Source: Candidatus Blastococcus massiliensis AP3
GTDB taxonomy: Bacteria > Actinomycetota > Actinomycetes > Mycobacteriales > Geodermatophilaceae
DNA: 64,000 nt
Direction of reading: 5' to 3'
Assembly (NCBI RefSeq): GCF_000582785.1
Contig: NZ_HG931175.1
Location: forward strand, 161,436 to 225,435
This document shows, piece by piece, positions 1 through 64,000 of this stretch; within the stretch, counting starts at the first letter, position 1, and the number at the start of each line of letters is the position of its first letter. The notes under the pieces are model-generated. The model worked only from the letters and a program-made list of their open reading frames with translations, was not told the DNA's origin and ran no database searches. The position numbers were made by a program, and so were the translations under genes.

Positions 1-404
1 CAGTGCAGCTCGCGGGCGGGGTGCCGGGCGGGCAGCGGAGCGGCGGCGGCCAGCGCAGGCAGCCGGGCAGCCACGTCGTAGTCGGCGGTTGCGGCCCGGG
101 CGAGCGCGGCGGCCAGCGGTAGCCAGTCCGGGCCGCGAACGAGGCGGGCGTCGACTCGTGCCACGAGCTGCCGCCAGGCCGCCTCGGTAGCTGCGTCGTC
201 GTCGCCGTGCTCGGGTTCGCTTTCCAAGTCGGCGGCGATCTGGACGATGCGCGCGGCGATCGCGTGCCGGTCGTCGGCGGTCGCGGCGTAGCAGTAGGCA
301 GCCAACAGGTCTGGGGTGTGCCGGACCATCCACGCGCGGCTGATCCGCACGCCGGCGAGCATCGATACCCAGTCGCCGCGGTCGGACAGTGAGGCGGTGG
401 CCAT
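1..404 (-). CDS. Partial protein of unknown function, last visible gene of the transfer operon
   Basis: An open frame starts with ATG at 404 and runs off the left edge, giving 134 visible residues without a stop. Its ATG overlaps the stop of the preceding gene (TGATG), so it is translationally coupled to the transfer genes. The visible part is rich in Ala, Asp and Arg, has no membrane segment or signal peptide, and looks cytoplasmic and helical. I do not recognise a family. Its place after the coupling-protein gene would suit an accessory DNA-transfer protein, but that is only positional inference. Confidence 0.6.
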   Translation of the reverse strand, partial: MATASLSDRGDWVSMLAGVRISRAWMVRHTPDLLAAYCYAATADDRHAIAARIVQIAADLESEPEHGDDDAATEAAWRQLVARVDARLVRGPDWLPLAAALARAATADYDVAARLPALAAAAPLPARHPARELH

Positions 405-961
405 CACTGGCCTCCTGCCGCTTCGGGAGTGTGGCCGGTCGAAGTGGCGCCGAGGTCGCCGTCGAACAGCGTCTGCCGCGCTGCGGTCGCCTGTGGGCTG
501 TCGTACTCGGCGGCCCAGGAGCGGGCCGGCCAATCGGTGTGCCGGCCGGGTGGGCAGCCGATACCGAGCCGCTCGGCCAGGCGGGCGTGGAAGGCGGGCA
601 GCGCGTAGCGGTGCCACTCCTCCAGCGCATGCGGAGCCGCCGCGTCGGCCGCGGTGGCCCGCAGGCAGGCGAGAACCGCGAGTTCGTGCACGAGGTGGGG
701 ATGGGTAGGCCAGCAGGAGGGGATGGCCTGCGCGGTCTGCCATGCGTAGCTGTGGTTGAGCCAGGCGGCGACGTCGTCCAGCCACGCCCACAGTGGGGTG
801 CGCACATGAGCCGAGCAGGTCGCGGGGTCCCAGGGCCGGTCCAGCAGCCGCAGGCCGGCGGGCTCGAGGCCGGCTTCCTCGGCCTGACGGAGCTGCTCGA
901 AGGCACGGCGGATCTCCCGCGGCGGTGGGGGGAACGGCAGGGCCACGTGAGAGACGGTCAT
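404..961 (-). CDS. Small cytoplasmic protein downstream of the coupling protein (DUF4913-like)
   Basis: The protein has 185 residues and starts with an ATG that overlaps the stop of the TraG-like gene (ATGA). A Trp/His-rich core is visible, with WLNHSYAW at residues 67-74 and IPSCWPTHPHLVHEL at 80-94. This resembles the DUF4913-type proteins that accompany TraG genes on actinobacterial mobile elements; the match is from memory of the pattern, not a search. There is no signal peptide or membrane segment. A role beside the coupling protein in substrate handling is plausible but inferred from position only. Confidence 0.6.
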   Translation of the reverse strand: MTVSHVALPFPPPPREIRRAFEQLRQAEEAGLEPAGLRLLDRPWDPATCSAHVRTPLWAWLDDVAAWLNHSYAWQTAQAIPSCWPTHPHLVHELAVLACLRATAADAAAPHALEEWHRYALPAFHARLAERLGIGCPPGRHTDWPARSWAAEYDSPQATAARQTLFDGDLGATSTGHTPEAAGGQ

Positions 962-2868
962 CGAAGGCCCCGCTCGACCGGGGTGAGACCCGCGCGGGCG
1001 GCCGCGGCGTGGGCGCGACCGGTGCGCTCGGCCACGCTGGCGTTGTGGTCGCGGGCGGCGGTGACACGGTCGCGGGCCGAGGCCTGCGCGGCCAGCAGCT
1101 GCGCGCCGCGCCGTCCGGTGAGGCAGCGGGTCAGGCCGGCGACCAGCGGCGGGGCGTTCTCTGCGACCACGAGGGCCCGGCCGGGCGGCAGCTGGCGGAT
1201 CTCTTCCGGGCGCAGCACGGGCACGGTCTCGCCGTGGGTGGATCGGGACCATCCGGTTCCCCGGTAGCTGTAGGAGGTGCGCCGGACCCGGGTACTGCCC
1301 AGTAGCTCGGACAGTTCGCGGTAGAAGCCGCCGTCCTTGCCGCCGCCGAAGGCGACGAGCACGTTGGTGAGCCCAAACAGCGCGCGGGCCTCGTCTTCGC
1401 CGTAGATGAGCACCAGCTGTCGCCACGTCTGCGCGGCGTAGAGGAAGCTGATCCCGAGGGCTCGGTCGTTGGCCATCCGAGTGCGCAGAGTGGGCAGCGG
1501 CGCGGTGGAGGGCAGCTCGTCCAGGCAGGCCAGCAGTGGCGGGCACAGTCGCCCGGTCGGTGCGTCTCCTGCCAGCTGCAGGGCGGTGTCGAGGACATGC
1601 TCGGCCAGAGCCGTCATCAGAGGGGCCGCCGAGGCATAGGGATCCTCGCGACCGAGCAGGTAGACGGTGCCACCGTCGGCCAATAGCGCGGCCATGTCGG
1701 TGGCTGGCCGGCCGGGTCCGGGAGTGCACCGGCTGCGGATGTCCGCCTGGAAGAACAGGGTCAACGCCTGCTGCACCGTGGTGGCGGTGTTCCCAGCGGT
1801 GCGCGGGTCGCCGTGCAGAGCACCGTGCAGTAGCCCGTCCCAGAAGGGCGCGGCGTGCGGATGAGCGCGCAGGACGTCGGCCGGCCGGGTCGCCGCCTGG
1901 GGGTGAGCGGTCCACTCCAGGACGTCCTCGATGGTGCGGCCGGTGAGCGCGGCGGCGTGCAGGTAGCCCTGAAGCACCTTGGCGGCTTCGAAGGCGTAGA
2001 AGCGGGCCGCGGAGTCGGTGGTGCCGCCGGTGACCGCACCAGGAACGGTGCCGGCGGTGAAGGCCTTGGCACGGCGCTCGGCCGTCATGGGATCAGCGCA
2101 GCCAGCGACGGGGTCCCACACCAGCTCCGGCAGTCCAGGAACCGCGCCGAAGGGGTCTAGTACGGCGACGGGGCGGTTGCCGGCGGCGCGGGCGTCGACG
2201 GTGAGCAGCAGGTCCTCGGCCTTGGTCAGGGTGACCAGCGCCGCGCCGGGCGCGTCGAGCAGCGCAGGGGCGAGCAGGTCGAGAGTCTTACCGGACCCCT
2301 GTGGGCCGTAGACGCCGGTCGTGCGGTCGAAGGGCACCCACAGCTGCCCGGCGGCGGGAACGGCGGCGTGGCCCAGCCGCCATCCCACGTCCGTGTTGAC
2401 GACGCGGCGTGGTCTGCGCCGACGAGCCGAGGTCAGATCCGGACGGACGACGGGTCCGACCCGGCGCAGCCGACCGCCGCCCAGCACGTCGGCGACCTGG
2501 CTCCGGGTGGCCATGCCCGACCGCCCGGTCAGCCAGCGGTGACCGGCCCAGACCGCTCCCGCGCTGGCGGCCAGGAAGAGTGCGAGGCATCCGGCGATGG
2601 CGGTGTAGACCGCTGCGGGCGGCGGTAGCGCCGCCGTCTGCGCGGCGTCCAGCCCGGCGGTGGGCTCGGCTGTCAGCAAGCCACCGACGGAGGCGACAAG
2701 GGCGGCCGACCCGTGCGGCCACACCCAGCCGCCGCCGGCCAGCAGTGCCGCGGCTGCGCGGGCGGCCGGGAGCAGCAGCGCGGCGGCCGTCACCCACACC
2801 AGAACGGCGGCGAGCGGAATCTCCCAGCTCGCGGGGCCGACATCGGGCCGCGCCCGGCCGGCGTTCAT
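958..2868 (-). CDS. Type IV secretion coupling protein, VirD4/TraG family ATPase
   Basis: The protein has 636 residues. Two N-terminal membrane segments (about 14-36 and 86-108) precede a cytoplasmic ATPase with Walker A GPQGSGKT at 188-195 and Walker B LLACLDE at 445-451. This is the layout of VirD4/TraG coupling proteins, which dock the relaxosome and feed DNA into the type IV secretion channel at the membrane. I chose the ATG at 2868 because it overlaps the stop of a micro-ORF (ATGA) and sits just before the first membrane segment; an ATG at 2937 would add 23 Arg-rich residues inside the preceding gene. The next gene begins on its stop codon. No relaxase is visible in the window. Confidence 0.9.
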   Translation of the reverse strand: MNAGRARPDVGPASWEIPLAAVLVWVTAAALLLPAARAAAALLAGGGWVWPHGSAALVASVGGLLTAEPTAGLDAAQTAALPPPAAVYTAIAGCLALFLAASAGAVWAGHRWLTGRSGMATRSQVADVLGGGRLRRVGPVVRPDLTSARRRRPRRVVNTDVGWRLGHAAVPAAGQLWVPFDRTTGVYGPQGSGKTLDLLAPALLDAPGAALVTLTKAEDLLLTVDARAAGNRPVAVLDPFGAVPGLPELVWDPVAGCADPMTAERRAKAFTAGTVPGAVTGGTTDSAARFYAFEAAKVLQGYLHAAALTGRTIEDVLEWTAHPQAATRPADVLRAHPHAAPFWDGLLHGALHGDPRTAGNTATTVQQALTLFFQADIRSRCTPGPGRPATDMAALLADGGTVYLLGREDPYASAAPLMTALAEHVLDTALQLAGDAPTGRLCPPLLACLDELPSTAPLPTLRTRMANDRALGISFLYAAQTWRQLVLIYGEDEARALFGLTNVLVAFGGGKDGGFYRELSELLGSTRVRRTSYSYRGTGWSRSTHGETVPVLRPEEIRQLPPGRALVVAENAPPLVAGLTRCLTGRRGAQLLAAQASARDRVTAARDHNASVAERTGRAHAAAARAGLTPVERGLR

Positions 2869-2930
2869 CGCCGACCGCCTGCGCTCACGTGGTGCATGGC
2901 TTCTCCCTCGTCGAAGGTCAGGCGGCTCAT
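2865..2930 (-). CDS. Candidate 21-residue micro-ORF between wall hydrolase and coupling protein
   Basis: A 21-codon frame begins with an ATG overlapping the stop of the M23 gene (ATGA at 2930-2927). It ends with a TGA overlapping the start of the TraG gene (ATGA at 2868-2865). It fills the whole gap between the two genes with four-base overlaps on both sides, the same junction style as the rest of the operon. It contains an internal GAGGGAGAA tract. It may be a real small protein or a coupling device that delivers ribosomes to the TraG start. Too short to judge by coding statistics. Confidence 0.4.
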   Translation of the reverse strand: MSRLTFDEGEAMHHVSAGGRR

Positions 2931-4096
2931 CCGGCATCGGAGGCGAGCAGGTCGACGCCGCGGTCGGCCAGCCACGGCATCGGATCGACGGCCGCGCCGT
3001 CGAGGCGGACCTCGAGGTGCAGGTGGACGCCGGTGCTGTTGCCGGTGGACCCCTGGAACCCGAGCAGCGCCCCGGCGCTGACGCGCTGGCCGGCAGTAGC
3101 GGTATAGGCCGAGAGGTGCGCGTAGCGGGTTATCACGCCGCCGCCGTGGTCGAGTTCGACGAGGTTGCCGTAGCCGGCCAGGCTCAGGCTGCCGTCGCGG
3201 TCGCAGTAGGCGCTGGTGCACGCGGCTGTGACCACGGTGCCGTCGGCGGTGGCGTAGACCGGGCTATTGCGGGGTCCGGCGATGTCGACCCCCGCGTGCA
3301 AGGTGCCCCCACGAGGCCCGAACCCTGAGGTGACCGTGCCGGCGGTGGGCCGGATCCACGACCCGGAAGCCACCGGCAGGCCTGGGCAGACGCCGGCCAC
3401 CGCGCCGCCCGGGTCGGCCGCGGTCGCCTGGGCGGCCGGCCAGAGCATGGTGGTCAGCTCGCTGGCGAGCGGCTCCCAGCGGGCGTACGCCGACCCGTAC
3501 GCCGACACCTGGACTGCCTGAGCCGCCTCGGTCAGCGGGATGTTCTGCCATTTCGGCACTTCGATGAGTCGTCGGTAGAAGGCCTCGGCGGCGTAGACGG
3601 GGTCCATCAGCTGGGCGACGGTGCCCCATCCGGCGATCCAGCGCTGTTGAAAGGTGTTGACGCTGTCGTGGTCGGAGCCAAGGCCGTCATGCGGATAAGC
3701 CACGCTGTTGGCGGTCACCGCGGCCTCCTCGGCGGTGAGTCGGGGGCTGCTGCCGTCGTTGGCCAGCATCCGGAATCGCGACTCCTGGTACGCCGTGGCC
3801 AGCGCCACAGTGGCCGCGTACGGGTCGAGTCCTTGTGCCGAGGCGACGGTCACGATGGTCTGCGCGTGGCCCATCTGGACGGCGTCCAGCTCTGTGCCGG
3901 CGACGGTGGCGCCAGTCCCGCCGATCGAGCAGGACGACGACGCCACCGCCGTTGACGCCTCCGGAGCGGCGAGAACCGCGAGAGGGATCAGCAGCAGCGT
4001 CAGCACGCCGAACACCGGGACGGCGACGGGAGCGGCGACCTTCCACAGCCATCGCTTCGCGTACGCCCGCGCCAGTCCTTCTGCCGTCCCGCTCAT
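2927..4096 (-). CDS. Membrane-anchored peptidoglycan hydrolase, transglycosylase-like plus M23 peptidase
   Basis: The protein has 389 residues. A membrane segment at about 17-43 is followed by a lysozyme/transglycosylase-like region (about 70-220) with TAYQES at 101-106, where Glu105 is the likely catalytic acid. A C-terminal LytM/M23 domain (about 250-380) shows the zinc ligands H267 and D271 and the HLH motif at 358-360. Such proteins open the cell wall for the type IV secretion channel in Gram-positive conjugation, like VirB1 or TcpG. The ATG at 4096 overlaps the stop of the VirB4 gene. An upstream extension in the same frame would lie entirely inside that gene and is rejected. Confidence 0.9.
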   Translation of the reverse strand: MSGTAEGLARAYAKRWLWKVAAPVAVPVFGVLTLLLIPLAVLAAPEASTAVASSSCSIGGTGATVAGTELDAVQMGHAQTIVTVASAQGLDPYAATVALATAYQESRFRMLANDGSSPRLTAEEAAVTANSVAYPHDGLGSDHDSVNTFQQRWIAGWGTVAQLMDPVYAAEAFYRRLIEVPKWQNIPLTEAAQAVQVSAYGSAYARWEPLASELTTMLWPAAQATAADPGGAVAGVCPGLPVASGSWIRPTAGTVTSGFGPRGGTLHAGVDIAGPRNSPVYATADGTVVTAACTSAYCDRDGSLSLAGYGNLVELDHGGGVITRYAHLSAYTATAGQRVSAGALLGFQGSTGNSTGVHLHLEVRLDGAAVDPMPWLADRGVDLLASDAG

Positions 4097-5598
4097 GCCG
4101 GACGTCCTGTGAGGGCCTCGTTGGTGTCGGTCAGCGTCAGCTCCGGCGCCGTGAGGACGGTCTGCACCTTGAAGGCTCGGTCGCCCACCAGCCACAGGGC
4201 ACGGCCCTTGCCGGCGATCGCCCAGCCGGTGACCACACGCTGGGCGATCGGGGTCAGCCCGAGCATGGTGGCGAGCTCGTCGGCGACGGCGTGGTCCTGG
4301 CCGTGCAGCACCTTGACGTCGCACAGGTGCAGCAGGTCACGGGCGATGGCCACCGCCTGGGAGGAGGCGTCGCCGGCGGTGAGCATGTCCGAGGGCTTGT
4401 GCGCGAGCAGGATCTGAACGTCGGCGTCGCGGCGGGACAGCCGCAGGTTGGCGTCCAGGCTCTTCATCGCCTCGGCGCCGAGACGCATCTGCCGCCAGGT
4501 CTCGTCGCGGATGACGATGCGCAGGTCGCCTGGGTCGGCGATCTCGCGCATCGCCTGTCCCCACGAGTTCAGGCAGGTCAATGCGATGCCGACGGCCTGG
4601 TCACCGAGCGGCTCGAGGCGGGACAGCGACAGCGACTGGATCGGCGCGCGCCAGTCGACCTCGATCGACGTGTGGTCGTCGAACAGCCCGGCCAACGAGC
4701 CCTTGACGAGGGAGCCGAGGGCATCGCGCAGGGTGCGGGTGGCGTCGAGGAAGTGCCGCCGGTCGGCGTAGCGGCAAGAGGCGACGAGGTCGTCCGTGGG
4801 CTCGTCGAGGGCTTGCCACAGCTGCGGGATGGTGGGCTCGGACAGCCGGGTGGCTCCGCTGCGGTAGCCGGTGAGCAGTCGCAGCGCCTCGCCGACGGCG
4901 GTCTCCTCGACAGGGCCGAAGGGCACGTTCTGCGAGCCGACCAGGCCCCGGATCAATACCAGCCAGCGGGCAAACATGATGGCCTCGCGACGGCGGGCCT
5001 CGGCGGCGTCGAGCTGCTCCCAGCCGTGGCCGAGCGGGCCGAAGGCCAGTGGGTTGACCCGGGCGGAGAGTCCGTGACCGATGACGAACGGCTCCACGCC
5101 CAGCGCGCGGCACAGCGGCTCGTACTCGTCCTTGGTGTCGCCGAGGACAAGCGTGCGGTAGCCGTAGGCGAGCATCCGCAGCGCGAAGGCCTTGACGGTG
5201 GCCGACTTGCCGCGGCCGGGCTTGCCGAAGACAACGACGTTGGGGTTGGTGACCGGGATGTCGTCGTCGGTGACCCAGCCGACCGGATCGCAGTAGAACG
5301 CCCCGCCCGACAGCAGGTCGATGCCCATCTGCGCGCCAGTGGGCGGTAGACCGCTGCTGGCGATCAGCGGCCACACCACCGGCGTCTGCTCCGAGGTCAT
5401 CCGCCACACCGACAGCGGCGCCGTCGTCGACGCGCGGCCCCGGCCACGGCCTCGGGGTCCGCGGCGAGACACCAACTGGGTGAAGGGGCCGCGCTCGCGT
5501 GGTGCTCTGTCCACGGCGGGGACGGTCGGGAGCCGGTGACCGAAGTCGTCGAGCAGGACGGCGACGTCCCGGCCCCGGTGGGAGCCGCGGCGGTTCAT
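4093..5598 (-). CDS. VirB4-like conjugation ATPase, C-terminal motor part
   Basis: The protein has 501 residues. Walker A GKPGRGKS lies at 125-132 and a Walker B-like LRIVIRDE at 359-366, giving the HerA/FtsK-fold motor of VirB4 proteins that powers assembly and operation of the secretion channel. The usual N-terminal VirB4 domain is missing here and is supplied by the upstream gene, so this is a split VirB4, as known in actinobacterial elements. The first 70 residues are Arg-rich and probably disordered. The ATG overlaps the stop of the upstream gene (ATGA). A much longer open frame running upstream to 7737 is an antisense-frame artefact. Confidence 0.87.
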   Translation of the reverse strand: MNRRGSHRGRDVAVLLDDFGHRLPTVPAVDRAPRERGPFTQLVSRRGPRGRGRGRASTTAPLSVWRMTSEQTPVVWPLIASSGLPPTGAQMGIDLLSGGAFYCDPVGWVTDDDIPVTNPNVVVFGKPGRGKSATVKAFALRMLAYGYRTLVLGDTKDEYEPLCRALGVEPFVIGHGLSARVNPLAFGPLGHGWEQLDAAEARRREAIMFARWLVLIRGLVGSQNVPFGPVEETAVGEALRLLTGYRSGATRLSEPTIPQLWQALDEPTDDLVASCRYADRRHFLDATRTLRDALGSLVKGSLAGLFDDHTSIEVDWRAPIQSLSLSRLEPLGDQAVGIALTCLNSWGQAMREIADPGDLRIVIRDETWRQMRLGAEAMKSLDANLRLSRRDADVQILLAHKPSDMLTAGDASSQAVAIARDLLHLCDVKVLHGQDHAVADELATMLGLTPIAQRVVTGWAIAGKGRALWLVGDRAFKVQTVLTAPELTLTDTNEALTGRPA

Positions 5599-7109
5599 CG
5601 TCGTCCCCTGCGGTCGGGCAGCCCGACGCCGAGGGGAATGGCGGCGGCGGCAAAGCCGGAGTCCTGTGCCAGGTCCAGCCGCAACGGCACGAAGCCGGCG
5701 GCACGGACCGATGCCGCGAGCCGGCGGCCGTGCTCGTCCACCGGCCAGGTGGCCGGGACGGTGACGCAGGCCGCGACGGCGGGGCGGACGAGCGCCCGCC
5801 CGGCGGCCAGCTTCTCGTCCGCGGCACCGATCCGCTCGGTGTCCCGTCGCTGCCGGGCCCGCTGCCGAAAGCCCATGCGGGCGCGCAGCTCGTTGCCGGT
5901 GGTGGCGCTCATGTCCTCCCGCCCGACCAGCCGGGTGGCCCGGTCCAGCGGCAGCGGGGCGAGAAAAATTGTCAGACAGCGCCGCTCCCCCGCCGTCGTC
6001 GGGACCAACACCGGGGCCAGTGCGCCGAGCACCGCCCCGGAGTCGGGCAACAGGATCGTGTCGGTGACCGACGCCCACGCGTCGTGCACGTAGTGCCGTA
6101 GCTCGGCGCGGGCCTGGGTGGGTCCGGCGGCGGCCATCGGGACCCCGGTCGCTAGCTGGGCGCCGTTGGCGGCGGCCAGGTCGGCGGCGATCAATTGGCC
6201 ACGGTCGCCCGGAGCGAAGCCGGTGCGCACCGCGGCGGCGAGTGTCGCCGAGTCCAGCCAGGTGACGGCGGTGCAGCCGACCGGGCCGCGCAGCGCACTC
6301 TCGACCTCGGCCATCACCCCGTGCAGCACCCGGGCGCGGCCGTCCACCCCGCCGCCGCTCTCCTTCGCGGCCCGGCTGATCCGGCTCTCGCCGACGACGA
6401 CGGTCAAGAAGGCCTCGGTGCGCACCGCGGCCGGGGTGAGAGTGGCGCCCAGCAGCGCATTCACCCGGACGGCCAGGGGGGCGGCGTCGGAACGGGTGTG
6501 GTCTCGTTCCCAGGCGGCGCGCTCGGCACCGTCGTCGGGCACCGTGCGCACCTGCAGGGCCAGGACGTCGATCAGTTCGGTGCGGGCGGCGATCTCGCAC
6601 AGCTCGGCCAGGCCGGCGCCCATCCGGTCCCGCTCGCCCGGTTCGGCCAGCCCGATGCCGGGATGATCGATTCGCGCCACGGCTGCCCAGGTGCGCGCTG
6701 CGGAGTTCTGCACGATCACCGGGCGGGTGAACAGGTGCCCGTAGGGCGGTCCGTCGTGAGTGCGGATGCCGGCGAGCACTCCGGGCAGGTCCGCCTCGGA
6801 CAGGTTCTCGGCCGTCCCGGACGCGGCTCGGGAGCCGAATATCGTCCAGCCCATCGCACCTCCGATGGTGTGCAGGCAGAGATCGGCGAACCAGCGGCCC
6901 GCGGCCCGCCCTCGGATGGGGACCAGCAGCACGGCGGCCAGCAGCGCCCACACCGGCAGCCAGATGACGAGCAGCGCCCATGCCTGCGCGTTCAGGGCCA
7001 GCAGCGCCGGTACGCCGGTGACGGTGACCAGGGCCAGTTGGGCGCCGGTCATGCCGAGGAACCAGCCGGAGACATCGCGGGAGTAGTCGCCGTAGCGGAC
7101 GGCGTTCAT
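5595..7109 (-). CDS. PrgI/VirB4 N-terminal-type membrane protein (SCO6880 family)
   Basis: The protein has 504 residues with two N-terminal membrane helices (about 18-38 and 43-64), then a long soluble domain without Walker motifs. This matches the SCO6880 family, in which a PrgI-like VirB3 module is joined to the VirB4 N-terminal domain. It probably anchors the downstream motor ATPase at the membrane. The start overlaps the stop of the upstream gene, and its own stop overlaps the motor gene start. Both halves together are about 1,000 residues, somewhat more than a VirB4 (about 800-850) but close to a VirB3-VirB4 fusion. Confidence 0.85.
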   Translation of the reverse strand: MNAVRYGDYSRDVSGWFLGMTGAQLALVTVTGVPALLALNAQAWALLVIWLPVWALLAAVLLVPIRGRAAGRWFADLCLHTIGGAMGWTIFGSRAASGTAENLSEADLPGVLAGIRTHDGPPYGHLFTRPVIVQNSAARTWAAVARIDHPGIGLAEPGERDRMGAGLAELCEIAARTELIDVLALQVRTVPDDGAERAAWERDHTRSDAAPLAVRVNALLGATLTPAAVRTEAFLTVVVGESRISRAAKESGGGVDGRARVLHGVMAEVESALRGPVGCTAVTWLDSATLAAAVRTGFAPGDRGQLIAADLAAANGAQLATGVPMAAAGPTQARAELRHYVHDAWASVTDTILLPDSGAVLGALAPVLVPTTAGERRCLTIFLAPLPLDRATRLVGREDMSATTGNELRARMGFRQRARQRRDTERIGAADEKLAAGRALVRPAVAACVTVPATWPVDEHGRRLAASVRAAGFVPLRLDLAQDSGFAAAAIPLGVGLPDRRGRR

Positions 7110-8713
7110 CGGGCGTCGTCCTGGTCCGAGCCGATCGGACCGCTCTCGCCGGGCCGGTCAGGTGCCATACCGTCGAGGCGTTCGGCGGACCAGGCCGCAG
7201 GAGGGCCGTCCTCGAGGTGCTGGGCGTGCCCGTTCTCGATCGGTCTTGTCGGCATTGTTCCGCCGTCGTCAGGACGACGTCCTCGGCCCTGCCCGCCTCC
7301 GGTCGCCGGCCCTCCGGCGGAGCCGTTGCCGCGCGCCGGTACCCGGGCGGGCAGCGGCTGCCCGTAGTAGGGATGGGTGTGCCCGACTCCGGCGCCCGAC
7401 AGCACGTCGGACGCCGAGGTCGCCACCCCCGCGGCCAGTCGGCCGGCCGTGGAGGTGCCGGTGGCGAGCGCGCGCAGCGCGCCGGCGAAGCGCCCGCTGG
7501 TCGCCGCGTCCGCAGTCGACTCGCCCTGCGCACGGTCACCGGCCAGCTGCGCCGCTGCACCTGAGGCGGCCACTCCCCCGGACGCGGCACCCGCCGCCGC
7601 GGTGGCCACGGCCGCTCGCCCACCACCGGCCTTCTGCAGCGCGCCCATGACTCCGCCGGACGCGGCCAGCGAGGAGCGCAACGCCGCACCACTCGACGTG
7701 CCCGGGTCGACGAAGGCCAGCAGCCGGAACAGCGCAAGCGGACAGATGGCTCCGAGCAGGATCAGCAGACAGCCGACCACCGCCATGCCGATCGCGGCCT
7801 CGGTGGTCGTCTCCTCTGCTCCGGTGAGAATGCCCTCGGTGATGGTCACTCCGACGCCGAGGACGAGCACGGCGACGGGTGCAACCAGCAGCGCGGCGAG
7901 GAACCAGCGCAGGCTGCGCCAGAACCAAGCACTGGACGTCTGCGCCAGCAGTCCCCCTGCCGAGATCGCCGAGGTCGCGGCCAGCACGATCAGCGCCGCC
8001 TCGCGGACCAGCATCAGCAGCAGGTAGCCCACGCTGGCCGGCACCAGCAGGAAGATCGAGCTGACCCCCAGCACGGTGGCGACCGTGCCGTCGACCAGGT
8101 CGCGGCTCACGCTGATCGAGGGGTCGAAGGCGGCCATGGTGTCGATGTCGAGCAGGCTGCGCAGCAGGGCGGTGGTCAATCCTGAGACTCCCGTGACCAG
8201 CAGCGCGGCCACCCCGACGTAGCTGGCCCAGACCAGCCCGAACTGCAGCAGTCCGATGAGCAGCCGGCCGAGCGTCTGCCCGTCCCGGCGCACGGCCGCG
8301 ACGCCCAGCTGCACCAGGGCCATCAGTGCGGCCACGGTCGCGCCGATACCGAACGTCACCGGATAGACGGCGGCCAGCGGGCCATCGGCGGACAGGTCCG
8401 GTGTGGCCAGGGCGTCGATCACTGAGAACGCCAGGCCCAGCAACCACAGGCCGGCCTCCCACAGCGACAACATGGCATTGACCCAGACGTCTTCGACCAC
8501 CGCGCCGGCGGCTTCGCCGACCGCGCAGAACGGATTGATCGGCAGGCACGGCAACGAACCGCCCACCCCGGGAACCGCCGGAAAGGCCGTCACCATCTGA
8601 TCTGCGGCCGCTGCTGGACCTGTGGACACGAAGCAGATCGCCAGGGACAGAAGAAGGACCGCTCCCAGGCGGCGCGTCCAGCCGCTACGCCCTTCGCGTC
8701 GCTGCTCAGACAT
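7106..8713 (-). CDS. Polytopic conjugation membrane protein, VirB6/TrbL-like
   Basis: The protein has 535 residues. It shows an N-terminal signal sequence ending near residue 37, then about seven or eight hydrophobic helices between residues 75 and 375. A soluble low-complexity Ala/Gly/Pro tail follows from about 390. This is the architecture of the VirB6/TrbL channel subunit of type IV secretion in Gram-positive elements (SCO6881 type). The ATG at 8713 lies 8 nt inside the end of the TraC-like gene. Its stop overlaps the next start (ATGA). Confidence 0.8.
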   Translation of the reverse strand: MSEQRREGRSGWTRRLGAVLLLSLAICFVSTGPAAAADQMVTAFPAVPGVGGSLPCLPINPFCAVGEAAGAVVEDVWVNAMLSLWEAGLWLLGLAFSVIDALATPDLSADGPLAAVYPVTFGIGATVAALMALVQLGVAAVRRDGQTLGRLLIGLLQFGLVWASYVGVAALLVTGVSGLTTALLRSLLDIDTMAAFDPSISVSRDLVDGTVATVLGVSSIFLLVPASVGYLLLMLVREAALIVLAATSAISAGGLLAQTSSAWFWRSLRWFLAALLVAPVAVLVLGVGVTITEGILTGAEETTTEAAIGMAVVGCLLILLGAICPLALFRLLAFVDPGTSSGAALRSSLAASGGVMGALQKAGGGRAAVATAAAGAASGGVAASGAAAQLAGDRAQGESTADAATSGRFAGALRALATGTSTAGRLAAGVATSASDVLSGAGVGHTHPYYGQPLPARVPARGNGSAGGPATGGGQGRGRRPDDGGTMPTRPIENGHAQHLEDGPPAAWSAERLDGMAPDRPGESGPIGSDQDDAR

Positions 8714-9512
8714 AGCGCAGGTCCCGGTAGCCGGCTGCGATGGCTGCCTCGGTGCCTGGCCAGACCGACGGCGCCGGCGCCGGCTCCTCCCCCGGGCCGA
8801 TGACCCACCGGTCCCCGACCCAGGCCATGCGCTGGCAGTCGGCGATCGCGATCCGGGAGGTCTGCTCCACGGTGACGGTGAACTCGAAGTTCACGCACAC
8901 AACGGCGAAGTCCTCGCCCACCGTGCCTTTGATGAGCCCCATCACCGGACGGACGACGATCGCCAGCTGCGGCGACCCCGCACCGGACAGGCCAGCTGCA
9001 GACAGCAGACTCGCCATGCCGCCGACCCCCGACCACGTCTCTGAGGTCGGCCCGCCAGGAGCGGCCCACCCGACGATCACCTGTCGCACGCCGTCCATCG
9101 AGCCGCTCTGCATCGCCGTCACGTCGATAGCGGCCAGCTGCGCCAGCGCGCCCTCGGGCGTGCGCGGGAATCCAGTGGCCACGGCCGCCGGCCCGACGCC
9201 GGTAGCCCGCGGCAACTCGAGAACGCCGGCAGCCTGCTTCGACACCGGGCCAGGCAGGGCGTCGTCGGGGTCTGCGGTCGGCATCGGCTCGGAGGCCAGC
9301 GCATCGTGCTGTGACATGTCGCGGGAGGGCGCTGCAGCCTGTCGAGCGTCGTCCCTCTCGTCCGGCTCCTCCTTGAGCCCTTCGACGACTGCCAGGACTA
9401 GGCCTGCCAGAAGCGCCAGCGCTACCACCGCGCTGACCACGAGCGCCGCAAGGAGACGCGCCGGGCTCCACTCCGGCGCACCGCTGTCTCGGACGTCTCG
9501 ACGGCGGCGCAT
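8706..9512 (-). CDS. TraC/TcpC-like conjugation protein (VirB8-type)
   Basis: The protein has 268 residues, with a basic N-terminus, one membrane helix at about 20-45 and an extracellular domain. The layout and position suit the conjugative TraC/TcpC family, whose NTF2-like domains correspond to VirB8 and assemble the channel on the outer face of the membrane. I chose the ATG at 9512 because it overlaps the upstream stop (TGATG) and gives a normal basic pre-membrane segment. Family assignment rests on architecture and context, not on a diagnostic motif. Confidence 0.75.
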   Translation of the reverse strand: MRRRRDVRDSGAPEWSPARLLAALVVSAVVALALLAGLVLAVVEGLKEEPDERDDARQAAAPSRDMSQHDALASEPMPTADPDDALPGPVSKQAAGVLELPRATGVGPAAVATGFPRTPEGALAQLAAIDVTAMQSGSMDGVRQVIVGWAAPGGPTSETWSGVGGMASLLSAAGLSGAGSPQLAIVVRPVMGLIKGTVGEDFAVVCVNFEFTVTVEQTSRIAIADCQRMAWVGDRWVIGPGEEPAPAPSVWPGTEAAIAAGYRDLRYV

Positions 9513-9886
9513 CAGGTGCACCCACTGCCGGTGATCGATTCGAGAATGACCAGGATGACCGTGTAGGTGATAGCCACCATGACGACCACCGCGATGCCCA
9601 TCGCCCCGTACCGGGAGGCGTGCGGATGGGAGAACATCCGGCCCACAAGGACCGAGCCCAGCGACACGACCGCGGCGATCCCGATCAGCGCCAGCACCCC
9701 CCACTTCACCCACGCCGTCACCTGATCGGCGAAGGCCTCCACCCCCGGCGGCGCCTCTGGACAGACCGCCGCGGTGATCACCGGCGCCGCCGTCGCCGGT
9801 TCGCTGCTCAGCACGACCAGCGCGGCGAGGACGAGCGCGACGATCGACGCCGCCCGCACCGCCGCGGGCCCTTTCCCGACCCTCAT
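9512..9886 (-). CDS. Small membrane protein with signal peptide, VirB2-like pilin candidate
   Basis: The protein has 124 residues. A signal peptide ends near ATAAP (about 34) and two hydrophobic helices follow (about 58-82 and 96-117) with a short C-terminal tail. Signal peptide plus two helices in a small protein just upstream of VirB8- and VirB6-like genes is the classic shape of a VirB2/TrbC conjugative pilin or channel-lining subunit. No sequence motif confirms this. Its start overlaps the stop of the ParA-like gene. Confidence 0.7.
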   Translation of the reverse strand: MRVGKGPAAVRAASIVALVLAALVVLSSEPATAAPVITAAVCPEAPPGVEAFADQVTAWVKWGVLALIGIAAVVSLGSVLVGRMFSHPHASRYGAMGIAVVVMVAITYTVILVILESITGSGCT

Positions 9887-10860
9887 CGGATACCCCCGGC
9901 CCGTCCGGTCCGCGCTGCCTGGCGCCGGTGCCGAGGTGTGGCCGCCGGCATCACGAGCTCCGCCAGCGCACGCCCCGCGGCAGCCACCGCCTTCGGTAGC
10001 CGGTCCCCAGTCAGCCCGGCGATCTGCAGACGCTGGTCGAACGGCACCGGGACCACTTGGCCGGTCGACCGCGCCTCACGGAGCCGGGGACCGCAGCTGG
10101 CCTCCGCCAGCCGTGGCCATCGCGCCGGGCCCACCGCCGCGACCGCCGCCTCCGCGCCGACGGTCGCCAGGACGTGCTCGGCCTGCCGGACCGCTGGAAC
10201 CGTGACCCGGGTGACGACCACCAGAGCGCAGCCGGCGAGCGACGTCGACGAGTCGAGCAGCGCACAGGTCGTCGACCAACCCGCGTCCACCACCACCGTG
10301 GCGTCCGCGTCGGCCTCCGGGAGCCGTGGAAGCGCTCCGTCGGCGGAACGCGGAGCGAGCCGGACGACATCGAGTCGACCGCGGCGACCGCACCGCCACC
10401 CGGCGCCGTCGATGCCCAGTTCGATGGTCGGGGCCGCCGCCAGCCCCGACCGGGCCGGCTCCGAGTAGTCGACCAGCTGCACCCGCCCGCCCTCCGCCAG
10501 CCCCTCGGCCAGCGCCAGCGCGACGGTGGAAGCACCTGCCCCGGCGTGGCCGGCCACGACCAGAACGACACGGCCTCCGACGCCCGTTCGCTCCCACGGG
10601 ACATGAGAGAGACCCGGTTGACCGGCATTGCCGCGGAGTGCGACCCCGAACGCTTGGTCTCCGTGAGCGAGGACGTCGTTGGCGACGTCGTCGAAGAGCC
10701 CCGCGCGGATGGCGGCCACGGCCGCGCGCATGGCGGGCACGGTCATCGACCGTGTCACTCGGAGACCGCTTGGGTTGGGAGACGCCGTCGCTGCCGACGG
10801 GGGCGCGTCCGCAATGAGTGGGCCGCGCCTCGATCCCCGATGCGGGGTTGTGGTGTGCAT
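9883..10860 (-). CDS. ParA/MinD-like P-loop protein with degenerate Walker A, first gene of the secretion block
   Basis: The protein has 325 residues from the ATG at 10860; another ATG at 10746 is possible and neither has a strong ribosome site. A MinD/ParA-like fold starts near residue 98 with GHAGAGAST at 104-112. That loop has the Gly pattern of a P-loop but lacks both the signature and the catalytic lysine. Hydrophobic strands and Asp residues typical of the fold follow. It may be a non-hydrolysing relative that localises the secretion machine, comparable to TadZ. It heads the type IV secretion genes after a 351-nt gap that probably contains their promoter. Confidence 0.7.
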   Translation of the reverse strand: MHTTTPHRGSRRGPLIADAPPSAATASPNPSGLRVTRSMTVPAMRAAVAAIRAGLFDDVANDVLAHGDQAFGVALRGNAGQPGLSHVPWERTGVGGRVVLVVAGHAGAGASTVALALAEGLAEGGRVQLVDYSEPARSGLAAAPTIELGIDGAGWRCGRRGRLDVVRLAPRSADGALPRLPEADADATVVVDAGWSTTCALLDSSTSLAGCALVVVTRVTVPAVRQAEHVLATVGAEAAVAAVGPARWPRLAEASCGPRLREARSTGQVVPVPFDQRLQIAGLTGDRLPKAVAAAGRALAELVMPAATPRHRRQAARTGRAGGIR

Positions 10861-11211
10861 GCGCCGACGGTGGCGACCGAACCTCCAGTGGTCCTCCAGC
10901 CGCGGAGGCATGCGGCCTTCTGCAGTTGCGAGGGTTACCAGTGCAGGTTGTGGCCGGGTCGAGGCGCACGCACCGGAGAACTACCGGCGGTTAGCGGAAG
11001 ACTCGTGCTGAGGGCCTGCGGCATGCTGCCGCCCGTTCCGCTGCTGGGCGAAGGCGCGCGGCGAGGACGGCGCGCTGTCAGTGGGCGGTCGGGCTGAGGG
11101 CTGGCCAGCCCTGGCACGGCACTCCCGCCGCGTCCCGCCCCACCCACACCAAGAGGTCAGCCGACCGTTCCTCGCCGTCAGGAGAACCGCTGGACAGGAA
11201 CTGGGCCGTCC
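10861..11211. other. Intergenic gap between Tad block and secretion block
   Basis: This 351-nt stretch has no convincing gene. It holds the perfect 16-bp palindrome AGGGCTGGCCAGCCCT at 11097-11112, about 100 nt downstream of the LysM-BTAD stop. The rest shows no other feature I can support. It is the only long gap in the minus-strand train below 22.4 kb, so it is the most likely place for a second promoter serving the type IV secretion genes. I could not identify clear -35/-10 boxes. Confidence 0.5.
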
Positions 11212-14200
11212 TCACGACGCCCGGTCGAGGAACTGCCGGCGGGCGCGGTTGATGGTCTCCGCCGTGCTCATGGGAAGGTCCATCTCGTCCTCACCGTCGT
11301 GGACGGCCACGATGCGCCCGATGTAGGTCTCGGCCTCGGCGCGGTGGCCCTGGTGGAAGGCCACCCACATCGCGTCCAGCAGTACCTGCTCGTCGTCCGG
11401 CGCGACGAGCAGGGCGCAGGCCGAGGCGGTTGCGGCAGCGGCCAGGTCGCCGTCGGCGAGGGCCGTGGAGACGACCTGGTGGGCGACGTCGCAGATGGCT
11501 GCCGTGAGCGTCAGATCGAGGCCGTCCAGCCACTCGTAGCCAGCCGGCCGCTGCGCGAATGGCGGGCCGGACACCAGCCGCAGGGCGGCCAGCAGGTCGG
11601 GCAGGCCGTCGTCGCGCACCGCGGCCCGGGCCCGCAGCTGGCGGAACAGGTCCGCGTCGACGAGCACACCGGTCAATGTGTAGCGACCGCGGTGACCGGA
11701 GCTGAGGTGCTTCTGGCCGGTGGTGGGGTCTGTGCCCAGCCATGCGCGAGCGCCGGCGGCGACCCGGTGGACGTAGGCGCGCGCGCTGACGGGGTCGGTC
11801 CTGCCGCCGCGCGCCGGCTGCAGCGCGGTCGCCGCCTCGTCAGCGGTGGCTCCGTGCGGGCGGGTGGCGAGGTAGGCGACAGTCTCCTCGTAGCGGCGCC
11901 GCAATCCAGATTTGGCGACGGCCGCCTCATCACCGTGCGCGCGCAGGGCGACCGGTCCGAGCAGGGTCAGCCGCGGCCGGGCCGAGTCCGGCGACCACCA
12001 GTCGGCGAGATCGCGGTCGAGTTGGGCGAGGTCGTCCTCGACCTCCCTGCGCACGTCGGCCGGCGCGGCAGACCCCAGGACGTCCGAAGCACCGCCGGTC
12101 TTCCACGGCGTCTCTGCCTCCAGGGAACTGCGGGTCGGCGTTGGTGGCGTCGAGTCACGGACTGCCTCGGCAGTAGACCCCCGTCGTAGCCGTGGCAACG
12201 GGGTGGAGGTCGGTGATGGAGCGGTATCCGGACCGGTCAGGCCGTCGAGGAGCGCGCCGGCGGCGTCGGTGCGCGCCTGCCAGGGGCGGTCGCCGTCGGC
12301 GGCGGGCATTGGAGCGTCCTCGGAGTCGCGCTCGAAAGCCAGCAGCGTGGCGATGTCACGGGCGTGCTGGACGGTCAGCTGCGGCGCTGGCAGCCGCAGT
12401 CCGAGTGCCGGGACGACCAGTGACCCGTCGTCGGTGAGCGTGAGCAGCCACTCGTCGCTGACTTGCTCCGGTTCGCCGCCGAGCACGAGTGCGACCGCGG
12501 CGCGCCGCTGCCGCGTTCGGAGAGCAGCGGCGGCCTCAACGAGTCCGCCGCCGATCTGATCCGGCAAGTACGGGATGAGGACGACCTGCGGCATCCAGCC
12601 GTCCCCGGCTCCGGCCCGCAGCCGCCCGTCCAGCACATCGTCGCCGTCGGACTCGGCGGGTTCCCCCAGGCCAGGGTCGGTGGTGCTGTGGACCGGGTGG
12701 ACCCGCCCGGGGGCGAGGTCGACCAGTTCGCCGCCGAACCCGACAGGTGTGACGGTGAGCAGGTCAGACCAGCTGTTGACGGCCAGTTCGGCGGCCAGGT
12801 GCCGGGCGAAGTTCTCGCGGCGGTCGGCCGGTCCCGTCACGTACACAGACCCGAGACGTTCCAGGTCCAGCAGCCAGCGGCCCGCGGTGTCGGTGCCGAT
12901 GGTGACCAGAGTCGGGTACGGCGCCAGACGGGTGCGGGCCACCTCGGGGTCGACACCGGTGTCCTGGTCGAGCCGCGCCGACCACCGAAAGCCGGTGTCG
13001 TCCGCGATCCACGGTTCCGGCGGAGGGCGGTCGGCCGGAGCGTGCAACCGGAGCTCGAGCCGGCCGCCGTTGAGTCGGGCGGCGACGACGTCAGGAAGCC
13101 GCCCGTCCGGATCGGCGGAGATCTGGACGGCGAGGCCGCGCAGCGCCAGGTCGAGCGCGGCGTAGTCGGCCGTGCCCTCGTCGGCCGCCGATGCCACGAC
13201 CTCTTGTGTGGCCGACTGGGCCTTCGGAAGTGGGGCCAGCCGTCGGCCGGGACGGCGGCGGCGGAGCCGCTGGCGGCGATGCGTCAGCCACGCGGCGCCC
13301 ACACCCGCGGCGAGCAGTGCCCCACTGCCGGCGAGCACGGCCACCAGCTCCGACGGTCCCTCGGCGGCATCCCCGCTGTGGGTGTCAGTGTCGCTTGCCG
13401 GCTGCTCCGATCGCTCAGGGAAGCCACCTGCTGTCGGCGCGGCCGAAGTCGGCGAGGGCTCCGCCGAGACGACTGGCTCGCCCACGTCGGGCGCCGGCTG
13501 GTCAGCCGGGGGTCTGCGATCGGCTGGTGGCGGAGGGGCGGCGTCCGCGGGGTCGGCCGGCGGAAGGTCGAGTACCTGCCCGGGGCGGATCAGATCGGGG
13601 TCGGTGAATAGGCCGCCGCCGGGCAGCGGTTCGCCGGCGTTGAGGTCGAAGATCGGCTGCCAGTGCTGCAGATCGTGCTGCTCGGCGATGTCGGTCAAAG
13701 TCTCGCCGGGCTGCACCGTCACCTCCGCGGCTTCGGGAAGGCGTGCGTCCGGTGGAAGGACCAGCGTCCAGCCAGGGCGGATCAGTCCCGGGTCGGAGAG
13801 GAGCGCGCCGTCGGGCTGGGGCCGGCCGCGGTTGAGCTGAAGGATCTCCTCGAACCGGGTCCAGTCGCCCAAGTAGCGGGCGGCGATGCGGCCCAAGGTG
13901 TCGCGCGGAGCCACCGTGTATGTGGGACCGGCCGCTGTAGGCCCTGTCGGCCTTGTGTTCACGGGCGGTGCAAGGGCTGGCGACGGCTCCTCGCGGCCGA
14001 CCGGCTGGTCGGCCACGATCGGGGGGCCGGCAAGGGCGGGAGCAGCTAACAGCGGTCCGCTGCCAACACCGAGGACGGCAGCCACGAGAAGGCCGGCCAT
14101 CTGCTGCGGCGCCGCCAGGCCGGGCAATCGCATCGGTGGCAGGCCACGCAGCTGGCTGGCGAGCTCGACGGCCACCGAGAGGGCGAAGCAGGCCCACGCG

Positions 14201-14415
14201 ACCCAGCCGATGACCACGAGCAGGCCGAGGAAGAGCGCGCCGGTGTCCGGGCGACTCAGCGTGGTGGTCACCTGTTCCCAGGAAAGCCTGTCGTCGGGCA
14301 AGTAGGCGCCGCCGAGCCGCCACAGCCCGACCGGGATGCCGGCGACCGCGGCGGCTAGCAGGATCCCGGCGATCAGCCGGTGCAGCAGGTGCCGTGCCCC
14401 ATCCGGTGTGGTCAT
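11212..14415 (-). CDS. Large membrane protein with two LysM domains and a C-terminal BTAD domain
   Basis: The protein has 1,067 residues. In order: three hydrophobic helices (about 13-35, 60-82, 106-130), an extracytoplasmic Pro/Thr linker, LysM repeats at about 165-221 and 231-286, a Pro-rich linker, a fourth helix at 356-377 followed by a very basic stop-transfer stretch, then a long cytoplasmic part. The last 250 residues look like the winged-helix and BTAD (bacterial transcriptional activation, TPR-like) domains of SARP regulators. It could sense the wall with LysM outside and signal inside. The ATG overlaps the TadG-like gene stop. The same domain set occurs near Tad loci in other actinobacteria, to my knowledge without a proven role. 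Confidence 0.82.
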   Translation of the reverse strand: MTTPDGARHLLHRLIAGILLAAAVAGIPVGLWRLGGAYLPDDRLSWEQVTTTLSRPDTGALFLGLLVVIGWVAWACFALSVAVELASQLRGLPPMRLPGLAAPQQMAGLLVAAVLGVGSGPLLAAPALAGPPIVADQPVGREEPSPALAPPVNTRPTGPTAAGPTYTVAPRDTLGRIAARYLGDWTRFEEILQLNRGRPQPDGALLSDPGLIRPGWTLVLPPDARLPEAAEVTVQPGETLTDIAEQHDLQHWQPIFDLNAGEPLPGGGLFTDPDLIRPGQVLDLPPADPADAAPPPPADRRPPADQPAPDVGEPVVSAEPSPTSAAPTAGGFPERSEQPASDTDTHSGDAAEGPSELVAVLAGSGALLAAGVGAAWLTHRRQRLRRRRPGRRLAPLPKAQSATQEVVASAADEGTADYAALDLALRGLAVQISADPDGRLPDVVAARLNGGRLELRLHAPADRPPPEPWIADDTGFRWSARLDQDTGVDPEVARTRLAPYPTLVTIGTDTAGRWLLDLERLGSVYVTGPADRRENFARHLAAELAVNSWSDLLTVTPVGFGGELVDLAPGRVHPVHSTTDPGLGEPAESDGDDVLDGRLRAGAGDGWMPQVVLIPYLPDQIGGGLVEAAAALRTRQRRAAVALVLGGEPEQVSDEWLLTLTDDGSLVVPALGLRLPAPQLTVQHARDIATLLAFERDSEDAPMPAADGDRPWQARTDAAGALLDGLTGPDTAPSPTSTPLPRLRRGSTAEAVRDSTPPTPTRSSLEAETPWKTGGASDVLGSAAPADVRREVEDDLAQLDRDLADWWSPDSARPRLTLLGPVALRAHGDEAAVAKSGLRRRYEETVAYLATRPHGATADEAATALQPARGGRTDPVSARAYVHRVAAGARAWLGTDPTTGQKHLSSGHRGRYTLTGVLVDADLFRQLRARAAVRDDGLPDLLAALRLVSGPPFAQRPAGYEWLDGLDLTLTAAICDVAHQVVSTALADGDLAAAATASACALLVAPDDEQVLLDAMWVAFHQGHRAEAETYIGRIVAVHDGEDEMDLPMSTAETINRARRQFLDRAS

Positions 14416-14858
14416 GGGCCCTCTCCCCCGTTCTGGCCGGTCCCGCTGATCAGGTCGGCGGTCCCGGAGCCTTCGACGGTCATCGCGGTGATGCCGACCA
14501 GGCCGAGGAATGCAGTCGGCTCGGTGAGGCTGGTGGTGACTTGCAGGGTGTCGCCGTCGACGACGGTCACCGACCCCGCCACGTCGCTGCGGTCCAGGTA
14601 GTCCTGCGCCGCGGCGACCGCGGCGGCCGGATCCACGCGGACCTGCCCGGTCAGGGCCGCGGAGACGTCGAGCGCCTGCCCGCCGGCGCGGGCGGCCTCG
14701 TCGGCGATGGCGTTGGCGCGCTGGGTGGCGGCCACCTTGGCGCCGCCGTCGACGGCCAGGCCGATGATGAGCAGCAGCCCGGGGACGAGGACGACGAGGA
14801 AGACGCCGATCGCGCCGCGCTCGGCGTCCGGCTGCTGACGGCGTCGCTGGCTGGTCAT
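14412..14858 (-). CDS. TadG-like pilus assembly protein
   Basis: The protein has 148 residues. A short basic N-terminus is followed by ERGAIGVF and a single membrane helix (about 17-36), then an exported domain. The position after two TadE genes and the AERGA start of the helix identify a TadE/TadG-type pseudopilin. The prepilin-peptidase glutamate at +5 is absent, as is usual for TadG proteins, so it is probably not processed. It overlaps both neighbours by four bases. Confidence 0.75.
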   Translation of the reverse strand: MTSQRRRQQPDAERGAIGVFLVVLVPGLLLIIGLAVDGGAKVAATQRANAIADEAARAGGQALDVSAALTGQVRVDPAAAVAAAQDYLDRSDVAGSVTVVDGDTLQVTTSLTEPTAFLGLVGITAMTVEGSGTADLISGTGQNGGEGP

Positions 14859-15280
14859 CGTTCGCGGTAGGCGTCGACGGGGCTGGTGAAGGACGCCTCG
14901 ACGGTGACCGATCCGGGCAGGCCCGGCGCGAGCAGGTCCGCCATGCCGACGACGCAGGTGATCGACACGGTGACGTCGCCGGGCTGGCCGGGCGGAGTCT
15001 GGAAGCCGGTGGTGTCGATGTCGACGCTCGTGCTCTGGCAGCGCAGGTCCTGGGCGGCCAGGGTGCGGTCCGCCTGGGCTCTGGCCAGTGCGGCGGCGGT
15101 GACGTCGTCCCGGGCAAGTGATGCCTCCCGGGCGGCCGCGCGGGCGGCCTCGGCGACGGCGCCCTCAGCGACCTGGGTACGTCCGGCCACGACGGCGAAC
15201 GACAGCAGCAACAGCAGCGCCGGGGTCAGCAACGCCAGCTCGACCGACACCGAGCCCTGATCCCCCGCCCGTCCGTTCAT
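14855..15280 (-). CDS. tadE: TadE-like pseudopilin
   Basis: The protein has 141 residues. DQGSVSVELAL begins the hydrophobic helix and gives the G/xxxxE prepilin-peptidase site (cut after Gly, Glu at +5). The exported part contains two cysteines that may pair. TadE pseudopilins prime or regulate Flp pilus assembly at the outer face of the membrane. The ATG at 15280 overlaps the upstream stop (ATGA). No prepilin peptidase gene is visible in the window, so one must be supplied from elsewhere. Confidence 0.83.
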   Translation of the reverse strand: MNGRAGDQGSVSVELALLTPALLLLLSFAVVAGRTQVAEGAVAEAARAAAREASLARDDVTAAALARAQADRTLAAQDLRCQSTSVDIDTTGFQTPPGQPGDVTVSITCVVGMADLLAPGLPGSVTVEASFTSPVDAYRER

Positions 15281-15741
15281 GGCGTGGGCCGTTCCACGGG
15301 GCCAACGGCGCTCTGGGTGACCGCCCACCCGGACAGGCCGGGGAAGAGGCTGATCGACGTGCCCGTCACGGTCACTTCGATGCTGCTCGGGGAGCCCGCC
15401 ACGGTCACGTCCCGGCCGGTGAGCAGATCCTCCGCGGTCTGGTCGAGGAAGCCTTCGGCCGCCGACTGGGCGCGTGCGGTCGACGCGGGCTGCACCCGAC
15501 CCTCGCGGGCGCCTTCCTGGGCCGCGCCCAGGGCGACCGAGCGGGCGTAGAACCACAGGGCCGCCTGGATCAACGTCATGACCAGCAGGAGCACGACGGG
15601 GAACGTGACCGCCAGTTCCACCGACGCCGCGCCGCGTTCCCCTGACAGCTGCCGGCGCGCCACGCCGCTGGTCCGGCGGCCACGGACGTGGCACAGCCGG
15701 GACAGCGGTGTGGGGCCGCGTGAGCTGGCGGAGCGGGCCAC
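15277..15741 (-). CDS. tadE: TadE-like pseudopilin, second copy
   Basis: The protein has 154 residues from a GTG at 15741, seven bases after the pilin stop. ERGAASVELAV gives a clear G/xxxxE prepilin-peptidase site in front of a membrane helix at about 42-66. The 35-residue leader is long for this family, so a later GTG is possible. It shares the processing motif and length class with the next gene, so the locus has two TadE-type subunits plus one TadG-like subunit, a normal set for actinobacterial Tad pili. Confidence 0.8.
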   Translation of the reverse strand: MARSASSRGPTPLSRLCHVRGRRTSGVARRQLSGERGAASVELAVTFPVVLLLVMTLIQAALWFYARSVALGAAQEGAREGRVQPASTARAQSAAEGFLDQTAEDLLTGRDVTVAGSPSSIEVTVTGTSISLFPGLSGWAVTQSAVGPVERPTP

Positions 15742-15748
15742 GGGCGGG

Positions 15749-15946
15749 CTACTGGATCTCGGCTGAGCGGGAGGTGACCGCGTTGGCGATGATCGCGACC
15801 AGCGCGACGGCGATGCCGATCAGAGCCACCGTGATGATCACCTGCTCCACCGACAGCGAGCCGCGTTCCGGCTCGCCCCGCAGATCGCGGAGCCGGTCGC
15901 GCAGTGCTGCGGCGAGGATGGTCAGGGTGGTCATCAGCGGCATCAT
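15749..15946 (-). CDS. flp: Flp-type major pilin precursor
   Basis: The protein has 65 residues. ERGSLSVEQ at about 27-35 gives a G/xxxxE prepilin-peptidase site followed by a 25-residue hydrophobic helix and a short polar end, which is the form of Flp pilins. The start at 15946 is supported by AAGGAG seven bases upstream; alternative ATGs lie at 15943 and 15934. The mature pilin would be about 35 residues and would polymerise into the Tad pilus. It is the first gene after TadC, and a 28-nt gap with its own ribosome site may raise its expression. Confidence 0.8.
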   Translation of the reverse strand: MMPLMTTLTILAAALRDRLRDLRGEPERGSLSVEQVIITVALIGIAVALVAIIANAVTSRSAEIQ

Positions 15947-15974
15947 CGGACTCTCCTTCTGAGGGGCATGGCGG

Positions 15975-16889
15975 TCAGGTGGCCATCAGTCGGGCCAGGG
16001 CGGGATAGAGGAAGAGCAGCAGGAAGGCGATCGACAGCAGCGCCACCGGGGCGGTGAGCTTCTCGCTGGCGGTGTTGGCCGCCGCCTCTTCGTCGGCCAG
16101 CAGCTGGACGCGCAGGGACTGCGCACGGGCCCGGAGCGTCGGGGCGATCGACGCGCCCTCCTGGGCGGCAACCGCCGCGATGTCGGCGACGTCGGCCAGC
16201 TCCCCGACACCAGAATCCGCGGCCAGCCGGCGCAACCCCTCCCACGGTGGGTCGCCTGCGAGCCGGGCCGTGACCAACGCGTCGCTGATGCGGCCGAACA
16301 CCCAGCCGTCGCCGATCGCGGCGGCACGCTCCAGAGCCATGGTGGGGCCCTCGCTGGCGTCCCGGCGGAGGCTGACCAGGTCGAGGTAGGAGCAGAGCGC
16401 CCGGCGCATCTGGCCGCGCGCCTCGGCGGCCTGGTCCCGCACGACCAGGTCGACGACGAGGAACAGGCCAACGGCCAGCGCTAGCGATCCGGCCACCGGA
16501 ACCACGACCGGCAGGTGGACGCCGACGATGCCGAGGACGGCCGTGAGCAGCGGCACAAACGCCGCGCCGAACAGAGCCATGCCGATCTTGCGGACGGCGT
16601 ACCCCGCCGGCGTCCAGCCGATCAGCGCCAACGCCGATCCCGGCGCCTGCAGACCGGTCGTGGGCAGCCGAGCGGCGGCCCACGACCCGGTCCGTCCTGC
16701 CGCCTGCGCCCAGCGGTCTCCCACCTCCCCGACAGGTCGCACGGAACCGATCGGGGCGCGCCCGTCCAACCGGGCCAGCGCGTCGGACAGCCGCGGCTGC
16801 TCGATCACGAGCGCGGTCCGTAGCAGCAGGAACAGCCCCAGCCCGACGGCTGCGCCGCAACCGATGAGGAGTACCTGCGCCGCGCTCAC
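15975..16889 (-). CDS. tadC: TadC-like pilus platform membrane protein
   Basis: The protein has 304 residues from a GTG that overlaps the TadB stop (GTGA). It has an N-terminal helix, two central helices, a cytoplasmic helical GspF/T2SSF domain and C-terminal helices. Together with TadB it forms the inner-membrane platform on which the TadA ATPase acts during Flp pilus assembly. A longer in-frame start at 17000 would lie inside tadB and is rejected. Confidence 0.82.
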   Translation of the reverse strand: MSAAQVLLIGCGAAVGLGLFLLLRTALVIEQPRLSDALARLDGRAPIGSVRPVGEVGDRWAQAAGRTGSWAAARLPTTGLQAPGSALALIGWTPAGYAVRKIGMALFGAAFVPLLTAVLGIVGVHLPVVVPVAGSLALAVGLFLVVDLVVRDQAAEARGQMRRALCSYLDLVSLRRDASEGPTMALERAAAIGDGWVFGRISDALVTARLAGDPPWEGLRRLAADSGVGELADVADIAAVAAQEGASIAPTLRARAQSLRVQLLADEEAAANTASEKLTAPVALLSIAFLLLFLYPALARLMAT

Positions 16890-17791
16890 CGGGCCGGCAC
16901 CTCCTCCGGGTCCCGTGCCGCCCCGCCGCGCGTCGTCGGGTCGACGAGGAAGCGGACCGTCGGCGCCGCCGCCGTGAGCCGGCGCATCCACAGCAGGCAA
17001 CCGACCATCAAGGCGGCGATGACGGCCAGCACCAGCTGCCCGAGCGCGGTGCCGTAGGGAGCCAGGTGGTCCCCGTTCAGGGCGGCCAGCCCGGCGGCGG
17101 CGACGGTGATGAGCAACAGCCAGCGCGCGTTGGCCCGGGGCTTGGCGCGGTCGGCCTCCACCTTGCGGCGCATGGTGACCTCCTCGGTGAGGCTGTGCGC
17201 CAGCTCGGTCAGCACCCGGGCCAGCCCCGGACCGCGCAGCTCCGCACCGAGCAGCAGGGCGGCGACCACCAGATCACCGGCGGCGTCGTCCAGGTCGTCG
17301 GCGAAGGCCAGCAGCGCACGGGACGTGGACCAGCGCGCCTGCAGCCGGGCAGCCAACGTCGCGACCTCGACCTGGATCGGCTCCGGTGCGGTTCGCGCCG
17401 AGCGGATCAGCGTCTGCTCCAGCCCTCCGCCGGCGGCCAGGACATCGGAGGTGCGCCGCACCCACTCCTGCAACGCCTCGAGCCGCTCCACCGCCGCATT
17501 CCCGGCGGAGAACTGCGTCAGCAGCCACGGCACCCCGACTACCGCGAGCCCGGCCAGGACCCCGCCGACCGGCCACCCCGAAGCCAGCCACACGACAGCG
17601 GCCGCTGCTGCACCCGCCGCCCACAGCGCTCGCTGCCGGCGCGTCGTAGGCCCGTCGGCCCACGCCGCCGGGCGGCGTCGGCGAGGAGGCCGCGCCGGCC
17701 GCTTATCGGCGGTGAGCGCATGCGCGGCGAGGAGGGGGCCACCGACCACCAGCGCGCCGCACACGCCGGCCAGCAGCACCACGCCGGTCAC
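16886..17791 (-). CDS. tadB: TadB-like pilus platform membrane protein
   Basis: The protein has 301 residues from a GTG overlapping the TadA stop (GTGA). It has N-terminal helices, a central T2SSF (GspF-type) cytoplasmic domain with the Leu/Ala-rich helices of that family, and two C-terminal helices. It pairs with TadC as the platform of the Tad pilus. The ORF can be extended upstream into tadA, but that part reads as shadow sequence. Confidence 0.82.
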   Translation of the reverse strand: MTGVVLLAGVCGALVVGGPLLAAHALTADKRPARPPRRRRPAAWADGPTTRRQRALWAAGAAAAAVVWLASGWPVGGVLAGLAVVGVPWLLTQFSAGNAAVERLEALQEWVRRTSDVLAAGGGLEQTLIRSARTAPEPIQVEVATLAARLQARWSTSRALLAFADDLDDAAGDLVVAALLLGAELRGPGLARVLTELAHSLTEEVTMRRKVEADRAKPRANARWLLLITVAAAGLAALNGDHLAPYGTALGQLVLAVIAALMVGCLLWMRRLTAAAPTVRFLVDPTTRGGAARDPEEVPAR

Positions 17792-19188
17792 CGCCGTCCC
17801 CCGGTGGCGCTTGCCCAGTGCTCCTGGCCGGGGCGGAGCCAGCCGGGATCGAAGCCGACCCGCACGTAGTCGGCCAGGTCGACCGGATCGTGCGCGGGCG
17901 TCGCCCGCCCATCCGGCCCGGCGGCGAAGACCTCCGTGACCGCCGGTCGCCCGCCCTCCCCCATGCCGTTGCACTCCACGACCTGGCTGACGAAGCGGTG
18001 CCGCTGCCCGCCGATCCACCGCTCGTCAACCGTGGTGATGTGCACGATGAGGTCGATCGCCGAGGCGCAGGACCGGTAGGCGTGCTCGGGGGTGACCGAG
18101 CCCCGGCCGCGCATGCACAGGTTGGCCAGTCGTTCGAAGGCGTGGTGGGCCGACCGGGCGTGCAGGGTGCAGGCCGAACCACCCTCGCCGGCCTCCATGA
18201 CCTCGATCAGCGGCCAGGCCTCCTCGCCGCGGACCTCGCCCAGCCACACCCGGCTGACGTTCATCACCAGGGCGTGCTCGACGAGTTCGGTCAGGGTCAC
18301 CTCCCCGAGGCGACGTCCGTCCGGGCCGCGCTCGCCGGTGCCCTCGCGCGCCTCGAACGGCACCACCCGAGGGTGGCGGTCGGGCAGCTCGTGCAGCAGC
18401 AGTTCGAAGTGCTTCTCGATCGTGGCCAGGTTCTCCTCGATCGGGAGTTCGTTGGCCAGCGCCCGCAGCAGCAGGGTCTTGCCGGCGCCCTGTCCGCCGG
18501 TGACCACGATGTTCTTCCGGGCCCGCACCGCAGCGCGCAGGAACTCGGCCAGCGGCTGGTCGATCGCGCGCAGCCCCACCATGTCGTCGAGGTCGACGTC
18601 GCGGATCCGGTGCCGCCGGATCACAAGCTGCGGGCGGGGCACGGTCTCGATCACCGCGGCCAGCCGGGAGCCGTCAGGGAGGCGCATGGTCAGCAGCGGG
18701 CTGGCCGTGGTCAGCGTGCGCTCGGCGCGGCCCAGCCGGGCGGCGATGTGCTGCAGCTGCCGGACCAGGTCCTCGTCGGAGTCGGCGATCGCGTCGACGC
18801 GGACGTCGCGGCCGTCGGCGTAGCCGATCCACACGTTGTCGAAGCCGTGCGCCTCGATGTTCTCGACCTGCGCATCGTCGACGTAGGGCTGCAGCCGGCC
18901 CAGCCCGAACTGGGCGGCGAACACGGCCTCGGCGATCGCCAGCTCCTCGTCCGGGGACGGCACCGCCTGCCCCGCGCGCATGCGCTCTCGGACCAGCGCG
19001 TCCATGCCGTCCTGGATGAGCGTGCGAGCCAGCTCCTGCTCCGCGGCCGAACCCAGGGAAGGACGTCGCTTGAGCTCCTCGGCGAGCGCGGTCGCCGTCG
19101 TCTCGTGCAGTCGGCGCACCAACGGCCAGTCGACCTGCGGCCTGACGGCGGGCAGGGACCGCCCCAGGTCGAGCTGCTCAGCGGACAT
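17788..19188 (-). CDS. tadA: TadA/CpaF secretion ATPase
   Basis: The protein has 466 residues. It shows the GspE-family order: N-terminal helical domain, Walker A GGQGAGKT at 231-238, Walker B-like VWLGEVRGEE near 318 and a His box ACTLHARS near 340. The hexameric enzyme drives Flp pilus extension at the cytoplasmic face. The ATG at 19188 lies 11 nt inside the end of the TadZ-like gene. It is the best conserved gene of the locus. Confidence 0.93.
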   Translation of the reverse strand: MSAEQLDLGRSLPAVRPQVDWPLVRRLHETTATALAEELKRRPSLGSAAEQELARTLIQDGMDALVRERMRAGQAVPSPDEELAIAEAVFAAQFGLGRLQPYVDDAQVENIEAHGFDNVWIGYADGRDVRVDAIADSDEDLVRQLQHIAARLGRAERTLTTASPLLTMRLPDGSRLAAVIETVPRPQLVIRRHRIRDVDLDDMVGLRAIDQPLAEFLRAAVRARKNIVVTGGQGAGKTLLLRALANELPIEENLATIEKHFELLLHELPDRHPRVVPFEAREGTGERGPDGRRLGEVTLTELVEHALVMNVSRVWLGEVRGEEAWPLIEVMEAGEGGSACTLHARSAHHAFERLANLCMRGRGSVTPEHAYRSCASAIDLIVHITTVDERWIGGQRHRFVSQVVECNGMGEGGRPAVTEVFAAGPDGRATPAHDPVDLADYVRVGFDPGWLRPGQEHWASATGGRR

Positions 19189-19987
19189 GCTCGTGTCCGA
19201 TCGGGTGCACCGGTGCGGGGACCTGGGCCGGCGGGCTGAGTATGGCCTCGTGCCGGGCGGCGAACTCTGCGACGCGGGCGGCGACCTCCCGCGCCCCTCT
19301 CAGCAGCGCCGATTGGTGGAAGGAGCGACCGGCCGGTACGCCGTCGCTGAGCACCGACGCTGCCTTGTCGTCGCGGGGCAGCGCGCCGAGGACCGGGATG
19401 CCGAGAGCGTCGCCGATCTCGCGCTCGCCGTAGGGCTCCCCTGCTGCGACGACGACCGCGGCGAGCGCACAGACACCCGCCCCCGATGCTGACTCGGCCT
19501 TCAACGCGGCGACCGCGTGGGTCGCGGCGCGCACGGCGCGCAGCGACGACCGGGTCACGACGATCACGGCGGCCGCCCGCCGGACGGCGTCCCGGGGGAA
19601 GTGCTCGGCGCCGAGCCGGCCGCAGTCGGCCAGCGCGTCCGTCGTGCCGCCGTCGATCGCGGCGAGCGCCCCGGCCAGGCGGTGCCAGTCCACGTGCCGC
19701 GCGCCGATGGGGTCGGTCAGACCGGGCAGCAGCCGCACCCGCGCGCCGGCGTCCAGTTGCAGCAGGTGCGCCTCCAGGTGCCGTGCCGGTCCGCCACGCC
19801 GCGCCGCCAGCTCCAGCTCGGCCAGCCCGCCTGCGGAGACTTCGCCGCGGCCGTAGCCGGCCAGGACGTCGCCGCCGGCCGGATCGAGCTCGGCGAGCAC
19901 CGTGCGGCGGGGCCAGGACAGGGCGAGGGCGAGCGCGGCGGTGGTCACGCCGGGGGCTCCCTTGGCCGAGGTCATCGCGATCAGCAC
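19178..19987 (-). CDS. TadZ/CpaE-like MinD-family ATPase
   Basis: The protein has 269 residues from a GTG at 19987, placed ten bases after the upstream stop with GGGGAG just ahead of it. The P-loop reads KGAPGVTT at 9-16, keeping the N-terminal lysine but not the second one of a standard Walker A, as in many TadZ proteins. TadZ/CpaE proteins place the Tad machine at the cell pole. It overlaps tadA by 11 nt. An ATG at 19975 would remove four residues before the P-loop and is less likely. Confidence 0.8.
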   Translation of the reverse strand: MLIAMTSAKGAPGVTTAALALALSWPRRTVLAELDPAGGDVLAGYGRGEVSAGGLAELELAARRGGPARHLEAHLLQLDAGARVRLLPGLTDPIGARHVDWHRLAGALAAIDGGTTDALADCGRLGAEHFPRDAVRRAAAVIVVTRSSLRAVRAATHAVAALKAESASGAGVCALAAVVVAAGEPYGEREIGDALGIPVLGALPRDDKAASVLSDGVPAGRSFHQSALLRGAREVAARVAEFAARHEAILSPPAQVPAPVHPIGHEHVR

Positions 19988-19997
19988 GGTGGGTCGC

Positions 19998-20684
19998 CTA
20001 CTCCCCTGCGACCACGACGAGAGCGACCAGCCCGGCGGCTGCGCGGGCTGCCACGTCTGGGCCGTCGGCTTCGTCGACGAGGACGTCGACGACACGCCGC
20101 CCGTCCGTGCCCGGCTCCCCTGCGCGGACGACGGTGGCCGCCACGGTGACCGAAGAAGCGGTGGGTGCCGCCTGACCTTCGGTCGGCAGAGGCACCAGCA
20201 GCACGTCGTCCCCCGGTCGCAGCGGCGTGCCCGGAAGCTGCACGGCCGGCAGTCCGATGCCGACGAGTTGTTGACCGGGCGGAGGAAGCCGCTGATCGGT
20301 GGTCGCGTCGCGGGTGAGGAGTGTTCCGGGTAGGAGGTCTGCTGTTGCTGTTCGGCCGATGACCCGCTCGCGGTCGGTGTACGGGACCGGGGACAGGGCC
20401 GGGTCGGCGGCGATGCGTGCCTCCACGAGATCGGCAGCGGTGATCGTCTGCCCCCAGGCGACCGGCTGAGCGACGGCGATCACCGACGTCGTCTGGCCGA
20501 GCGAGGTGGCGAGGTAGGCGGCACCGAGTGCACCGAGCACGACCATGGCGACCGCCAGGGCCAGCAGGGCGGGGCGCCGGCGGCGTCGTGGTGGCGGGAG
20601 CACCGGAGCCTGGGGCAGTGGTGGGGGCACCCAGCCGTTGCCCTCGACGACGTCGTCGGTGGGGGCTGTCCGCATCCTGGCCAT
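19998..20684 (-). CDS. SAF-domain pilus protein, CpaB/RcpC-like
   Basis: The protein has 228 residues: a Pro/Arg-rich cytoplasmic start, one helix at about 38-60, then a SAF domain (about 66-130) and a beta-rich end. CpaB/RcpC proteins carry this layout and interact with the wall during Flp pilus assembly. The ATG at 20684 overlaps the upstream stop (TGATG). The longer frame upstream is shadow sequence of the neighbouring gene. Confidence 0.8.
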   Translation of the reverse strand: MARMRTAPTDDVVEGNGWVPPPLPQAPVLPPPRRRRRPALLALAVAMVVLGALGAAYLATSLGQTTSVIAVAQPVAWGQTITAADLVEARIAADPALSPVPYTDRERVIGRTATADLLPGTLLTRDATTDQRLPPPGQQLVGIGLPAVQLPGTPLRPGDDVLLVPLPTEGQAAPTASSVTVAATVVRAGEPGTDGRRVVDVLVDEADGPDVAARAAAGLVALVVVAGE

Positions 20685-21625
20685 CAGCGCTCCTCGGCCT
20701 GGTTGAGCACGTGGAGCTCGCCGACGAAGAGCTCGCCGGTCGAGGACAGCTGCACCGTTTCGGTGCCGGTGCGACCTCCACCGGACCAGGTGACCGTCCA
20801 CGTGGTCGTAGCGGTGATCGGCCACGGTCCGCCGCCGGGCACGTGGTTGGCCGATGCGCGGTCATAGGTGTGGCCGCAGTCCGGGGAGGGGCCGTCGGCA
20901 CCCGGGGAGTGAGGCGTTCCGAGGCCGCAGGTGACGGTGGTCCCGTCGCCCATGTCCCAGGCGATGCGGGAGACCACGCCGGTCGCTTCGACGGCGACCG
21001 GCCCTTCGGTAGCGGAGCGCGTGATGGGTCCGGAGACGTTCTCCGCGCGATCGGTCCACATCCACATCGGGAGGCCGACCAGTCCGCTGGCCGACGCCTG
21101 CGGGGGTGCGGTGCGCAGTAGCGGCGGCTGCAGTTGCATGGCGGCGATGGCGCGCTGTGCGAGGACCTCGGGGTCGATGACTGCGGCCGGTGGCCCGCGA
21201 CGCCAGGCGATCCCGGTGGCCGTGGAACCGAGCGAGCCGCCGTCCGCCGCACCGCAGTTGGCGATGTAGAGGGCACCGCCGTCCCCTGGCGTATGCCCTT
21301 CCCACAGCGGCGAGCCGGGAGGGGGTTGGGGGTCCATCAGCTTGAGGTAGCAGCCGCTGGATGACTCATACCAGCCAAGGTTGTCCTGGTAGCAGGGCAC
21401 CGCAGCACCGTTCGACGAGGTGCACTCGGACGGTGCCGGCGCCGCAGCCCGGGCGGGGACGGTGGAGGGCGAACTGGGCACGGCCGGCCGGATGTCCTCG
21501 ATGTAGCAGAAGCCGGAGGGCAGGCAGATCTCCTGGGGCGCGGCGGTGGCGACCGCGGCCGGGACCTGGAGGAGGACGGTCGCCAGGACGCCGGCGGCCG
21601 CACGCGCCCAGGAATGGGTCAGCAC
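20684..21625 (-). CDS. Secreted protein with PKD-like C-terminal part
   Basis: The protein has 313 residues from a GTG at 21625. A signal peptide (about 1-29, ending ATAAP) precedes a Cys-containing region, a Pro-rich part and a C-terminal domain with WDMGDGTTVTC and CGHTYD, which is the turn pattern of PKD-like beta-sandwich domains. At least eight cysteines suggest disulfides outside the cell. Proteins of this type accompany actinobacterial Tad loci. It may be a pilus-linked adhesin or wall-exposed subunit, but the role is inferred from context. Confidence 0.72.
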   Translation of the reverse strand: MLTHSWARAAAGVLATVLLQVPAAVATAAPQEICLPSGFCYIEDIRPAVPSSPSTVPARAAAPAPSECTSSNGAAVPCYQDNLGWYESSSGCYLKLMDPQPPPGSPLWEGHTPGDGGALYIANCGAADGGSLGSTATGIAWRRGPPAAVIDPEVLAQRAIAAMQLQPPLLRTAPPQASASGLVGLPMWMWTDRAENVSGPITRSATEGPVAVEATGVVSRIAWDMGDGTTVTCGLGTPHSPGADGPSPDCGHTYDRASANHVPGGGPWPITATTTWTVTWSGGGRTGTETVQLSSTGELFVGELHVLNQAEER

Positions 21626-22290
21626 GTCTCGTCCTGCACGTCGACGGTGGCGACCAACCAGCGGTCCTCGGGTGGCGGGTAGAAGACAACCGTGGCAACG
21701 GCGACGTGCGGCGGTCGATCGACGCTCACGACGTCACCAGTGGCCTTGACCGTGGCCGGGAAGTCTCGGGTGTCGACGCAGTCCTGGATCGTGACTGTGC
21801 GGAGGGTTCCGTCTGTGCCACCAGCAAGGTCGACAGCGAAGACGTCGGGCGTGTGGATCACCTCGCCGGTGTGGGCGATACCGCGATCCCGGAGAGCCGA
21901 GATCTCGAGCAGCTCGGCGGACCGATAGGGGTCTGCGGTCAGCTGCGCGTAGGCCGGCAGCCAGTCCTGCGTCGGGTCGCGGCGCGCATCCTGGACCAGC
22001 CGAGTCACATCCCGGTAGACGGCCATCGCCGCGTCGGCGGCCGCCGCCTCGTCAGGGTTCATCGACGGGCCCGAGCTGGTGGACGCCGCACTGGTCTCGG
22101 AGGCCGATGCCTGGGGCGAGGTCTGCTCCGTGGCTTCCCCGTCCGTTCCGCATGCGGCGAGTGCCAGCACCGACGCGAGAGCGACGATGCGGCCCCGTAC
22201 CCCATCGACCGCCCGCGAAGCGGTGCCGTGCAGCGCGGCCGGCGAGCTCGCCGGTCCAGTCTCCAGGACCGCGCCGAGGCCAGCCGCCAT
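21619..22290 (-). CDS. Putative lipoprotein of unknown function
   Basis: A lipobox LALAAC with a following Gly lies at residue 47 if the ATG at 22290 is used, giving 223 residues. The 40 residues before the lipobox are long for a signal peptide, and a TTG at 22359 would be still longer, so the start is uncertain. After a Ser/Thr-rich linker comes a globular domain ending in paired Cys-containing segments. It overlaps the secreted protein by seven bases and probably works outside the membrane in the same pilus complex. Confidence 0.65.
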   Translation of the reverse strand: MAAGLGAVLETGPASSPAALHGTASRAVDGVRGRIVALASVLALAACGTDGEATEQTSPQASASETSAASTSSGPSMNPDEAAAADAAMAVYRDVTRLVQDARRDPTQDWLPAYAQLTADPYRSAELLEISALRDRGIAHTGEVIHTPDVFAVDLAGGTDGTLRTVTIQDCVDTRDFPATVKATGDVVSVDRPPHVAVATVVFYPPPEDRWLVATVDVQDETC

Positions 22291-22403
22291 CGCACAACGC
22301 GACTCTGACCTGCGGATCACGGGCGCCTCCCGGACGAGGTTGCGGGAAATTACCACCAAAGACCGTCAGAAGGGAAAGCCCCAGATCTCCAGTAATCCTC
22401 CGG

Positions 22404-22856
22404 TCAACCTCCAGTTGACGCCAAGGGCGCGTGGTCACGGCGCGCGCGACGGATCGCGGCCTGGACGCGGGACTCGTCCACACCCAGCAATCCGGCCACG
22501 GCATGGACGGCGTCCGCCGTCGGCTCGGTACCGGGCCTGCCGTCCTCCAGTCGCACGTACGTCATGACGGACACCCCCGGTGCGCCCATCTCGTTCGTCG
22601 CCAGGCCGGCCGCCAGCCGGAGCGCCGCCAGCGGTGGATCGTCGGGATCGACGTCGAGCAGGTGCAGCGGATCGATTCCCACCGCGGCGGCCAGTCGGGG
22701 CACGAAGCGGGGCCGCGGACGCTCCAGGCCTAGCTCCCACACGCGGACTCTTGCGGGGCTCGACAGCTCGAGGCGTTCGGCGAGGTCGTCCCGGCTCAAT
22801 CCCGCGGACTCCCGGGCGGCCTGCAGGCGATCGCCTCGAAGCAGCGGCCGCGCCAC
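22404..22856 (-). CDS. XRE-type DNA-binding regulator, upstream gene of the train
   Basis: The protein has 150 residues from a GTG at 22856. An N-terminal helix-turn-helix of XRE type lies at about 10-50 (DRLQAARESAGLSRDDLAER). The second half (about 90-140) looks like a second, weaker domain of the same kind. It precedes the lipoprotein and the Tad genes and is the natural candidate to control them. Direct repeats just upstream of its start may be its operator. Confidence 0.78.
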   Translation of the reverse strand: MARPLLRGDRLQAARESAGLSRDDLAERLELSSPARVRVWELGLERPRPRFVPRLAAAVGIDPLHLLDVDPDDPPLAALRLAAGLATNEMGAPGVSVMTYVRLEDGRPGTEPTADAVHAVAGLLGVDESRVQAAIRRARRDHAPLASTGG

Positions 22857-22869
22857 GGCAGCCCCCCAT

Positions 22870-22894
22870 CACCCGTTCGGTGGACACCCGTTCG
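22870..22894 (-). promoter_or_regulatory. Direct repeats upstream of the XRE gene, possible operator
   Basis: CACCCGTTCG occurs twice, at 22870-22879 and 22885-22894, fifteen bases start to start. The pair lies 14 nt before the GTG of the XRE gene. Close direct repeats at this place suit self-regulation. No footprint or conservation data support it. Confidence 0.4.
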
Positions 22895-23050
22895 TGGCGT
22901 AGGACCCTAGCGCTCACCGTCCGCCTCGGTCGCACGACACCTCATCGTCCGGCGCGGGGTACGCGGCCGACGAGCGTTCGAGCGCCAGGGCTGACCTTTG
23001 AGCAACCGTGGCGGCGGAGGGGGTCCGGTCCCCTGACGGCTTTCCATTCA

Positions 23051-23067
23051 CTGGAGAACGTCTCCAG
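23051..23067. repeat. Perfect inverted repeat, 7-3-7
   Basis: CTGGAGA and TCTCCAG flank ACG. The site lies about 195 nt upstream of the XRE gene in a region without genes. It could be an operator or part of an element end. No second copy was noticed in the window. Confidence 0.35.
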
Positions 23068-23285
23068 GCTTACAGCGGGCTGCGCAAGCCTCCTGGCACA
23101 GGGCTGGGAAGGCCCGGAGGACGGCCGGACCATTACCCCGGAGCTCCCGCGCGGCAGCCGAGGGCGCCTGCACCGTCGTGGCAGAGCATCGAGACGAGGT
23201 CTCAGCGACTGCAGGAAGACCGGGTTGGTCTTCGTAGCGCCCAGGGGTTGGCCGATCCGGCGGAACAACGTTTCCGCACGGGTTC

Positions 23286-23308
23286 GGCCACCTCATCGGG
23301 CGGTGGCC
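23286..23308 (-). terminator. Terminator-like hairpin after the ZIP-like gene
   Basis: GGCCACC and GGTGGCC form a perfect 7-bp stem around a 9-nt loop, 37 nt downstream of the ZIP-like gene stop. There is no U tract, which is common for actinobacterial terminators. Confidence 0.45.
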
Positions 23309-23344
23309 GTCGCTGGCGCCCGGCTTCCGAGGGGCCGTGACGGG

Positions 23345-24196
23345 TCACTCGCTCAGTGCGGTCACGAAAGTGAGCAGCGCCGCGTAGAGGGTGAGGCCGG
23401 TGAGGAACCAGCCGAAGCTGGACCTGCGGGTCGAGGGCAGCTCTTCCTTGAAGACGTTGAGCAGGATGGAGCCGCCCAGCAGAGCGGTGAGCAGCGCGAC
23501 GACGAGGGTGCTGGACGGCGCGAACAGTGCCGCGACGGCCCAGCCGCCCAGGAGGGCAGCGGCCAGTGCCAGGCGTCCGCGGGCGGTGAACCGGGTCGGG
23601 TAGTGCTCCTCCAGGCCGCGGTCGGTGAGCACGAAGTGCAGGCCCATGGCGATGGTGAACAGGACTGCGAAGGCGATTCCGGTGCGGAGCCGGAGCGCCA
23701 TCGTGTACGTGATCAGGGCGTTGTAGACCATGAACGAGGAGAGGTGGAGCAGGTACACGCCGCGGCTGGGCTCCGTCCCCGGATCGCGGTCGTCCTTCGT
23801 CGCCGTGCCGCCCTCCGGCGAGCCGGCGCCACCGCTGCTCCGTGAGACGGCGTGGACGGGCGCTGCGCGGTGCTGGCGATCGGCCAGTCGTTCCAGCCCG
23901 TAGAAGACGGTGAAGCCGAACAGCGCCACGAGGAAGATGCCGAGGTCCATCAGCGGTGTGGGCCGCACGACGTCGGACAGCGCCTCTCCGATGGCTTCGT
24001 TGCCCTCGGCGATCTCGGGCAGGAGGTGCAGGAACACGTAGGCCACGGCGAGCCCACCGGCGAAGGAGCCGGTGGCCCGTTCCGGGACGAGGGGGAGCTT
24101 GCGGATCCGCGGGGCTGCCAGGTGCAGCGCGGCGAGTGCCAGGGCGATCAGGAAGGCGCCGATCACGCTCTGCCCGGTGGTCAGCTCGACGTCCAC
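23345..24196 (-). CDS. Polytopic membrane protein, ZIP-like metal transporter candidate
   Basis: The protein has 283 residues from a GTG at 24196 with AGGA ten bases upstream. About eight membrane helices are visible, interrupted by a charged loop near 115-150. Helices contain FLHLLPE and a later GLHFVLTDRG/EEH stretch, resembling the His/Glu helices of ZIP-family metal transporters. Residues are suggestive but not a full ZIP signature. The gene stands alone, divergent from the YjzC-like gene, and is followed by a hairpin. Confidence 0.55.
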   Translation of the reverse strand: MDVELTTGQSVIGAFLIALALAALHLAAPRIRKLPLVPERATGSFAGGLAVAYVFLHLLPEIAEGNEAIGEALSDVVRPTPLMDLGIFLVALFGFTVFYGLERLADRQHRAAPVHAVSRSSGGAGSPEGGTATKDDRDPGTEPSRGVYLLHLSSFMVYNALITYTMALRLRTGIAFAVLFTIAMGLHFVLTDRGLEEHYPTRFTARGRLALAAALLGGWAVAALFAPSSTLVVALLTALLGGSILLNVFKEELPSTRRSSFGWFLTGLTLYAALLTFVTALSE

Positions 24197-24444
24197 AGCA
24201 CATCCGTCCTGAGTCGCAGGTCGCGCGGCCGACGTCGCCGCCCACGCCCCCGGTGGAGCGCCACACGGACAACGGGTCCACCGGCAGGCGCCCCACTCAT
24301 GCCCGGGCAACCGCCGACTACTCCCGCTCCAGCACGGACGGCCTCTGATCAGCGTGCCGGCATGCATGGCGGCGCACTGTGCGTGCTGCGGCTGATCCGT
24401 TCGTCCCGCCGAGTGCAGGGCCCGCTACCGGGTACCGGTCGCGG

Positions 24445-24633
24445 ATGGCACTTGACGAGGACACTTTCCACCCCGGTCAGATGGTTCCCCGCAGCGGGAT
24501 TTACCGCTGTTCGGAGGGACACGGCGACCATGCCTACGAGTCCACCGACGTCAAGGGGCACCGCTTCCCGCCGCTGCCGGACGGGTGCCGTGGAGAGGGC
24601 TGGCGGCTGGAGCGGGCGGCCGATCACCACTGA
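24445..24633 (+). CDS. YjzC-like small protein
   Basis: The protein has 62 residues. It shows the pattern F-PG-VP-SGIY near the start and KGHRFPPLP toward the end, as in YjzC-type small proteins, whose role is unknown. I chose the ATG at 24445 because the family begins near this point; 22 upstream in-frame residues look unlike coding sequence. A hairpin follows directly after the stop. Confidence 0.6.
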   Translation: MALDEDTFHPGQMVPRSGIYRCSEGHGDHAYESTDVKGHRFPPLPDGCRGEGWRLERAADHH

Positions 24634-24672
24634 GGCCCAGCCAGCCGCCTCTCGTCGTCACGAGGCTGGGCC
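24634..24672 (+). terminator. Terminator hairpin after the YjzC-like gene
   Basis: GGCCCAGCC (24634-24642) pairs perfectly with GGCTGGGCC (24664-24672) directly after the stop codon. The 21-nt loop can form a smaller internal stem. Confidence 0.6.
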
Positions 24673-24926
24673 GACACCCCGCCGGCTCAGTGCCCACCCC
24701 TCAGTTGTCAGACCGGGTGGTGCGTGCTCCGCCGGGCGATGCACGCACGAGCCTCCACCCGTCGGCCGCTCAGTTCAGAGACGACTGCATGCGTACCCCG
24801 TCCCTCACAGCGGGGCCTGCCGGTCGCCAGTCGGGCGCACGGAGGGGCCTGGATGGCCTGAGAGGGTCATGCTTGGACATGGCCTAGCTGAGTAGCAGCA
24901 CATCGGCGCACGACCGCCTCGCCGCG

Positions 24927-25400
24927 TCACTTGCGGGACCGGCGCATGGCCGGGATGAAGCGGGGGGTCGTCGCGGCGTATGACGGGTAATCCGGAAAGC
25001 GAGTGCTCATGAGGCGCTCCTCCCATCGTGCCTTGGCGGCCAGGAGCAGCGTGAGTGCGACCGCCGGAGCAACCCGACGACGGCCTGCGGTCAGGAGTCG
25101 ACCGGCGCCCAAGAGGAGTAGGCCGCTGTAGATCGGATGCCGCACTCGCCCGAACATTCCATCGCGCCGAAGCTGCGCTTGCGTTGAAGGCAGCGGAGAG
25201 GGAGTGAGCGCCGGTCCCAAGCCGGCCGCGGCCACCCCTGCTATGACGAGTCCCGCCCCACTCATGACGCGACCGATCCACCGGAGGGTCCGTGGGTGGG
25301 GAGGCGGGCGGACGGGCCACGCGAGCCCAGTGAGCAGAATCGCTTGGGCGCTGACCGCCGCGACTGCCGTGCACGGTTGATGCCTTGAACGCTGGTCCAT
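24927..25400 (-). CDS. Isoprenylcysteine carboxyl methyltransferase (ICMT) family membrane protein
   Basis: The protein has 157 residues with three or four helices. The C-terminal half shows VRHPIYSGLLL and later AKARWEERLMSTRFPDYPSY, which is the conserved SAM-binding and Glu/Arg region of the ICMT/PEMT membrane methyltransferase family. Bacterial members are small and their substrates are mostly unknown. The first 45 residues are less conserved. The gene stands alone, with an imperfect palindrome about 75 nt upstream. Confidence 0.75.
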   Translation of the reverse strand: MDQRSRHQPCTAVAAVSAQAILLTGLAWPVRPPPHPRTLRWIGRVMSGAGLVIAGVAAAGLGPALTPSPLPSTQAQLRRDGMFGRVRHPIYSGLLLLGAGRLLTAGRRRVAPAVALTLLLAAKARWEERLMSTRFPDYPSYAATTPRFIPAMRRSRK

Positions 25401-25473
25401 CGTCGACCCCTCCCCTCAGCCGCTCATCCCACCTCACGAGTCGGCGCGTGGCGAACCGGTCCCCCCAACGACG

Positions 25474-25491
25474 ACCGGTCTCGAAACCGGT
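25474..25491. repeat. Imperfect palindrome upstream of the methyltransferase
   Basis: ACCGGTCTCGAAACCGGT is a near-palindrome (16 of 18 positions) about 75 nt upstream of the ICMT-like start. It could be a regulator site. Nothing else supports this. Confidence 0.25.
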
Positions 25492-25655
25492 GCCGCGAAA
25501 CATCCACCGGCTCGACAGGGAACCTCTCGAGACCCGGCTACCTGTTCGCCCTGAAGAGGGCTCGCGGTTCCGCCCACAGGCATACCCATGGACACGCACC
25601 GGTCAGCCCACGGCGAGGTTCGTATCGCGGAGGCGCTGAGCCGCCGCAAGGCCGG

Positions 25656-25690
25656 TTGCCGATACCCCCCGGGGTATGTACGGTAGTGCC
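25656..25690 (+). promoter_or_regulatory. Promoter with CsoR/CstR-type operator in the spacer
   Basis: TTGCCG (25656-25661) and TACGGT (25679-25684) are spaced by 17 nt. The spacer holds the inverted repeat ATACCCC-CC-GGGGTAT (25662-25677), the C/G-tract operator form known for CsoR-family repressors. The expected transcription start is 25691, the first base of the GTG. A bound repressor would block RNA polymerase directly. Confidence 0.7.
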
Positions 25691-25957
25691 GTGGACATCC
25701 CCCAGGGCGAACTCGCCGACGTCGTCAAGCGCCTTAAGCGCATCGAGGGCCAGATCGGCGGCATCGTCCGCATGATCGAGGACGGCCGGGACTGCTCCGC
25801 CGTCGTCACCCAGCTCGCCGCCGCCTCCAAGGCGCTGAACAAGGCTGGCTTCGCCGTCGTCTCCACCGGGATGCGCTTCTGCTCGACCAACGAGGACAGC
25901 GAGACCCGCGAGATCGACCTGCGCGAGCTCGAGCGCCTCTTCCTCTCCCTCGCCTGA
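25691..25957 (+). CDS. CsoR-family repressor, CstR-like persulfide sensor
   Basis: The protein has 88 residues from the GTG at 25691. It is an all-helical CsoR/FrmR-family protein with DVVKRLKRIEGQIGGI near the start. Cys35 and Cys64 are spaced by 29 residues as in CsoR and CstR. The copper-ligand histidine four residues before the second Cys is replaced by Gly60, which argues for thiol/persulfide sensing (CstR) rather than Cu(I). The operon content agrees. An ATG at 25676 lies inside the operator and upstream of the predicted transcript start, so I reject it. The mRNA would be leaderless. Confidence 0.85.
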   Translation: MDIPQGELADVVKRLKRIEGQIGGIVRMIEDGRDCSAVVTQLAAASKALNKAGFAVVSTGMRFCSTNEDSETREIDLRELERLFLSLA

Positions 25958-25978
25958 CCAATCTTTCTTGGAGTCACG

Positions 25979-26284
25979 ATGACCCAGCAGATTCCCCAGC
26001 TCACTCCAGCTCAGGCCGCCGACCGCACCGAGGCGGTTCTGCTCGACGTGCGGGAGGCCGCCGAACTGGCCGAGGGCCGGATCGCCGGCAGCACCCACAT
26101 CCCGCTGGGCCAGCTGCCCGCCCGCGTCTTCGAGCTCGACCGGGCCCGCCCAGTCATCACTGATTGCCGTAGCGGCGGGCGCAGCTCCCAGGCCGCGAAG
26201 TTCCTGGCAGGCCAGGGCTACGACGTCGCCAACCTCGACGGGGGCATGACGCAGTGGATCGCCGAGGGTCGCCCCACCGCCTGA
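25979..26284 (+). CDS. Single-domain rhodanese sulfurtransferase
   Basis: The protein has 101 residues forming one rhodanese domain. The active loop CRSGGRSS starts at Cys63, which would carry a persulfide. It lies 21 nt after the repressor gene in a probable operon. In cst-type operons such proteins move sulfane sulfur during persulfide detoxification in the cytoplasm. A close functional match is CstA or a PspE-like protein, though the domain is single. Confidence 0.88.
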   Translation: MTQQIPQLTPAQAADRTEAVLLDVREAAELAEGRIAGSTHIPLGQLPARVFELDRARPVITDCRSGGRSSQAAKFLAGQGYDVANLDGGMTQWIAEGRPTA

Positions 26285-26343
26285 CGTCGTCTCCTATTTG
26301 CCACGCAGATACCCCTGCCCCGTACCGTACTGAGGAGCCTTCC

Positions 26344-27723
26344 GTGCAGATCGACATCATCGAGACCACCGGCCTCGGCGACCGCAGCTACCTGATCAGC
26401 GACGGCGGGATCGGCGTCGTGATCGACCCCCAGCGCGACATCGACCGCGTGCTGGCCCTGGCCGAGAAGCGGGCCGTCCGCATCGCGCTGGTCCTGGAGA
26501 CCCACCTGCACAACGACTACCTGACCGGTGGCCTCGAGCTCTCCGGCCGCGTGGGCGCCGACTACGTCGTCCCGGCCGGTGACACCGTCGCCTACGACCG
26601 GGTGCCGGCCGCCGACGGGGACGACCTCGAGGCCGGCCCGATGCGGCTCCGCGTGCTGCACACTCCCGGACACACGCACCACCACGTCAGCTACGTGGTC
26701 GCGGACGCCGACGGTCAGGTTCAGGCCGTGTTCACCGGCGGTTCCATGCTGTACGGCGCCACCGGCCGCACCGACCTGGTCGGTCCGGAGCACACCGATG
26801 AGCTCACCCATGCCCAGTACCACTCGGTGCGCCGGCTCGTCGACGAGCTGCCCGCCGGCACTCCGGTCTTCCCCAGTCACGGCTTCGGCTCATTCTGTGC
26901 GGCCACCCCGACCAGCGGAGACTCCTCCACCGTCGGCGAGCAGGCCAAGGTCAACCCGGCCCTGACCCGGGACGAGCAGACCTTCGTCGACGAGCTGATC
27001 GCCGGCCTGACGGCGATCCCTGCTTGGTACAGCCACATGGGGCCGGGCAACGCCGCCGGCCCGGCGCCCGTGGACCTCTCCGCGCCGCGACACGTCGACC
27101 CCGCCGAGCTGGCCGGACGACTGGCCGCCGGCGAGTGGGTGATCGACCTGCGCACCCGCACCGCGTTCGCCGCCGGCCACCTGCCCGGGGCCCTGAACTT
27201 CGAGCTGGCCATCGCCAACTTCGTCACCTACGTCGGCTGGCTCATCCCATGGGGCGGACCGATCACCCTGATCGGCGAGACCGAGCAGCAGGTCGCCGAG
27301 GCCCGCCGCGAGCTCGTCCGCATCGGCATCGACCGGCTCGCGGGTGCTGCGATCGGCAGCCCCGAGGCCCTGTCCGCCGGCCGCGAGCTTGCCTCCTATC
27401 CGGTCAGCGACTTCTCCGGCTTGGCCGCGGCGCTGGGTTCTGACCCGGACCTGGTCGTCCTCGACGCGCGCCGCGACGACGAGCGCGCCGGAGGCGGCGT
27501 GCGCGGCTCCCGGCACATCCCGATCCACGACCTGCCCGGCCGCCTCGACGAGGTTCCCGACGGCGACGTGTGGGTGTACTGCGGCTCGGGCTACCGCGCC
27601 TCCATCGCCGCCTCCATGCTCGCTCGCGCAGGCCGCCGGCCCGTGCTGGTCAACGGCGGCTACGGCGATCCCGACGCCGGTGCGGCCGCCGTAGGTCTGC
27701 ACGACGACTCCGCCGCTCGCTGA
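26344..27723 (+). CDS. MBL-fold persulfide dioxygenase fused to two rhodanese domains (CstB-like)
   Basis: The protein has 459 residues from a GTG at 26344 with AGGAG six bases upstream. An N-terminal metallo-beta-lactamase domain shows THLHNDY at 53-59 and HTPGHTHHH near 107, the iron-binding pattern of persulfide dioxygenases. A first rhodanese domain (about 245-345) lacks the active Cys. A second (about 360-455) has CGSGYRAS at Cys413. This is the CstB layout, which oxidises and transfers persulfide sulfur to sulfite and thiosulfate. Upstream in-frame residues from 26254 are rejected for lack of a ribosome site. Confidence 0.9.
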   Translation: MQIDIIETTGLGDRSYLISDGGIGVVIDPQRDIDRVLALAEKRAVRIALVLETHLHNDYLTGGLELSGRVGADYVVPAGDTVAYDRVPAADGDDLEAGPMRLRVLHTPGHTHHHVSYVVADADGQVQAVFTGGSMLYGATGRTDLVGPEHTDELTHAQYHSVRRLVDELPAGTPVFPSHGFGSFCAATPTSGDSSTVGEQAKVNPALTRDEQTFVDELIAGLTAIPAWYSHMGPGNAAGPAPVDLSAPRHVDPAELAGRLAAGEWVIDLRTRTAFAAGHLPGALNFELAIANFVTYVGWLIPWGGPITLIGETEQQVAEARRELVRIGIDRLAGAAIGSPEALSAGRELASYPVSDFSGLAAALGSDPDLVVLDARRDDERAGGGVRGSRHIPIHDLPGRLDEVPDGDVWVYCGSGYRASIAASMLARAGRRPVLVNGGYGDPDAGAAAVGLHDDSAAR

Positions 27724-27779
27724 CTCGGCGGCCGCCGCCGGCCGCCACCCACTCCCCTTCTGACGAAAGCGACTCATCC

Positions 27780-29939
27780 GTGACCACGACGGCGACCAGC
27801 CGCCAGCCCGACTCCGTATCCACGTCATTCCGCCCTGGCCCGCTCGGCCGGCTCGGGGTCTGGGTCACCGCCCACGCCAGGACGACGACCGTCGTCTGGC
27901 TGCTGCTCATCGTCGGCCTGGGCTTCTTCGCCCCCCGCGTCGAGGCCGCACTGTCCGGAGCCGGCTGGCAGGCCGACGGCTCCGAATCCGTCGCCGCCCG
28001 CGAACTCGCCGTCGACCACTTCGGCGGCAACGCCAGCTCGGCCATCCAGGTCGTCGTCCACAGCTCCGACGGCCCGGTGACCGAAGGCGCCGGGGCGGAC
28101 GTCGTCGCCCGCGCCACCGAGCTCCTCGCCGGCGACGACCGCATCGGCGAGGTCCTCCAGCCGCAACCCGGCGCGACACTCAGCCCGGACGGCAGCACCG
28201 CCGTCCTGCTCGCCGGCGCCGGTGCCGACACGAACGAGATGGTCCGGGTCGCCGATGACCTCAAGGGACCTCTGGAGGCGATGTCCACCGGAGCGGTCGA
28301 GGTCAACCCGACCGGCGCCTCGCTGCTGTGGTCGGACTTCAACGAGGCCAACCTCGACGCGATGCTCAAGTCGGAGATGCTGTCTTGGCCGGTGACCCTG
28401 GGCATCCTGGTGCTCGCCTTCGGCGCGCTGGTCGCCGCCGGGCTGCCCCTGCTGCTCACGCTGGCCGGACTGGTCGCCTCCGCGGGCTCGCTGGTCCTGA
28501 TCAACGAGCTCGTGCCGGTCTCCATCTGGGCCATGAACTTCGCGATGATGTTCGCCCTAGCCCTCGGGATCGACTACGCGCTCTTCCTCGTGGTCCGCTA
28601 CCGCGCGGCACGGATGGGCGCGGGCGCACCACAGGTGCGCGCGATCGCCGAGACCATGGACACCGCCGGCAAGGCCGTCCTGCTCTCCGGCGCGACGGTG
28701 CTCGTCTCCTTGTCGGCGGTGATGCTGGTCCCCTCGCCGTCGTTCCGGTCGATGGCCGGCGGCATCATGCTCGCCGTCGTCTTCGTCCTGGCCGCCACCC
28801 TGACGCTGCTCCCCCTGGTCCTGTTCAAGCTGGACCTGAAGATCAACCGGATCGCGCTTCCCTGGGTCCGCGCCGGAGAGCACCGCTCCCCGCGCTTCGC
28901 CGCGTGGGGTGAGCGCCTGTGGAAGCGACCGATGGTCTACGGCATCGGCTCGCTGCTCGTCCTGCTCGCCCTCGCCGCCCCGATCATCGGACTGAAGACG
29001 GCGATGCCCTCGATCAAGGTGCTCCCGGAGGACGCCAGCGCCCGGATCGGCTACGACCAGGTGCAGGAGGCCTTCGGCGAGGGGGCGCCCGGGACCCTGC
29101 AGGTCGTCGTGGACACCGCTGACGCCCCGACCGCTGCCGCCGTCCTCGGGGATGACCCCGCCGTCGCGGGTGTGATGCCCCCCATGCCGGCGTCGGACGG
29201 CACCGATCTGGCGATGATCCAGGCCGTCCCCACCGTGGACCCCTCGGACCCCGAGCTGTCCACGCTGGTCGACCGGCTGCGCGCCGACCTCCCCGACTCC
29301 GCCCTGGTCGGCGGCGCGCCGGTGGAGAACCTCGACCTCAAGACGCAACTGGACGAGTCCACGCCCCTGGTCATCGGGGTCGTTCTCGTGCTGGGCTTCC
29401 TGCTCCTGCTGGTCGCACTGCAGGCGCCGTTGATCTCGCTGCTGGGCACCCTGGCCAGCCTGCTGTCCACCGCCGCCGCGTTCGGCGTCGCCCGCCTGGT
29501 CTTCCAGGAGGGCATCGGGGCTGGCTTCTTCGGCTTCGAGAGCCAGGGCTTCCTCGACGCCTGGGCCCCGGTGTTCTTCTTCGCGATGATCTTCGCCATC
29601 GCCATGGACTACACGGTCTTCCTCCTGGCCAGCGCCAAGGAGCACTACGAGCGGACCGGTGACCCGCGAGAGGCGATGATCGGCGCCCTTGCACACTCCG
29701 GCCGGGTCATCTTCGCTGCAGGCGCCGTCATGGTCGCGGTGTTCTTCACCTTCGCCCTGTCCGGCCCCTTGCCGCCCAAGGAGATGGGGATCATCCTCGG
29801 CGTCGCGGTCCTGCTCGACGCCTTCCTCGTCCGACTCGTGCTGCTGCCGGTGATGCTCCGGCTCACCGGCGCAGCCGCCTGGTGGAGCCCGGCATGGCTC
29901 ACCCGGGTCCTGCCGAACATCCGCTTCGCCCACGACTGA
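27780..29939 (+). CDS. MMPL/RND-family membrane transporter
   Basis: The protein has 719 residues from a GTG at 27780, 56 nt after the CstB-like gene. It shows the MMPL plan: helix 1, an extracellular domain (about 55-195), five or six helices with the GIDYALFLVVR segment, a second extracellular domain (about 410-520), and a second helix set with AMDYTVFLLAS. MMPL proteins export lipids or small molecules using the proton gradient. Its place in a persulfide operon is unusual. It may export a sulfur-containing or lipid product, which is inference. Confidence 0.87.
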   Translation: MTTTATSRQPDSVSTSFRPGPLGRLGVWVTAHARTTTVVWLLLIVGLGFFAPRVEAALSGAGWQADGSESVAARELAVDHFGGNASSAIQVVVHSSDGPVTEGAGADVVARATELLAGDDRIGEVLQPQPGATLSPDGSTAVLLAGAGADTNEMVRVADDLKGPLEAMSTGAVEVNPTGASLLWSDFNEANLDAMLKSEMLSWPVTLGILVLAFGALVAAGLPLLLTLAGLVASAGSLVLINELVPVSIWAMNFAMMFALALGIDYALFLVVRYRAARMGAGAPQVRAIAETMDTAGKAVLLSGATVLVSLSAVMLVPSPSFRSMAGGIMLAVVFVLAATLTLLPLVLFKLDLKINRIALPWVRAGEHRSPRFAAWGERLWKRPMVYGIGSLLVLLALAAPIIGLKTAMPSIKVLPEDASARIGYDQVQEAFGEGAPGTLQVVVDTADAPTAAAVLGDDPAVAGVMPPMPASDGTDLAMIQAVPTVDPSDPELSTLVDRLRADLPDSALVGGAPVENLDLKTQLDESTPLVIGVVLVLGFLLLLVALQAPLISLLGTLASLLSTAAAFGVARLVFQEGIGAGFFGFESQGFLDAWAPVFFFAMIFAIAMDYTVFLLASAKEHYERTGDPREAMIGALAHSGRVIFAAGAVMVAVFFTFALSGPLPPKEMGIILGVAVLLDAFLVRLVLLPVMLRLTGAAAWWSPAWLTRVLPNIRFAHD

Positions 29940-29987
29940 TCCGGTGGCCGACGGCCGCCCCACTCACCGACAACGAGGAGATCCACC

Positions 29988-30152
29988 ATGTGCCGAGCAG
30001 CCACCTGCAAGACCTGCGGCAGGACCACCTGGGCCGGATGCGGCCAACACGTCGACCAGGTCATGGCCGGCATCCCCAGCGCCGAGCGCTGCCCGGGCCA
30101 CCCTCGCCCCGAGCGGTCCGGCGGCTGGCTGAGCAGGTTGATCGGGCGCTGA
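29988..30152 (+). CDS. Cys-rich small protein, possible zinc ribbon
   Basis: The protein has 54 residues. The ATG is preceded by GAGGAG at seven bases. CxxxxCxxC (C2, C7, C10), then C18 and C35 beside His, give a metal-binding look. Short proteins beginning MCR-x-TC-TCG-TTWAGCG occur widely in actinobacteria. The function is unknown. It follows the MMPL gene by 48 nt and ends 51 nt before a strong hairpin, so it is probably the last gene of the operon. Confidence 0.72.
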   Translation: MCRAATCKTCGRTTWAGCGQHVDQVMAGIPSAERCPGHPRPERSGGWLSRLIGR

Positions 30153-30621
30153 CTCCACCCGCCTCCGCGCTCACCCACCGGGCGCAGTGCAGGTCTGTCC
30201 CTGACGGGCTGGGCGGTCTCCGGACCGCCCAGCCCGTTCCGCATGTCCTGCCACTCGGGCGGTCCGGTGCCCACGCCCTCGAACCTCGTCCGCGCAGCCC
30301 CCTGCGGCACGCCCTCGCCGAGGCAACGAGATGGTCGGGAGGGAGTCGGCTGACTGGTACCCCCACCGTCAGACCTGGGCCGTTCGACAGGTATGCCCGG
30401 GACCGCTCCTGCCAGGCCTGTTGCACTCGTCGGCGCCTTCTGCCTATTCTCGATCTGTGTACTGGGGATTTGCACCGGGTCGGCCCGCGTTCTGCGTGTG
30501 CCTTCTCGCGGTGACCCCGCTTTCGGTCGACGACCGGCTCTGTCCGGGCGGCACGCACTCCCGCTGAGGAAGCCACCCAGCGGCCTACCGCGCCCGCCCG
30601 CACTGCCCTGAAGGATTCTCG
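30153..30621. other. Gap with terminator only
   Basis: Apart from the hairpin at 30204-30237 I see no supported gene in this 469-nt stretch. Open frames on both strands lack ribosome sites and read as compositional artefacts. Confidence 0.5.
30204..30237 (+). terminator. Strong terminator hairpin ending the persulfide operon
   Basis: A perfect 15-bp stem (30204-30218 with 30223-30237) closes a TCCG tetraloop, the stable UNCG class. It lies 51 nt after the small Cys-rich gene. There is no U tract. Confidence 0.75.
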
Positions 30622-30798
30622 TTGACCCAGATCGCCGCGCCCCTGCCCTCACCCGCGCCGCTGCAGCCCGGCCTCACCGCGGAGCCGGCCTTGACGACCA
30701 CGCCGGTTGCGAACACCCCCGTTCCGGCCGGCGAGTCACGCTGGCGGCGCCTTGTCGCTGCCGTCGCCGACACGCATCGGGCAGCCGTCCCCTTCTGA
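30622..30798 (+). CDS. Doubtful 58-residue Pro/Ala-rich ORF
   Basis: A TTG at 30622 has GAAGGA about eight bases upstream and opens a 58-codon frame rich in Pro, Ala and Thr that ends in a basic helix (RWRRLVAAVADTHR). No family is recognised. The ribosome site is the main support. Confidence 0.3.
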   Translation: MTQIAAPLPSPAPLQPGLTAEPALTTTPVANTPVPAGESRWRRLVAAVADTHRAAVPF

Positions 30799-30806
30799 CG
30801 ACACGC

Positions 30807-30826
30807 GCTCCGCCGCGGCGAGGAGC
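30807..30826. terminator. Possible hairpin between convergent genes
   Basis: GCTCC and GGAGC enclose a self-complementary GCCGCGGC core, between the small TTG ORF and the CtaG stop at 30834. Weak support. Confidence 0.35.
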
Positions 30827-30833
30827 CGCAGAC

Positions 30834-31685
30834 TCACACAGCAGCGGGGGTGCTGGGGGCCGAGGTCGCTTCGCGCGCCAGAGAGCGTCCGGTGCGCCGA
30901 TACCAGGCGGCGAACAGGGCGACGAGCAGCAGCAGGTCAGCGACGTGGCCCCCGTAGTACATGACCTGGGCCGCAGCCTCCACCTCCGCAGCGTCGTGCC
31001 CTCCGCCCACCGGGAGCACAGGAGCACGGGAGTACAGCAGCTTGGCCAGGAAGGCATGCAGGCCGCCGGCGACGACGACGACGGCCAGGCGTACCGCCAT
31101 GCCTGGTCGGCGCGGAGCGGGATCGGGGCCGGCCACCGCCCAGGCGAACAGGTACCCGGCCAGCAGGAAGTGCAGGTGCACCAAGTGGTGCACCACCTCC
31201 GAGCGCGCGCTGAGGGCGTACAACGGCGTCAGGTAGAGCAGGTACAGCCCGCCGACGCTCAGCACGGCGGCGGTGGCCACGTGGGACAGCGCGTGCAGCG
31301 CCCGGGATCGCAGCAGCACGGCCACCGGGCGCCGAGCGGACACGGGCAGCCCGGCGAGCAGCAGGGTCACCGGGGCGCCCAGCACCAGTGCGATCGGCGC
31401 GAACATCCCCAGCAACAGGTGCTGCGCCATGTGCCCGCCGGCCGTGCCGGCGTCGACCGCTGGAGACAGCGCGGCGCTGATCAGGCCGGTACCCAGCAGG
31501 AAGCTCGCCGTCCGTCCGCGGCTCCAACCGCGTCCGCTCCCCCGCAGCCGGACGACGCCGGCCAGGTAGCCGGCGGCGAGCACGGCGGCGACCAGCACTG
31601 GCAGGAGCCACGTGGCGGCGGCCGCGCCTGTCCCATGCGAGCCGCCGTGGGCGAGCACGGCGAGGGCTCCACTCGGCGTGCTCAC
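30834..31685 (-). CDS. ctaG: CtaG-family cytochrome c oxidase assembly membrane protein
   Basis: The protein has 283 residues from a GTG that overlaps the upstream stop (GTGA). Seven or so helices are visible. Conserved His-containing helices include GGHMAQHLLLGM, VVHHLVHLHFLLAGYLF and MYYGGHVADLLLL, the pattern of the caa3-type CtaG family. These proteins help insert copper into cytochrome oxidase at the membrane. It pairs with the DUF2243 gene, a common partner in actinobacteria. Confidence 0.85.
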   Translation of the reverse strand: MSTPSGALAVLAHGGSHGTGAAAATWLLPVLVAAVLAAGYLAGVVRLRGSGRGWSRGRTASFLLGTGLISAALSPAVDAGTAGGHMAQHLLLGMFAPIALVLGAPVTLLLAGLPVSARRPVAVLLRSRALHALSHVATAAVLSVGGLYLLYLTPLYALSARSEVVHHLVHLHFLLAGYLFAWAVAGPDPAPRRPGMAVRLAVVVVAGGLHAFLAKLLYSRAPVLPVGGGHDAAEVEAAAQVMYYGGHVADLLLLVALFAAWYRRTGRSLAREATSAPSTPAAV

Positions 31686-32164
31686 CGCCGATCGGCCCCG
31701 GCCGGCCCCTCGTCCCGGGACCGCCACAGCATGATCGCGCCCACCGCCAGCAGCACCAGCGCAACGCCGTTCCAGGCCAGGTCGTACGGCAGCACATCAA
31801 CCCCGTAGCGGATCTCGTGGAGGTCCAGGAGCTTGTGGTCGACGATCCCGTCGAACAGATGGAAGATGCCCAGGCCGAGCACGAAGCCGCCCCACGCCGA
31901 ACGCCGCGCCAGCGTTCCGCGGCGGCGCAGGTCGGCGAACCAGAAGAATCCGGCGACCAGCAGCACGAGGTAGGCCGTCTGCAGCAATCCGTCCGACAGC
32001 AGGCTGATGTCAGGGGTGGACCGGTCGTAAAAGTGGTGCCAGCTCAGCACCTGGTGGAACACGATTTCATCGGCGGCGGCCATGATGGCGATGCCGAGCA
32101 TGGTGCCGGTCCACACCGATCGGCGGCGGTCCGCCGCGACTTGTCGCGGGGCGGTGTCCGTCAT
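31682..32164 (-). CDS. DUF2243 membrane protein
   Basis: The protein has 160 residues with four helices. The signature segments DEIVFHQVLSWHHFYD and FHLFDGIVDHKLLDLHEIR are those of DUF2243. The His residues in the membrane suggest metal or heme contact. Function unknown. It is often found with CtaG, and the two genes overlap here by four bases. Confidence 0.87.
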   Translation of the reverse strand: MTDTAPRQVAADRRRSVWTGTMLGIAIMAAADEIVFHQVLSWHHFYDRSTPDISLLSDGLLQTAYLVLLVAGFFWFADLRRRGTLARRSAWGGFVLGLGIFHLFDGIVDHKLLDLHEIRYGVDVLPYDLAWNGVALVLLAVGAIMLWRSRDEGPAGADRR

Positions 32165-32179
32165 ACCCGTCCTCCTGCG

Positions 32180-32685
32180 TCAGTGGCTGGTCAGCCCACG
32201 CCGGGACTGCAGGGAGGGCTGGATCCACCGCTCCGCAATCAGCCCGGTCGTGACCGAGTAGATGGCCTTGTGCAGGATGTCGACGACGTGCTCGTTGCGG
32301 GGCCAGACCATCGGCGGGGCCCCCACCCCGGTGGTGTTCTCCAGCGTCTGGTCGGTCGACAGCCGCACGATGGTGTGCGCCACGTGCGCCTGCGGGCCAC
32401 GGAGCCCGACCGCAGCCCACACACCGCGCAAGGCCCCAGCACGGCCCCGGTTCCGTAGTGCATCGCCCAGTTCCAGCCCGTCGGACGGTCGGCGTCGGTC
32501 GGATGGCGGCCGAGCAGGGTGAGCAGCGTCCGGGCGGGGATGTAGGAGTTCGGCCGGTGGGTGACGGCCTGTTCCAGCTTCTCAGCCGCCGTCATCACAG
32601 CCACCCCGACCAGGCCTGCGGCCGCGCCGCGGCCTGCTGCCGGAAGCAGAGCGCGGGCACGACTCGACTCGCTAGCAGTCACCAT
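32180..32685 (-). pseudogene. Frameshifted membrane protein gene upstream of DUF2243
   Basis: The first 85 codons from the ATG at 32685 read sensibly to AMHYGTGAVLG. The natural continuation, ALRGVWAAVGLRGPQ and on to the end at 32180, lies in another frame. The switch falls at a run of four G (complement of CCCC at 32434-32437), so one missing G would restore a protein of about 168 residues. It precedes DUF2243 and CtaG and looks like their conserved partner. It is either a young pseudogene or a sequencing error. Confidence 0.7.
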
Positions 32686-32769
32686 GGGGCTTCCTCCTGA
32701 TCGGTCATCGGGGTCTTAGCCCCTCGGCGCGGATCTACACCATCGTCAGGGACGCCGTCCGCACACGAG

Positions 32770-33240
32770 CGTGTCCACCGCAGTACGGGAGTCGGTTGCC
32801 CGGTCATGCGCTCGAGGCGCGATGCTCCAGCTCGCGACCGCTCCGCGCAGCAGCTCGCGGTGGTGGAGCACTCGGGTTCTCGCGGGCCGCCGATGCCGCG
32901 GCCCAGGTTCTGCCCGGTCGTGCCCGAGGACCAGCAGGTGCCGGCCGGGCGGACGACGTCGGCCAGCGGGCGAGGACGTCGACCAGCTGGGGGCGCGGAA
33001 GGTGCAGGTCCAGCACCAGGTCGAACTCCGCGGAGCCCAGATCGGCGGTCAGCATTTCCTCGACCCGCCACGTGAAGCGGCCCCTGGCGGCGCGCTCTCC
33101 TGCTCCCGCGCGAGCCGACGGCCGAGAAGCCGATCGCATCGACGCCCCCATCCCGCACCGGCCAGCCACAGCACCACCACGTTCCGGCAGCGCGTCGATG
33201 GGAATCACCTCGACCTGCACCGTGACTCGACCTGCGGATT
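32770..33240 (-). pseudogene. Fossil of a class I SAM-dependent methyltransferase
   Basis: Fragments in different frames of the minus strand line up with one methyltransferase. VEVIPIDALPE lies near 33,200, VVVLWLAGAGW near 33,160, RFTWRVEEMLTADLG with FDLVLDLHLP-QLVDVLAR at 33,080-32,970, and NLGRGIGGP-EPE near 32,890. At least three frameshifts separate them, and the SAM motif glycines are damaged. No intact reading frame remains. This accounts for most of the 666-nt gap between the membrane protein gene and the GntR gene. Confidence 0.65.
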
Positions 33241-33351
33241 GCACCTGTCCGGACAATTGGTGTAGACATGACCGTACACGTTCCGATGTGACGCGCACCC
33301 CCACGTCGGAGCCGGATCAGGAGACTTCTCGGCGGCACGGCAGGGAGCTTC

Positions 33352-34164
33352 ATGACGGTCGATTCGGCGTCAGGCAGAAACGGAGCGGGGCGCCTGACGC
33401 GCACGCCGGGAATGCCGCTGTGGCATCAACTGCTCACCGACCTGCGCGCTCGGCTGGACCGCGGGGACTTCGCCGGCAGCTTCCCCGGCGAACTGGACCT
33501 GGTCGAGCAGTACGGCGTGAGCCGGCACACCGTCCGCGAAGCGCTCCGCCACCTACGGGCCGAGGGCGTGCTGAAGGTCTCCCGCGGCCGACGCGCACGC
33601 GTGGCAACGCCCGACACGGTGATCGAACAGCCGACGGGGATCGTCTACTCGCTCTTCGCGTCCGTCGAGGACACCGGGCTCGAGCAGCTGTCCGAGGTCC
33701 GCGCCCTCGACATCCGGGCCGACGGCGTCATCGCGCCGCGGCTCGGCCTCGAGGAGTCCACCCCACTGCTGTACCTGGAACGACTCCGCCTGGCCGGCGG
33801 ATCGCCGCTCGCGCTGGACCGTGTATGGCTGCCGGCCTCGGTGGGCGAACCTCTGCTCGGGGTCGACTTCCGCCACACCAGCCTCTACGACCAACTCCTG
33901 GCGACGACGGGCATCCCGGTCACCGCCGGCGAGGAGACGGTGCGCGCGATCATCCCCACCCCGGCCGAGCACCGGACACTGCACCTGCAGCCACCGTCGG
34001 CTGCGTTCGCCGTCGAGCGGGTCGGCATCAGTTCCGGCGTGCCCATCGAGTGGCGGCACACCGTGATCCGCGCCGACCGCTTTGCGCTCACCAGCGCGCT
34101 GACATCCGCCCACGGGACACCCGGCGGGCACGGAAGCCTGATGTTGACGCCTACGTACAGCTGA
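33352..34164 (+). CDS. GntR/HutC-type regulator with UTRA domain
   Basis: The protein has 270 residues. A winged helix lies at about 22-85 (VEQYGVSRHTVREALRHLRAEGVL), then a UTRA ligand-binding domain to about 255. GGGAG precedes the ATG. Upstream lie the palindrome TGTCCGGACA (33247-33256) and GTGTA/TACAC half-sites (33260-33279) that might be its operator. It is followed by a rhodanese and a TauE-type exporter and probably controls them in response to a small sulfur or sugar compound. Confidence 0.85.
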   Translation: MTVDSASGRNGAGRLTRTPGMPLWHQLLTDLRARLDRGDFAGSFPGELDLVEQYGVSRHTVREALRHLRAEGVLKVSRGRRARVATPDTVIEQPTGIVYSLFASVEDTGLEQLSEVRALDIRADGVIAPRLGLEESTPLLYLERLRLAGGSPLALDRVWLPASVGEPLLGVDFRHTSLYDQLLATTGIPVTAGEETVRAIIPTPAEHRTLHLQPPSAAFAVERVGISSGVPIEWRHTVIRADRFALTSALTSAHGTPGGHGSLMLTPTYS

Positions 34165-34190
34165 CCTCCGCACCGGAAAGGACGCCGGAC

Positions 34191-34544
34191 ATGACAACTG
34201 CGAACCATCAGGACCGGCTCCCCGACGTCGACGCGCAGCGGGCCGAGGAGATGCTCGACCGCGGCGAGGCGCTACTCCTCGACGTCCGTGAGCCGCAGGA
34301 GTGGGCCGCAGGCCACGCCCCTCGAGCCCAGCACGTGCCGCTGGGCGAGCTGCGGCCCGAGTCCATCCCCGCCGGCCGGCCGGGCATCGCGGTCTGCCGG
34401 TCCGGCAACCGTTCGGAGACGGCCGCCGATCTGCTGGCCGCCTCCGGGGTGCCCGTGCACAACCTCGCCGGCGGGATGAAGGGGTGGGCCGAGGCCGGTC
34501 TGCCGGTGGTCACCGACAGCGGGCAGCCGGGCACGGTCGCGTGA
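34191..34544 (+). CDS. Rhodanese sulfurtransferase
   Basis: The protein has 117 residues with one rhodanese domain. The active loop CRSGNRSE begins at Cys69. It lies 26 nt after the GntR gene and overlaps the TauE gene start (GTGA), so the three form an operon. It likely handles sulfane sulfur together with the exporter. Confidence 0.88.
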   Translation: MTTANHQDRLPDVDAQRAEEMLDRGEALLLDVREPQEWAAGHAPRAQHVPLGELRPESIPAGRPGIAVCRSGNRSETAADLLAASGVPVHNLAGGMKGWAEAGLPVVTDSGQPGTVA

Positions 34545-35419
34545 TCGCCGCCACGGCGATCGGGCTGGGCCTGCTGATCGGGCTCAGCCTCGGCGCCCTC
34601 GGCGGCGGAGGCTCCATCCTGGCCGTGCCCGCGCTCGTCTACGTCATCGGGCAGGATGCCCGCACGGCCACGACCAGCAGCCTGTTCATCGTCGGCATCG
34701 CCGCCGTCACCGGGGCCCTCGGGCACGTGCGCAGCGGGCGGGTGCGATGGGGCGTCGGCCTCGCCTTCGGGATCGTCGGCGTCGCCGCCAGCCTCGCCGG
34801 CACCGCGGCCAACCGCCTCGTCGACGCGGACGTACTGCTGCTCGTGTTCGCCGGGGTCATCCTCCTGGCCGCTGCCGGGATGCTGGCCCAGAGCCGCAGC
34901 TCCACGAACTCCCCTCCGGAACGGCGGCTCGTGCACTCCGGCGTCGGCGCCGTCGAGGCCGCGCCGCGCGCGGGGGCCGAGGCCGAGCCCGAGGCCGCAT
35001 CATCCGTCACCGGGGGCAGGCACACGGGTCGGCGGTGGACCGGCGCACAGGCCGGAAAAATCGTTGCCACCGGCCTGCTGGTCGGCTTCATGACGGGCTT
35101 CTTCGGCGTCGGCGGCGGCTTCGTCGTCGTGCCGGCCCTGGTCCTCGCCCTGCGCATGCCCATGCAGCAGGCGGTCGCCACGTCGCTGATGATCATCGCC
35201 CTCAACTCGGCCAGCTCCCTGCTGGCGCGAACCGGGTCCGCAGACTTCGACTGGTCCGTGATCGTGCCCTTCACGTTGGCGGCGGTCGCCGGCTCGCTGG
35301 CCGGAAAGAAGGTCGCCGACCGCCTGTCGGGTACCACCCTCACCCAGGCCTTCGCCGTGCTCCTCATCGCTGTCGCCGTCTACACGGGTACCGACAGCAT
35401 CCTCGGCCTGGCCGGCTGA
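34541..35419 (+). CDS. TauE/SafE-family sulfur-compound exporter
   Basis: The protein has 292 residues from a GTG overlapping the rhodanese stop. Two four-helix halves each start with the family repeat (LGGGGSILAVPALVY near 20, FFGVGGGFVVVPALVLA near 190). They are joined by a charged loop at about 115-160. TauE/SafE proteins move sulfite, sulfoacetate or thiosulfate-like anions. Coupling with a rhodanese suggests export of sulfite or a related product. Confidence 0.87.
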   Translation: MIAATAIGLGLLIGLSLGALGGGGSILAVPALVYVIGQDARTATTSSLFIVGIAAVTGALGHVRSGRVRWGVGLAFGIVGVAASLAGTAANRLVDADVLLLVFAGVILLAAAGMLAQSRSSTNSPPERRLVHSGVGAVEAAPRAGAEAEPEAASSVTGGRHTGRRWTGAQAGKIVATGLLVGFMTGFFGVGGGFVVVPALVLALRMPMQQAVATSLMIIALNSASSLLARTGSADFDWSVIVPFTLAAVAGSLAGKKVADRLSGTTLTQAFAVLLIAVAVYTGTDSILGLAG

Positions 35420-35581
35420 TCGACCTGTCAGCGGGTGAACCTTCCGGCGACACTTCGGCTGGGGACCGAGTCGGATGGGCTCGCTTCTGCTCCGCCGTCA
35501 ATGTTCACCGTGGCAGGGCGACCGGACGACCTGACCTACGACCCGGCGATCCCCGGGAGAGGCGGTGGAGGCGGGTAGCAG

Positions 35582-36163
35582 TCAGTGGGCGCCGAGCCCG
35601 TCCAGCAGGACCGCGACGAGGGTGCCTGTGGCGTCGTCGACCCCGATTCTGCCGCCGGCAATGAGGTGCGACAGCCCAGTGACAGTCACAGCACCGAAGA
35701 TCATCAGGGCGGCGGCGTCGGCGTCGGCGACCTGCGCAAGAGAGCCGTCAGTGGCGCCTTGGTGCAAGAGTTCGACCACGGGAGCGTGGTAGGCCGCCCG
35801 GATCGCGGCGGCCAGCGCAGGCACCCGACCGGCCCGGCCCAACTCTCCGGTCAGCGCGCGACAGACCGCCGGCTGCTCGGCCATCACCGCGAGTTGGGCA
35901 CGAACGACGCCGACGAGCCTGTCGCGGGCGCTGCCCTCCCCCATCGCCGCGATGGCGACCTGATCCGCAATGTGACGGAGGACGTCCTGGAACAGGAACG
36001 CCAGGATCTCCTCCTTGCCACTGAAGTAGTAGTAGAGGGTCGCCTTCGGCACGCCCGTGGCGGCCGCGACATCCTCGATCTTCGTGCTCTCGACACCCCG
36101 GTCGGCGAACAGCTCGGCGGCCGCAGGCAGCCGGGCGGCGATCTGGACCGGTACCGCACGCAT
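35582..36163 (-). CDS. TetR-family regulator, divergent from a P450
   Basis: The protein has 193 residues from the ATG at 36163 with GGGAGGAG five bases upstream. The N-terminal helix-turn-helix reads TKIEDVAAATGVPKATLYYYFSGKE (written here across two helices at about 28-52), and the rest is the helical ligand domain. A palindrome over the divergent P450 promoter is its probable operator. It is a single-gene unit. Confidence 0.87.
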   Translation of the reverse strand: MRAVPVQIAARLPAAAELFADRGVESTKIEDVAAATGVPKATLYYYFSGKEEILAFLFQDVLRHIADQVAIAAMGEGSARDRLVGVVRAQLAVMAEQPAVCRALTGELGRAGRVPALAAAIRAAYHAPVVELLHQGATDGSLAQVADADAAALMIFGAVTVTGLSHLIAGGRIGVDDATGTLVAVLLDGLGAH

Positions 36164-36205
36164 TGACACTCCTCCCGATGTGCTGTTTAGACTGCGAGTA
36201 CAAAC
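36163..36205 (+). promoter_or_regulatory. P450 promoter with TetR-type palindrome
   Basis: TTGACA (36163-36168) and TTTAGA (36186-36191) are spaced by 17 nt and point to the P450 gene. A 21-bp imperfect palindrome at 36185-36205 has outer half-sites GTTT/AAAC and inner ACT/AGT and overlaps the -10 box. It lies just upstream of both divergent starts. Confidence 0.6.
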
Positions 36206-36225
36206 TCCCGACGCAAGGGGTCACC

Positions 36226-37410
36226 ATGCCAGAGACGGACCTCCGGTACGACCCCTTCGACCCGGCCGTGCAGGACGACCCGTACCCGGTCTACGCGGAC
36301 TTGCGCGCCACCCGCCCTGTCTACTGGTGCGCGCCACGGAACTGCTGGGTACTCAGTCGCTACGAGGACGTCAGCGCAGCCCTCCAGGACCCGACGACAT
36401 TCTCTTCCGCTCGAGGCATCTTCCCGGCACAGGGCTTCGACCTGGCGGGCGCGTTCCTGCCGATGATGATCATGATGGACCCACCGCGGCACGACCTCCT
36501 GCGGCGTGTGGTCGCCAAGGCCTTCACGCCGCGCCGGATCGCCCTGCTCGAGACATCGGTACAGCAGATGGCTGCGGAGCTCACCGAGCGTCTGGTCACC
36601 GCCGGCGGTGGCGACGTGGTGCGCGAGTTGTCCGGCCCGCTGCCGGCGATGGTCATCGCCGACCTGCTCGGCGTGCCGCGTGAGGACCGGGACCAGTTCA
36701 AGGCCTGGTCGACGGCGCTGGTGACCACCGACATCTCCGCGCCCGATCCGATGAGGTCGAACCTCGACGCCGCGGCTGCGCTCTACGAGTACTTCCGCCA
36801 GTTCCTCGACGAGCGCCGGGCGCGGCCACGACCGGACCTCATGTCGGCGCTGGTGACTGCGGAGGTGGAGGGGCGACGGCTCTCCGAGGACGAGCTGCTC
36901 GGCTTCTGCCTCCTGCTGCTGGTGGCCGGGCACGAAACCACCACGAACCTCATCTCCAACACCATCGCCGTCCTGGCCGAGCGGCCCGAGGTCATCGACC
37001 GGCTCGCGCGCGACCGCAGTCTTCTTCCGTCGGCCGTGGGAGAGATGCTCCGCTACGACTCCCCCGTCCAGGGCCTGTCGCGCACTCTCACGCGAGACGT
37101 ACTCCTGCACGACGTTCAGATGAGGTCCGGCGACACGGTCCTGCTGCTCTTCGGCTCCGCCAACCGGGACGGCAGCGCGTTCCCGGACGCCGACCACTTC
37201 CACATCGACCGGGTCGTCGACAGGCAGCTCGCGTTCGGCCGCGGCATCCACTTCTGCCTCGGCGCCGCGCTCGCCCAACTCGAGACCCGATTGGTGTTCG
37301 ACGAGCTGCTCAGCCGGACCCATGCCTGGCGGCTCGGCACCGGCGCCGCGCCGGTCAGGTTGCGGTCAGGCCCCATCCGTGGCTACGGGTCGCTGACCAT
37401 CAGCATCTGA
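36226..37410 (+). CDS. Cytochrome P450
   Basis: The protein has 394 residues. The I-helix oxygen-binding motif AGHETT is at 234-239, ExxR is E273-R276, and the heme loop FGRGIHFCLG has the ligand Cys344. It is a soluble bacterial class I P450 that needs a ferredoxin and reductase, both encoded nearby on the other strand. I chose the ATG at 36226 because AAGGGG precedes it and the family starts here. Substrate unknown. Confidence 0.93.
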   Translation: MPETDLRYDPFDPAVQDDPYPVYADLRATRPVYWCAPRNCWVLSRYEDVSAALQDPTTFSSARGIFPAQGFDLAGAFLPMMIMMDPPRHDLLRRVVAKAFTPRRIALLETSVQQMAAELTERLVTAGGGDVVRELSGPLPAMVIADLLGVPREDRDQFKAWSTALVTTDISAPDPMRSNLDAAAALYEYFRQFLDERRARPRPDLMSALVTAEVEGRRLSEDELLGFCLLLLVAGHETTTNLISNTIAVLAERPEVIDRLARDRSLLPSAVGEMLRYDSPVQGLSRTLTRDVLLHDVQMRSGDTVLLLFGSANRDGSAFPDADHFHIDRVVDRQLAFGRGIHFCLGAALAQLETRLVFDELLSRTHAWRLGTGAAPVRLRSGPIRGYGSLTISI

Positions 37411-37467
37411 CTCTCCGAGGCCGGGACGCTGCGGTGCTCGGCGGCGCCTCGACCGACATCCTGCTGT

Positions 37468-38658
37468 TCATCGGCCGGCGAAGGCGAGAGCGTCCTGCCA
37501 GGCGGTTCGCCAGCCGATCATCGCCCGGTACTTCATGATCTTGCCCGGCATGTTGAGCCCCAAGGTGCCGACGAGCAGGTCGTCCTGGCGGTAGAGGGCG
37601 AGCCATCGAGCGTCGTCGAGGTCCCCGATCACCGTGACCTCGTCGGCGGCGGTGATACCGACCATCTGGAGCTTGTCGCGGTACCAGTCCGACCAGAAGT
37701 AGGGGACGGCGCTGTACGGGGTGGCCCGAGCGGGAGCCAGAGCGTTGCGGGCGGCAGCGGCGCCCTGCTCGGCGGCCGACGTCCAGTGCTCGAGGCGCAT
37801 CGTCCGGCCGAAGAGTGCGTTGTGCCAGCGCGCGACGTCACCCGCGGCGTACACCTCGGGGCCGGCACGCAAGGTCTCGTCGCAGACGACGCCGTCCTCC
37901 ACGTGCAGTCCTGAAGCGATGAGCCAGTCGGTGACGGGGTCGGCACCGATGCCGACGACGACGAGATCGGCGGGCAGGACCGAGCCGTCGGACAGCGCGA
38001 CACCTTCCACTCGACCCTCGCCTTCGAGCCCGGTGACGGAGACACCGCACCGCAGCTTGGTGCCGTTGCGGGCGTGCAGGTCTGCGCAGGCGGCTGCCAT
38101 CTGCTCGCCGACGGCACGAACGAGCGGCAGCGGGGCCGCCTCGAGGATGGTGACGTCGACGTCCCGCTTGCGGGCGGCTGAGGCGACCTCGGACCCGATG
38201 AAGCCACCACCGACGACGACCATGCGGCGTCCGGCGTCCAGTGCCCCCCGGATGCTGCGGGCGTCCTCGACCGTGCGCAGGGTGTGCACACCGTCGAGCT
38301 GCTCGCCGGGCAGCTGCCGGGCCCGCGCACCCGTTGCGATGACCAGCCGCTCGTAACACAGCCGCTCCTCACCGCCCAGGACGATTTCCCGGGCATCGGT
38401 GTCGAGCGCGGTCGCGGGCACGCCGAGGCGCAGCTCGACGTCCAGGGCTCGCAGCTCGTCGTCGGTGCGGTGGTGCGGCATCGCCGGGTCGTCGCCCGGG
38501 TCGAGGAATGCCTTGGACAGCGGTGGCCGGTCGTAGGGCAGGTGCTCCTCCGCCCCGACGAGCAGCAGCCGACCCGAGTATCCGGCCTTGCGGGCCGACT
38601 CGACCGCACGCAGTCCCGCAAGCGAGGCGCCGACGACGACGAAAGGTGCTTCGGGCAT
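37468..38658 (-). CDS. FAD-dependent ferredoxin reductase
   Basis: The protein has 396 residues. An FAD dinucleotide fold starts at VVVGASLAG (7-15), a second GxGxxG fold for NADH at VVVGGGFIGSE (about 146-156), and EVYAAGDVARW marks the FAD C-terminal motif. This is the putidaredoxin-reductase type that passes electrons from NAD(P)H to the P450 ferredoxin. It lies downstream of the ferredoxin and P450 genes on the same strand, separated by a GMC-oxidase fossil. Confidence 0.92.
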   Translation of the reverse strand: MPEAPFVVVGASLAGLRAVESARKAGYSGRLLLVGAEEHLPYDRPPLSKAFLDPGDDPAMPHHRTDDELRALDVELRLGVPATALDTDAREIVLGGEERLCYERLVIATGARARQLPGEQLDGVHTLRTVEDARSIRGALDAGRRMVVVGGGFIGSEVASAARKRDVDVTILEAAPLPLVRAVGEQMAAACADLHARNGTKLRCGVSVTGLEGEGRVEGVALSDGSVLPADLVVVGIGADPVTDWLIASGLHVEDGVVCDETLRAGPEVYAAGDVARWHNALFGRTMRLEHWTSAAEQGAAAARNALAPARATPYSAVPYFWSDWYRDKLQMVGITAADEVTVIGDLDDARWLALYRQDDLLVGTLGLNMPGKIMKYRAMIGWRTAWQDALAFAGR

Positions 38659-38675
38659 GACTCTCCAGAGAACGG

Positions 38676-38945
38676 TCAGCGCTGGTGCGCCGAGACCACA
38701 GCGCGCAGCAGCGGTCGGCGGTCACACGAGCCGGGAGCAGTGGAAGGCGCGACGGGCTGGTCGGCCGCGCCCAGCGGTGGGCTGGAGCCCGCTCTCCCTT
38801 CAAGCCAGAGGGAGGCGGGATCAACCTGTGCGGTGATGGTCAGCGAGGCGTCGAGACCGAAGACGGCCGAGATCGCCCAGCCGCCGGCGACGTGCAGGCC
38901 CGGGTTTCCGAAGACGCGGGACGTCGTGCTCCCGGCGATGGACCA
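38676..38945 (-). pseudogene. C-terminal fossil of a GMC oxidoreductase (cholesterol-oxidase-like)
   Basis: Ninety codons without a start run from 38945 to a TGA at 38676. They contain SRVFGNPGLHVAGGWAIS and DASLTITAQVD followed by SLW. GMC steroid oxidases end with the pattern RVFGxPGLHVVDGSAIS, GVNPSLTITAQAER and SLW. The conserved Asp-Gly and the catalytic-region Asn-Pro are changed (GG, DA), and no N-terminal part is present. It begins right after the ferredoxin stop, so a deletion probably removed the rest. Confidence 0.6.
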
Positions 38946-38948
38946 ACC

Positions 38949-39140
38949 TCACTCCTCGATGCTCAGCGCGCTGGTGGGACAGGCCGCGACGGCCTCCTCC
39001 ATCAGCGCCCGCTGGTCCCCCGAGGGTGTGGGATTCAGCAGCTCGAGTGCGCCGTCGTCACGGACCTCGAAGAAGTCGGGGGCGACCGACTCGCACATCC
39101 CCAACGACGAGCACTTGTTCTCGTCCAGCACGATCCTCAC
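38949..39140 (-). CDS. 3Fe-4S type ferredoxin
   Basis: The protein has 63 residues. Cys10 and Cys16 (CSSLGMC) with a later ACP-TSAL Cys near 54 give the three-Cys pattern of P450-associated [3Fe-4S] ferredoxins. It carries electrons from the reductase to a P450. It lies 30 nt after the minus-strand P450 in the same operon. Confidence 0.92.
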   Translation of the reverse strand: MRIVLDENKCSSLGMCESVAPDFFEVRDDGALELLNPTPSGDQRALMEEAVAACPTSALSIEE

Positions 39141-39170
39141 GCGAGTGTCCTTTCCGATCGGGTGGGTCGG

Positions 39171-40448
39171 TCAGCGCTCTGGGGTGAAGCGCACGGGCAG
39201 GTGGTTGACGCCGTGGAAGAAGGTGCTGACCGTGTAGGAGGGCTCGCCGGCCACCTCGATGTCGGGCAGCCGGGTCAGCAGCTCCCGGTAGATGGCCGCC
39301 AGCTGCTGGCGGGCCAGCTGGTTGCCCAGGCAGTGGTGGATGCCGCCGCCGCCGAAGCTCACGTGCGGGTTCGGGTTCCGGGAGAGGTCGAAGCGCTCGG
39401 GCGCGTCGAACACCTCGGTGTCCCAGTTGGCCGAGGCGTAGAACATGACGACCTTGTCGCCCTGGGTGATCTGTTGCCCGTTCAGCTCGCAGTCGCGGGA
39501 GGCGGTGCGCCGGAAGGTCATGATCGGTGTGGCCCAGCGGACCATCTCCTCGACCGCCCCCTTGAGGCGGCCGTCGAGGTCCTCCATCAGCCAGGCCTTC
39601 TGCTGGGGGAAGTCGGTCAGGGCCTTCATGGCATGGCTGGTGCTCTGCCGGGTCGTGTCGTTGCCGGCAATGGTGAGCAGCCCGAAGAAGGACATGATCT
39701 CCTCGTCGGTCAGCCGCTCGCCGTCGACCTCCGCCTGCACGAGGTTGCTGAGCAGGTCGTCGCCCGGGTTGCGCCGGCGCTCGGCGATGTACCGTCCGGA
39801 CAGCTCACTGAGGTGGAGCATGGCCTCGAACAGGCGGCCGAGGGGTTCCTGGTCACCCATCAGCTCCGGGTCGTTCCAGCCCCCGGCGAACTGCGACTCG
39901 TAGGCCATCCTCGCCCGGTCGGCCTCGTCGATGCCCATCATGTCGCAGATGTTGTGCATCGGGACGAGAGCCGCCACTTCGGGGACGAAGTCGACCTCGC
40001 CCCGGGTGGCGATGTCGTCCACGATGCGCCGTGCGTTGGCCTGGATCTGGTCATCGATGCGACGGATCTGCTTCGGGGTGAACGCCGAGCTCAGCAATCG
40101 CCGGATCTTGGTGTGCCGTGGCGGGTCCATCGCGATGAAGCCCTGCCCCGCGTCGAGCAACTCCTGCGGCATCGACTCCATCACGATGCCCTCGCCGGAG
40201 ATGAAGTCCTCGTGCCGCTTGGTGACCTCGACCAGGTCGGCATGGCGCACGACGGCCCAGAACCCCTGGTCGTTCGGGTCCTTCATCAGCATGTCCTCGA
40301 CCGGCTGGTGCCATGTCACCGGACGCTCGGCGCGCAGCACGGCGTAGGTCTTCTCCCGCTCGGCGGCCGTCTGCGACCAAAACGCTCGGGACGAAAGGTC
40401 CGCCTGGTCATAGGGGCGGGTGTCGCGTGGCTGGGCAACAGCGGTCAT
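39171..40448 (-). CDS. Cytochrome P450, CYP125/CYP142-like
   Basis: The protein has 425 residues. The motifs are AGNDTT at 261-266, ExxR at E301-R304, and a heme loop FGGGGIHHCLG with Cys373. The stretch SRNPNPHVSFGGGG closely resembles the heme region of mycobacterial CYP125/CYP124/CYP142, which oxidise the end of sterol or branched lipid chains. The ATG at 40448 has GGAG upstream; an earlier in-frame start at 40496 lies within the promoter. Substrate class is inference, supported by the adjacent GMC-oxidase fossil. Confidence 0.9.
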   Translation of the reverse strand: MTAVAQPRDTRPYDQADLSSRAFWSQTAAEREKTYAVLRAERPVTWHQPVEDMLMKDPNDQGFWAVVRHADLVEVTKRHEDFISGEGIVMESMPQELLDAGQGFIAMDPPRHTKIRRLLSSAFTPKQIRRIDDQIQANARRIVDDIATRGEVDFVPEVAALVPMHNICDMMGIDEADRARMAYESQFAGGWNDPELMGDQEPLGRLFEAMLHLSELSGRYIAERRRNPGDDLLSNLVQAEVDGERLTDEEIMSFFGLLTIAGNDTTRQSTSHAMKALTDFPQQKAWLMEDLDGRLKGAVEEMVRWATPIMTFRRTASRDCELNGQQITQGDKVVMFYASANWDTEVFDAPERFDLSRNPNPHVSFGGGGIHHCLGNQLARQQLAAIYRELLTRLPDIEVAGEPSYTVSTFFHGVNHLPVRFTPER

Positions 40449-40487
40449 CACGGCTCCAAGGTCTGCTCCATACGGATGACGCTTAGG

Positions 40488-40512
40488 TTGACACACGGCA
40501 CGGTTTTGTCAA
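40488..40512 (-). promoter_or_regulatory. Inverted repeat at the P450 promoter
   Basis: TTGACA and TGTCAA flank 13 nt. On the minus strand the TTGACA at 40512-40507 could be the -35 box of the P450 gene; no good -10 is seen. The 7-mer TTGTCAA recurs at 40597-40603, before the divergent TetR gene. Confidence 0.45.
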
Positions 40513-40595
40513 GTCTTGGACTCGATCACCGAATCTGTCACGGCTGGCCTCGCGAGCGGGGATTTCGGGCAGTGCGCCGTGACAGACTGTCGGCA

Positions 40596-40615
40596 CTTGT
40601 CAAAGACTCAACAAG
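40596..40615 (+). promoter_or_regulatory. Inverted repeat before the TetR gene
   Basis: CTTGT and ACAAG flank 10 nt, 22 nt upstream of the TetR start. It shares TTGTCAA with the site at the P450 promoter. Candidate TetR autoregulatory site. Confidence 0.4.
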
Positions 40616-40637
40616 GACGAGGGGACGGAGACGGCCA

Positions 40638-41258
40638 GTGGCGGCAGAGCCTCTTCGTCTGACCTTCCGCCAGCACGTGCGCGACCGCGCACTGGACGCA
40701 GTGCGGGCCCTGACCGTGGAGAAGGGCTGGTCCGGCGTGCGCATGGGGGACGTCGCCGCGCTGACAGGGGTATCGCGCCCGACGCTGTACAAGGAGTTCG
40801 GCGACAAGCAGGGACTCGGCGAAGCGCTGATCATGCAGGAGACCGAGAGGTTCCTCGTCGGCATCTCCCGCACCCTCGACGCGCACCCTCAGGACGCCGC
40901 GGGGGGAATCTCCGCAGCAATCGAGTACGTGCTCGGCGAGGCCGACGCCAGCCCCTTGCTGTGCGCCATCCTCACCTCGGCACGTGACGCCGACAACGAC
41001 CTGCTGCCCATGCTCACGACGCGTTCTGCGCCGGTGCTCGACGCCGCCACCCGAACCCTGATCAGCTGGTTCACGCAGCACTTCCCGCAGCTCGACCCAC
41101 GAGACCTGGCCGACGGCGTGGACGCACTGGTCCGACTGGCCGTCAGCCATCTGGTACTCCCCGTCGATGACCGCACGACCACCGCGCACCGGCTGACTCG
41201 GATCGCCCTGCGCACCCTGCAACTCGACCAGGTCGTAGGGGACTCCCCCCGGCGATGA
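40638..41258 (+). CDS. TetR-family regulator, divergent from the CYP125-like P450
   Basis: The protein has 206 residues from a GTG at 40638 with GGAG upstream. The helix-turn-helix contains MGDVAALTGVSRPTLYKEFG at about 37-56. The ligand domain follows. Divergence from the P450-ferredoxin genes and shared repeats in the gap suggest that it controls them. A very long upstream frame on this strand is an artefact across antisense genes. Confidence 0.87.
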   Translation: MAAEPLRLTFRQHVRDRALDAVRALTVEKGWSGVRMGDVAALTGVSRPTLYKEFGDKQGLGEALIMQETERFLVGISRTLDAHPQDAAGGISAAIEYVLGEADASPLLCAILTSARDADNDLLPMLTTRSAPVLDAATRTLISWFTQHFPQLDPRDLADGVDALVRLAVSHLVLPVDDRTTTAHRLTRIALRTLQLDQVVGDSPRR

Positions 41259-41765
41259 ACCCGGGCGGCTTCAGCTGGCGCAGCCGTCCACGAGAGGCGA
41301 TACGGCGGGCCGCTCGTGACGACGGGGCCCGACCGCCCTGCTTCATCGGGACGGACTCGACCACGCCTCCGCTCCGCCACGACCGTGGTGCTGATCGTGC
41401 GTGTCCGATCCCGCCACTCACGCCAGCGCGGGGTCGCAGGAGGGCCGCCCTGCCGTAGCACCGCTACCTAGGTGCTGTACGAATCGTTCGAGGTCGCGGG
41501 CAGGGCACGACCTCGCCGCGAGGACGAGCGCCGTCCCCCGCCCATCTCATAGCTCACGCCGGCGACCCGCCGGCGGACAGGCGTTCGCTCGTGCGTCGGC
41601 AAGCGCGAGTGCCCTTGCGCAGGTCACGGCCCTCAGCTCTGGGGCCATTGCCATGGTCCGGGACGCTGCGGCCCTGACCGGGCATTCCGACCGGCCCGGC
41701 GCTCGCGCGAGTCGGCCTCACGGCCGTGAGGCAGCTGTGGAAGGTGTGGAGGAAGCCGAGCTGAG
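41259..41765. other. Gap between convergent TetR genes
   Basis: No gene is supported in these 507 nt. The only notable item is the 60-nt nested inverted-repeat structure at 41447-41506. Open frames here lack ribosome sites. Confidence 0.5.
41447..41506. other. Nested hairpin structure, terminator or structured RNA candidate
   Basis: An outer 8-bp stem (GCCCTGCC 41447-41454 with GGCAGGGC 41499-41506) encloses two perfect hairpins. One is AGCACC/GGTGCT with an 8-nt loop (41457-41476). The other is CGAA/TTCG with a 3-nt loop (41480-41490). This makes a three-way junction in 60 nt. It may be a bidirectional terminator or an RNA gene. Confidence 0.35.
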
Positions 41766-42401
41766 TCAGGGTGCGGGCGGCTCGGGTGGGAGCAGGAGGT
41801 CCAACATCCGGACGAGCGCGTCATCCAGTCCGCTGGCCGGATGGGTGATCCAGTACTCGTGCGCGGCCAGGGTGCCCGCCAGCACCGCGTGCCCGACGAC
41901 CACCGGGAACACGTCGTCGTCGGGTCGTCTGCCTCGCGCGAACTCGGCGGCCGCCTTTCGCCACTGCGCGTAGATCCGCGTCGCATGGGCCTGCAGGACA
42001 GGTACTTCCAGCACCAGCTGCGCCCGCTGCCACGCCCACTCCCGCTCCCCGGGCGGAAAGCGCAGGGCCGCCACCACCGCTCGGACGATGACGAGGCGGT
42101 AGGACTCATGCGGGTCCGCCGCCGACAACGCCTGCTGCAGCCGGACCAGCTCTGTCGGCGAGTCAGCGAAGCAGACGTCGGCCTTGACCGAGAAGTAGCG
42201 GAAGAAGGTGCGCCGACTGATACCGGCCGCCGTCGCGATGTCCTCCACGCTGGTCTCGTCGAACCCGTGGGCGACGAACAGCCGCTGCGCCACGGCCGCC
42301 AGCTCGTGGGCGCTCGTGATCGCCGGCCTGCCGCCGCGGTCGCCAGTCGCGACCCGCCCCTGCTCCATCCCCTCAGCAACCTCCCCTCCGGATCCAGGCA
42401 T
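41766..42401 (-). CDS. mftR: TetR-family regulator, MftR-like (mycofactocin system)
   Basis: The protein has 211 residues from the ATG at 42401 with GGAAGGG upstream; a later ATG at 42368 is possible. GRPAITSAHELAAVAQRLF leads into a helix-turn-helix with ATAAGISRRTFFRYFSVKAD, a pattern shared with MftR regulators that respond to acyl-CoA. It is divergent from two mycofactocin-type SDR genes, which supports the assignment. The mycofactocin biosynthesis genes themselves are not in the window. Confidence 0.75.
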   Translation of the reverse strand: MPGSGGEVAEGMEQGRVATGDRGGRPAITSAHELAAVAQRLFVAHGFDETSVEDIATAAGISRRTFFRYFSVKADVCFADSPTELVRLQQALSAADPHESYRLVIVRAVVAALRFPPGEREWAWQRAQLVLEVPVLQAHATRIYAQWRKAAAEFARGRRPDDDVFPVVVGHAVLAGTLAAHEYWITHPASGLDDALVRMLDLLLPPEPPAP

Positions 42402-42490
42402 CGAGCGCCCTTCCATTTCTGACACACGGTGCCATAACCTGAGACGCAGGTCACAGTCGGCAATCGGCCGGCGCACGAAGGGAGATCGCC

Positions 42491-43327
42491 GTGGGACGAG
42501 TCGAAGGCAAGGTCGCCTTCATCACCGGGGCGGCTCGCGGCCAGGGCCGCAGCCACGCGGTGCGGCTGGCGCAGGAGGGCGCGGACATCATCGCCGTCGA
42601 CCTGCTGGGGACGGTCGGGACGGTGGGGTACCCGCTGGCGACGCAGGAGGACCTGGACGAGACGGTCCGCCAGGTGGAGGCGCTGGACCGACGGATCATC
42701 GCCAGCAAGGCCGATGTCCGGGACAGCGCCGCGCTGAAGGCCGCGGTGGACGACGGTGTCGCCCAGCTCGGCCGGCTGGACATCGTGCTGGCCAATGCCG
42801 GGATCGCCAGTTTCGCACCGGTCGACGAGATGACCGACGAGATGTGGGACGACATGATCGACGTCAACCTCACCGGGGTCTTCAAGACGGTGCGAGCCGC
42901 TCTTCCCCACCTGAAGGCCGGGGGGAACGGCGGGGCCATCGTTCTGACCAGTTCGACCGCCGGGATCAAGGGTCTGGCCAACCTGGCGCACTACGTCGCG
43001 GCCAAGCACGGCGTCGTCGGACTGGTGAAGACACTGGCCAACGAACTGGCGCCGCACATGATCCGGGTGAACTCGGTGCACCCCACCGCGGTGGACACCA
43101 CGATGATCCACAACGAGCAGACCTACACCCTCTTCCGGCCGGACAAGTCGCCGTCGGACGTCACCCGGGACGACGTCGGCGAGGCGTTCCAGAGCCTCAA
43201 CGCACTCCCGATCGAGTGGGTGGAGCCGGTCGACATCAGCAACGCGATCCTGTGGCTGGTCAGCGACGAGGCCCGGTACGTCACCGGCGTCCAGCTGCCG
43301 GTCGACGCCGGGTCGGTGATCAAGTGA
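42491..43327 (+). CDS. Mycofactocin-coupled SDR dehydrogenase, copy 1
   Basis: The protein has 278 residues from a GTG at 42491 with AGGGAG upstream. TGAARGQGRSHA at 12-23 is the NAD loop, LANAG follows, then the SST and YVAAKHG catalytic motifs. The family (TIGR03971-type) carries a non-exchangeable NAD and uses mycofactocin as external electron acceptor to oxidise alcohols such as carveol. The end overlaps the next gene start (TGATG). Both SDR genes are exactly 837 nt long. Confidence 0.88.
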   Translation: MGRVEGKVAFITGAARGQGRSHAVRLAQEGADIIAVDLLGTVGTVGYPLATQEDLDETVRQVEALDRRIIASKADVRDSAALKAAVDDGVAQLGRLDIVLANAGIASFAPVDEMTDEMWDDMIDVNLTGVFKTVRAALPHLKAGGNGGAIVLTSSTAGIKGLANLAHYVAAKHGVVGLVKTLANELAPHMIRVNSVHPTAVDTTMIHNEQTYTLFRPDKSPSDVTRDDVGEAFQSLNALPIEWVEPVDISNAILWLVSDEARYVTGVQLPVDAGSVIK

Positions 43328-44163
43328 TGGCCGGACGCGTCGAGGGCAAGGTCGCATTCATCACCGGCGCCGCCCGGAGCCAGGGCCGCAGCCACGCGCT
43401 GCGGCTGGCCCAGGAGGGCGCAGACATCATCGCCGTCGACATCGCCGGGCCGGTGCCGTCCATCCAGATGTACCCGCCGGCCACCGAGGACGACCTGGCC
43501 GAGACAGTGCGGCAGGTCGAGGCGCTGGACCGGCGGATCGTCGCCACCAAGGCCGACGTGCGCGACAGCGGGGCGCTCAAGGCCGCGGTGGACGAGGGGG
43601 TCGCCCAGCTGGGACGGCTGGACATCGTGCTGGCGAACGCCGGCGTCTTCGAGATCCAGCCGGCCCTCGAGGTCTCCGACGACGCCTGGCGGGAGATGAT
43701 CGACATCAACCTGACCGGGGTGTGGAACACGTGCAAGGTCGCGCTCCCGCACCTCATCGAAGGCGGCCGGGGCGGGGCGATGGTCCTCACCAGCTCGACG
43801 GCCGGGCTCAAGGGGACGCCGAACACGATCCACTACACCGCGGCCAAGCACGGCGTCGTGGGGATCATGCGGACGCTGGCGAACGAGTTCGCCCAGCACT
43901 CGATCCGGGTCAACAGCGTTCACCCGACGGGGGTCGACACGGTGATGATCCAGAACGAGAAGACCTGGGGACTGTTCGCGCCCGACGATCCGGCACCCAG
44001 CCGGGAGAAGGCCGAGCCGATCTTCCAGTCCACCAATGCGCTGCCCGTCCCGTGGGTGGAGCCTGTCGACATCTCCAACGCCATCCTGTTCCTCGTCTCC
44101 GACGAGGCGCGATACATCACCGGGGTGACCCTCCCGGTGGACGCCGGGTACACCGTCAAGTAG
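43327..44163 (+). CDS. Mycofactocin-coupled SDR dehydrogenase, copy 2
   Basis: The protein has 278 residues and is a tandem paralogue of the previous gene, with the same length and conserved TGAARSQGRSHA, LANAG, SST and YTAAKHG motifs. The substrate-facing stretches differ (for example residues 38-50 and 215-235), suggesting a different alcohol substrate. Overlap of the two genes by one base means coupled translation and equal amounts. Confidence 0.88.
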   Translation: MAGRVEGKVAFITGAARSQGRSHALRLAQEGADIIAVDIAGPVPSIQMYPPATEDDLAETVRQVEALDRRIVATKADVRDSGALKAAVDEGVAQLGRLDIVLANAGVFEIQPALEVSDDAWREMIDINLTGVWNTCKVALPHLIEGGRGGAMVLTSSTAGLKGTPNTIHYTAAKHGVVGIMRTLANEFAQHSIRVNSVHPTGVDTVMIQNEKTWGLFAPDDPAPSREKAEPIFQSTNALPVPWVEPVDISNAILFLVSDEARYITGVTLPVDAGYTVK

Positions 44164-44193
44164 CGCCCGCCGCCTTTCTCCGAGGAGCTCGTC

Positions 44194-45192
44194 CTGACCG
44201 AGCACATCCCGCACGCCACCGGCGACGACCCGGTCGTCACCGGCCACCGGGTCACCTTCGACGACGGCGCGCACGTCCGCACGATCCGCACCCGGGTCGC
44301 CCAGCACCTCGTCGGACGCACCAGGGAGCTGGACCTGCTGCTGGCCGCGGTCGCGGCCGGCCGGGACGTGCTGCTCGAGGGACCGCCGGGGACGTCGAAG
44401 TCGACGCTGCTGCGCTCGATCACGGCCGAGTGGGGCATCCCGCTGGTCTGCGTCGAGGGCAACGCCGACCTCACTCCCACCCGGCTCGTCGGGCACCACG
44501 ACCCCGCCCGGGTGCTGCGCGAGAACTACTCCCCGGAGAACTTCGTGCCAGGCCCGCTGGTCGAGGCGATGCGCTCAGGCGGCTTCCTCTACGTGGAGGA
44601 GTTCAACCGGGCGCCGGAGGACACCCTGAACACGCTGCTCACAGCGATGGCCGAGCGGCGGATCGCGGTGCCCCGGGTCGGCACGGTCGAGGCGGAGGCC
44701 AGCTTCCGCGTCATCGCCTCGATGAACCCCTACGACACGATCGGCACCACCCGGCTGTCCACGTCCGTGCACGACCGGTTGTGCCGGCTGGTGATCGGTT
44801 ACCAGGATGCCGAGGCCGAGCGGGGCATAGCCGGCCGCCGGACCGGGCTGGAGTCGCCGCGGCTCCTCGCGGACGCAGTGGCGCTCACCCGGGCGACCCG
44901 GGAGCGGGATGACCTGCGGCAGGGCAGCAGCGTGCGGGGCGCGATCGACCTCGCGCTGATCGCCGCCCAACTGGCCGCGATCCGCGACGTGCAGCTGCCG
45001 GCCGAACCGTCGGTCGCGCCGCCGCGTGGGCTGCCCGAGGAGTACACCGACATCGTCCTGGACGCGATGCTGCTGGCCCTGTCCGGGCGCGTGTTCCTCG
45101 ACGAGACGCTGGAGACGACGCCGGAGACGGTGCTCCGGGAGATCTGGCAGGACCACTTCCTGCTCCACCCGGCGGCGGCGGAGCCTGGTTGA
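44194..45192 (+). CDS. MoxR-family AAA+ ATPase with apparent CTG start
   Basis: The protein has 332 residues. Walker A GPPGTSKS is at 63-70, Walker B FLYVEEFNR at 131-139, sensor 1 in IASMNPYDTIG. MoxR ATPases work with VWA proteins to mature or activate enzymes, often dehydrogenases. No ATG, GTG or TTG lies in frame between the upstream stop (44161) and the GTG at 44368, which would begin two residues before the P-loop region and cut off the N-terminal AAA helices. A CTG at 44194 has GAGGAG six bases upstream and gives a normal N-terminus. Confidence 0.82.
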   Translation: MTEHIPHATGDDPVVTGHRVTFDDGAHVRTIRTRVAQHLVGRTRELDLLLAAVAAGRDVLLEGPPGTSKSTLLRSITAEWGIPLVCVEGNADLTPTRLVGHHDPARVLRENYSPENFVPGPLVEAMRSGGFLYVEEFNRAPEDTLNTLLTAMAERRIAVPRVGTVEAEASFRVIASMNPYDTIGTTRLSTSVHDRLCRLVIGYQDAEAERGIAGRRTGLESPRLLADAVALTRATRERDDLRQGSSVRGAIDLALIAAQLAAIRDVQLPAEPSVAPPRGLPEEYTDIVLDAMLLALSGRVFLDETLETTPETVLREIWQDHFLLHPAAAEPG

Positions 45193-45216
45193 AGAGCCGT
45201 CGACGCCGACTCCCCG

Positions 45217-46191
45217 GTGACCCGCCGCGACCGCCCGGGCGCGAGCCGGACCCGGGGAATGCGACCACTCCGGCGCAGGCCCAAGCAGCTCACCGAGCAG
45301 CCGACGCTCTATGAGCCGTCCCGCGGCGAGGGCGGCATGGCGCTCGTCTCCGGCGACCGGCGGCGGACGCAGACGGCGGCGACCCGGGCCGGCGGGACCG
45401 CGTCCGGCACGACCGACGAACCGGCCGACCTCATCGCGCTGGCCGACCTGGCGACCGAGAGCGGGGCGGACCAGCTGACCCGGGCACGCGCGCGGCAGAT
45501 CGCCCGCCGGCTCGCTGTGCCGCGCCCGCCGCGCGACCAGCGGTCCCGGCGCGGCGTGGGCGAGCTGGCCAGTCTGTCCTGGAGCGGGGGGTCCGACGAG
45601 CTGGACCTGGAGCGCACCCTCGAGGCGATCGTCGGCATCCCGTACCCGGAGGGCACCGACCTGGTGGTGCGCGAGCGGGTACGGCAGCGTCGCTCGGTCG
45701 TGCTCGTCGTGGACGTGTCGGGGTCGATGAAGGGCGAGCGGGTGCGGACGGCGGCGGCCACGGTGGGGGCGCTGGCCGGCGAGCTGGCCCGCGACTCGCT
45801 CGCCGTCGTCGCCTTCTGGTCCGACGCTGCGGTGTTGGTGCGGATGGGCGAGCAGGTCGCGCCGCTCGCCGTGCTCGACCTGTTGCTGCGGGTGCCGACC
45901 CAGGGGCTGACGAACGTGTCCTTCGCGCTGGATACCGCGGCCCATCAGCTGGAGGGCGTGCCGCCGCGTGACGCACGGGTGCTCCTGCTGTCGGACTGCG
46001 TGCACAACGCCGGACCCGACCCGCGGCTGACCGCTGCGCGGCTTCCGCGGCTGGACGTCCTGGTTGACACCTCCGGGGAGCAGGACGTCGAGCTCGGCCG
46101 CGACCTCGCCCGGCTGGGTCGCGGCCGGGCCAGGCTGGTCAGCGACCACCGGGACGTCGCTGCGGCGCTCTCCGCTGTCTTCAGTGATTGA
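45217..46191 (+). CDS. VWA-domain protein, MoxR partner
   Basis: The protein has 324 residues from a GTG at 45217; an ATG at 45259 is also possible, and neither has a strong ribosome site. The C-terminal VWA domain has the MIDAS motif DVSGSMKG at 166-173. The N-terminal 120 residues are basic and probably flexible. MoxR-VWA pairs act as a chaperone or metal-insertion system. The 24-nt gap to the MoxR gene and the terminator after the stop make it the last gene of the operon. Confidence 0.85.
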   Translation: MTRRDRPGASRTRGMRPLRRRPKQLTEQPTLYEPSRGEGGMALVSGDRRRTQTAATRAGGTASGTTDEPADLIALADLATESGADQLTRARARQIARRLAVPRPPRDQRSRRGVGELASLSWSGGSDELDLERTLEAIVGIPYPEGTDLVVRERVRQRRSVVLVVDVSGSMKGERVRTAAATVGALAGELARDSLAVVAFWSDAAVLVRMGEQVAPLAVLDLLLRVPTQGLTNVSFALDTAAHQLEGVPPRDARVLLLSDCVHNAGPDPRLTAARLPRLDVLVDTSGEQDVELGRDLARLGRGRARLVSDHRDVAAALSAVFSD

Positions 46192-46355
46192 CCTGTGGGG
46201 ATTCGTCACGCACTGCGCCCTCCCCCACCCTGTCCAGCAGTCTCCGCCTACGCCTCGAGGCGGCGTGGTCGAGCGGCATGCCCGCACCTTGCGCGTCCCG
46301 TCCGGAGGGACTGTCAGGCGCAGCCGCAGGAGCACGCGGCCACTGTGCAGGAAAC

Positions 46356-46399
46356 GGCGACGGCGCGTGCTCCCCGGGCGGGGAACACGCGCCGTCGCC
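46356..46399. terminator. Large bidirectional terminator hairpin
   Basis: A perfect 14-bp stem (46356-46369 with 46386-46399) encloses a CCCC/GGGG inner stem. It sits between the convergent VWA gene and the Fe-S reductase gene, ten bases from the latter's stop. Confidence 0.75.
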
Positions 46400-46409
46400 G
46401 GTCCTTCTC

Positions 46410-48710
46410 CTACTTAGGGTCGTGCTCCGTCGCCGCGGAGTCGAGCCCGACGACGTCGTCGGTCTTGGTGCCGACGTCGGCACCGGAGGCCGCGCCCTGG
46501 ACGCCCGCCGCCACCGGCTGCATCGAGCGCAGCAGGATCTGGCTGACGTCGAGGACCTCGACGTGCTCGCCGGCCTCGCCGTTCTGCTTCTTCGACGTGA
46601 GGGCGTCGGAGAGCATCGTGATGCAGAACGGGCAGGCGGTGGAGATGACGTCGGGATCGAGCTCGAGCGCCTCCTCGGTGCGCTCGACGTTGATCCGCTT
46701 GCCGATCTTCTCCTCCATCCACATGCGCGCACCGCCGGCGCCGCAGCAGAAGCCGCGGTCCTTGCAGCGGTGCATCTCCTGCGTGGTGAGGCCCTCGACG
46801 GCGTCGAGGATCTCGCGCGGAGGCGTGTAGACCTTGTTGTGCCGGCCCAGGAAGCACGGGTCGTGGTAGGTCACCTTGCGGTCGATCGGGGTGACCGGGA
46901 CGAGCCGGCCCTCCTCGATCAGCTGGCCGAGCAGCTGCGTGTGGTGGATGACCTCGTACTCGCCACCGACCTGCGGGTACTCCTTGCCCAGCGAGTTGAA
47001 GCAGTGCGGGCAGGTGGCCACGATCTTGCGGGTGCCGGGGACGCGGCCCTCGAAGACGCCGTTGAGGGTCTCGACGTTCTCCATGGCCAGCTGCTGGAAG
47101 ACGAACTCGTTGCCCAGGCGGCGGGCCGGGTCACCGGAGCAGGTCTCCCCGTTGCCGAGGACGGCGAACTCGACGCCCGCGGTGTGCAGCAGCTCCGCGA
47201 CGGCCTTGGTGACCTTCTTGGCGCGGTCGTCGACGGCGCCGGCGCAGCCGACCCAGAACAGGTACTCGACCTCGTGGGGCAGCGGGCCGTCGGCCATGCG
47301 CACCTCGAAGTCGAGCTCCTTGATCCAGTCCTCGCGGACGTTGCCGCCCATGCCCCAGGGGTTGCCGCGCTTCTCCAGGTTGGTCAGCATCACGCCGGCC
47401 TCGGAGGGGAAGTTCGACTCGATGAGCACCTGGTAGCGCCGCATGTCCTCGATGTGGTCGATGTGCTCGATGTCCACCGGGCACTGTTCGACGCAGGCGC
47501 CGCAGTTCGTGCAGCTCCACAGGACGTCGGGGTCGATGACCCCGCCCTCCTCGAGGGTGCCGACCAGCGGGCGGTGCGCCTGCGCGTCGTTGGTGCCCTC
47601 GATGCGGGCGTAGCCGCTGGCCCAGACCTGCTCGTCGCTGGGCTTGAGGATGTCGTAGTCCGGCGCCGTCTCCGACGCGGTCTTCTCACCGAGGAGGTAG
47701 GGGGCCTTCGCGTAGAGGTGATCGCGGAGGTCCATGATCACCATCTTCGGGCTGAGCGGCTTGCCCGTGTTCCACGCCGGGCACTGGCTCTGGCACCGCC
47801 CGCACTCGGTGCAGGTCGTGAAGTCCAGCATGCCCTTCCACGTGAAGTCCTCGATCTTCCCGCGGCCGAACACCGCGTCCTCGTCGGGATCCTCGAAGTC
47901 GATCGGCTTCCCACCCGAGGTCATCGCCGGCAGCGGGCCCAGGGCCGGCGCGCCACTGGCACCCTCCCGCTTGGCGTAGATGTTGAGGAACGCGCTGAAC
48001 CGGTGCCACGCCACACCCATGTTCAGCACCCGGCTGATCACCACCAGCCAGGTCAGGCTGACCACGACCTTCACGAACGCCACGACGGTCAGCAGGTCCG
48101 GGCTGTCGGGCATCACGTTCGCCAGCGCGCCGGAGATCGGATGCGACCAGCCAGGCGCATCGGTCAGGCCCGAGGACACCTTCAGCGCACGGATCAGCAG
48201 GATGCAGATCCCGATGGTCAGGATGACCGCCTCGACGAAGTAGCCCCGGCCCTCGTTCGACCCGGCGAAGCGGCTCTTGCGGCCCTGCCGGCGCGGGTGG
48301 TCCCGCTGGCGCCGGTAGATCAGGTAGCCGATCCCGAGGATCGTGCCGGTGCCGATGATGTCCGCGAACAGGTTCCAGACGCCCCACTCACCGATCAGCG
48401 GGATGTGGAAAGCGGGGTTCCACACCTCACCGAACGCCTCCACCAGCGTCAGCACGAGGCCGTAGAACCCCATGAAGACGAACCAGTGCGCGACCCCGAT
48501 CGAGGACCACTTCAGCATCCGGGTGTGACCCAGCGACTCGACCAGCGTCGTCTTCAGGCGGGTCCTCACCGGCCCCCACCGGGTGCCGTCGGGCTGGCCG
48601 GTGCGGATGATCCGCACCATCGCGCGGACGGCCCGGTAGGCCATCACCACCGAAACGAACAGGAACAGGACGCTGATCGTCCCCAGGACGACCTGCAGCG
48701 GGCCCGTCAT
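46410..48710 (-). CDS. etfD: Membrane Fe-S reductase, EtfD-type (ETF to quinone)
   Basis: The protein has 766 residues from the ATG at 48710 with GGAGG upstream. Six helices of a heme-b/NarI-like membrane part cover about 5-240. Two 4Fe-4S motifs follow (C300, C303, C306, C310 and C400, C403, C406, C410). Two CCG domains follow, with CPHCFNSLG and CCGAGGARMW. This is the layout of mycobacterial EtfD (Rv0338c), which takes electrons from electron-transfer flavoprotein during acyl-CoA oxidation and passes them to quinone. Mycofactocin reoxidation has also been linked to the respiratory chain. Confidence 0.88.
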   Translation of the reverse strand: MTGPLQVVLGTISVLFLFVSVVMAYRAVRAMVRIIRTGQPDGTRWGPVRTRLKTTLVESLGHTRMLKWSSIGVAHWFVFMGFYGLVLTLVEAFGEVWNPAFHIPLIGEWGVWNLFADIIGTGTILGIGYLIYRRQRDHPRRQGRKSRFAGSNEGRGYFVEAVILTIGICILLIRALKVSSGLTDAPGWSHPISGALANVMPDSPDLLTVVAFVKVVVSLTWLVVISRVLNMGVAWHRFSAFLNIYAKREGASGAPALGPLPAMTSGGKPIDFEDPDEDAVFGRGKIEDFTWKGMLDFTTCTECGRCQSQCPAWNTGKPLSPKMVIMDLRDHLYAKAPYLLGEKTASETAPDYDILKPSDEQVWASGYARIEGTNDAQAHRPLVGTLEEGGVIDPDVLWSCTNCGACVEQCPVDIEHIDHIEDMRRYQVLIESNFPSEAGVMLTNLEKRGNPWGMGGNVREDWIKELDFEVRMADGPLPHEVEYLFWVGCAGAVDDRAKKVTKAVAELLHTAGVEFAVLGNGETCSGDPARRLGNEFVFQQLAMENVETLNGVFEGRVPGTRKIVATCPHCFNSLGKEYPQVGGEYEVIHHTQLLGQLIEEGRLVPVTPIDRKVTYHDPCFLGRHNKVYTPPREILDAVEGLTTQEMHRCKDRGFCCGAGGARMWMEEKIGKRINVERTEEALELDPDVISTACPFCITMLSDALTSKKQNGEAGEHVEVLDVSQILLRSMQPVAAGVQGAASGADVGTKTDDVVGLDSAATEHDPK

Positions 48711-48849
48711 CAATTCCTCCCCCGCACGCCTGACGGCGTCGGTTGACTCCCGTGCGCCGATCGGCGACGGCGAAACTCTGTGCGGTGTGCGCCTGGGGGC
48801 TCATCGCTCCGCGCCCCGGAACTCGCGCGCGAGAACGCGGCCTCGGCGA

Positions 48850-49554
48850 TCACCCGGCGTCCCCTTCCTGAGGGCTGGCGCCGTTCGGACGGCTGCTGTC
48901 CGGCTCGCGCGAGGAGCTGGCCATCCGGATTGCCATGAAGCCGCTTCGCATACCCTCCACGCCGTCCTTCTCGTCGAGGGGAGGCAGCGACTCAGCCTGG
49001 TCGGGTCCCATTGCATCGAAGACCAGGGACACGTACCGGCGCCGGTCTGCCGGCGAGGCCGGGGGCGTGGAGAGACCGACGACGAGGATGCTGAGCACAC
49101 GCGGGATGTCGTAGGGCTGCAGGTCCGCCCGGATCTCGTTCCTCTCCTGCGCGTGCCGCAGCAGGACGGCGAAGGGCTCCAGGAACTCCCTCAGCAGGTC
49201 GTCGGTCAGCACCGCGAAGTCAGCGGACGAGGCGATCAGTCCGCGCTCCCGGTCGAGTAGCTCCAGCAGTCGCTCGACGATCAGCAGGAACGACTGCCGG
49301 GCGCTGCCTTGGGCGCACGACTGACGAAGCAGGGGCAGGAGCTCGTCCCGCATGATCGATCGGTACACCGCCCGGGTCAGGCTCTCCCGGCCGGAGAAGT
49401 GGCGGTACAGGGTGGCGATCCCGACTCCGGCTTCGCTCGCGATCTCCTCCAGCGAACCCTGACCACCGGAGGCGAACACCTTGCGGGCGGCCGCGATCAA
49501 CCGTTCGCTGTTCGCGAGGGCGTCTCGCCGCCGTGTACTCGCCGGCGGTGTCAT
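48850..49554 (-). CDS. TetR-family regulator, divergent from the MMPL gene
   Basis: The protein has 234 residues from the ATG at 49554 with AGAGGA upstream. The helix-turn-helix contains LEEIASEAGVGIATLYRHFS at about 35-54. A Ser/Pro-rich tail ends the protein. A palindrome lies between it and the divergent MMPL gene. It probably represses the exporter until a ligand binds. Confidence 0.87.
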   Translation of the reverse strand: MTPPASTRRRDALANSERLIAAARKVFASGGQGSLEEIASEAGVGIATLYRHFSGRESLTRAVYRSIMRDELLPLLRQSCAQGSARQSFLLIVERLLELLDRERGLIASSADFAVLTDDLLREFLEPFAVLLRHAQERNEIRADLQPYDIPRVLSILVVGLSTPPASPADRRRYVSLVFDAMGPDQAESLPPLDEKDGVEGMRSGFMAIRMASSSREPDSSRPNGASPQEGDAG

Positions 49555-49639
49555 GGCAGGGGATCCTCTCAGCCGACGCGAGCGGCACCCGCAGTACCGC
49601 TGGAGACCACCGGCTGCAGCCAGGGCCTTCCGTGCATAC

Positions 49640-49653
49640 GATAGCTCCCTATC
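49640..49653. promoter_or_regulatory. Palindrome between TetR and MMPL genes
   Basis: GATAG and CTATC flank CTCC. On the minus strand a TATCGT -10-like box overlaps the left arm. Likely operator of the TetR regulator. Confidence 0.45.
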
Positions 49654-49717
49654 ACTTCTGGTCTTCCACGGTGCCCTCATGGGAGCCGTGACGCACTGAC
49701 CGGCTCTGGGGGCTGCG

Positions 49718-52078
49718 GTGTCGACATTGCTGTACAGGGTGGGGCGGGCGACGTATCGGCACCCGTTCCGTGTGGTCGCGGTGTGGGTGGTGCTGCTGGT
49801 CGCGCTCGTCGGCGCACTGGCCCTCAATCCCCCCAAGCTGAGCACGGAGTTCCGCATCGACGGGACACCGGCCCAGGAGGTGATCGACGAACTGGCCCGG
49901 GAACTCCCGGAAGTGAGCGGCGGTCAGGGTTCGCTGGTGTTCCAGGCGTCGTCCGGCGAGCGTCTCGACTCGGACCGGCTCGCCCCGGTGGTCGCCGAGG
50001 CCGTTCAGGGCGTCTACGGGATCGATCCGGTCGTGGATCCGGCCGAACTGACCGGAGCCCGAGAGCCAGGGGGCCCGCCCGCAGCCGGTTCCCCGGGCGA
50101 CGTACCGCAGCCTCCCGGCGCGGCGGCTGTCGCGCCGGGGGCATTGGTCGTGGACGGCCGGCCGATCCCGGGCGTGATGGTGTCCGAGGACGGCCGCGTC
50201 GCGCTGTTCCAGTTCCAGTTCGAGGACCAGCTGTTCGAGCTCCCCCAGGGCACCGTGGCCGACACCGTCGCAGCGGCGGAGGCACCGGCGGAAGAAGCGG
50301 GGGTGGCCGTGCTTCCGGGCGCCACCCTGCAGGAGATCCCCGAGATCATCGGCATCGGGGAGATCGTCGGCCTCGCCGTGGCGGCCCTGGTCCTCGTCGT
50401 CACGCTCGGCTCCGTGGTTGCCGCCGGGCTGCCGCTGCTCACCGCCCTGGCCGGGGTCGGCGCGGGCATCGGCGGCGCCTTCGCGCTGGCCCACCTGTTC
50501 GAACTGAACTCCTTGTCCGTGGTCCTGGCGCTGATGCTGGGGCTCGCCGTAGGCATCGACTACGCCCTGTTCATCGTCAACCGGCAGCGGTGGCTCATCC
50601 TGACCCGCGGTCTGGACGCAGGAGAAGCCGCGGCCCGAGCCGTGGGCACCGCCGGAAGCGCCGTGTTCTTCGCCGGAACGACTGTCGTCATCGCGCTCAC
50701 CGGGCTGTTGGTCGTGGGTATCGAACTGCTGACGGTGATGGCGCTCATCGCCGCCGCGACAGTCGCCATCGCCGTCGTGGTCGCCCTGACCCTGCTTCCG
50801 GCCCTGCTCGGCCTGGTCAGGGAACGCATCTGCTCACCTCGCGCCCGGGCACACCAGGCCCGGCCCGGCGACCGCTCCCGGAGCCCGGCGCGTCGCTGGG
50901 TCGGGCTCGTCGTGCGACACCGCTGGGCGGCCGTCCTCCTGGTCACCGGGGTCACCGCGCTGCTCGCCCTGCCGCTGTCCAGCATGCGGCTCGGGATGCC
51001 CTCGGCCGAGAGCTACGGCAGCGGCAGCGCACAGCGCGAAGGTTATGACGTGGTCGCCGAGGGCTTCGGCGAAGGCTTCAACGGGCCGCTGACCGTGGCC
51101 GTGCGGACCGCCGAGCCGGGCGCACCGATCGAGCCGCCGACTCTGGAGCAACTGGCGGCAGACCTCGACGCGCTCGAGGGCGTCCAGACGACCATGCCCG
51201 CCGGCGCCAGCCAGGACGGCACCATCGCGGTTCTGCAGGTCGTTCCGACCACGGGTCCGACCGACGAGGCGACCGAGGACCTGGTCGCGGAGATCCGCGA
51301 CCGCTCGACGCAGTACGCGGGCGACCTCGGGGTCACCCTCGGCGTCACCGGCCTGACAGCCATCGGCATCGACATGTCCGAGCGACTGTCCGAGGTGCTG
51401 CCCCTCTACCTGGCGGTCGTCCTCGGCCTGTCGCTGATCGTGCTGCTCCTGGTGTTCCGGTCCGTCCTCGTCCCGATCAAGGCGACAGTCGGGTTCCTGC
51501 TCAGCATCCTGGCGACGTTCGGGGCGACGACGGCCGTCTTCCAGTGGGGCTGGCTCAACCAGGTGTTCGGGCTCGACAGCACCACCGTGGTGATGAGCGT
51601 GATCCCGATCATCGCGACCGGCGTGCTCTACGGGCTGGCGATGGACTACCAGATCTTCCTGGTCTCCTCGATCCGCGAGTCCCACGTCCACGGAAGTCAC
51701 GGAGCCGACAGCGTCACCGACGGGTTCACCCAGGCGAGCCGCGTGGTGGTCGCTGCGGCGATCATCATGACTGCGGTCTTCGCCGGCTTCATCTTCAACG
51801 CCGACCCGACGGTCAAGCAGGTCGGCTTCGCGCTCGCCGTCGGCATCCTGATCGATGCGTTCCTGATCCGGCTCACCCTGGTCCCGGCGGTCATGGCCAT
51901 GTTCGGCGACCGGGCCTGGTGGCTGCCCGCATGGCTCGACCGGCTCCTCCCCGACCTCGACGTCGAAGGTGAGAAGCTCCTCCAGCGGCTCGACGAAGAG
52001 CGCGGGGAGGTTCCCGCCGCCACGGATCAGCCTGGTCGGGAGCCGGCGTCGATCCCCGCGGGGGGAGGATCCCGATGA
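49718..52078 (+). CDS. MMPL/RND-family exporter
   Basis: The protein has 786 residues from a GTG at 49718. It shows helix 1, an extracellular domain with an unusual Pro/Gly/Ala insert (about 110-145), helices with GIDYALFIVNRQR, a second extracellular domain, and a final helix set with AMDYQIFLVSSIRE. The soluble tail is about 50 residues. MMPL exporters move lipids or hydrophobic compounds. It is likely controlled by the divergent TetR gene and is coupled to a small membrane protein. Confidence 0.9.
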   Translation: MSTLLYRVGRATYRHPFRVVAVWVVLLVALVGALALNPPKLSTEFRIDGTPAQEVIDELARELPEVSGGQGSLVFQASSGERLDSDRLAPVVAEAVQGVYGIDPVVDPAELTGAREPGGPPAAGSPGDVPQPPGAAAVAPGALVVDGRPIPGVMVSEDGRVALFQFQFEDQLFELPQGTVADTVAAAEAPAEEAGVAVLPGATLQEIPEIIGIGEIVGLAVAALVLVVTLGSVVAAGLPLLTALAGVGAGIGGAFALAHLFELNSLSVVLALMLGLAVGIDYALFIVNRQRWLILTRGLDAGEAAARAVGTAGSAVFFAGTTVVIALTGLLVVGIELLTVMALIAAATVAIAVVVALTLLPALLGLVRERICSPRARAHQARPGDRSRSPARRWVGLVVRHRWAAVLLVTGVTALLALPLSSMRLGMPSAESYGSGSAQREGYDVVAEGFGEGFNGPLTVAVRTAEPGAPIEPPTLEQLAADLDALEGVQTTMPAGASQDGTIAVLQVVPTTGPTDEATEDLVAEIRDRSTQYAGDLGVTLGVTGLTAIGIDMSERLSEVLPLYLAVVLGLSLIVLLLVFRSVLVPIKATVGFLLSILATFGATTAVFQWGWLNQVFGLDSTTVVMSVIPIIATGVLYGLAMDYQIFLVSSIRESHVHGSHGADSVTDGFTQASRVVVAAAIIMTAVFAGFIFNADPTVKQVGFALAVGILIDAFLIRLTLVPAVMAMFGDRAWWLPAWLDRLLPDLDVEGEKLLQRLDEERGEVPAATDQPGREPASIPAGGGSR

Positions 52079-52506
52079 CCCTCGCGCGGTGGGGACGACG
52101 GTTGATCACCGGATCCGCCGTAGCGTCGGCGACCCTCCCCTGGCTCGCCGACTGGAACCACGGCCACACCTTCGGTCCCGAGTACGGTCCGCACGCCCGG
52201 TGGCACGGGACCTCCGAGGTCCTCGGTGCGACGGCGGAGGGAGTCCTCGCCCTCTGGCTGCTCCGTGCCGCCGGCGACGAGCATCGGCCCGACGAGCGTC
52301 TGCTCGTCGCCGCCGCACTGCTGCCCATCGTCCGCTGGGCGCCGTTCAACCTCACGCTGCTGGTGCCCGGGACGTCCCCCTACGACCAGCACCGCATCCC
52401 GCAACGGGTCCTGGGCATGCCGGCCGCCCTGCTCAGCCAGGACCTCATCGCGGCCACCGCCGCCGCCGGGCTGCTTCTACGCCGCCTCGCCCGCCGGCGC
52501 CCGTAG
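52075..52506 (+). CDS. Small membrane protein coupled to the MMPL gene
   Basis: The protein has 143 residues with an ATG overlapping the MMPL stop (ATGA). Three or four hydrophobic helices are visible, with His/Trp residues near the first loop (WLADWNHGHTFGPEYGPHARWHG). No family recognised. Coupling suggests an accessory subunit of the exporter. Confidence 0.72.
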   Translation: MTLARWGRRLITGSAVASATLPWLADWNHGHTFGPEYGPHARWHGTSEVLGATAEGVLALWLLRAAGDEHRPDERLLVAAALLPIVRWAPFNLTLLVPGTSPYDQHRIPQRVLGMPAALLSQDLIAATAAAGLLLRRLARRRP

Positions 52507-52514
52507 GGCCGCGG

Positions 52515-52534
52515 GCGGCCGGCCGTCCGGCCGC
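52515..52534. terminator. Hairpin between convergent genes
   Basis: GCGGCCGG and CCGGCCGC form a perfect 8-bp stem with loop CCGT, nine bases after the small membrane protein gene and 20 bases from the hydrolase stop. It can serve both directions. Confidence 0.6.
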
Positions 52535-52554
52535 TCGGCGAGCGCTCTGCAGGT

Positions 52555-53283
52555 TCAGCCGGCAGCAGGGTCCCCGTCGTGGAGGTGGTGGGAGAAGAAG
52601 CCGAGGATCCGCCGCCAGGCGTCCTCCGCGGATGGATGGTGGTAGCCGAAGCCGGCCACCCGCTCGAGGACGGCGAGTGGCCCGGCGTTGTGCCGGTTCA
52701 TGAAGGAGTGGCCGGCCTGTGGGTACTCCTTGACGTCGTGGTCGACCGCGAGGCCGGTCAAGGCCTCGTCCAATCGCTCGGCCGCACCGGGCAGGGTCCT
52801 GTCGCGACCCCCGTAGCTGGCCACCACGGGGCACGCGCCCTGCAGCACGCGCTCGAGGTCCGATGGGATCTGCCCGTAGTTCGGGGCCGAGGCGTCGAAG
52901 CCGCGGGTGGCTGCGAGCAGGGCGAAGCCGCCCCCCATGCAGAAGCCGAGGATTCCCACGCTCCCAGTGCAGTCGGAGCGCCCCGTGAGCCAGGAACGGG
53001 CAGCCGCCAGATCGTCGAAGGCCGGACCTTCTCCACGGGCCAGCGTCCGGAACGTCGAGCGAAGGCAGCGGACAGCTCCCCCGGCGCTGAACAGGTCCGG
53101 CGCCAGGGCCAGGTAGCCGCCGGCCGCCAGGCGGTCGGCCTGCTGCCGGGTGTCGTCGGTGAGTCCGAAGGCCTCGTGCACCACCACGACGCCGGGCCAC
53201 GGGCCCGTGCCGACCGGCGGTACGGCGAGATAGGCCTTCAACTGCGAGGCGCTCGCGGCCCCGCCGATCGTCGTCTCGGGCAT
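52555..53283 (-). CDS. Dienelactone hydrolase family protein
   Basis: The protein has 242 residues from the ATG at 53283 with GGAGG five bases upstream. The nucleophile elbow GFCMGG has Cys115, and the C-terminal AGHSFMN holds the His of the Cys-Asp-His triad. Family members open lactone rings in aromatic or terpene catabolism in the cytoplasm. The upstream extension of the frame overlaps the next gene and is rejected. Confidence 0.88.
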   Translation of the reverse strand: MPETTIGGAASASQLKAYLAVPPVGTGPWPGVVVVHEAFGLTDDTRQQADRLAAGGYLALAPDLFSAGGAVRCLRSTFRTLARGEGPAFDDLAAARSWLTGRSDCTGSVGILGFCMGGGFALLAATRGFDASAPNYGQIPSDLERVLQGACPVVASYGGRDRTLPGAAERLDEALTGLAVDHDVKEYPQAGHSFMNRHNAGPLAVLERVAGFGYHHPSAEDAWRRILGFFSHHLHDGDPAAG

Positions 53284-53335
53284 CACGGCCTCCGGGGTCA
53301 AGTACCAGTCGATGAGCTGTGGGGCAGGCCCGGCG

Positions 53336-54409
53336 TCACATGGACGCCCGCAGTTCCTCGGCGGCCGCCTCCAGGAACTCCACGGCCTCCTCCTCCAGGC
53401 CGGGCAACCGGTCGGCCACCTCCGCCACGGCAGCGACCCGGTCCGACAGCGGGGTGTCGACTCTGGCAGACCGGCCCAGCCGGCTCCAGCCTTCGGCGCA
53501 CCTGTCGTAGGCGAGGCCCGCCTGTTCGCTCGCCGCGCTCCCCGTCCGCCTGGCCACGTCATGGCAGCACTCGGCCTGCAGCCGACGGAACAGCCCACCC
53601 CCGGTGCCCGCCTTCTCGATGAACACGGGGAGGGCAGCCAGCGCGGACTCCAGGGTCACGTCGTCGAGGACCTGCGGCCAGCGGGCCAGGTCGTCGGCGA
53701 ATCGGCGGATGCCGGCCAGCCCGGCTGCACTGATCGAGCCCGGCGGCAGGTCAGGGCGGTTCGCCAGCCCGGAACCCCCGCTGCGCATCCCGGCCCCCGC
53801 GGCGGCGAACGCGTCCGCAGCGGTGGAGCGCAGGTCCGGAAGCCGCTCCGGCCACTCCACGGCGAACGTCGCGTGCCGTGTGGGCGCCGGGAACCCCGTC
53901 GAGCGGCGCGCCCGGGCCAGCGCCGCGTAGGGCACCTCCTGGACGTCCTCGCGGTCGTTGTCGACGACGTAGGCGATCTCCCGCTCGTCGTCGTAGCCGA
54001 CGATGACGACATCGTGCCGGCTCATCTGCAGCCGGACGCGGAGGTAAGGGAGCTCGGCGATGTCAGCCCACACCATGACGGGCCGGCCGGCGACCAGCTC
54101 GTCGCGGACCCACTGCCACCCCAGCGCCTCATCATCGGTACGCCGCAGGTCCACGCCGGCTCCGAGGCGACCGAGCAGGTCCACCTCCATGTCTCCTCCC
54201 CTGCCGACGAGGTAGACCGGCGGGGTCAGGCCCGGCACCCGCATGTACGAGAAGTGCAGTGCACCACCGAGGCCGAACACCAGGCCTTCCGCGGCCGCCT
54301 CCCCTCCCCAAGCAAGGCCGGCCCACTCCAGCAGATCCCGCAGGGCTCCGGATCCGCAGTGCCCGGCCATGCGGTGGGGGTAACCCTCCAGCAGCCGTCC
54401 CCCGGTCAC
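53336..54409 (-). CDS. BtrH N-terminal / DUF4872 protein
   Basis: The protein has 357 residues from a GTG overlapping the thioesterase stop. The N-terminal half (about 10-160) starts GHCGSGALRDLL with Cys18 and has a cysteine-protease-like fold as in BtrH, an acyl-transfer enzyme of butirosin biosynthesis. The C-terminal half (about 185-355) is DUF4872-like and helical. A role in acyl transfer or hydrolysis fits its coupling to a thioesterase gene. The substrate is unknown. Confidence 0.72.
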   Translation of the reverse strand: MTGGRLLEGYPHRMAGHCGSGALRDLLEWAGLAWGGEAAAEGLVFGLGGALHFSYMRVPGLTPPVYLVGRGGDMEVDLLGRLGAGVDLRRTDDEALGWQWVRDELVAGRPVMVWADIAELPYLRVRLQMSRHDVVIVGYDDEREIAYVVDNDREDVQEVPYAALARARRSTGFPAPTRHATFAVEWPERLPDLRSTAADAFAAAGAGMRSGGSGLANRPDLPPGSISAAGLAGIRRFADDLARWPQVLDDVTLESALAALPVFIEKAGTGGGLFRRLQAECCHDVARRTGSAASEQAGLAYDRCAEGWSRLGRSARVDTPLSDRVAAVAEVADRLPGLEEEAVEFLEAAAEELRASM

Positions 54410-54915
54410 GGTGCCACCCTCACCACGTCGCCGCCGCCACGAGCGAAGTGCTCCCGGCCGACGACGACGAAGACGGCGTTCGCTTCGACGACGAGCGCGC
54501 CCCCCTCGTCGGTGCCCTGCGCCCGGACGAACAGCTTCCTGCCCTCCCGGCGCTGTAGTCCGGCCTCGAGCAGATACGGGGTTCCGAGCAGCACCGGCGC
54601 CCGGTAACCGACCTCGAGATGGCGGGTGACAGCGGGCTCCCCGATCCGGTAGAGGAGGAAGCCGAACAGGTCGTCCAGCACCGTGGCGACCGCGCCACCG
54701 TGCGCGATGCCCGGCGCGCCGACATGCCGCTCGTCGAAGGCGTGCTCGGCGCGGACCGCGTCCCCTTCTCGCCAGACCTGCAGGTGGTGGCCGTGTGGGT
54801 TCTCCGGGCCACAGCCGAGGCAGCGTGGATGGTGCGGGGGCAGGTCTCGGGCATGGTCGTGCCCGGCGAACCCCCGCGCCCAGTCGCCGACCACCGAATT
54901 CACGTCGTCCACCAC
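54406..54915 (-). CDS. PaaI-type hotdog thioesterase
   Basis: The protein has 169 residues. A hotdog domain contains GIAHGGAVATVLDDLFG, the acyl-CoA thioesterase helix. CLGCGPENPHGHHL near the start is a common leader in this family and may bind a metal. Three consecutive GTG codons occur near the start; AGGAGG points to the one at 54915 or 54912. It hydrolyses acyl-CoA esters in the cytoplasm. Confidence 0.85.
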   Translation of the reverse strand: MVDDVNSVVGDWARGFAGHDHARDLPPHHPRCLGCGPENPHGHHLQVWREGDAVRAEHAFDERHVGAPGIAHGGAVATVLDDLFGFLLYRIGEPAVTRHLEVGYRAPVLLGTPYLLEAGLQRREGRKLFVRAQGTDEGGALVVEANAVFVVVGREHFARGGGDVVRVAP

Positions 54916-55024
54916 CACTGCCTCCTGTCGGACCCGTCTGATTGAGATTTCACGCGTGCACACTCCGGCCCGTGCGTCCCGGCGAGCCGGATGGGGGCAA
55001 CTTCGGCGTCGCCGACCGGCGTGC

Positions 55025-56572
55025 TCAGCGGTGTACCGCCGCTTCTCCTCCGCCGTGCTGCTGCCGCAACACCGTCTTCAGCACCTTGCCGGTGGCGTTG
55101 CGCGGGAGCTCGGCGACGAACTCGACCCGCGTGGGGCACTTGAAGTGTGCGAGCCGTTCGCGGGCGTACGCGATCAGTTCCTCGGCCGTCGTCGCGGCGC
55201 CGTCCTGGAGCGCGACGACGGCCACCGGTGTCTCCCCCCAGCGGTCGTGGGGGACGCCGACGACAGCCACCTCGCGGACGGAATCATGCCGGTAGAGCAC
55301 CTGCTCGGCCTCGATGGGGTACACGTTCTCGCCACCGGTGATGATCATGTCCTTCTTGCGGTCGACGAGCGTCATGAAGCCCTCGGGGTCCATGCGCCCG
55401 AGGTCGCCGGTGTGGAACCACCCACCGCGGAATGCCTCGGCCGTGGCCTCCGGTAGACCCCAGTAGCCGGCGAACACGTTGGGTCCGCGCAGCACGAGCT
55501 CTCCGACCTCCCCGGTGCGGACGTCCCTGTCGGCGTCATCGACGATGCGCGCCCGGACGTGGAACATCGGCCGGCCGATGGAACCCGCCTTCTCCTTGAC
55601 GTGGTCGGCGTCCAGCACTGACACACCGGGCGCTGTCTCGGTCATCCCGAAGCCCTCCTGGAAGGGCAGTCCCTTCCCCTGGAAGAAGTCGATGACCGGC
55701 AGCGGGCACGGCGCTCCCCCGGACACTGCCAGCTCCAGCGACGACAGGTCGAAGTCGTCCAAACCGGGCACCGACATGAGCGCCGCCCACATCGCCGGGA
55801 CCATGAACTGCACGGTGGTCCGCTCCCGGGACATGGCCTCCACGGTCCGGAGCGGATCGAACGACGGCAGCAGGACGTTGGTCCCGCCGACGTAGAGCAG
55901 CGGCAGCGTGTGGACACCCAGGCCACCGATGTGGAACATCGGCGCCACTGTCACCGTGACGTCGCTCTCGCGAAGCCCTCGGCCGAAGGAGAGACTGTTC
56001 ACGACGTTCCACAGGTGGTTGTCGTGGGTCAGCATCGCCCCCTTGGGACGTCCCGTGGTCCCGGACGTGTACATCAGACAGGACAGGTCCCGACGGTCGA
56101 CGTCGGTATCCACGGGCCGGGGATCGCCGCTGCTCAGCACCTGCTCGTAGTCGAGCTCCCCGTCCTCGGGCTCTCCGCCGACGACCAGGCGGGACCGGAC
56201 CCGCACCCCGTCCGCGGTGACTGCTGCGCGCGCCACTGGCGCGAGGGGCGCCGAGTACACGAAGGTGTCCGACCCAGAGTCGACCAGGAGGTAGGCGACC
56301 TCCGCCGGCCCGAGCCGCACGTTCATGGGCACGAACACAGCCCCCAGCTTCGCGGTGGCCAGCATGGTCTCGAGGAACGCTGTGCTGTTGAGCAGGAGCC
56401 CGGCGACCCGGTCCCCTTGGCGGACCCCGAGCGCACGCAGCGCTCGGGCCAGCTGATCGATGTTCCTGTCCAGCTCGGCATAGGTGAGGCGCCGGTTTCC
56501 GTCCACCAGTGCGAGCCGGTCCCCGGACAGGAACGCCCTCGTGGCGACCCAGCCACCGATTCCCTCGTCCAT
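55025..56572 (-). CDS. Acyl-CoA synthetase (AMP-forming)
   Basis: The protein has 515 residues. The AMP-binding loop YTSGTTGRPKG is at 168-178, GFGMTE and GWFHTGDLG follow, and NATGKVLK near the end has the catalytic lysine. It activates a carboxylic acid with ATP and CoA. The ATG at 56572 has GAGGG upstream. Two palindromes in the gap to the divergent TetR gene suggest repression. The next downstream gene, a thioesterase, may undo or balance its reaction. Confidence 0.92.
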   Translation of the reverse strand: MDEGIGGWVATRAFLSGDRLALVDGNRRLTYAELDRNIDQLARALRALGVRQGDRVAGLLLNSTAFLETMLATAKLGAVFVPMNVRLGPAEVAYLLVDSGSDTFVYSAPLAPVARAAVTADGVRVRSRLVVGGEPEDGELDYEQVLSSGDPRPVDTDVDRRDLSCLMYTSGTTGRPKGAMLTHDNHLWNVVNSLSFGRGLRESDVTVTVAPMFHIGGLGVHTLPLLYVGGTNVLLPSFDPLRTVEAMSRERTTVQFMVPAMWAALMSVPGLDDFDLSSLELAVSGGAPCPLPVIDFFQGKGLPFQEGFGMTETAPGVSVLDADHVKEKAGSIGRPMFHVRARIVDDADRDVRTGEVGELVLRGPNVFAGYWGLPEATAEAFRGGWFHTGDLGRMDPEGFMTLVDRKKDMIITGGENVYPIEAEQVLYRHDSVREVAVVGVPHDRWGETPVAVVALQDGAATTAEELIAYARERLAHFKCPTRVEFVAELPRNATGKVLKTVLRQQHGGGEAAVHR

Positions 56573-56600
56573 GCGCCACCCTCTTCGTCGGGACAACAGT

Positions 56601-56618
56601 CCGTGACCCAGGTCACGG
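56601..56618. promoter_or_regulatory. Perfect palindrome upstream of the acyl-CoA synthetase
   Basis: CCGTGACC and GGTCACGG flank CA, a perfect 18-bp site 29 nt upstream of the synthetase start. The GTGACC/GGTCAC core is a typical dimer target. Confidence 0.55.
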
Positions 56619-56632
56619 CAGCTTGGTCCAAA

Positions 56633-56650
56633 CTTGACGGTGTCGTCAAG
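56633..56650. promoter_or_regulatory. TetR-type operator, copy 1
   Basis: CTTGACG and CGTCAAG flank GTGT, a perfect 7-4-7 inverted repeat, 36 nt before the TetR start. The same architecture recurs at 59776-59793. Confidence 0.6.
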
Positions 56651-56685
56651 ATGGAGCCCGCGGCCATCGGCGGAAGGGACGGAGC

Positions 56686-57354
56686 ATGACCTCGGCAGGA
56701 CCTGCGTCACCTCCGGCCACGGCGCGTGGCCGCCGCACCCGATCCGCACTGCTGACGGCCGGACGGCAGCTGTTCGAGGAGTGCGGGTTCTCCGCCGTGG
56801 GGATCGATGACATCGCCTTACGCGCGGGGGTCTCCCACGGCACGTTCTACACGTGGTTCGACTCCAAGGAGACGTTGCTCCGCGAGATCGTCAGCGAGGT
56901 CGCCGCAGAGGTCTTCTCGGCGACCTCGATCGGTACCCGCCTGCCGGCCAAAGCTGCGTACGCGCGCATCGAGGCCGCCAACCGGTCCTTCCTGCGTGCT
57001 GTCACCCGGCACTCCCGCATCCTCCGAGTGCTGGACTCGCTGGCGGACACCCAGGAGGACTTCCGACAGCTCCGCTCGGAGATGCGTGAGTCGTTCGTCC
57101 AGCGTGGGATGGAGGGCCTGATCCGGCTGCAGGAGCTGGGCCTGGCCGACCCGCTGCTGCCACCGCGGGCGACGGCCAGCGCGCTGGGCGCGATGGTGGA
57201 GTCCTTCGCCCACGTGTGGCAGGACCCGGTGGAAGAACTCGACGAAGCCGCCGCCGTCGACGTCCTCACCCGGTTGTGGGCGGGGGCGATAGGTCTGGCG
57301 CCGCCGGCCCGACCCGCCGGTGAAGGCACCGCCGAGAGCCCCGGCGCGGGCTGA
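56686..57354 (+). CDS. TetR-family regulator of acyl-CoA genes
   Basis: The protein has 222 residues. The helix-turn-helix has IDDIALRAGVSHGTFYTWFD at about 40-59, and the C-terminal domain is of the TetR_C type. AAGGGACGGAG precedes the ATG. It is divergent from the acyl-CoA synthetase, and its likely operator sequence also occurs before the acyl-CoA dehydrogenase gene, so it may run both. Confidence 0.88.
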   Translation: MTSAGPASPPATARGRRTRSALLTAGRQLFEECGFSAVGIDDIALRAGVSHGTFYTWFDSKETLLREIVSEVAAEVFSATSIGTRLPAKAAYARIEAANRSFLRAVTRHSRILRVLDSLADTQEDFRQLRSEMRESFVQRGMEGLIRLQELGLADPLLPPRATASALGAMVESFAHVWQDPVEELDEAAAVDVLTRLWAGAIGLAPPARPAGEGTAESPGAG

Positions 57355-57398
57355 CCCTGCTGGGACCGCCGAGGGACCGCGCGGGGCGGCCCGGCCGG

Positions 57399-58463
57399 TC
57401 AGTGCTGCACCCAATGCCACGGCGTCTCGCGGCTGCGCCGCACCCGACCCCTGCTCTCCAGGAGAACCAGGTGCGCCAGGGTCTCGGCAACAGCCGCTCT
57501 GCGCATGAAACCCGAGATCTGCTGCCATGGCCGCGACCAGCTCAGCGCGGCGGTCAGCTCCCAGGTCGTGGGCGCCGTCGTCACAGCAGCGTGGATCTCC
57601 TGCAGTCGGGCGTCGTGGTGGCCCACCAGCGCCGACACGCGCGCCGCCAGACCGGCGAAGCGGTACTCGTGCCCGGGCAGCACCTCGTCCAGGTGGGAGT
57701 CCAGCGCCCCGACACGCGCCAGGGAATCGATGAAGTCGGCCAGCGGGTTGCCGCCCGACTGCGCGTGCACCCCGATGTTGGGTGTGATGCGGGGCAGGAC
57801 GTGGTCGCCGGAGAAGAGGAGGCGACGACGGTGCTCGTGGAAGCACAGGTGCCCGGGCGAATGGCCGGGAGTGTGCACGGCACGCAGATCCCATCCAGGC
57901 AAGGGCAGCCGGTCACCGTCGCGGATGAGGCGGTCCGGTTCGGCCTGGCGGACGTAGTCGGCGATCTGCAGCGAGGCCCCGGACAGGACCCGGAGCTCGT
58001 CCTCGGGCACTCCGCAGTTCCGCAGCAGTGCGACCATGCCCTCCAGCAGGTCGGTGATGCCGGCCCCGTACCGGGCCGGCAGCAGCGCAGCGTCGTCGGG
58101 ATGCAGCCCCACCCAGGCCCCTGACGCCTCACGGACCCGGCCCGCCAGGCCGTAGTGATCGGGATGGATGTGCGTCACCATGACGCCGCGGACGTCGGCG
58201 ACCACGTACCCCGCCGTCGCCAGGCCCTGGGTGAGGGCTTGCCAGGCGTCGTCGGTGTCCCACCCGGCGTCGATCAGTGCCACCCCGTCATCGAGCTCGA
58301 GGGCGTAGACGAGGACGTAGCGCAGGGGGCTGTCGGGAATGGGCACCGGGATCGACCACAGCCCCTGCTGGACCCGCTCCACCGGCGGCAGTACGTTTTC
58401 GACCCACGCCCGTTGCTGCTTGACGCCGGTGACCCACAACGGGCCGGCGGACCCCGCGGTCAC
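57399..58463 (-). CDS. MBL-fold hydrolase
   Basis: The protein has 354 residues from a GTG overlapping the dehydrogenase stop. The metal motif THIHPDHYG gives HxHxDH at 98-103, with HTPGHSPGH and LPGHE later. A C-terminal helical domain of about 90 residues is typical of the lactonase/thioesterase-like MBL group. It may open a lactone or thioester formed by the nearby acyl-CoA enzymes. Confidence 0.88.
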   Translation of the reverse strand: MTAGSAGPLWVTGVKQQRAWVENVLPPVERVQQGLWSIPVPIPDSPLRYVLVYALELDDGVALIDAGWDTDDAWQALTQGLATAGYVVADVRGVMVTHIHPDHYGLAGRVREASGAWVGLHPDDAALLPARYGAGITDLLEGMVALLRNCGVPEDELRVLSGASLQIADYVRQAEPDRLIRDGDRLPLPGWDLRAVHTPGHSPGHLCFHEHRRRLLFSGDHVLPRITPNIGVHAQSGGNPLADFIDSLARVGALDSHLDEVLPGHEYRFAGLAARVSALVGHHDARLQEIHAAVTTAPTTWELTAALSWSRPWQQISGFMRRAAVAETLAHLVLLESRGRVRRSRETPWHWVQH

Positions 58464-59629
58464 AGACCCATCCGCTTGCTGATGACCTCGTTCATGATCT
58501 CGTTCGCCCCGCCGCCGATGCCGAGTATCCGGGCGTCCCGGTAGTGCCGTTCGACCTCCGACTCCCGCATGTATCCCATGCCGCCGAAGATCTGCACCGC
58601 CTCGTCAACCACGAAGTCACAGGCGTAGACGGCGGTGTTCTTCGCCATCGACACCTCGGTGACGACGTCCTCCCCGGCCAGGTAGCGCTGCGCCACAGCT
58701 CGCGTGTAGGTGCGGGCGACGTCGACCTGACGCGCCATCTCGGCGAGCTTGTGCCGGATCACCTGTCGAGAGGAGAGCGGCCGCCCGAAGGTCTCCCGGT
58801 CCCGCGCCCACCCGAGGGCCAGGTCCAGGGCGCGGGCCGCGGTGGCGTAGGCCTGGACTGCCAGGCCGATCCGCTCGCTCTGGAACTGCTGCATGATCTG
58901 CACGAAGCCGGAGTTCTCTGTGCCCACCAGCTGCGCGGCCGGCACGCGGACGTCGGTGAAGGCCAGCTCGGCTGTGTCGCTGCACCGCCAGCCCATCTTG
59001 TCCAGCCGCCGGGAGACGCTGAACCCGGGCGTGTTCGTGTCGATGACGAGCAGCGAGACACCGCCGTGACCCGGTCCGCCGGTGCGCACAGCGGTGGTCA
59101 CGAAGTCGGCGCGGACCCCGCTGGTGATGAAGGTCTTGGCTCCGTTGACCACGTACTCGTCGCCTTCGCGCACGGCCCGGGTGCGCAGATTTGCGACATC
59201 CGAGCCCCCGCCGGGCTCGGTCACCGCGAGCGAACCGATCAGCTCCCCGGCCAGCGTGGGTCGGACGTAGCGGTCGACCAGCTCGGCGCTGCCGTGGGCG
59301 GCGATGTGCGGCACGGCGATGCCGTGGGTGAACAGCGAGGCACAGACACCTGTGGACCCACCCCCGTGCAGGATCTCCTCGGTCATGACCGCCGAGTCGA
59401 TCGCGTTGCCGCCGCTGCCGCCCACCTCTTCGGCGAACCCGACGCCGAGCAGGCCCGCGCCGGCCGCCTTACGGTGCAGATCGCGCGGCAGCTCGCCATC
59501 CCGTTCCCACTCGGCCATGTTCGGAGCGATCTCCCGGGCCACGAAGTCGCGGGCGAGCCGGCGGAGGGCCACCCGCTCGGGCGTGCTCCATGGGTCGGGG
59601 GCGTGCGCGGTGACGTCGGTAGGGCTCAT
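58460..59629 (-). CDS. Acyl-CoA dehydrogenase
   Basis: The protein has 389 residues from the ATG at 59629 with GGAGGAG upstream. VTEPGGGSDVANLRT is the FAD and substrate signature. RDARILGIGGGANEIM is the C-terminal signature, where the usual catalytic Glu position reads Gly, so the base may sit elsewhere, as known for some family members. It oxidises an acyl-CoA and passes electrons to ETF, fitting the EtfD gene in this window. Confidence 0.9.
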   Translation of the reverse strand: MSPTDVTAHAPDPWSTPERVALRRLARDFVAREIAPNMAEWERDGELPRDLHRKAAGAGLLGVGFAEEVGGSGGNAIDSAVMTEEILHGGGSTGVCASLFTHGIAVPHIAAHGSAELVDRYVRPTLAGELIGSLAVTEPGGGSDVANLRTRAVREGDEYVVNGAKTFITSGVRADFVTTAVRTGGPGHGGVSLLVIDTNTPGFSVSRRLDKMGWRCSDTAELAFTDVRVPAAQLVGTENSGFVQIMQQFQSERIGLAVQAYATAARALDLALGWARDRETFGRPLSSRQVIRHKLAEMARQVDVARTYTRAVAQRYLAGEDVVTEVSMAKNTAVYACDFVVDEAVQIFGGMGYMRESEVERHYRDARILGIGGGANEIMNEVISKRMGL

Positions 59630-59990
59630 GACTGCTCTCCTCCGGTCGGTCCTCCCGCAGCTGGTACACAGGCGGCCGCGTGCATGTCGAGCAGGGCCGC
59701 GATGCACCCTCCGCGCCTCGAACGACGTGAGCCACTACGACACCTCAAGCAGGTCGTAGGGACGGCCACGGAGGACTTGACGTCACCGTCAGGTTAGTCG
59801 TCCGTGGATGTGGCGCACAACACCCGCATCGTTCGCGCCGGCCATTCCGACAGCGGACTCGCAGCGCCGAGAGGCTCCGGTTGCGCTGGCTGCAGCGGTG
59901 GCGGATGTCGGCTCCACTACGCGCGATCCACCACGTCCTGCGGGAGCGGGAGTACCGCCAGATCGCCCACCAGTGCGGTAGGGAGAACGC
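59630..59990. other. Gap between dehydrogenase and EthD genes
   Basis: These 361 nt hold the operator-like repeat at 59776-59793 and probably the two divergent promoters. A frame ending on the EthD start is discussed under rejected items. I see no supported gene. Confidence 0.5.
59776..59793. promoter_or_regulatory. TetR-type operator, copy 2
   Basis: CTTGACG and CGTCAGG flank TCAC. It has the 7-4-7 layout of the site at 56633-56650 with one mismatch in the right arm. It lies about 147 nt upstream of the acyl-CoA dehydrogenase start. Confidence 0.5.
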
Positions 59991-60302
59991 ATGACGCACA
60001 GATTGCTCGTCCAGTACGGCCGTCCGACGGACCCTTCTGCGTTCGACCAGCACTACCGCGACGTCCACGTCCCGCTCGCACGGAAGATCCCCGGCGTGGT
60101 GCGCTTCGACATCGGCCACGCCAACGCTCTGGACGGCGACACCGCGCCGTACCTGGTTGCCGTGCTCGACTTCGCCTCCGCCGAGGCGTTCGCTTCCGGC
60201 ATGGGGTCCCCCGAGGGCACGGCCGCCGCCGGCGACGTGCCGAACTTCGCCACCGGCGGCGCGAGCATGAGCCACTACGACATAGAGGACTTCACTCCCT
60301 GA
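59991..60302 (+). CDS. EthD-family small protein
   Basis: The protein has 103 residues. YRDVHVPLARKIPG with the conserved His near residue 25 and an Asp-rich end are typical of EthD-like ferredoxin-fold dimers, which accompany P450 and catabolic clusters. GGGAG precedes the ATG, and a terminator follows six bases after the stop. The exact role is unknown. Confidence 0.85.
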   Translation: MTHRLLVQYGRPTDPSAFDQHYRDVHVPLARKIPGVVRFDIGHANALDGDTAPYLVAVLDFASAEAFASGMGSPEGTAAAGDVPNFATGGASMSHYDIEDFTP

Positions 60303-60307
60303 GCTGC

Positions 60308-60345
60308 CGGGTGCCGTCCTCCGGTGCGACGGGGGACGGCACCCG
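60308..60345 (+). terminator. Terminator hairpin after the EthD gene
   Basis: CGGGTGCCGTCC (60308-60319) pairs perfectly over 12 bp with GGACGGCACCCG (60334-60345), six bases after the stop. Confidence 0.7.
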
Positions 60346-60480
60346 CGTCGGTCCAGGGGACTGCGCTCCCTCGACCGATTTCCCATTGCCGGCGGGCGCG
60401 GGAGGCGGCGGCGGCTCTACCGTCGCACCGGTGGGGGGGGCTCCGGTGCCGGGTCCCGGGGGCGAGCGGGGCCGCGACGC

Positions 60481-60865
60481 GGGCCCCTGCTCGTCGCCAC
60501 CGCCTCCGGCACGGTGCTGAACCCGCTCAATTCCTCGCTGATCGCCGTCGCCCTGATCCAGCTGGCGGAGGACTTCGAGCTGTTGTTCGCCTGCGTCTCC
60601 TGGATGATCTCGCTGTTCCACCTGACCAGCGCGGTGGCCCAGCCGGTCTCCGGCCGGCTCGGAGACGTGTTCGGGCCACGCCGACTGTTCCTCGCGGGGC
60701 TCGCGCCGGTCGGCCTGGCCAGCCCGCGGCGCCGCTCTCCCCCGAACTTCGCCACGCTCCTGGCCATCCGGGCGGTCCAGGCGCTGGGCAGCTCCGCGAT
60801 CTACCCCCTCCGGCATGGCGATCATCCGCCGGCTGGTCGTGGAGGGCCGGGCCCGCGCGCTGGCC
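60481..60865 (+). pseudogene. N-terminal fossil of an MFS transporter
   Basis: In frame from 60481 the translation has LLVATASGTVLNPLNSSL, then SWMISLFHLTSAVAQPVSGR and GDVFGPRRLFLAGL, the first helices of an EmrB/QacA-type MFS exporter. A frameshift at a C run near 60810 moves the sequence to [20 protein letters not shown] in the next frame. At about 60865 the transporter sequence ends and aroA sequence begins on the other strand. The C-terminal end of an MFS gene reappears at 63104. Confidence 0.75.
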
Positions 60866-61250
60866 GTCGATCAGCCCGGCGTTGGGGCGGTCGTGCAGGT
60901 CGCGGGTCGCCGTCCACGGTGACCGGGCCGTCGGCGAGGGCGGCCACCGGGGGGAGGAACCGCAGCACCGTGCCGGCCAGCCCGGCGTCGACCGTGACCG
61001 GACCGCTGAGCGTTCCGGGTGCGACCAGCCAGTCGCTGCCGTCGACGTCGTCGATGCCGACTCAGAGTGCGCCCAGGCCTGCGGCCATGAGGTCGGTGTC
61101 GCGCGCCCTGAGGGGGTGCACGAGCCGACTGGGGCCGTCCGCCAGCGCGGCGAGCACGAGTGCCCGGGCGGTCAGCGACTTCGACCCGGGCAGGGACACG
61201 ACGGCGTCGACCGGAGCAGGGTGGTGCGGCGCGGGCCAGACGTCTCTCAC
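60866..61250 (-). pseudogene. aroA: Truncated aroA (EPSP synthase) fossil
   Basis: From a GTG at 61250 the frame gives [38 protein letters not shown] and [13 protein letters not shown], which is the EPSP synthase N-terminus. An in-frame TGA then interrupts (61062), and the same frame goes on with [16 protein letters not shown] and [20 protein letters not shown] before a frameshift. Only about 130 of some 430 residues are present. Since the shikimate pathway is normally required, an intact aroA should exist elsewhere in the genome. Confidence 0.8.
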
Positions 61251-61292
61251 GAGGTCAGTCTGCCCGCCCGCGCCGCACCTCCCCGCACGTGC

Positions 61293-62744
61293 TCAGCCGG
61301 CCTGCGGCTTCTCGGTCTTCTTGACCGGGACCGTGCGGAGCAGCCGCCGGTTGGCGAACTCGAACATGGCCAGCTCGGAGAGCTCGCGGCCGTAGCCGGA
61401 CCGCTTGACGCCACCGAAGGGCAGCTCCGGGGAGGAGCCGGTGGGCTGGTTGATCCAGACCATGCCTGCCTCCAGCCGCTCGGCCACCGACCGCGCCTCC
61501 TCGGGGTTGCTGCCCATGACGGTTGCACCCAGGCCGAAGTCGCTGTCGTTGGCCAGCGCGACCGCCTCGTCGGCGTTCTTCACCTTGTAGACGACGGCCG
61601 CGGGACCGAAGAGCTCCTCGCGGTAGGCCCGCATGTCGGGAGTGACGTCGGTGAGGATCGTCGCCGACACGAACGCGCCGGCGTGATCGGGGCGCTGGCC
61701 GCCCGCGACGACGGTGGCGCCCTTGTCGATGGCGTCCTGGATCTGCGCCTGCAGGTCCGCGGCCGCCTTCTCGCTCGACAGTGGCGCGAGCGACGTCGCC
61801 GGGTCGGCCGGGTCGCCGGGGGCGAAGATGCCGAATGCCTGCTTCAGGCCCTCGACGAAGGGCTCGTAGGCGTCCTCGGTGACGATCAGCCGCTTGGAGG
61901 CGGTGCAGGCCTGCCCGGTGTTACCCATGCGCCCGGCGGTGGCCGCCTTGACGGTCGCCTCCAGGTTCTCACCGTCGAGGACGATGAACGGGTCGCTGCC
62001 GCCGAGCTCCAGCACGGACTTCTTGAGGTGCTTGCCGGCCAGGGCGGCGACCGACGAGCCGGCCCGCTCGCTGCCGGTCAGCGTCACGCCCTGGATGCGG
62101 GGGTCGGCGATGACCTGCTCGACGTCCTCGATCTTGAGGAAGGTGTTGATGAGCGCGCCCTCGGGGGCGCCGGCGTCACGGAACAGCTGCTCGATCGCCA
62201 CGGCGCACTGCGGGGTGATCTCCGAGTGCTTGAGGATGACGGTGTTGCCCAGCACCAGGTTCGGGCCGGCGACGCGGACGACCTGGTAGAAGGGGAAGTT
62301 CCACGGCTCGATGGCCAGGAGCACGCCGACGGGGCGCGTCTCGATGACGGCCTCTCCGCCGCCCATCATCGGCTCGATCGAGGTCGGCTCGAGGAACTTC
62401 GGGCCGTTGCCGGCGTAGTACTTCAGGATCATCGAGCAGAGGAAGAGCTCGCCGACGGCCTCGTCCCGGCGCTTGCCCATCTCCTTGGTGATGAGGGCGG
62501 CGAAGTCCATGACGCGCTCGTCGAGCAGCTCGGCGGCCTTCTGGACAACGGCCGCGCGCTCCTCGACCGAGCGGTCGCGCCACTCCAGGTACGCGGTGTG
62601 CGCCTGGCCGATGATGCCGTCGATCTCCGACGTCTCGGTGAAGGGGTACTCCTTCTCCGTCTCGCCGGTGAACGGGTTGACGGTCGCGTAGCGCCGCTCG
62701 GCGCTGTCGCTGGCGGTGGTGGGGGCGTTCTGCGTAGCGGTCAC
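61293..62744 (-). CDS. NAD(P)-dependent aldehyde dehydrogenase (succinate-semialdehyde type)
   Basis: The protein has 483 residues from a GTG at 62744 with GAGGAT upstream. PWNFPF at 147-152 holds Asn149, LELGGSDPF holds the general base Glu246, and GNTGQACTAS holds the nucleophile Cys280. Full length and all catalytic residues are present. It oxidises an aldehyde to an acid in the cytoplasm. It is the only intact gene of a transposed segment flanked by broken aroA and SRAP genes. Confidence 0.92.
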   Translation of the reverse strand: MTATQNAPTTASDSAERRYATVNPFTGETEKEYPFTETSEIDGIIGQAHTAYLEWRDRSVEERAAVVQKAAELLDERVMDFAALITKEMGKRRDEAVGELFLCSMILKYYAGNGPKFLEPTSIEPMMGGGEAVIETRPVGVLLAIEPWNFPFYQVVRVAGPNLVLGNTVILKHSEITPQCAVAIEQLFRDAGAPEGALINTFLKIEDVEQVIADPRIQGVTLTGSERAGSSVAALAGKHLKKSVLELGGSDPFIVLDGENLEATVKAATAGRMGNTGQACTASKRLIVTEDAYEPFVEGLKQAFGIFAPGDPADPATSLAPLSSEKAAADLQAQIQDAIDKGATVVAGGQRPDHAGAFVSATILTDVTPDMRAYREELFGPAAVVYKVKNADEAVALANDSDFGLGATVMGSNPEEARSVAERLEAGMVWINQPTGSSPELPFGGVKRSGYGRELSELAMFEFANRRLLRTVPVKKTEKPQAG

Positions 62745-62880
62745 GCGGTGATCCTCGTCTCTGGGGGGCTTGTTCCGCCTAGGCCTACCCCACGAGTGCC
62801 CGGCTGTCACGGGGCGGCCCGCTGTCAGCGGGCGCACCTACAGGGCGAGAGGTCAGCCGAACCTGTGCCAGGAGGCGCCC

Positions 62881-63104
62881 ATGTGCGGTTGCTACGCCGC
62901 CAGCCGCAAACCCGAGGACCTGGCGCTGGAGTTCGAGGCCGTACCGGCCGGCGGGCAGTCCCCGGTGCCGGCCGACTACAACGTCGCCCCGACCAAGGAC
63001 GTGCACGTCGTCCGCTGGAAGAAGGAGCGCGACGCCGAGGGCGCGCTGACCCGCGGCGTGCACCGCGAGCTCCGGGCGGTGCGCTGGGGCCTGGTGCCCT
63101 CGTG
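62881..63104 (+). pseudogene. Truncated SRAP/YedK (HMCES-like) gene
   Basis: AGGAGG precedes the ATG, and the protein begins MCGCYAASRK with the essential Cys2. It continues with NVAPTKDVHVVRW and RAVRWGLVPSW, the SRAP N-terminus. After about 75 residues the sequence changes to an MFS gene in another frame, and the frame closes at 63144. The rest of the SRAP domain, including the active-site His region, is missing, so the product is unlikely to protect abasic sites. Confidence 0.8.
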
Positions 63105-63420
63105 GAGCTGTCGAACGCGGCGACGGCGGGGCTGCTCGCGGTGATCGGCGTGAGCGTCGGATCCACCAACCTGGGGCTGCAGACGGCGTTGTACGACACG
63201 GTCCCGCCTGACGAGGTCGGGGCGGCAGCCGGCCTCTTCCAGACCTCGCGCTACCTCGGGGACCATCCTCTCGGCCAGCCTGCTGGGACTGCTGTTCGGC
63301 GACCAGATCGACACCGGGAACCTGCACCGACTGGCCTGGTGCCTGTTCGCCGTCAGCGCGCTCGTCCTGGTCCTGCACCTGCGTCTCCCGGGACGGCCAC
63401 CCGCTGCGTCCTCGACCTGA
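63104..63420 (+). pseudogene. C-terminal fossil of an MFS transporter
   Basis: Starting as VELSNAATAGLLAVIGV the frame reads TNLGLQTALYDTVPPDEVGA and AAGLFQTSRYLG, typical of the last third of an EmrB/QacA-type exporter. One extra G near 63257-63260 shifts the frame, after which LSASLLGLLFGDQ and a normal C-terminus follow to a TGA at 63418. It matches in kind the N-terminal fossil at 60481, so both are probably ends of one gene whose middle was replaced. Confidence 0.75.
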
Positions 63421-63503
63421 TCGCCCGTCCGTCATCGCCCGGCGAGGGCCCCGGCGTCATGGCAGGGTTCTGGGGGACGCGGAACCCGGCGGTGGAGGAT
63501 CGG

Positions 63504-64000
63504 ATGCCCGATCAGGCGATCGAGAGCCAAGCGCGGGAGACCGATGTCAGCGGCGTGCGGGTGCTGCTGACCGGCGGCACCAGCGGGCTGGGGCTGGGCA
63601 TGGTGCGGGCTCTGGTGGCCGATGGGGCCTCAGTGGTCCTGACCGGCCGGGACGCCGACCGCGCGCGCCGGGTCGCCGAGCAGGAGACTGCCGCCGGGCC
63701 CGGATCGGCGACCGGAATTGCGATGGACGTGCGGGACGAGGCCTCCGTCGCCGATGGCGTGGCGGCGGCGCGCGCTGCCCTGGGTGGCATCGACGTCCTG
63801 GTGAACAACGCCGGCATCGGCATGCGGACTGTCAATCCGCGGTTCCTGACCGAGCCGCGACGGTTCTACGAGGTCGCCCCGGCGGGCTTCGCCGACCTCA
63901 TTGCCACCAACGTCACCGGCTACTTCCTGGTGGCCCGCGCGGTCGTACCCGACATGGTCGCGGCGGGACACGGCACCGTGGTCAACGTCAGCATCAACGA
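63504..64000 (+). CDS. SDR-family oxidoreductase, partial
   Basis: An ATG at 63504 with GGAGG six bases upstream opens a frame that runs off the window after 165 codons. TGGTSGLGLG is the NAD(P) loop, and LVNNAGIG follows near residue 98. The visible part covers the cofactor half of a classical short-chain dehydrogenase. The catalytic Tyr-Lys lies beyond the edge. Substrate unknown. Confidence 0.85.
   Translation, partial: MPDQAIESQARETDVSGVRVLLTGGTSGLGLGMVRALVADGASVVLTGRDADRARRVAEQETAAGPGSATGIAMDVRDEASVADGVAAARAALGGIDVLVNNAGIGMRTVNPRFLTEPRRFYEVAPAGFADLIATNVTGYFLVARAVVPDMVAAGHGTVVNVSIN

Follow-up and report, generated by a model that had tools for sequence, protein, structure and literature searches.

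An aroA-aldehyde dehydrogenase-SRAP fragment, probably from a relative's chromosome, inside a broken MFS gene in the cargo of an ICE-like element of Blastococcus

The stretch of Blastococcus DNA analysed here (the window; 64,000 nucleotides, positions 161436-225435 of contig C3 in genome G000, which is 3.87 Mb in 4 contigs) was found to contain an MFS gene that lacks ~216 internal codons and has ~2.24 kb of other DNA in their place (60481-63420). In the insert, an intact aldehyde dehydrogenase (ALDH) gene is flanked by 5' pieces of aroA and SRAP. It lies on a branch foreign to its host, target DNA was lost, and the composite exists in four near-identical copies. It appears, with a probability of about 0.8, that a one-off insertion-deletion created the composite by illegitimate end joining and that the product then spread with an ICE-like element. 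In other words, a ~2.24-kb fragment of a B. aggregatus-like chromosomal aroA-ALDH-SRAP locus would have been joined into the MFS gene in some Blastococcus, and ~650 bp of that gene would have been lost at the joining. We infer that the joining was illegitimate, by Ku-type NHEJ or by microhomology joining. The four genomes may have been reached by conjugation of the element, or of its cargo via recombination between related elements.

The composite is made up of the following parts:

60481..60868, plus strand: front remnant of the MFS transporter gene (Pfam and alignment), frameshifted close to its end
60869..61250, minus strand: 5' piece of aroA, ~127 codons, interrupted by a stop and a frameshift; its junction with the MFS gene lies within ~60853-60872
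61293..62837, minus strand: intact ALDH open reading frame (ORF); the start conserved among native loci is 62744
62745..62880, no strand: spacer of the divergent ALDH and SRAP starts, which came along from the native locus
62881..63105, plus strand: 5' piece of SRAP, ~74 codons (Pfam and native-locus alignment)
63106..63420, plus strand: rear part of the MFS gene, with a frameshift

Evidence for this arrangement comes from Pfam and from alignments. The MFS_1 profile covers 60481-60840 (profile 2-105 of 347) and resumes from 63105 (profile 295-342) with 22.7 bits, under the cut-off of 33.4. Between these two matches, EPSP_synthase (profile 3-116 of 417) was matched at C3:222335-222658 on the minus strand, which is window 60900-61223 and includes one internal TGA; Aldedh spans the ORF at 61293-62837 on the minus strand; and SRAP was matched from 62881 (profile 1-69 of 214). 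In an alignment with seven native loci, homology runs from ~60853-60872 up to 63105. The sequence-only reading of this DNA had placed the boundaries at ~60865 and ~63104, within a few bases of those found. It had also described a chromosomal aroA-ALDH-SRAP segment with both outer genes cut internally and an extra ALDH copy beside catabolic genes, and both descriptions were borne out.

The front MFS remnant matches amino acids 4-110 of an intact 447-aa homologue (G393), with 60% identity over the front, and by eye the match extends to amino acid ~130 in another frame. The back remnant resumes near amino acid 346 of the same homologue, with a frame change further along. These two limits give the ~216 missing codons. 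The sequence-only reading had proposed a check for an uninterrupted MFS gene in relatives, and none close was found. The best matches outside the holders of the composite were 44-45% identical in 298 genomes of the order (part of the genus included), the best match in 394 genomes of the class was 60% identical, and a tblastn search of PLSDB plasmids returned 135 matching records, all with <60% identity. Because the closest intact homologue found is only 60% identical, the left junction is not readable exactly. None of the truncated pieces (aroA, SRAP, and MFS) is functional any longer. The aroA piece has one stop and one frameshift, and 3 of 60 otherwise invariant residues are altered in the SRAP piece.

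Is the captured ALDH kept or used? The gene is intact, and 2 of its 385 otherwise invariant residues are changed. One explanation is that the ALDH was retained for its service to the catabolic cargo. Support for such a selected capture comes from the positions of the disabling lesions, all four of which lie outside the ALDH (1,307 nt outside versus 1,452 nt inside; binomial p=0.05). When the insert alone is considered, both of its lesions lie outside (2/2, p=0.09). Likewise, conserved residues are changed more often in the outer pieces (6/143) than in the ALDH (2/385, p=0.006). However, native loci of distant relatives are biased in the same manner, with outer versus ALDH changes of 12/149 versus 7/390 in TF02-09 and 8/145 versus 12/395 in the native locus of CCUG 61487. 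Compared with three close natives, the insert ALDH has a dN/dS of 0.13-0.17, in line with native pairs (0.145 and 0.148). Against the close natives, dN/dS is low in the aroA piece (0.19-0.28) and in the SRAP piece (0.08-0.14) as well, which argues that most of the divergence predates the insertion and leaves the selection test with little power. Selection on the ALDH was downgraded because of the equal bias in distant natives and the low dN/dS of the outer pieces. Furthermore, the DNA upstream of the ALDH is conserved no better than in natives and rather worse: in the ALDH-SRAP intergenic region, 7 of 133 sites are unique in the insert versus 0, 1, and 2 in three natives. That this region changed more in the insert speaks against a preserved ALDH promoter. 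Retention by selection is a doubtful explanation, at less than even odds. The best NCBIfam match of the ALDH is NF006915, NAD(P)-dependent succinic semialdehyde dehydrogenase, at 479 bits; the cut-off is 730, so no substrate is assigned to the ALDH. Use of the extra ALDH by its hosts is possible.

How was the fragment joined to the MFS gene? A Ku gene is present in all seven genomes tested (7/7), split over two frames in G011. The longest word common to the two 70-base junction regions is 8 bp in direct and 7 bp in inverted orientation. The 8-bp repeat near both junctions was put down to chance and was not treated as significant. Heterologous DNA uptake by bacterial NHEJ was reportedly described by Dupuy et al. 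in 2019, and Hulter and Wackernagel are said to have described double illegitimate recombination in Acinetobacter in 2008. A different route would be an unrecognised transposon, an integron-like system, or another specific recombination system that moved the segment. The large serine recombinase just beyond the right end of the element could be taken to favor it, as could the fact that the Pfam scan covered only part of the element ORFs. We give this route a small chance, on the grounds that no transposase family was found in the 59 scanned translations, that no junction repeat exceeds 8 bp, and that the cuts fall inside aroA, SRAP, and MFS with loss of target DNA. The sequence-only reading had likewise seen no transposase, and the Pfam result agrees for the 59 translations scanned, which represent part of the ORFs of the element and its right edge. 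Illegitimate end joining is the probable mode of capture. The donor DNA may have arrived by conjugation, transformation, or transduction.

Where did the segment come from? An intact aroA-ALDH-SRAP copy elsewhere in the genome had been anticipated, and it was found at C2:242473-246021. The presence of this locus makes a duplication within the host's own genome thinkable, and the sequence-only reading had taken the insert as a copy of such a host segment. However, the host locus is only 87% identical to the insert and lies outside the insert clade in a maximum-likelihood tree, which contradicts this origin for G000 and makes it highly improbable. The tree contained the insert and 27 native loci, chosen from those fetched. 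In it, three native loci (B. aggregatus, G011, and DSM 44205) share a clade with the insert (support 100/100), and within this clade they split from the insert (93/99). Identity to the insert is 91.6% for B. aggregatus DSM 4725, 90.9% for the G011 native locus, 90.4% for DSM 44205, and 90.2% for B. aurantiacus. Because of the 100/100 grouping, the donor is read from the tree as the chromosome of a B. aggregatus-like relative, the exact donor lying outside the sample. It is conceivable that the segment was copied long ago in an ancestor resembling G011 or B. aggregatus, because the G011 native locus falls inside the sister clade; such an ancestor would amount to the donor proposed here.

The full 2,940 bp of the composite was found at ~99.9% identity in three of the 22 other genus genomes searched, namely G002 (Blastococcus sp. 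LR1), G004 (Blastococcus sp. CCUG 61487), and G011, so that 4 of 23 genus genomes hold it. All four holders belong to one genus in the genome grouping used. The native aroA-ALDH-SRAP stretch was matched in 23/23 genus genomes, with gaps in some of the matches. Although near-identity between species is unusual, this recurrence in three further genomes makes misassembly very unlikely, and an assembly artefact or contamination is scarcely credible against identical junctions in four assemblies of differing contiguity, cargo that in G000, G002, and G011 runs, within long contigs, into flanks of 88% identity, and four copies that differ from one another (at 5 of the 2,940 bp).

The composite sits in the cargo of what looks like a ~111-kb ICE-like element in tRNA-Leu. 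A 22-bp direct repeat, identical in its two copies, is formed by the 3' end of the tRNA-Leu and by window-relative position 77587-77608, 111 kb away. The shared cargo ends on its right exactly with this second copy. The same pairing of tRNA-Leu and 22-bp repeat is present in G011 (~110.7 kb apart) and in G002 (~101.7 kb). A tyrosine integrase of 464 aa (PF00589, E 2.7e-22) lies 100 bp from the tRNA-Leu, and the element encodes a TrwC/MobF relaxase of 1,877 aa (NF041492 at 245.8 bits, cut-off 100). TadE- and T2SSF-like genes are also present. The VirB4 family was not recognised among the element ORFs scanned, which do include an SCO6880-family protein and a TadA/VirB11-like ATPase. Among the 59 scanned translations is a large serine recombinase encoded just beyond the element's right end. 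An Rfam search at the right end returned nothing at E 0.1. Within the window, the element shows the following features:

958..2937, minus strand: TraG/TraD-type coupling protein (TraG-D_C match)
5595..7109, minus strand: SCO6880-family protein (430.8 bits, cut-off 60)
17788..19188, minus strand: TadA/VirB11-like secretion ATPase (T2SSE; all NCBIfam matches under cut-off)
14832..64000, no strand: near-identical cargo common to G002 and G011, continuing to relative 77608, 13.6 kb beyond the window

From 14,832 to relative 77,608 (62.8 kb), the cargo of G000 is 99.75% identical to that of G002 and 99.51% identical to that of G011. The element backbone from -19,376 to 14,600 has 21.9 kb of alignable sequence at 87.8% identity, and the last mismatches ahead of the identity change are at 14,697 and 14,831. 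G004 matches the G000 cargo at 98.6% over 25.0 kb aligned and has a different right end. G002 and G011 have ~89 kb of aligned sequence in common at an identity of at least 99.4%. Identity falls from 99.7% to 88% within the element, which suggests an exchange of cargo among related backbones via homologous recombination. A plasmid origin was considered and rejected, both for the composite (no PLSDB record covers 80% of it; 261 match, and the best among the matches listed covers 47% and is an ALDH at 71%) and for window 40000-64000 (no record covers 80%; 24 match, the best listed covering 5%). Viral contigs contained no exact match to a 30-base probe of the left junction.

Beside the composite lies the scar of an Atu-type operon:

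58460..59707, minus strand: acyl-CoA dehydrogenase, a surviving downstream gene of the Atu-type operon
59626..59736, minus strand: decayed remains of the 3' end of an enoyl-CoA hydratase gene, at the left edge of the putative operon deletion
59744..59825, no strand: sequence that lies upstream of the first Atu-type operon gene in G022 and G016, at the right edge of the putative deletion
59991..60302, plus strand: EthD-domain gene, adjoining the MFS remnant

G022 was taken as B. aggregatus because the native sequence is identical over the 1,200 bases compared, and G016 was likewise taken as sp. MG754426. Sequence related to the cargo is present in both genomes at 82-92% identity; it covers 38,983-41,224, then 46,421-59,720 in pieces, and continues onward from 63,420 to 68,534 in G022 (the end of the stretch fetched) or 71,426 in G016. 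No match to 41,225-46,420 was found in either genome. In place of window 59,720-63,420, they have 9.9 kb. Pfam analysis of seven proteins in the 9.9 kb of G022 identified acyl-CoA dehydrogenase, AtuA, carboxyltransferase, biotin carboxylase, acyl-CoA ligase, and enoyl-CoA hydratase. The hallmarks of an Atu operon, namely AtuA, a two-subunit biotin-dependent carboxylase, and acyl-CoA dehydrogenase, are therefore all found in G022, and G016 is 97% identical to it across the cluster.

Approximately 110 bp from the 3' end of the hydratase gene persist in the window (up to 59,736). Together with the preceding bases, this tail is 74% identical; its protein match is weak and broken (E 1e-4). Seven bp past this tail, 82 bp (59,744-59,825) are 78% identical to the G022/G016 sequence upstream of the operon's first gene. 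Judged from these two edges, ~9.6 kb of the Atu-type operon is deleted in the window lineage. The reverse event, a gain of the operon in G022 and G016, is unlikely because a hydratase tail is left in the window. The EthD and MFS genes occupy 59,826-63,420, where G022 has 179 bp, and may reflect a gain here or a loss there. AtuA-family genes are present in 10 of the 23 genus genomes, and in each of the four holders of the composite, one or more of them lie outside the element.

Actinobacteria are already known to harbor tRNA-Leu ICEs whose cargo is near-identical from species to species, and the parts of the present element are all of known kinds. ActinoRUSTI of Glutamicibacter arilaitensis JB182 is described as an ICE with iron uptake genes whose excision was shown by PCR (PMC5526665). 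As described there, it resembles the Blastococcus element in being actinobacterial, in having the tRNA-Leu 3' end repeated at its far end, and in carrying cargo near-identical between species (PMC5526665). Unlike ActinoRUSTI with its iron uptake genes, the Blastococcus element has genes of catabolic type as cargo, along with a captured piece of chromosome. Illegitimate integration with deletion is documented in Rhodococcus jostii RHA1 (PMC12169178). There, too, a non-homologous foreign fragment entered an actinobacterial genome without repeats at its ends. The RHA1 case involved laboratory plasmid DNA under selection (PMC12169178), whereas in Blastococcus a relative's chromosomal DNA would have entered a mobile element in nature. 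The G022/G016 cluster, with AtuA, biotin carboxylase, carboxyltransferase, acyl-CoA dehydrogenases, enoyl-CoA hydratase, and acyl-CoA ligase, is like the acyclic terpene utilisation (Atu) operons described in Pseudomonas (PMC4097962). It differs from them in that its core appears deleted in the window lineage and that family models left the specificity of the carboxylase undecided. A 2023 review describes ICEs for aromatic degradation as rare in Gram-positive bacteria (PMC9960961). The present element is a candidate catabolic ICE of Blastococcus, and its substrate need not be aromatic. No paper describing this element or the capture was found in the titles and abstracts of a limited, open-access literature.

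The entry of genes onto conjugative elements without flanking insertion sequences is seldom caught with so much in hand, which here comprises the junctions, an approximate donor, the corresponding site in a relative, and multiple near-identical copies. If the ALDH is expressed, the hosts would gain a second, foreign ALDH. A more far-reaching and unlikely possibility is that the ICE captured a housekeeping-type gene with its upstream region by transposase-free end joining, that selection kept the gene while its cut neighbours decayed, and that the element spread the foreign paralogue through the genus. If true, this would show the cargo of an ICE growing in nature without insertion sequences, in a case that can be dated.

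Besides the aroA fragment in the insert, the host genome (G000) carries two full-length EPSP-synthase-family genes with strong matches:

C2:185257-186474, EPSP-synthase-family gene, full-length
C2:244804-246021, EPSP-synthase-family gene, full-length

A further, weaker family match at C1:67773 may, we guess, be murA. In the tree of the aroA-ALDH-SRAP locus, the native-locus sequence L122, whose record is titled Bacillus sp. AZ43 and flagged as an unverified organism, was placed with Blastococcus. The Ku gene of G011, another genome with the insert, is split over two reading frames (C2:492166-492709), perhaps by an assembly error or because the gene is broken.

The ICE-like element also carries the following genes (relative positions count from the window start):

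L046:13692-19909 (relative -26308 to -20091), C-5 DNA methylase, Mrr/ResIII helicase and HATPase proteins
L047:13619-18064 (relative -6381 to -1936), class I tRNA synthetase-like, MntA-like and DapD-like genes

The first set likely forms a restriction or defence block. In the second, the MntA-like gene scored below the family-model cut-off, and the DapD-like gene exceeded the cut-off of one model. Within the cargo, nothing matching window 41225-46420 is present in the clusters related to it that G022 (B. aggregatus) and G016 (sp. MG754426) carry. This stretch includes:

TetR/MftR-like regulator
short-chain dehydrogenase, two diverged copies (~74% alike)
AAA protein and VWA protein genes

In G022, the 3' end of a tRNA-Leu is repeated over 23 bp at a distance of ~86 kb (C6:143840-229510), which probably marks a further island that occupies the same tRNA gene. 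At the right end of the element, the attachment repeat is overlapped by the 3' end of one gene:

L048:13589-15286 (relative 77589-79286), minus strand, large serine recombinase

The tRNA-Leu 3' end occurs a third time, as a 19-bp copy at relative 118507-118525, so there may be two elements in tandem.
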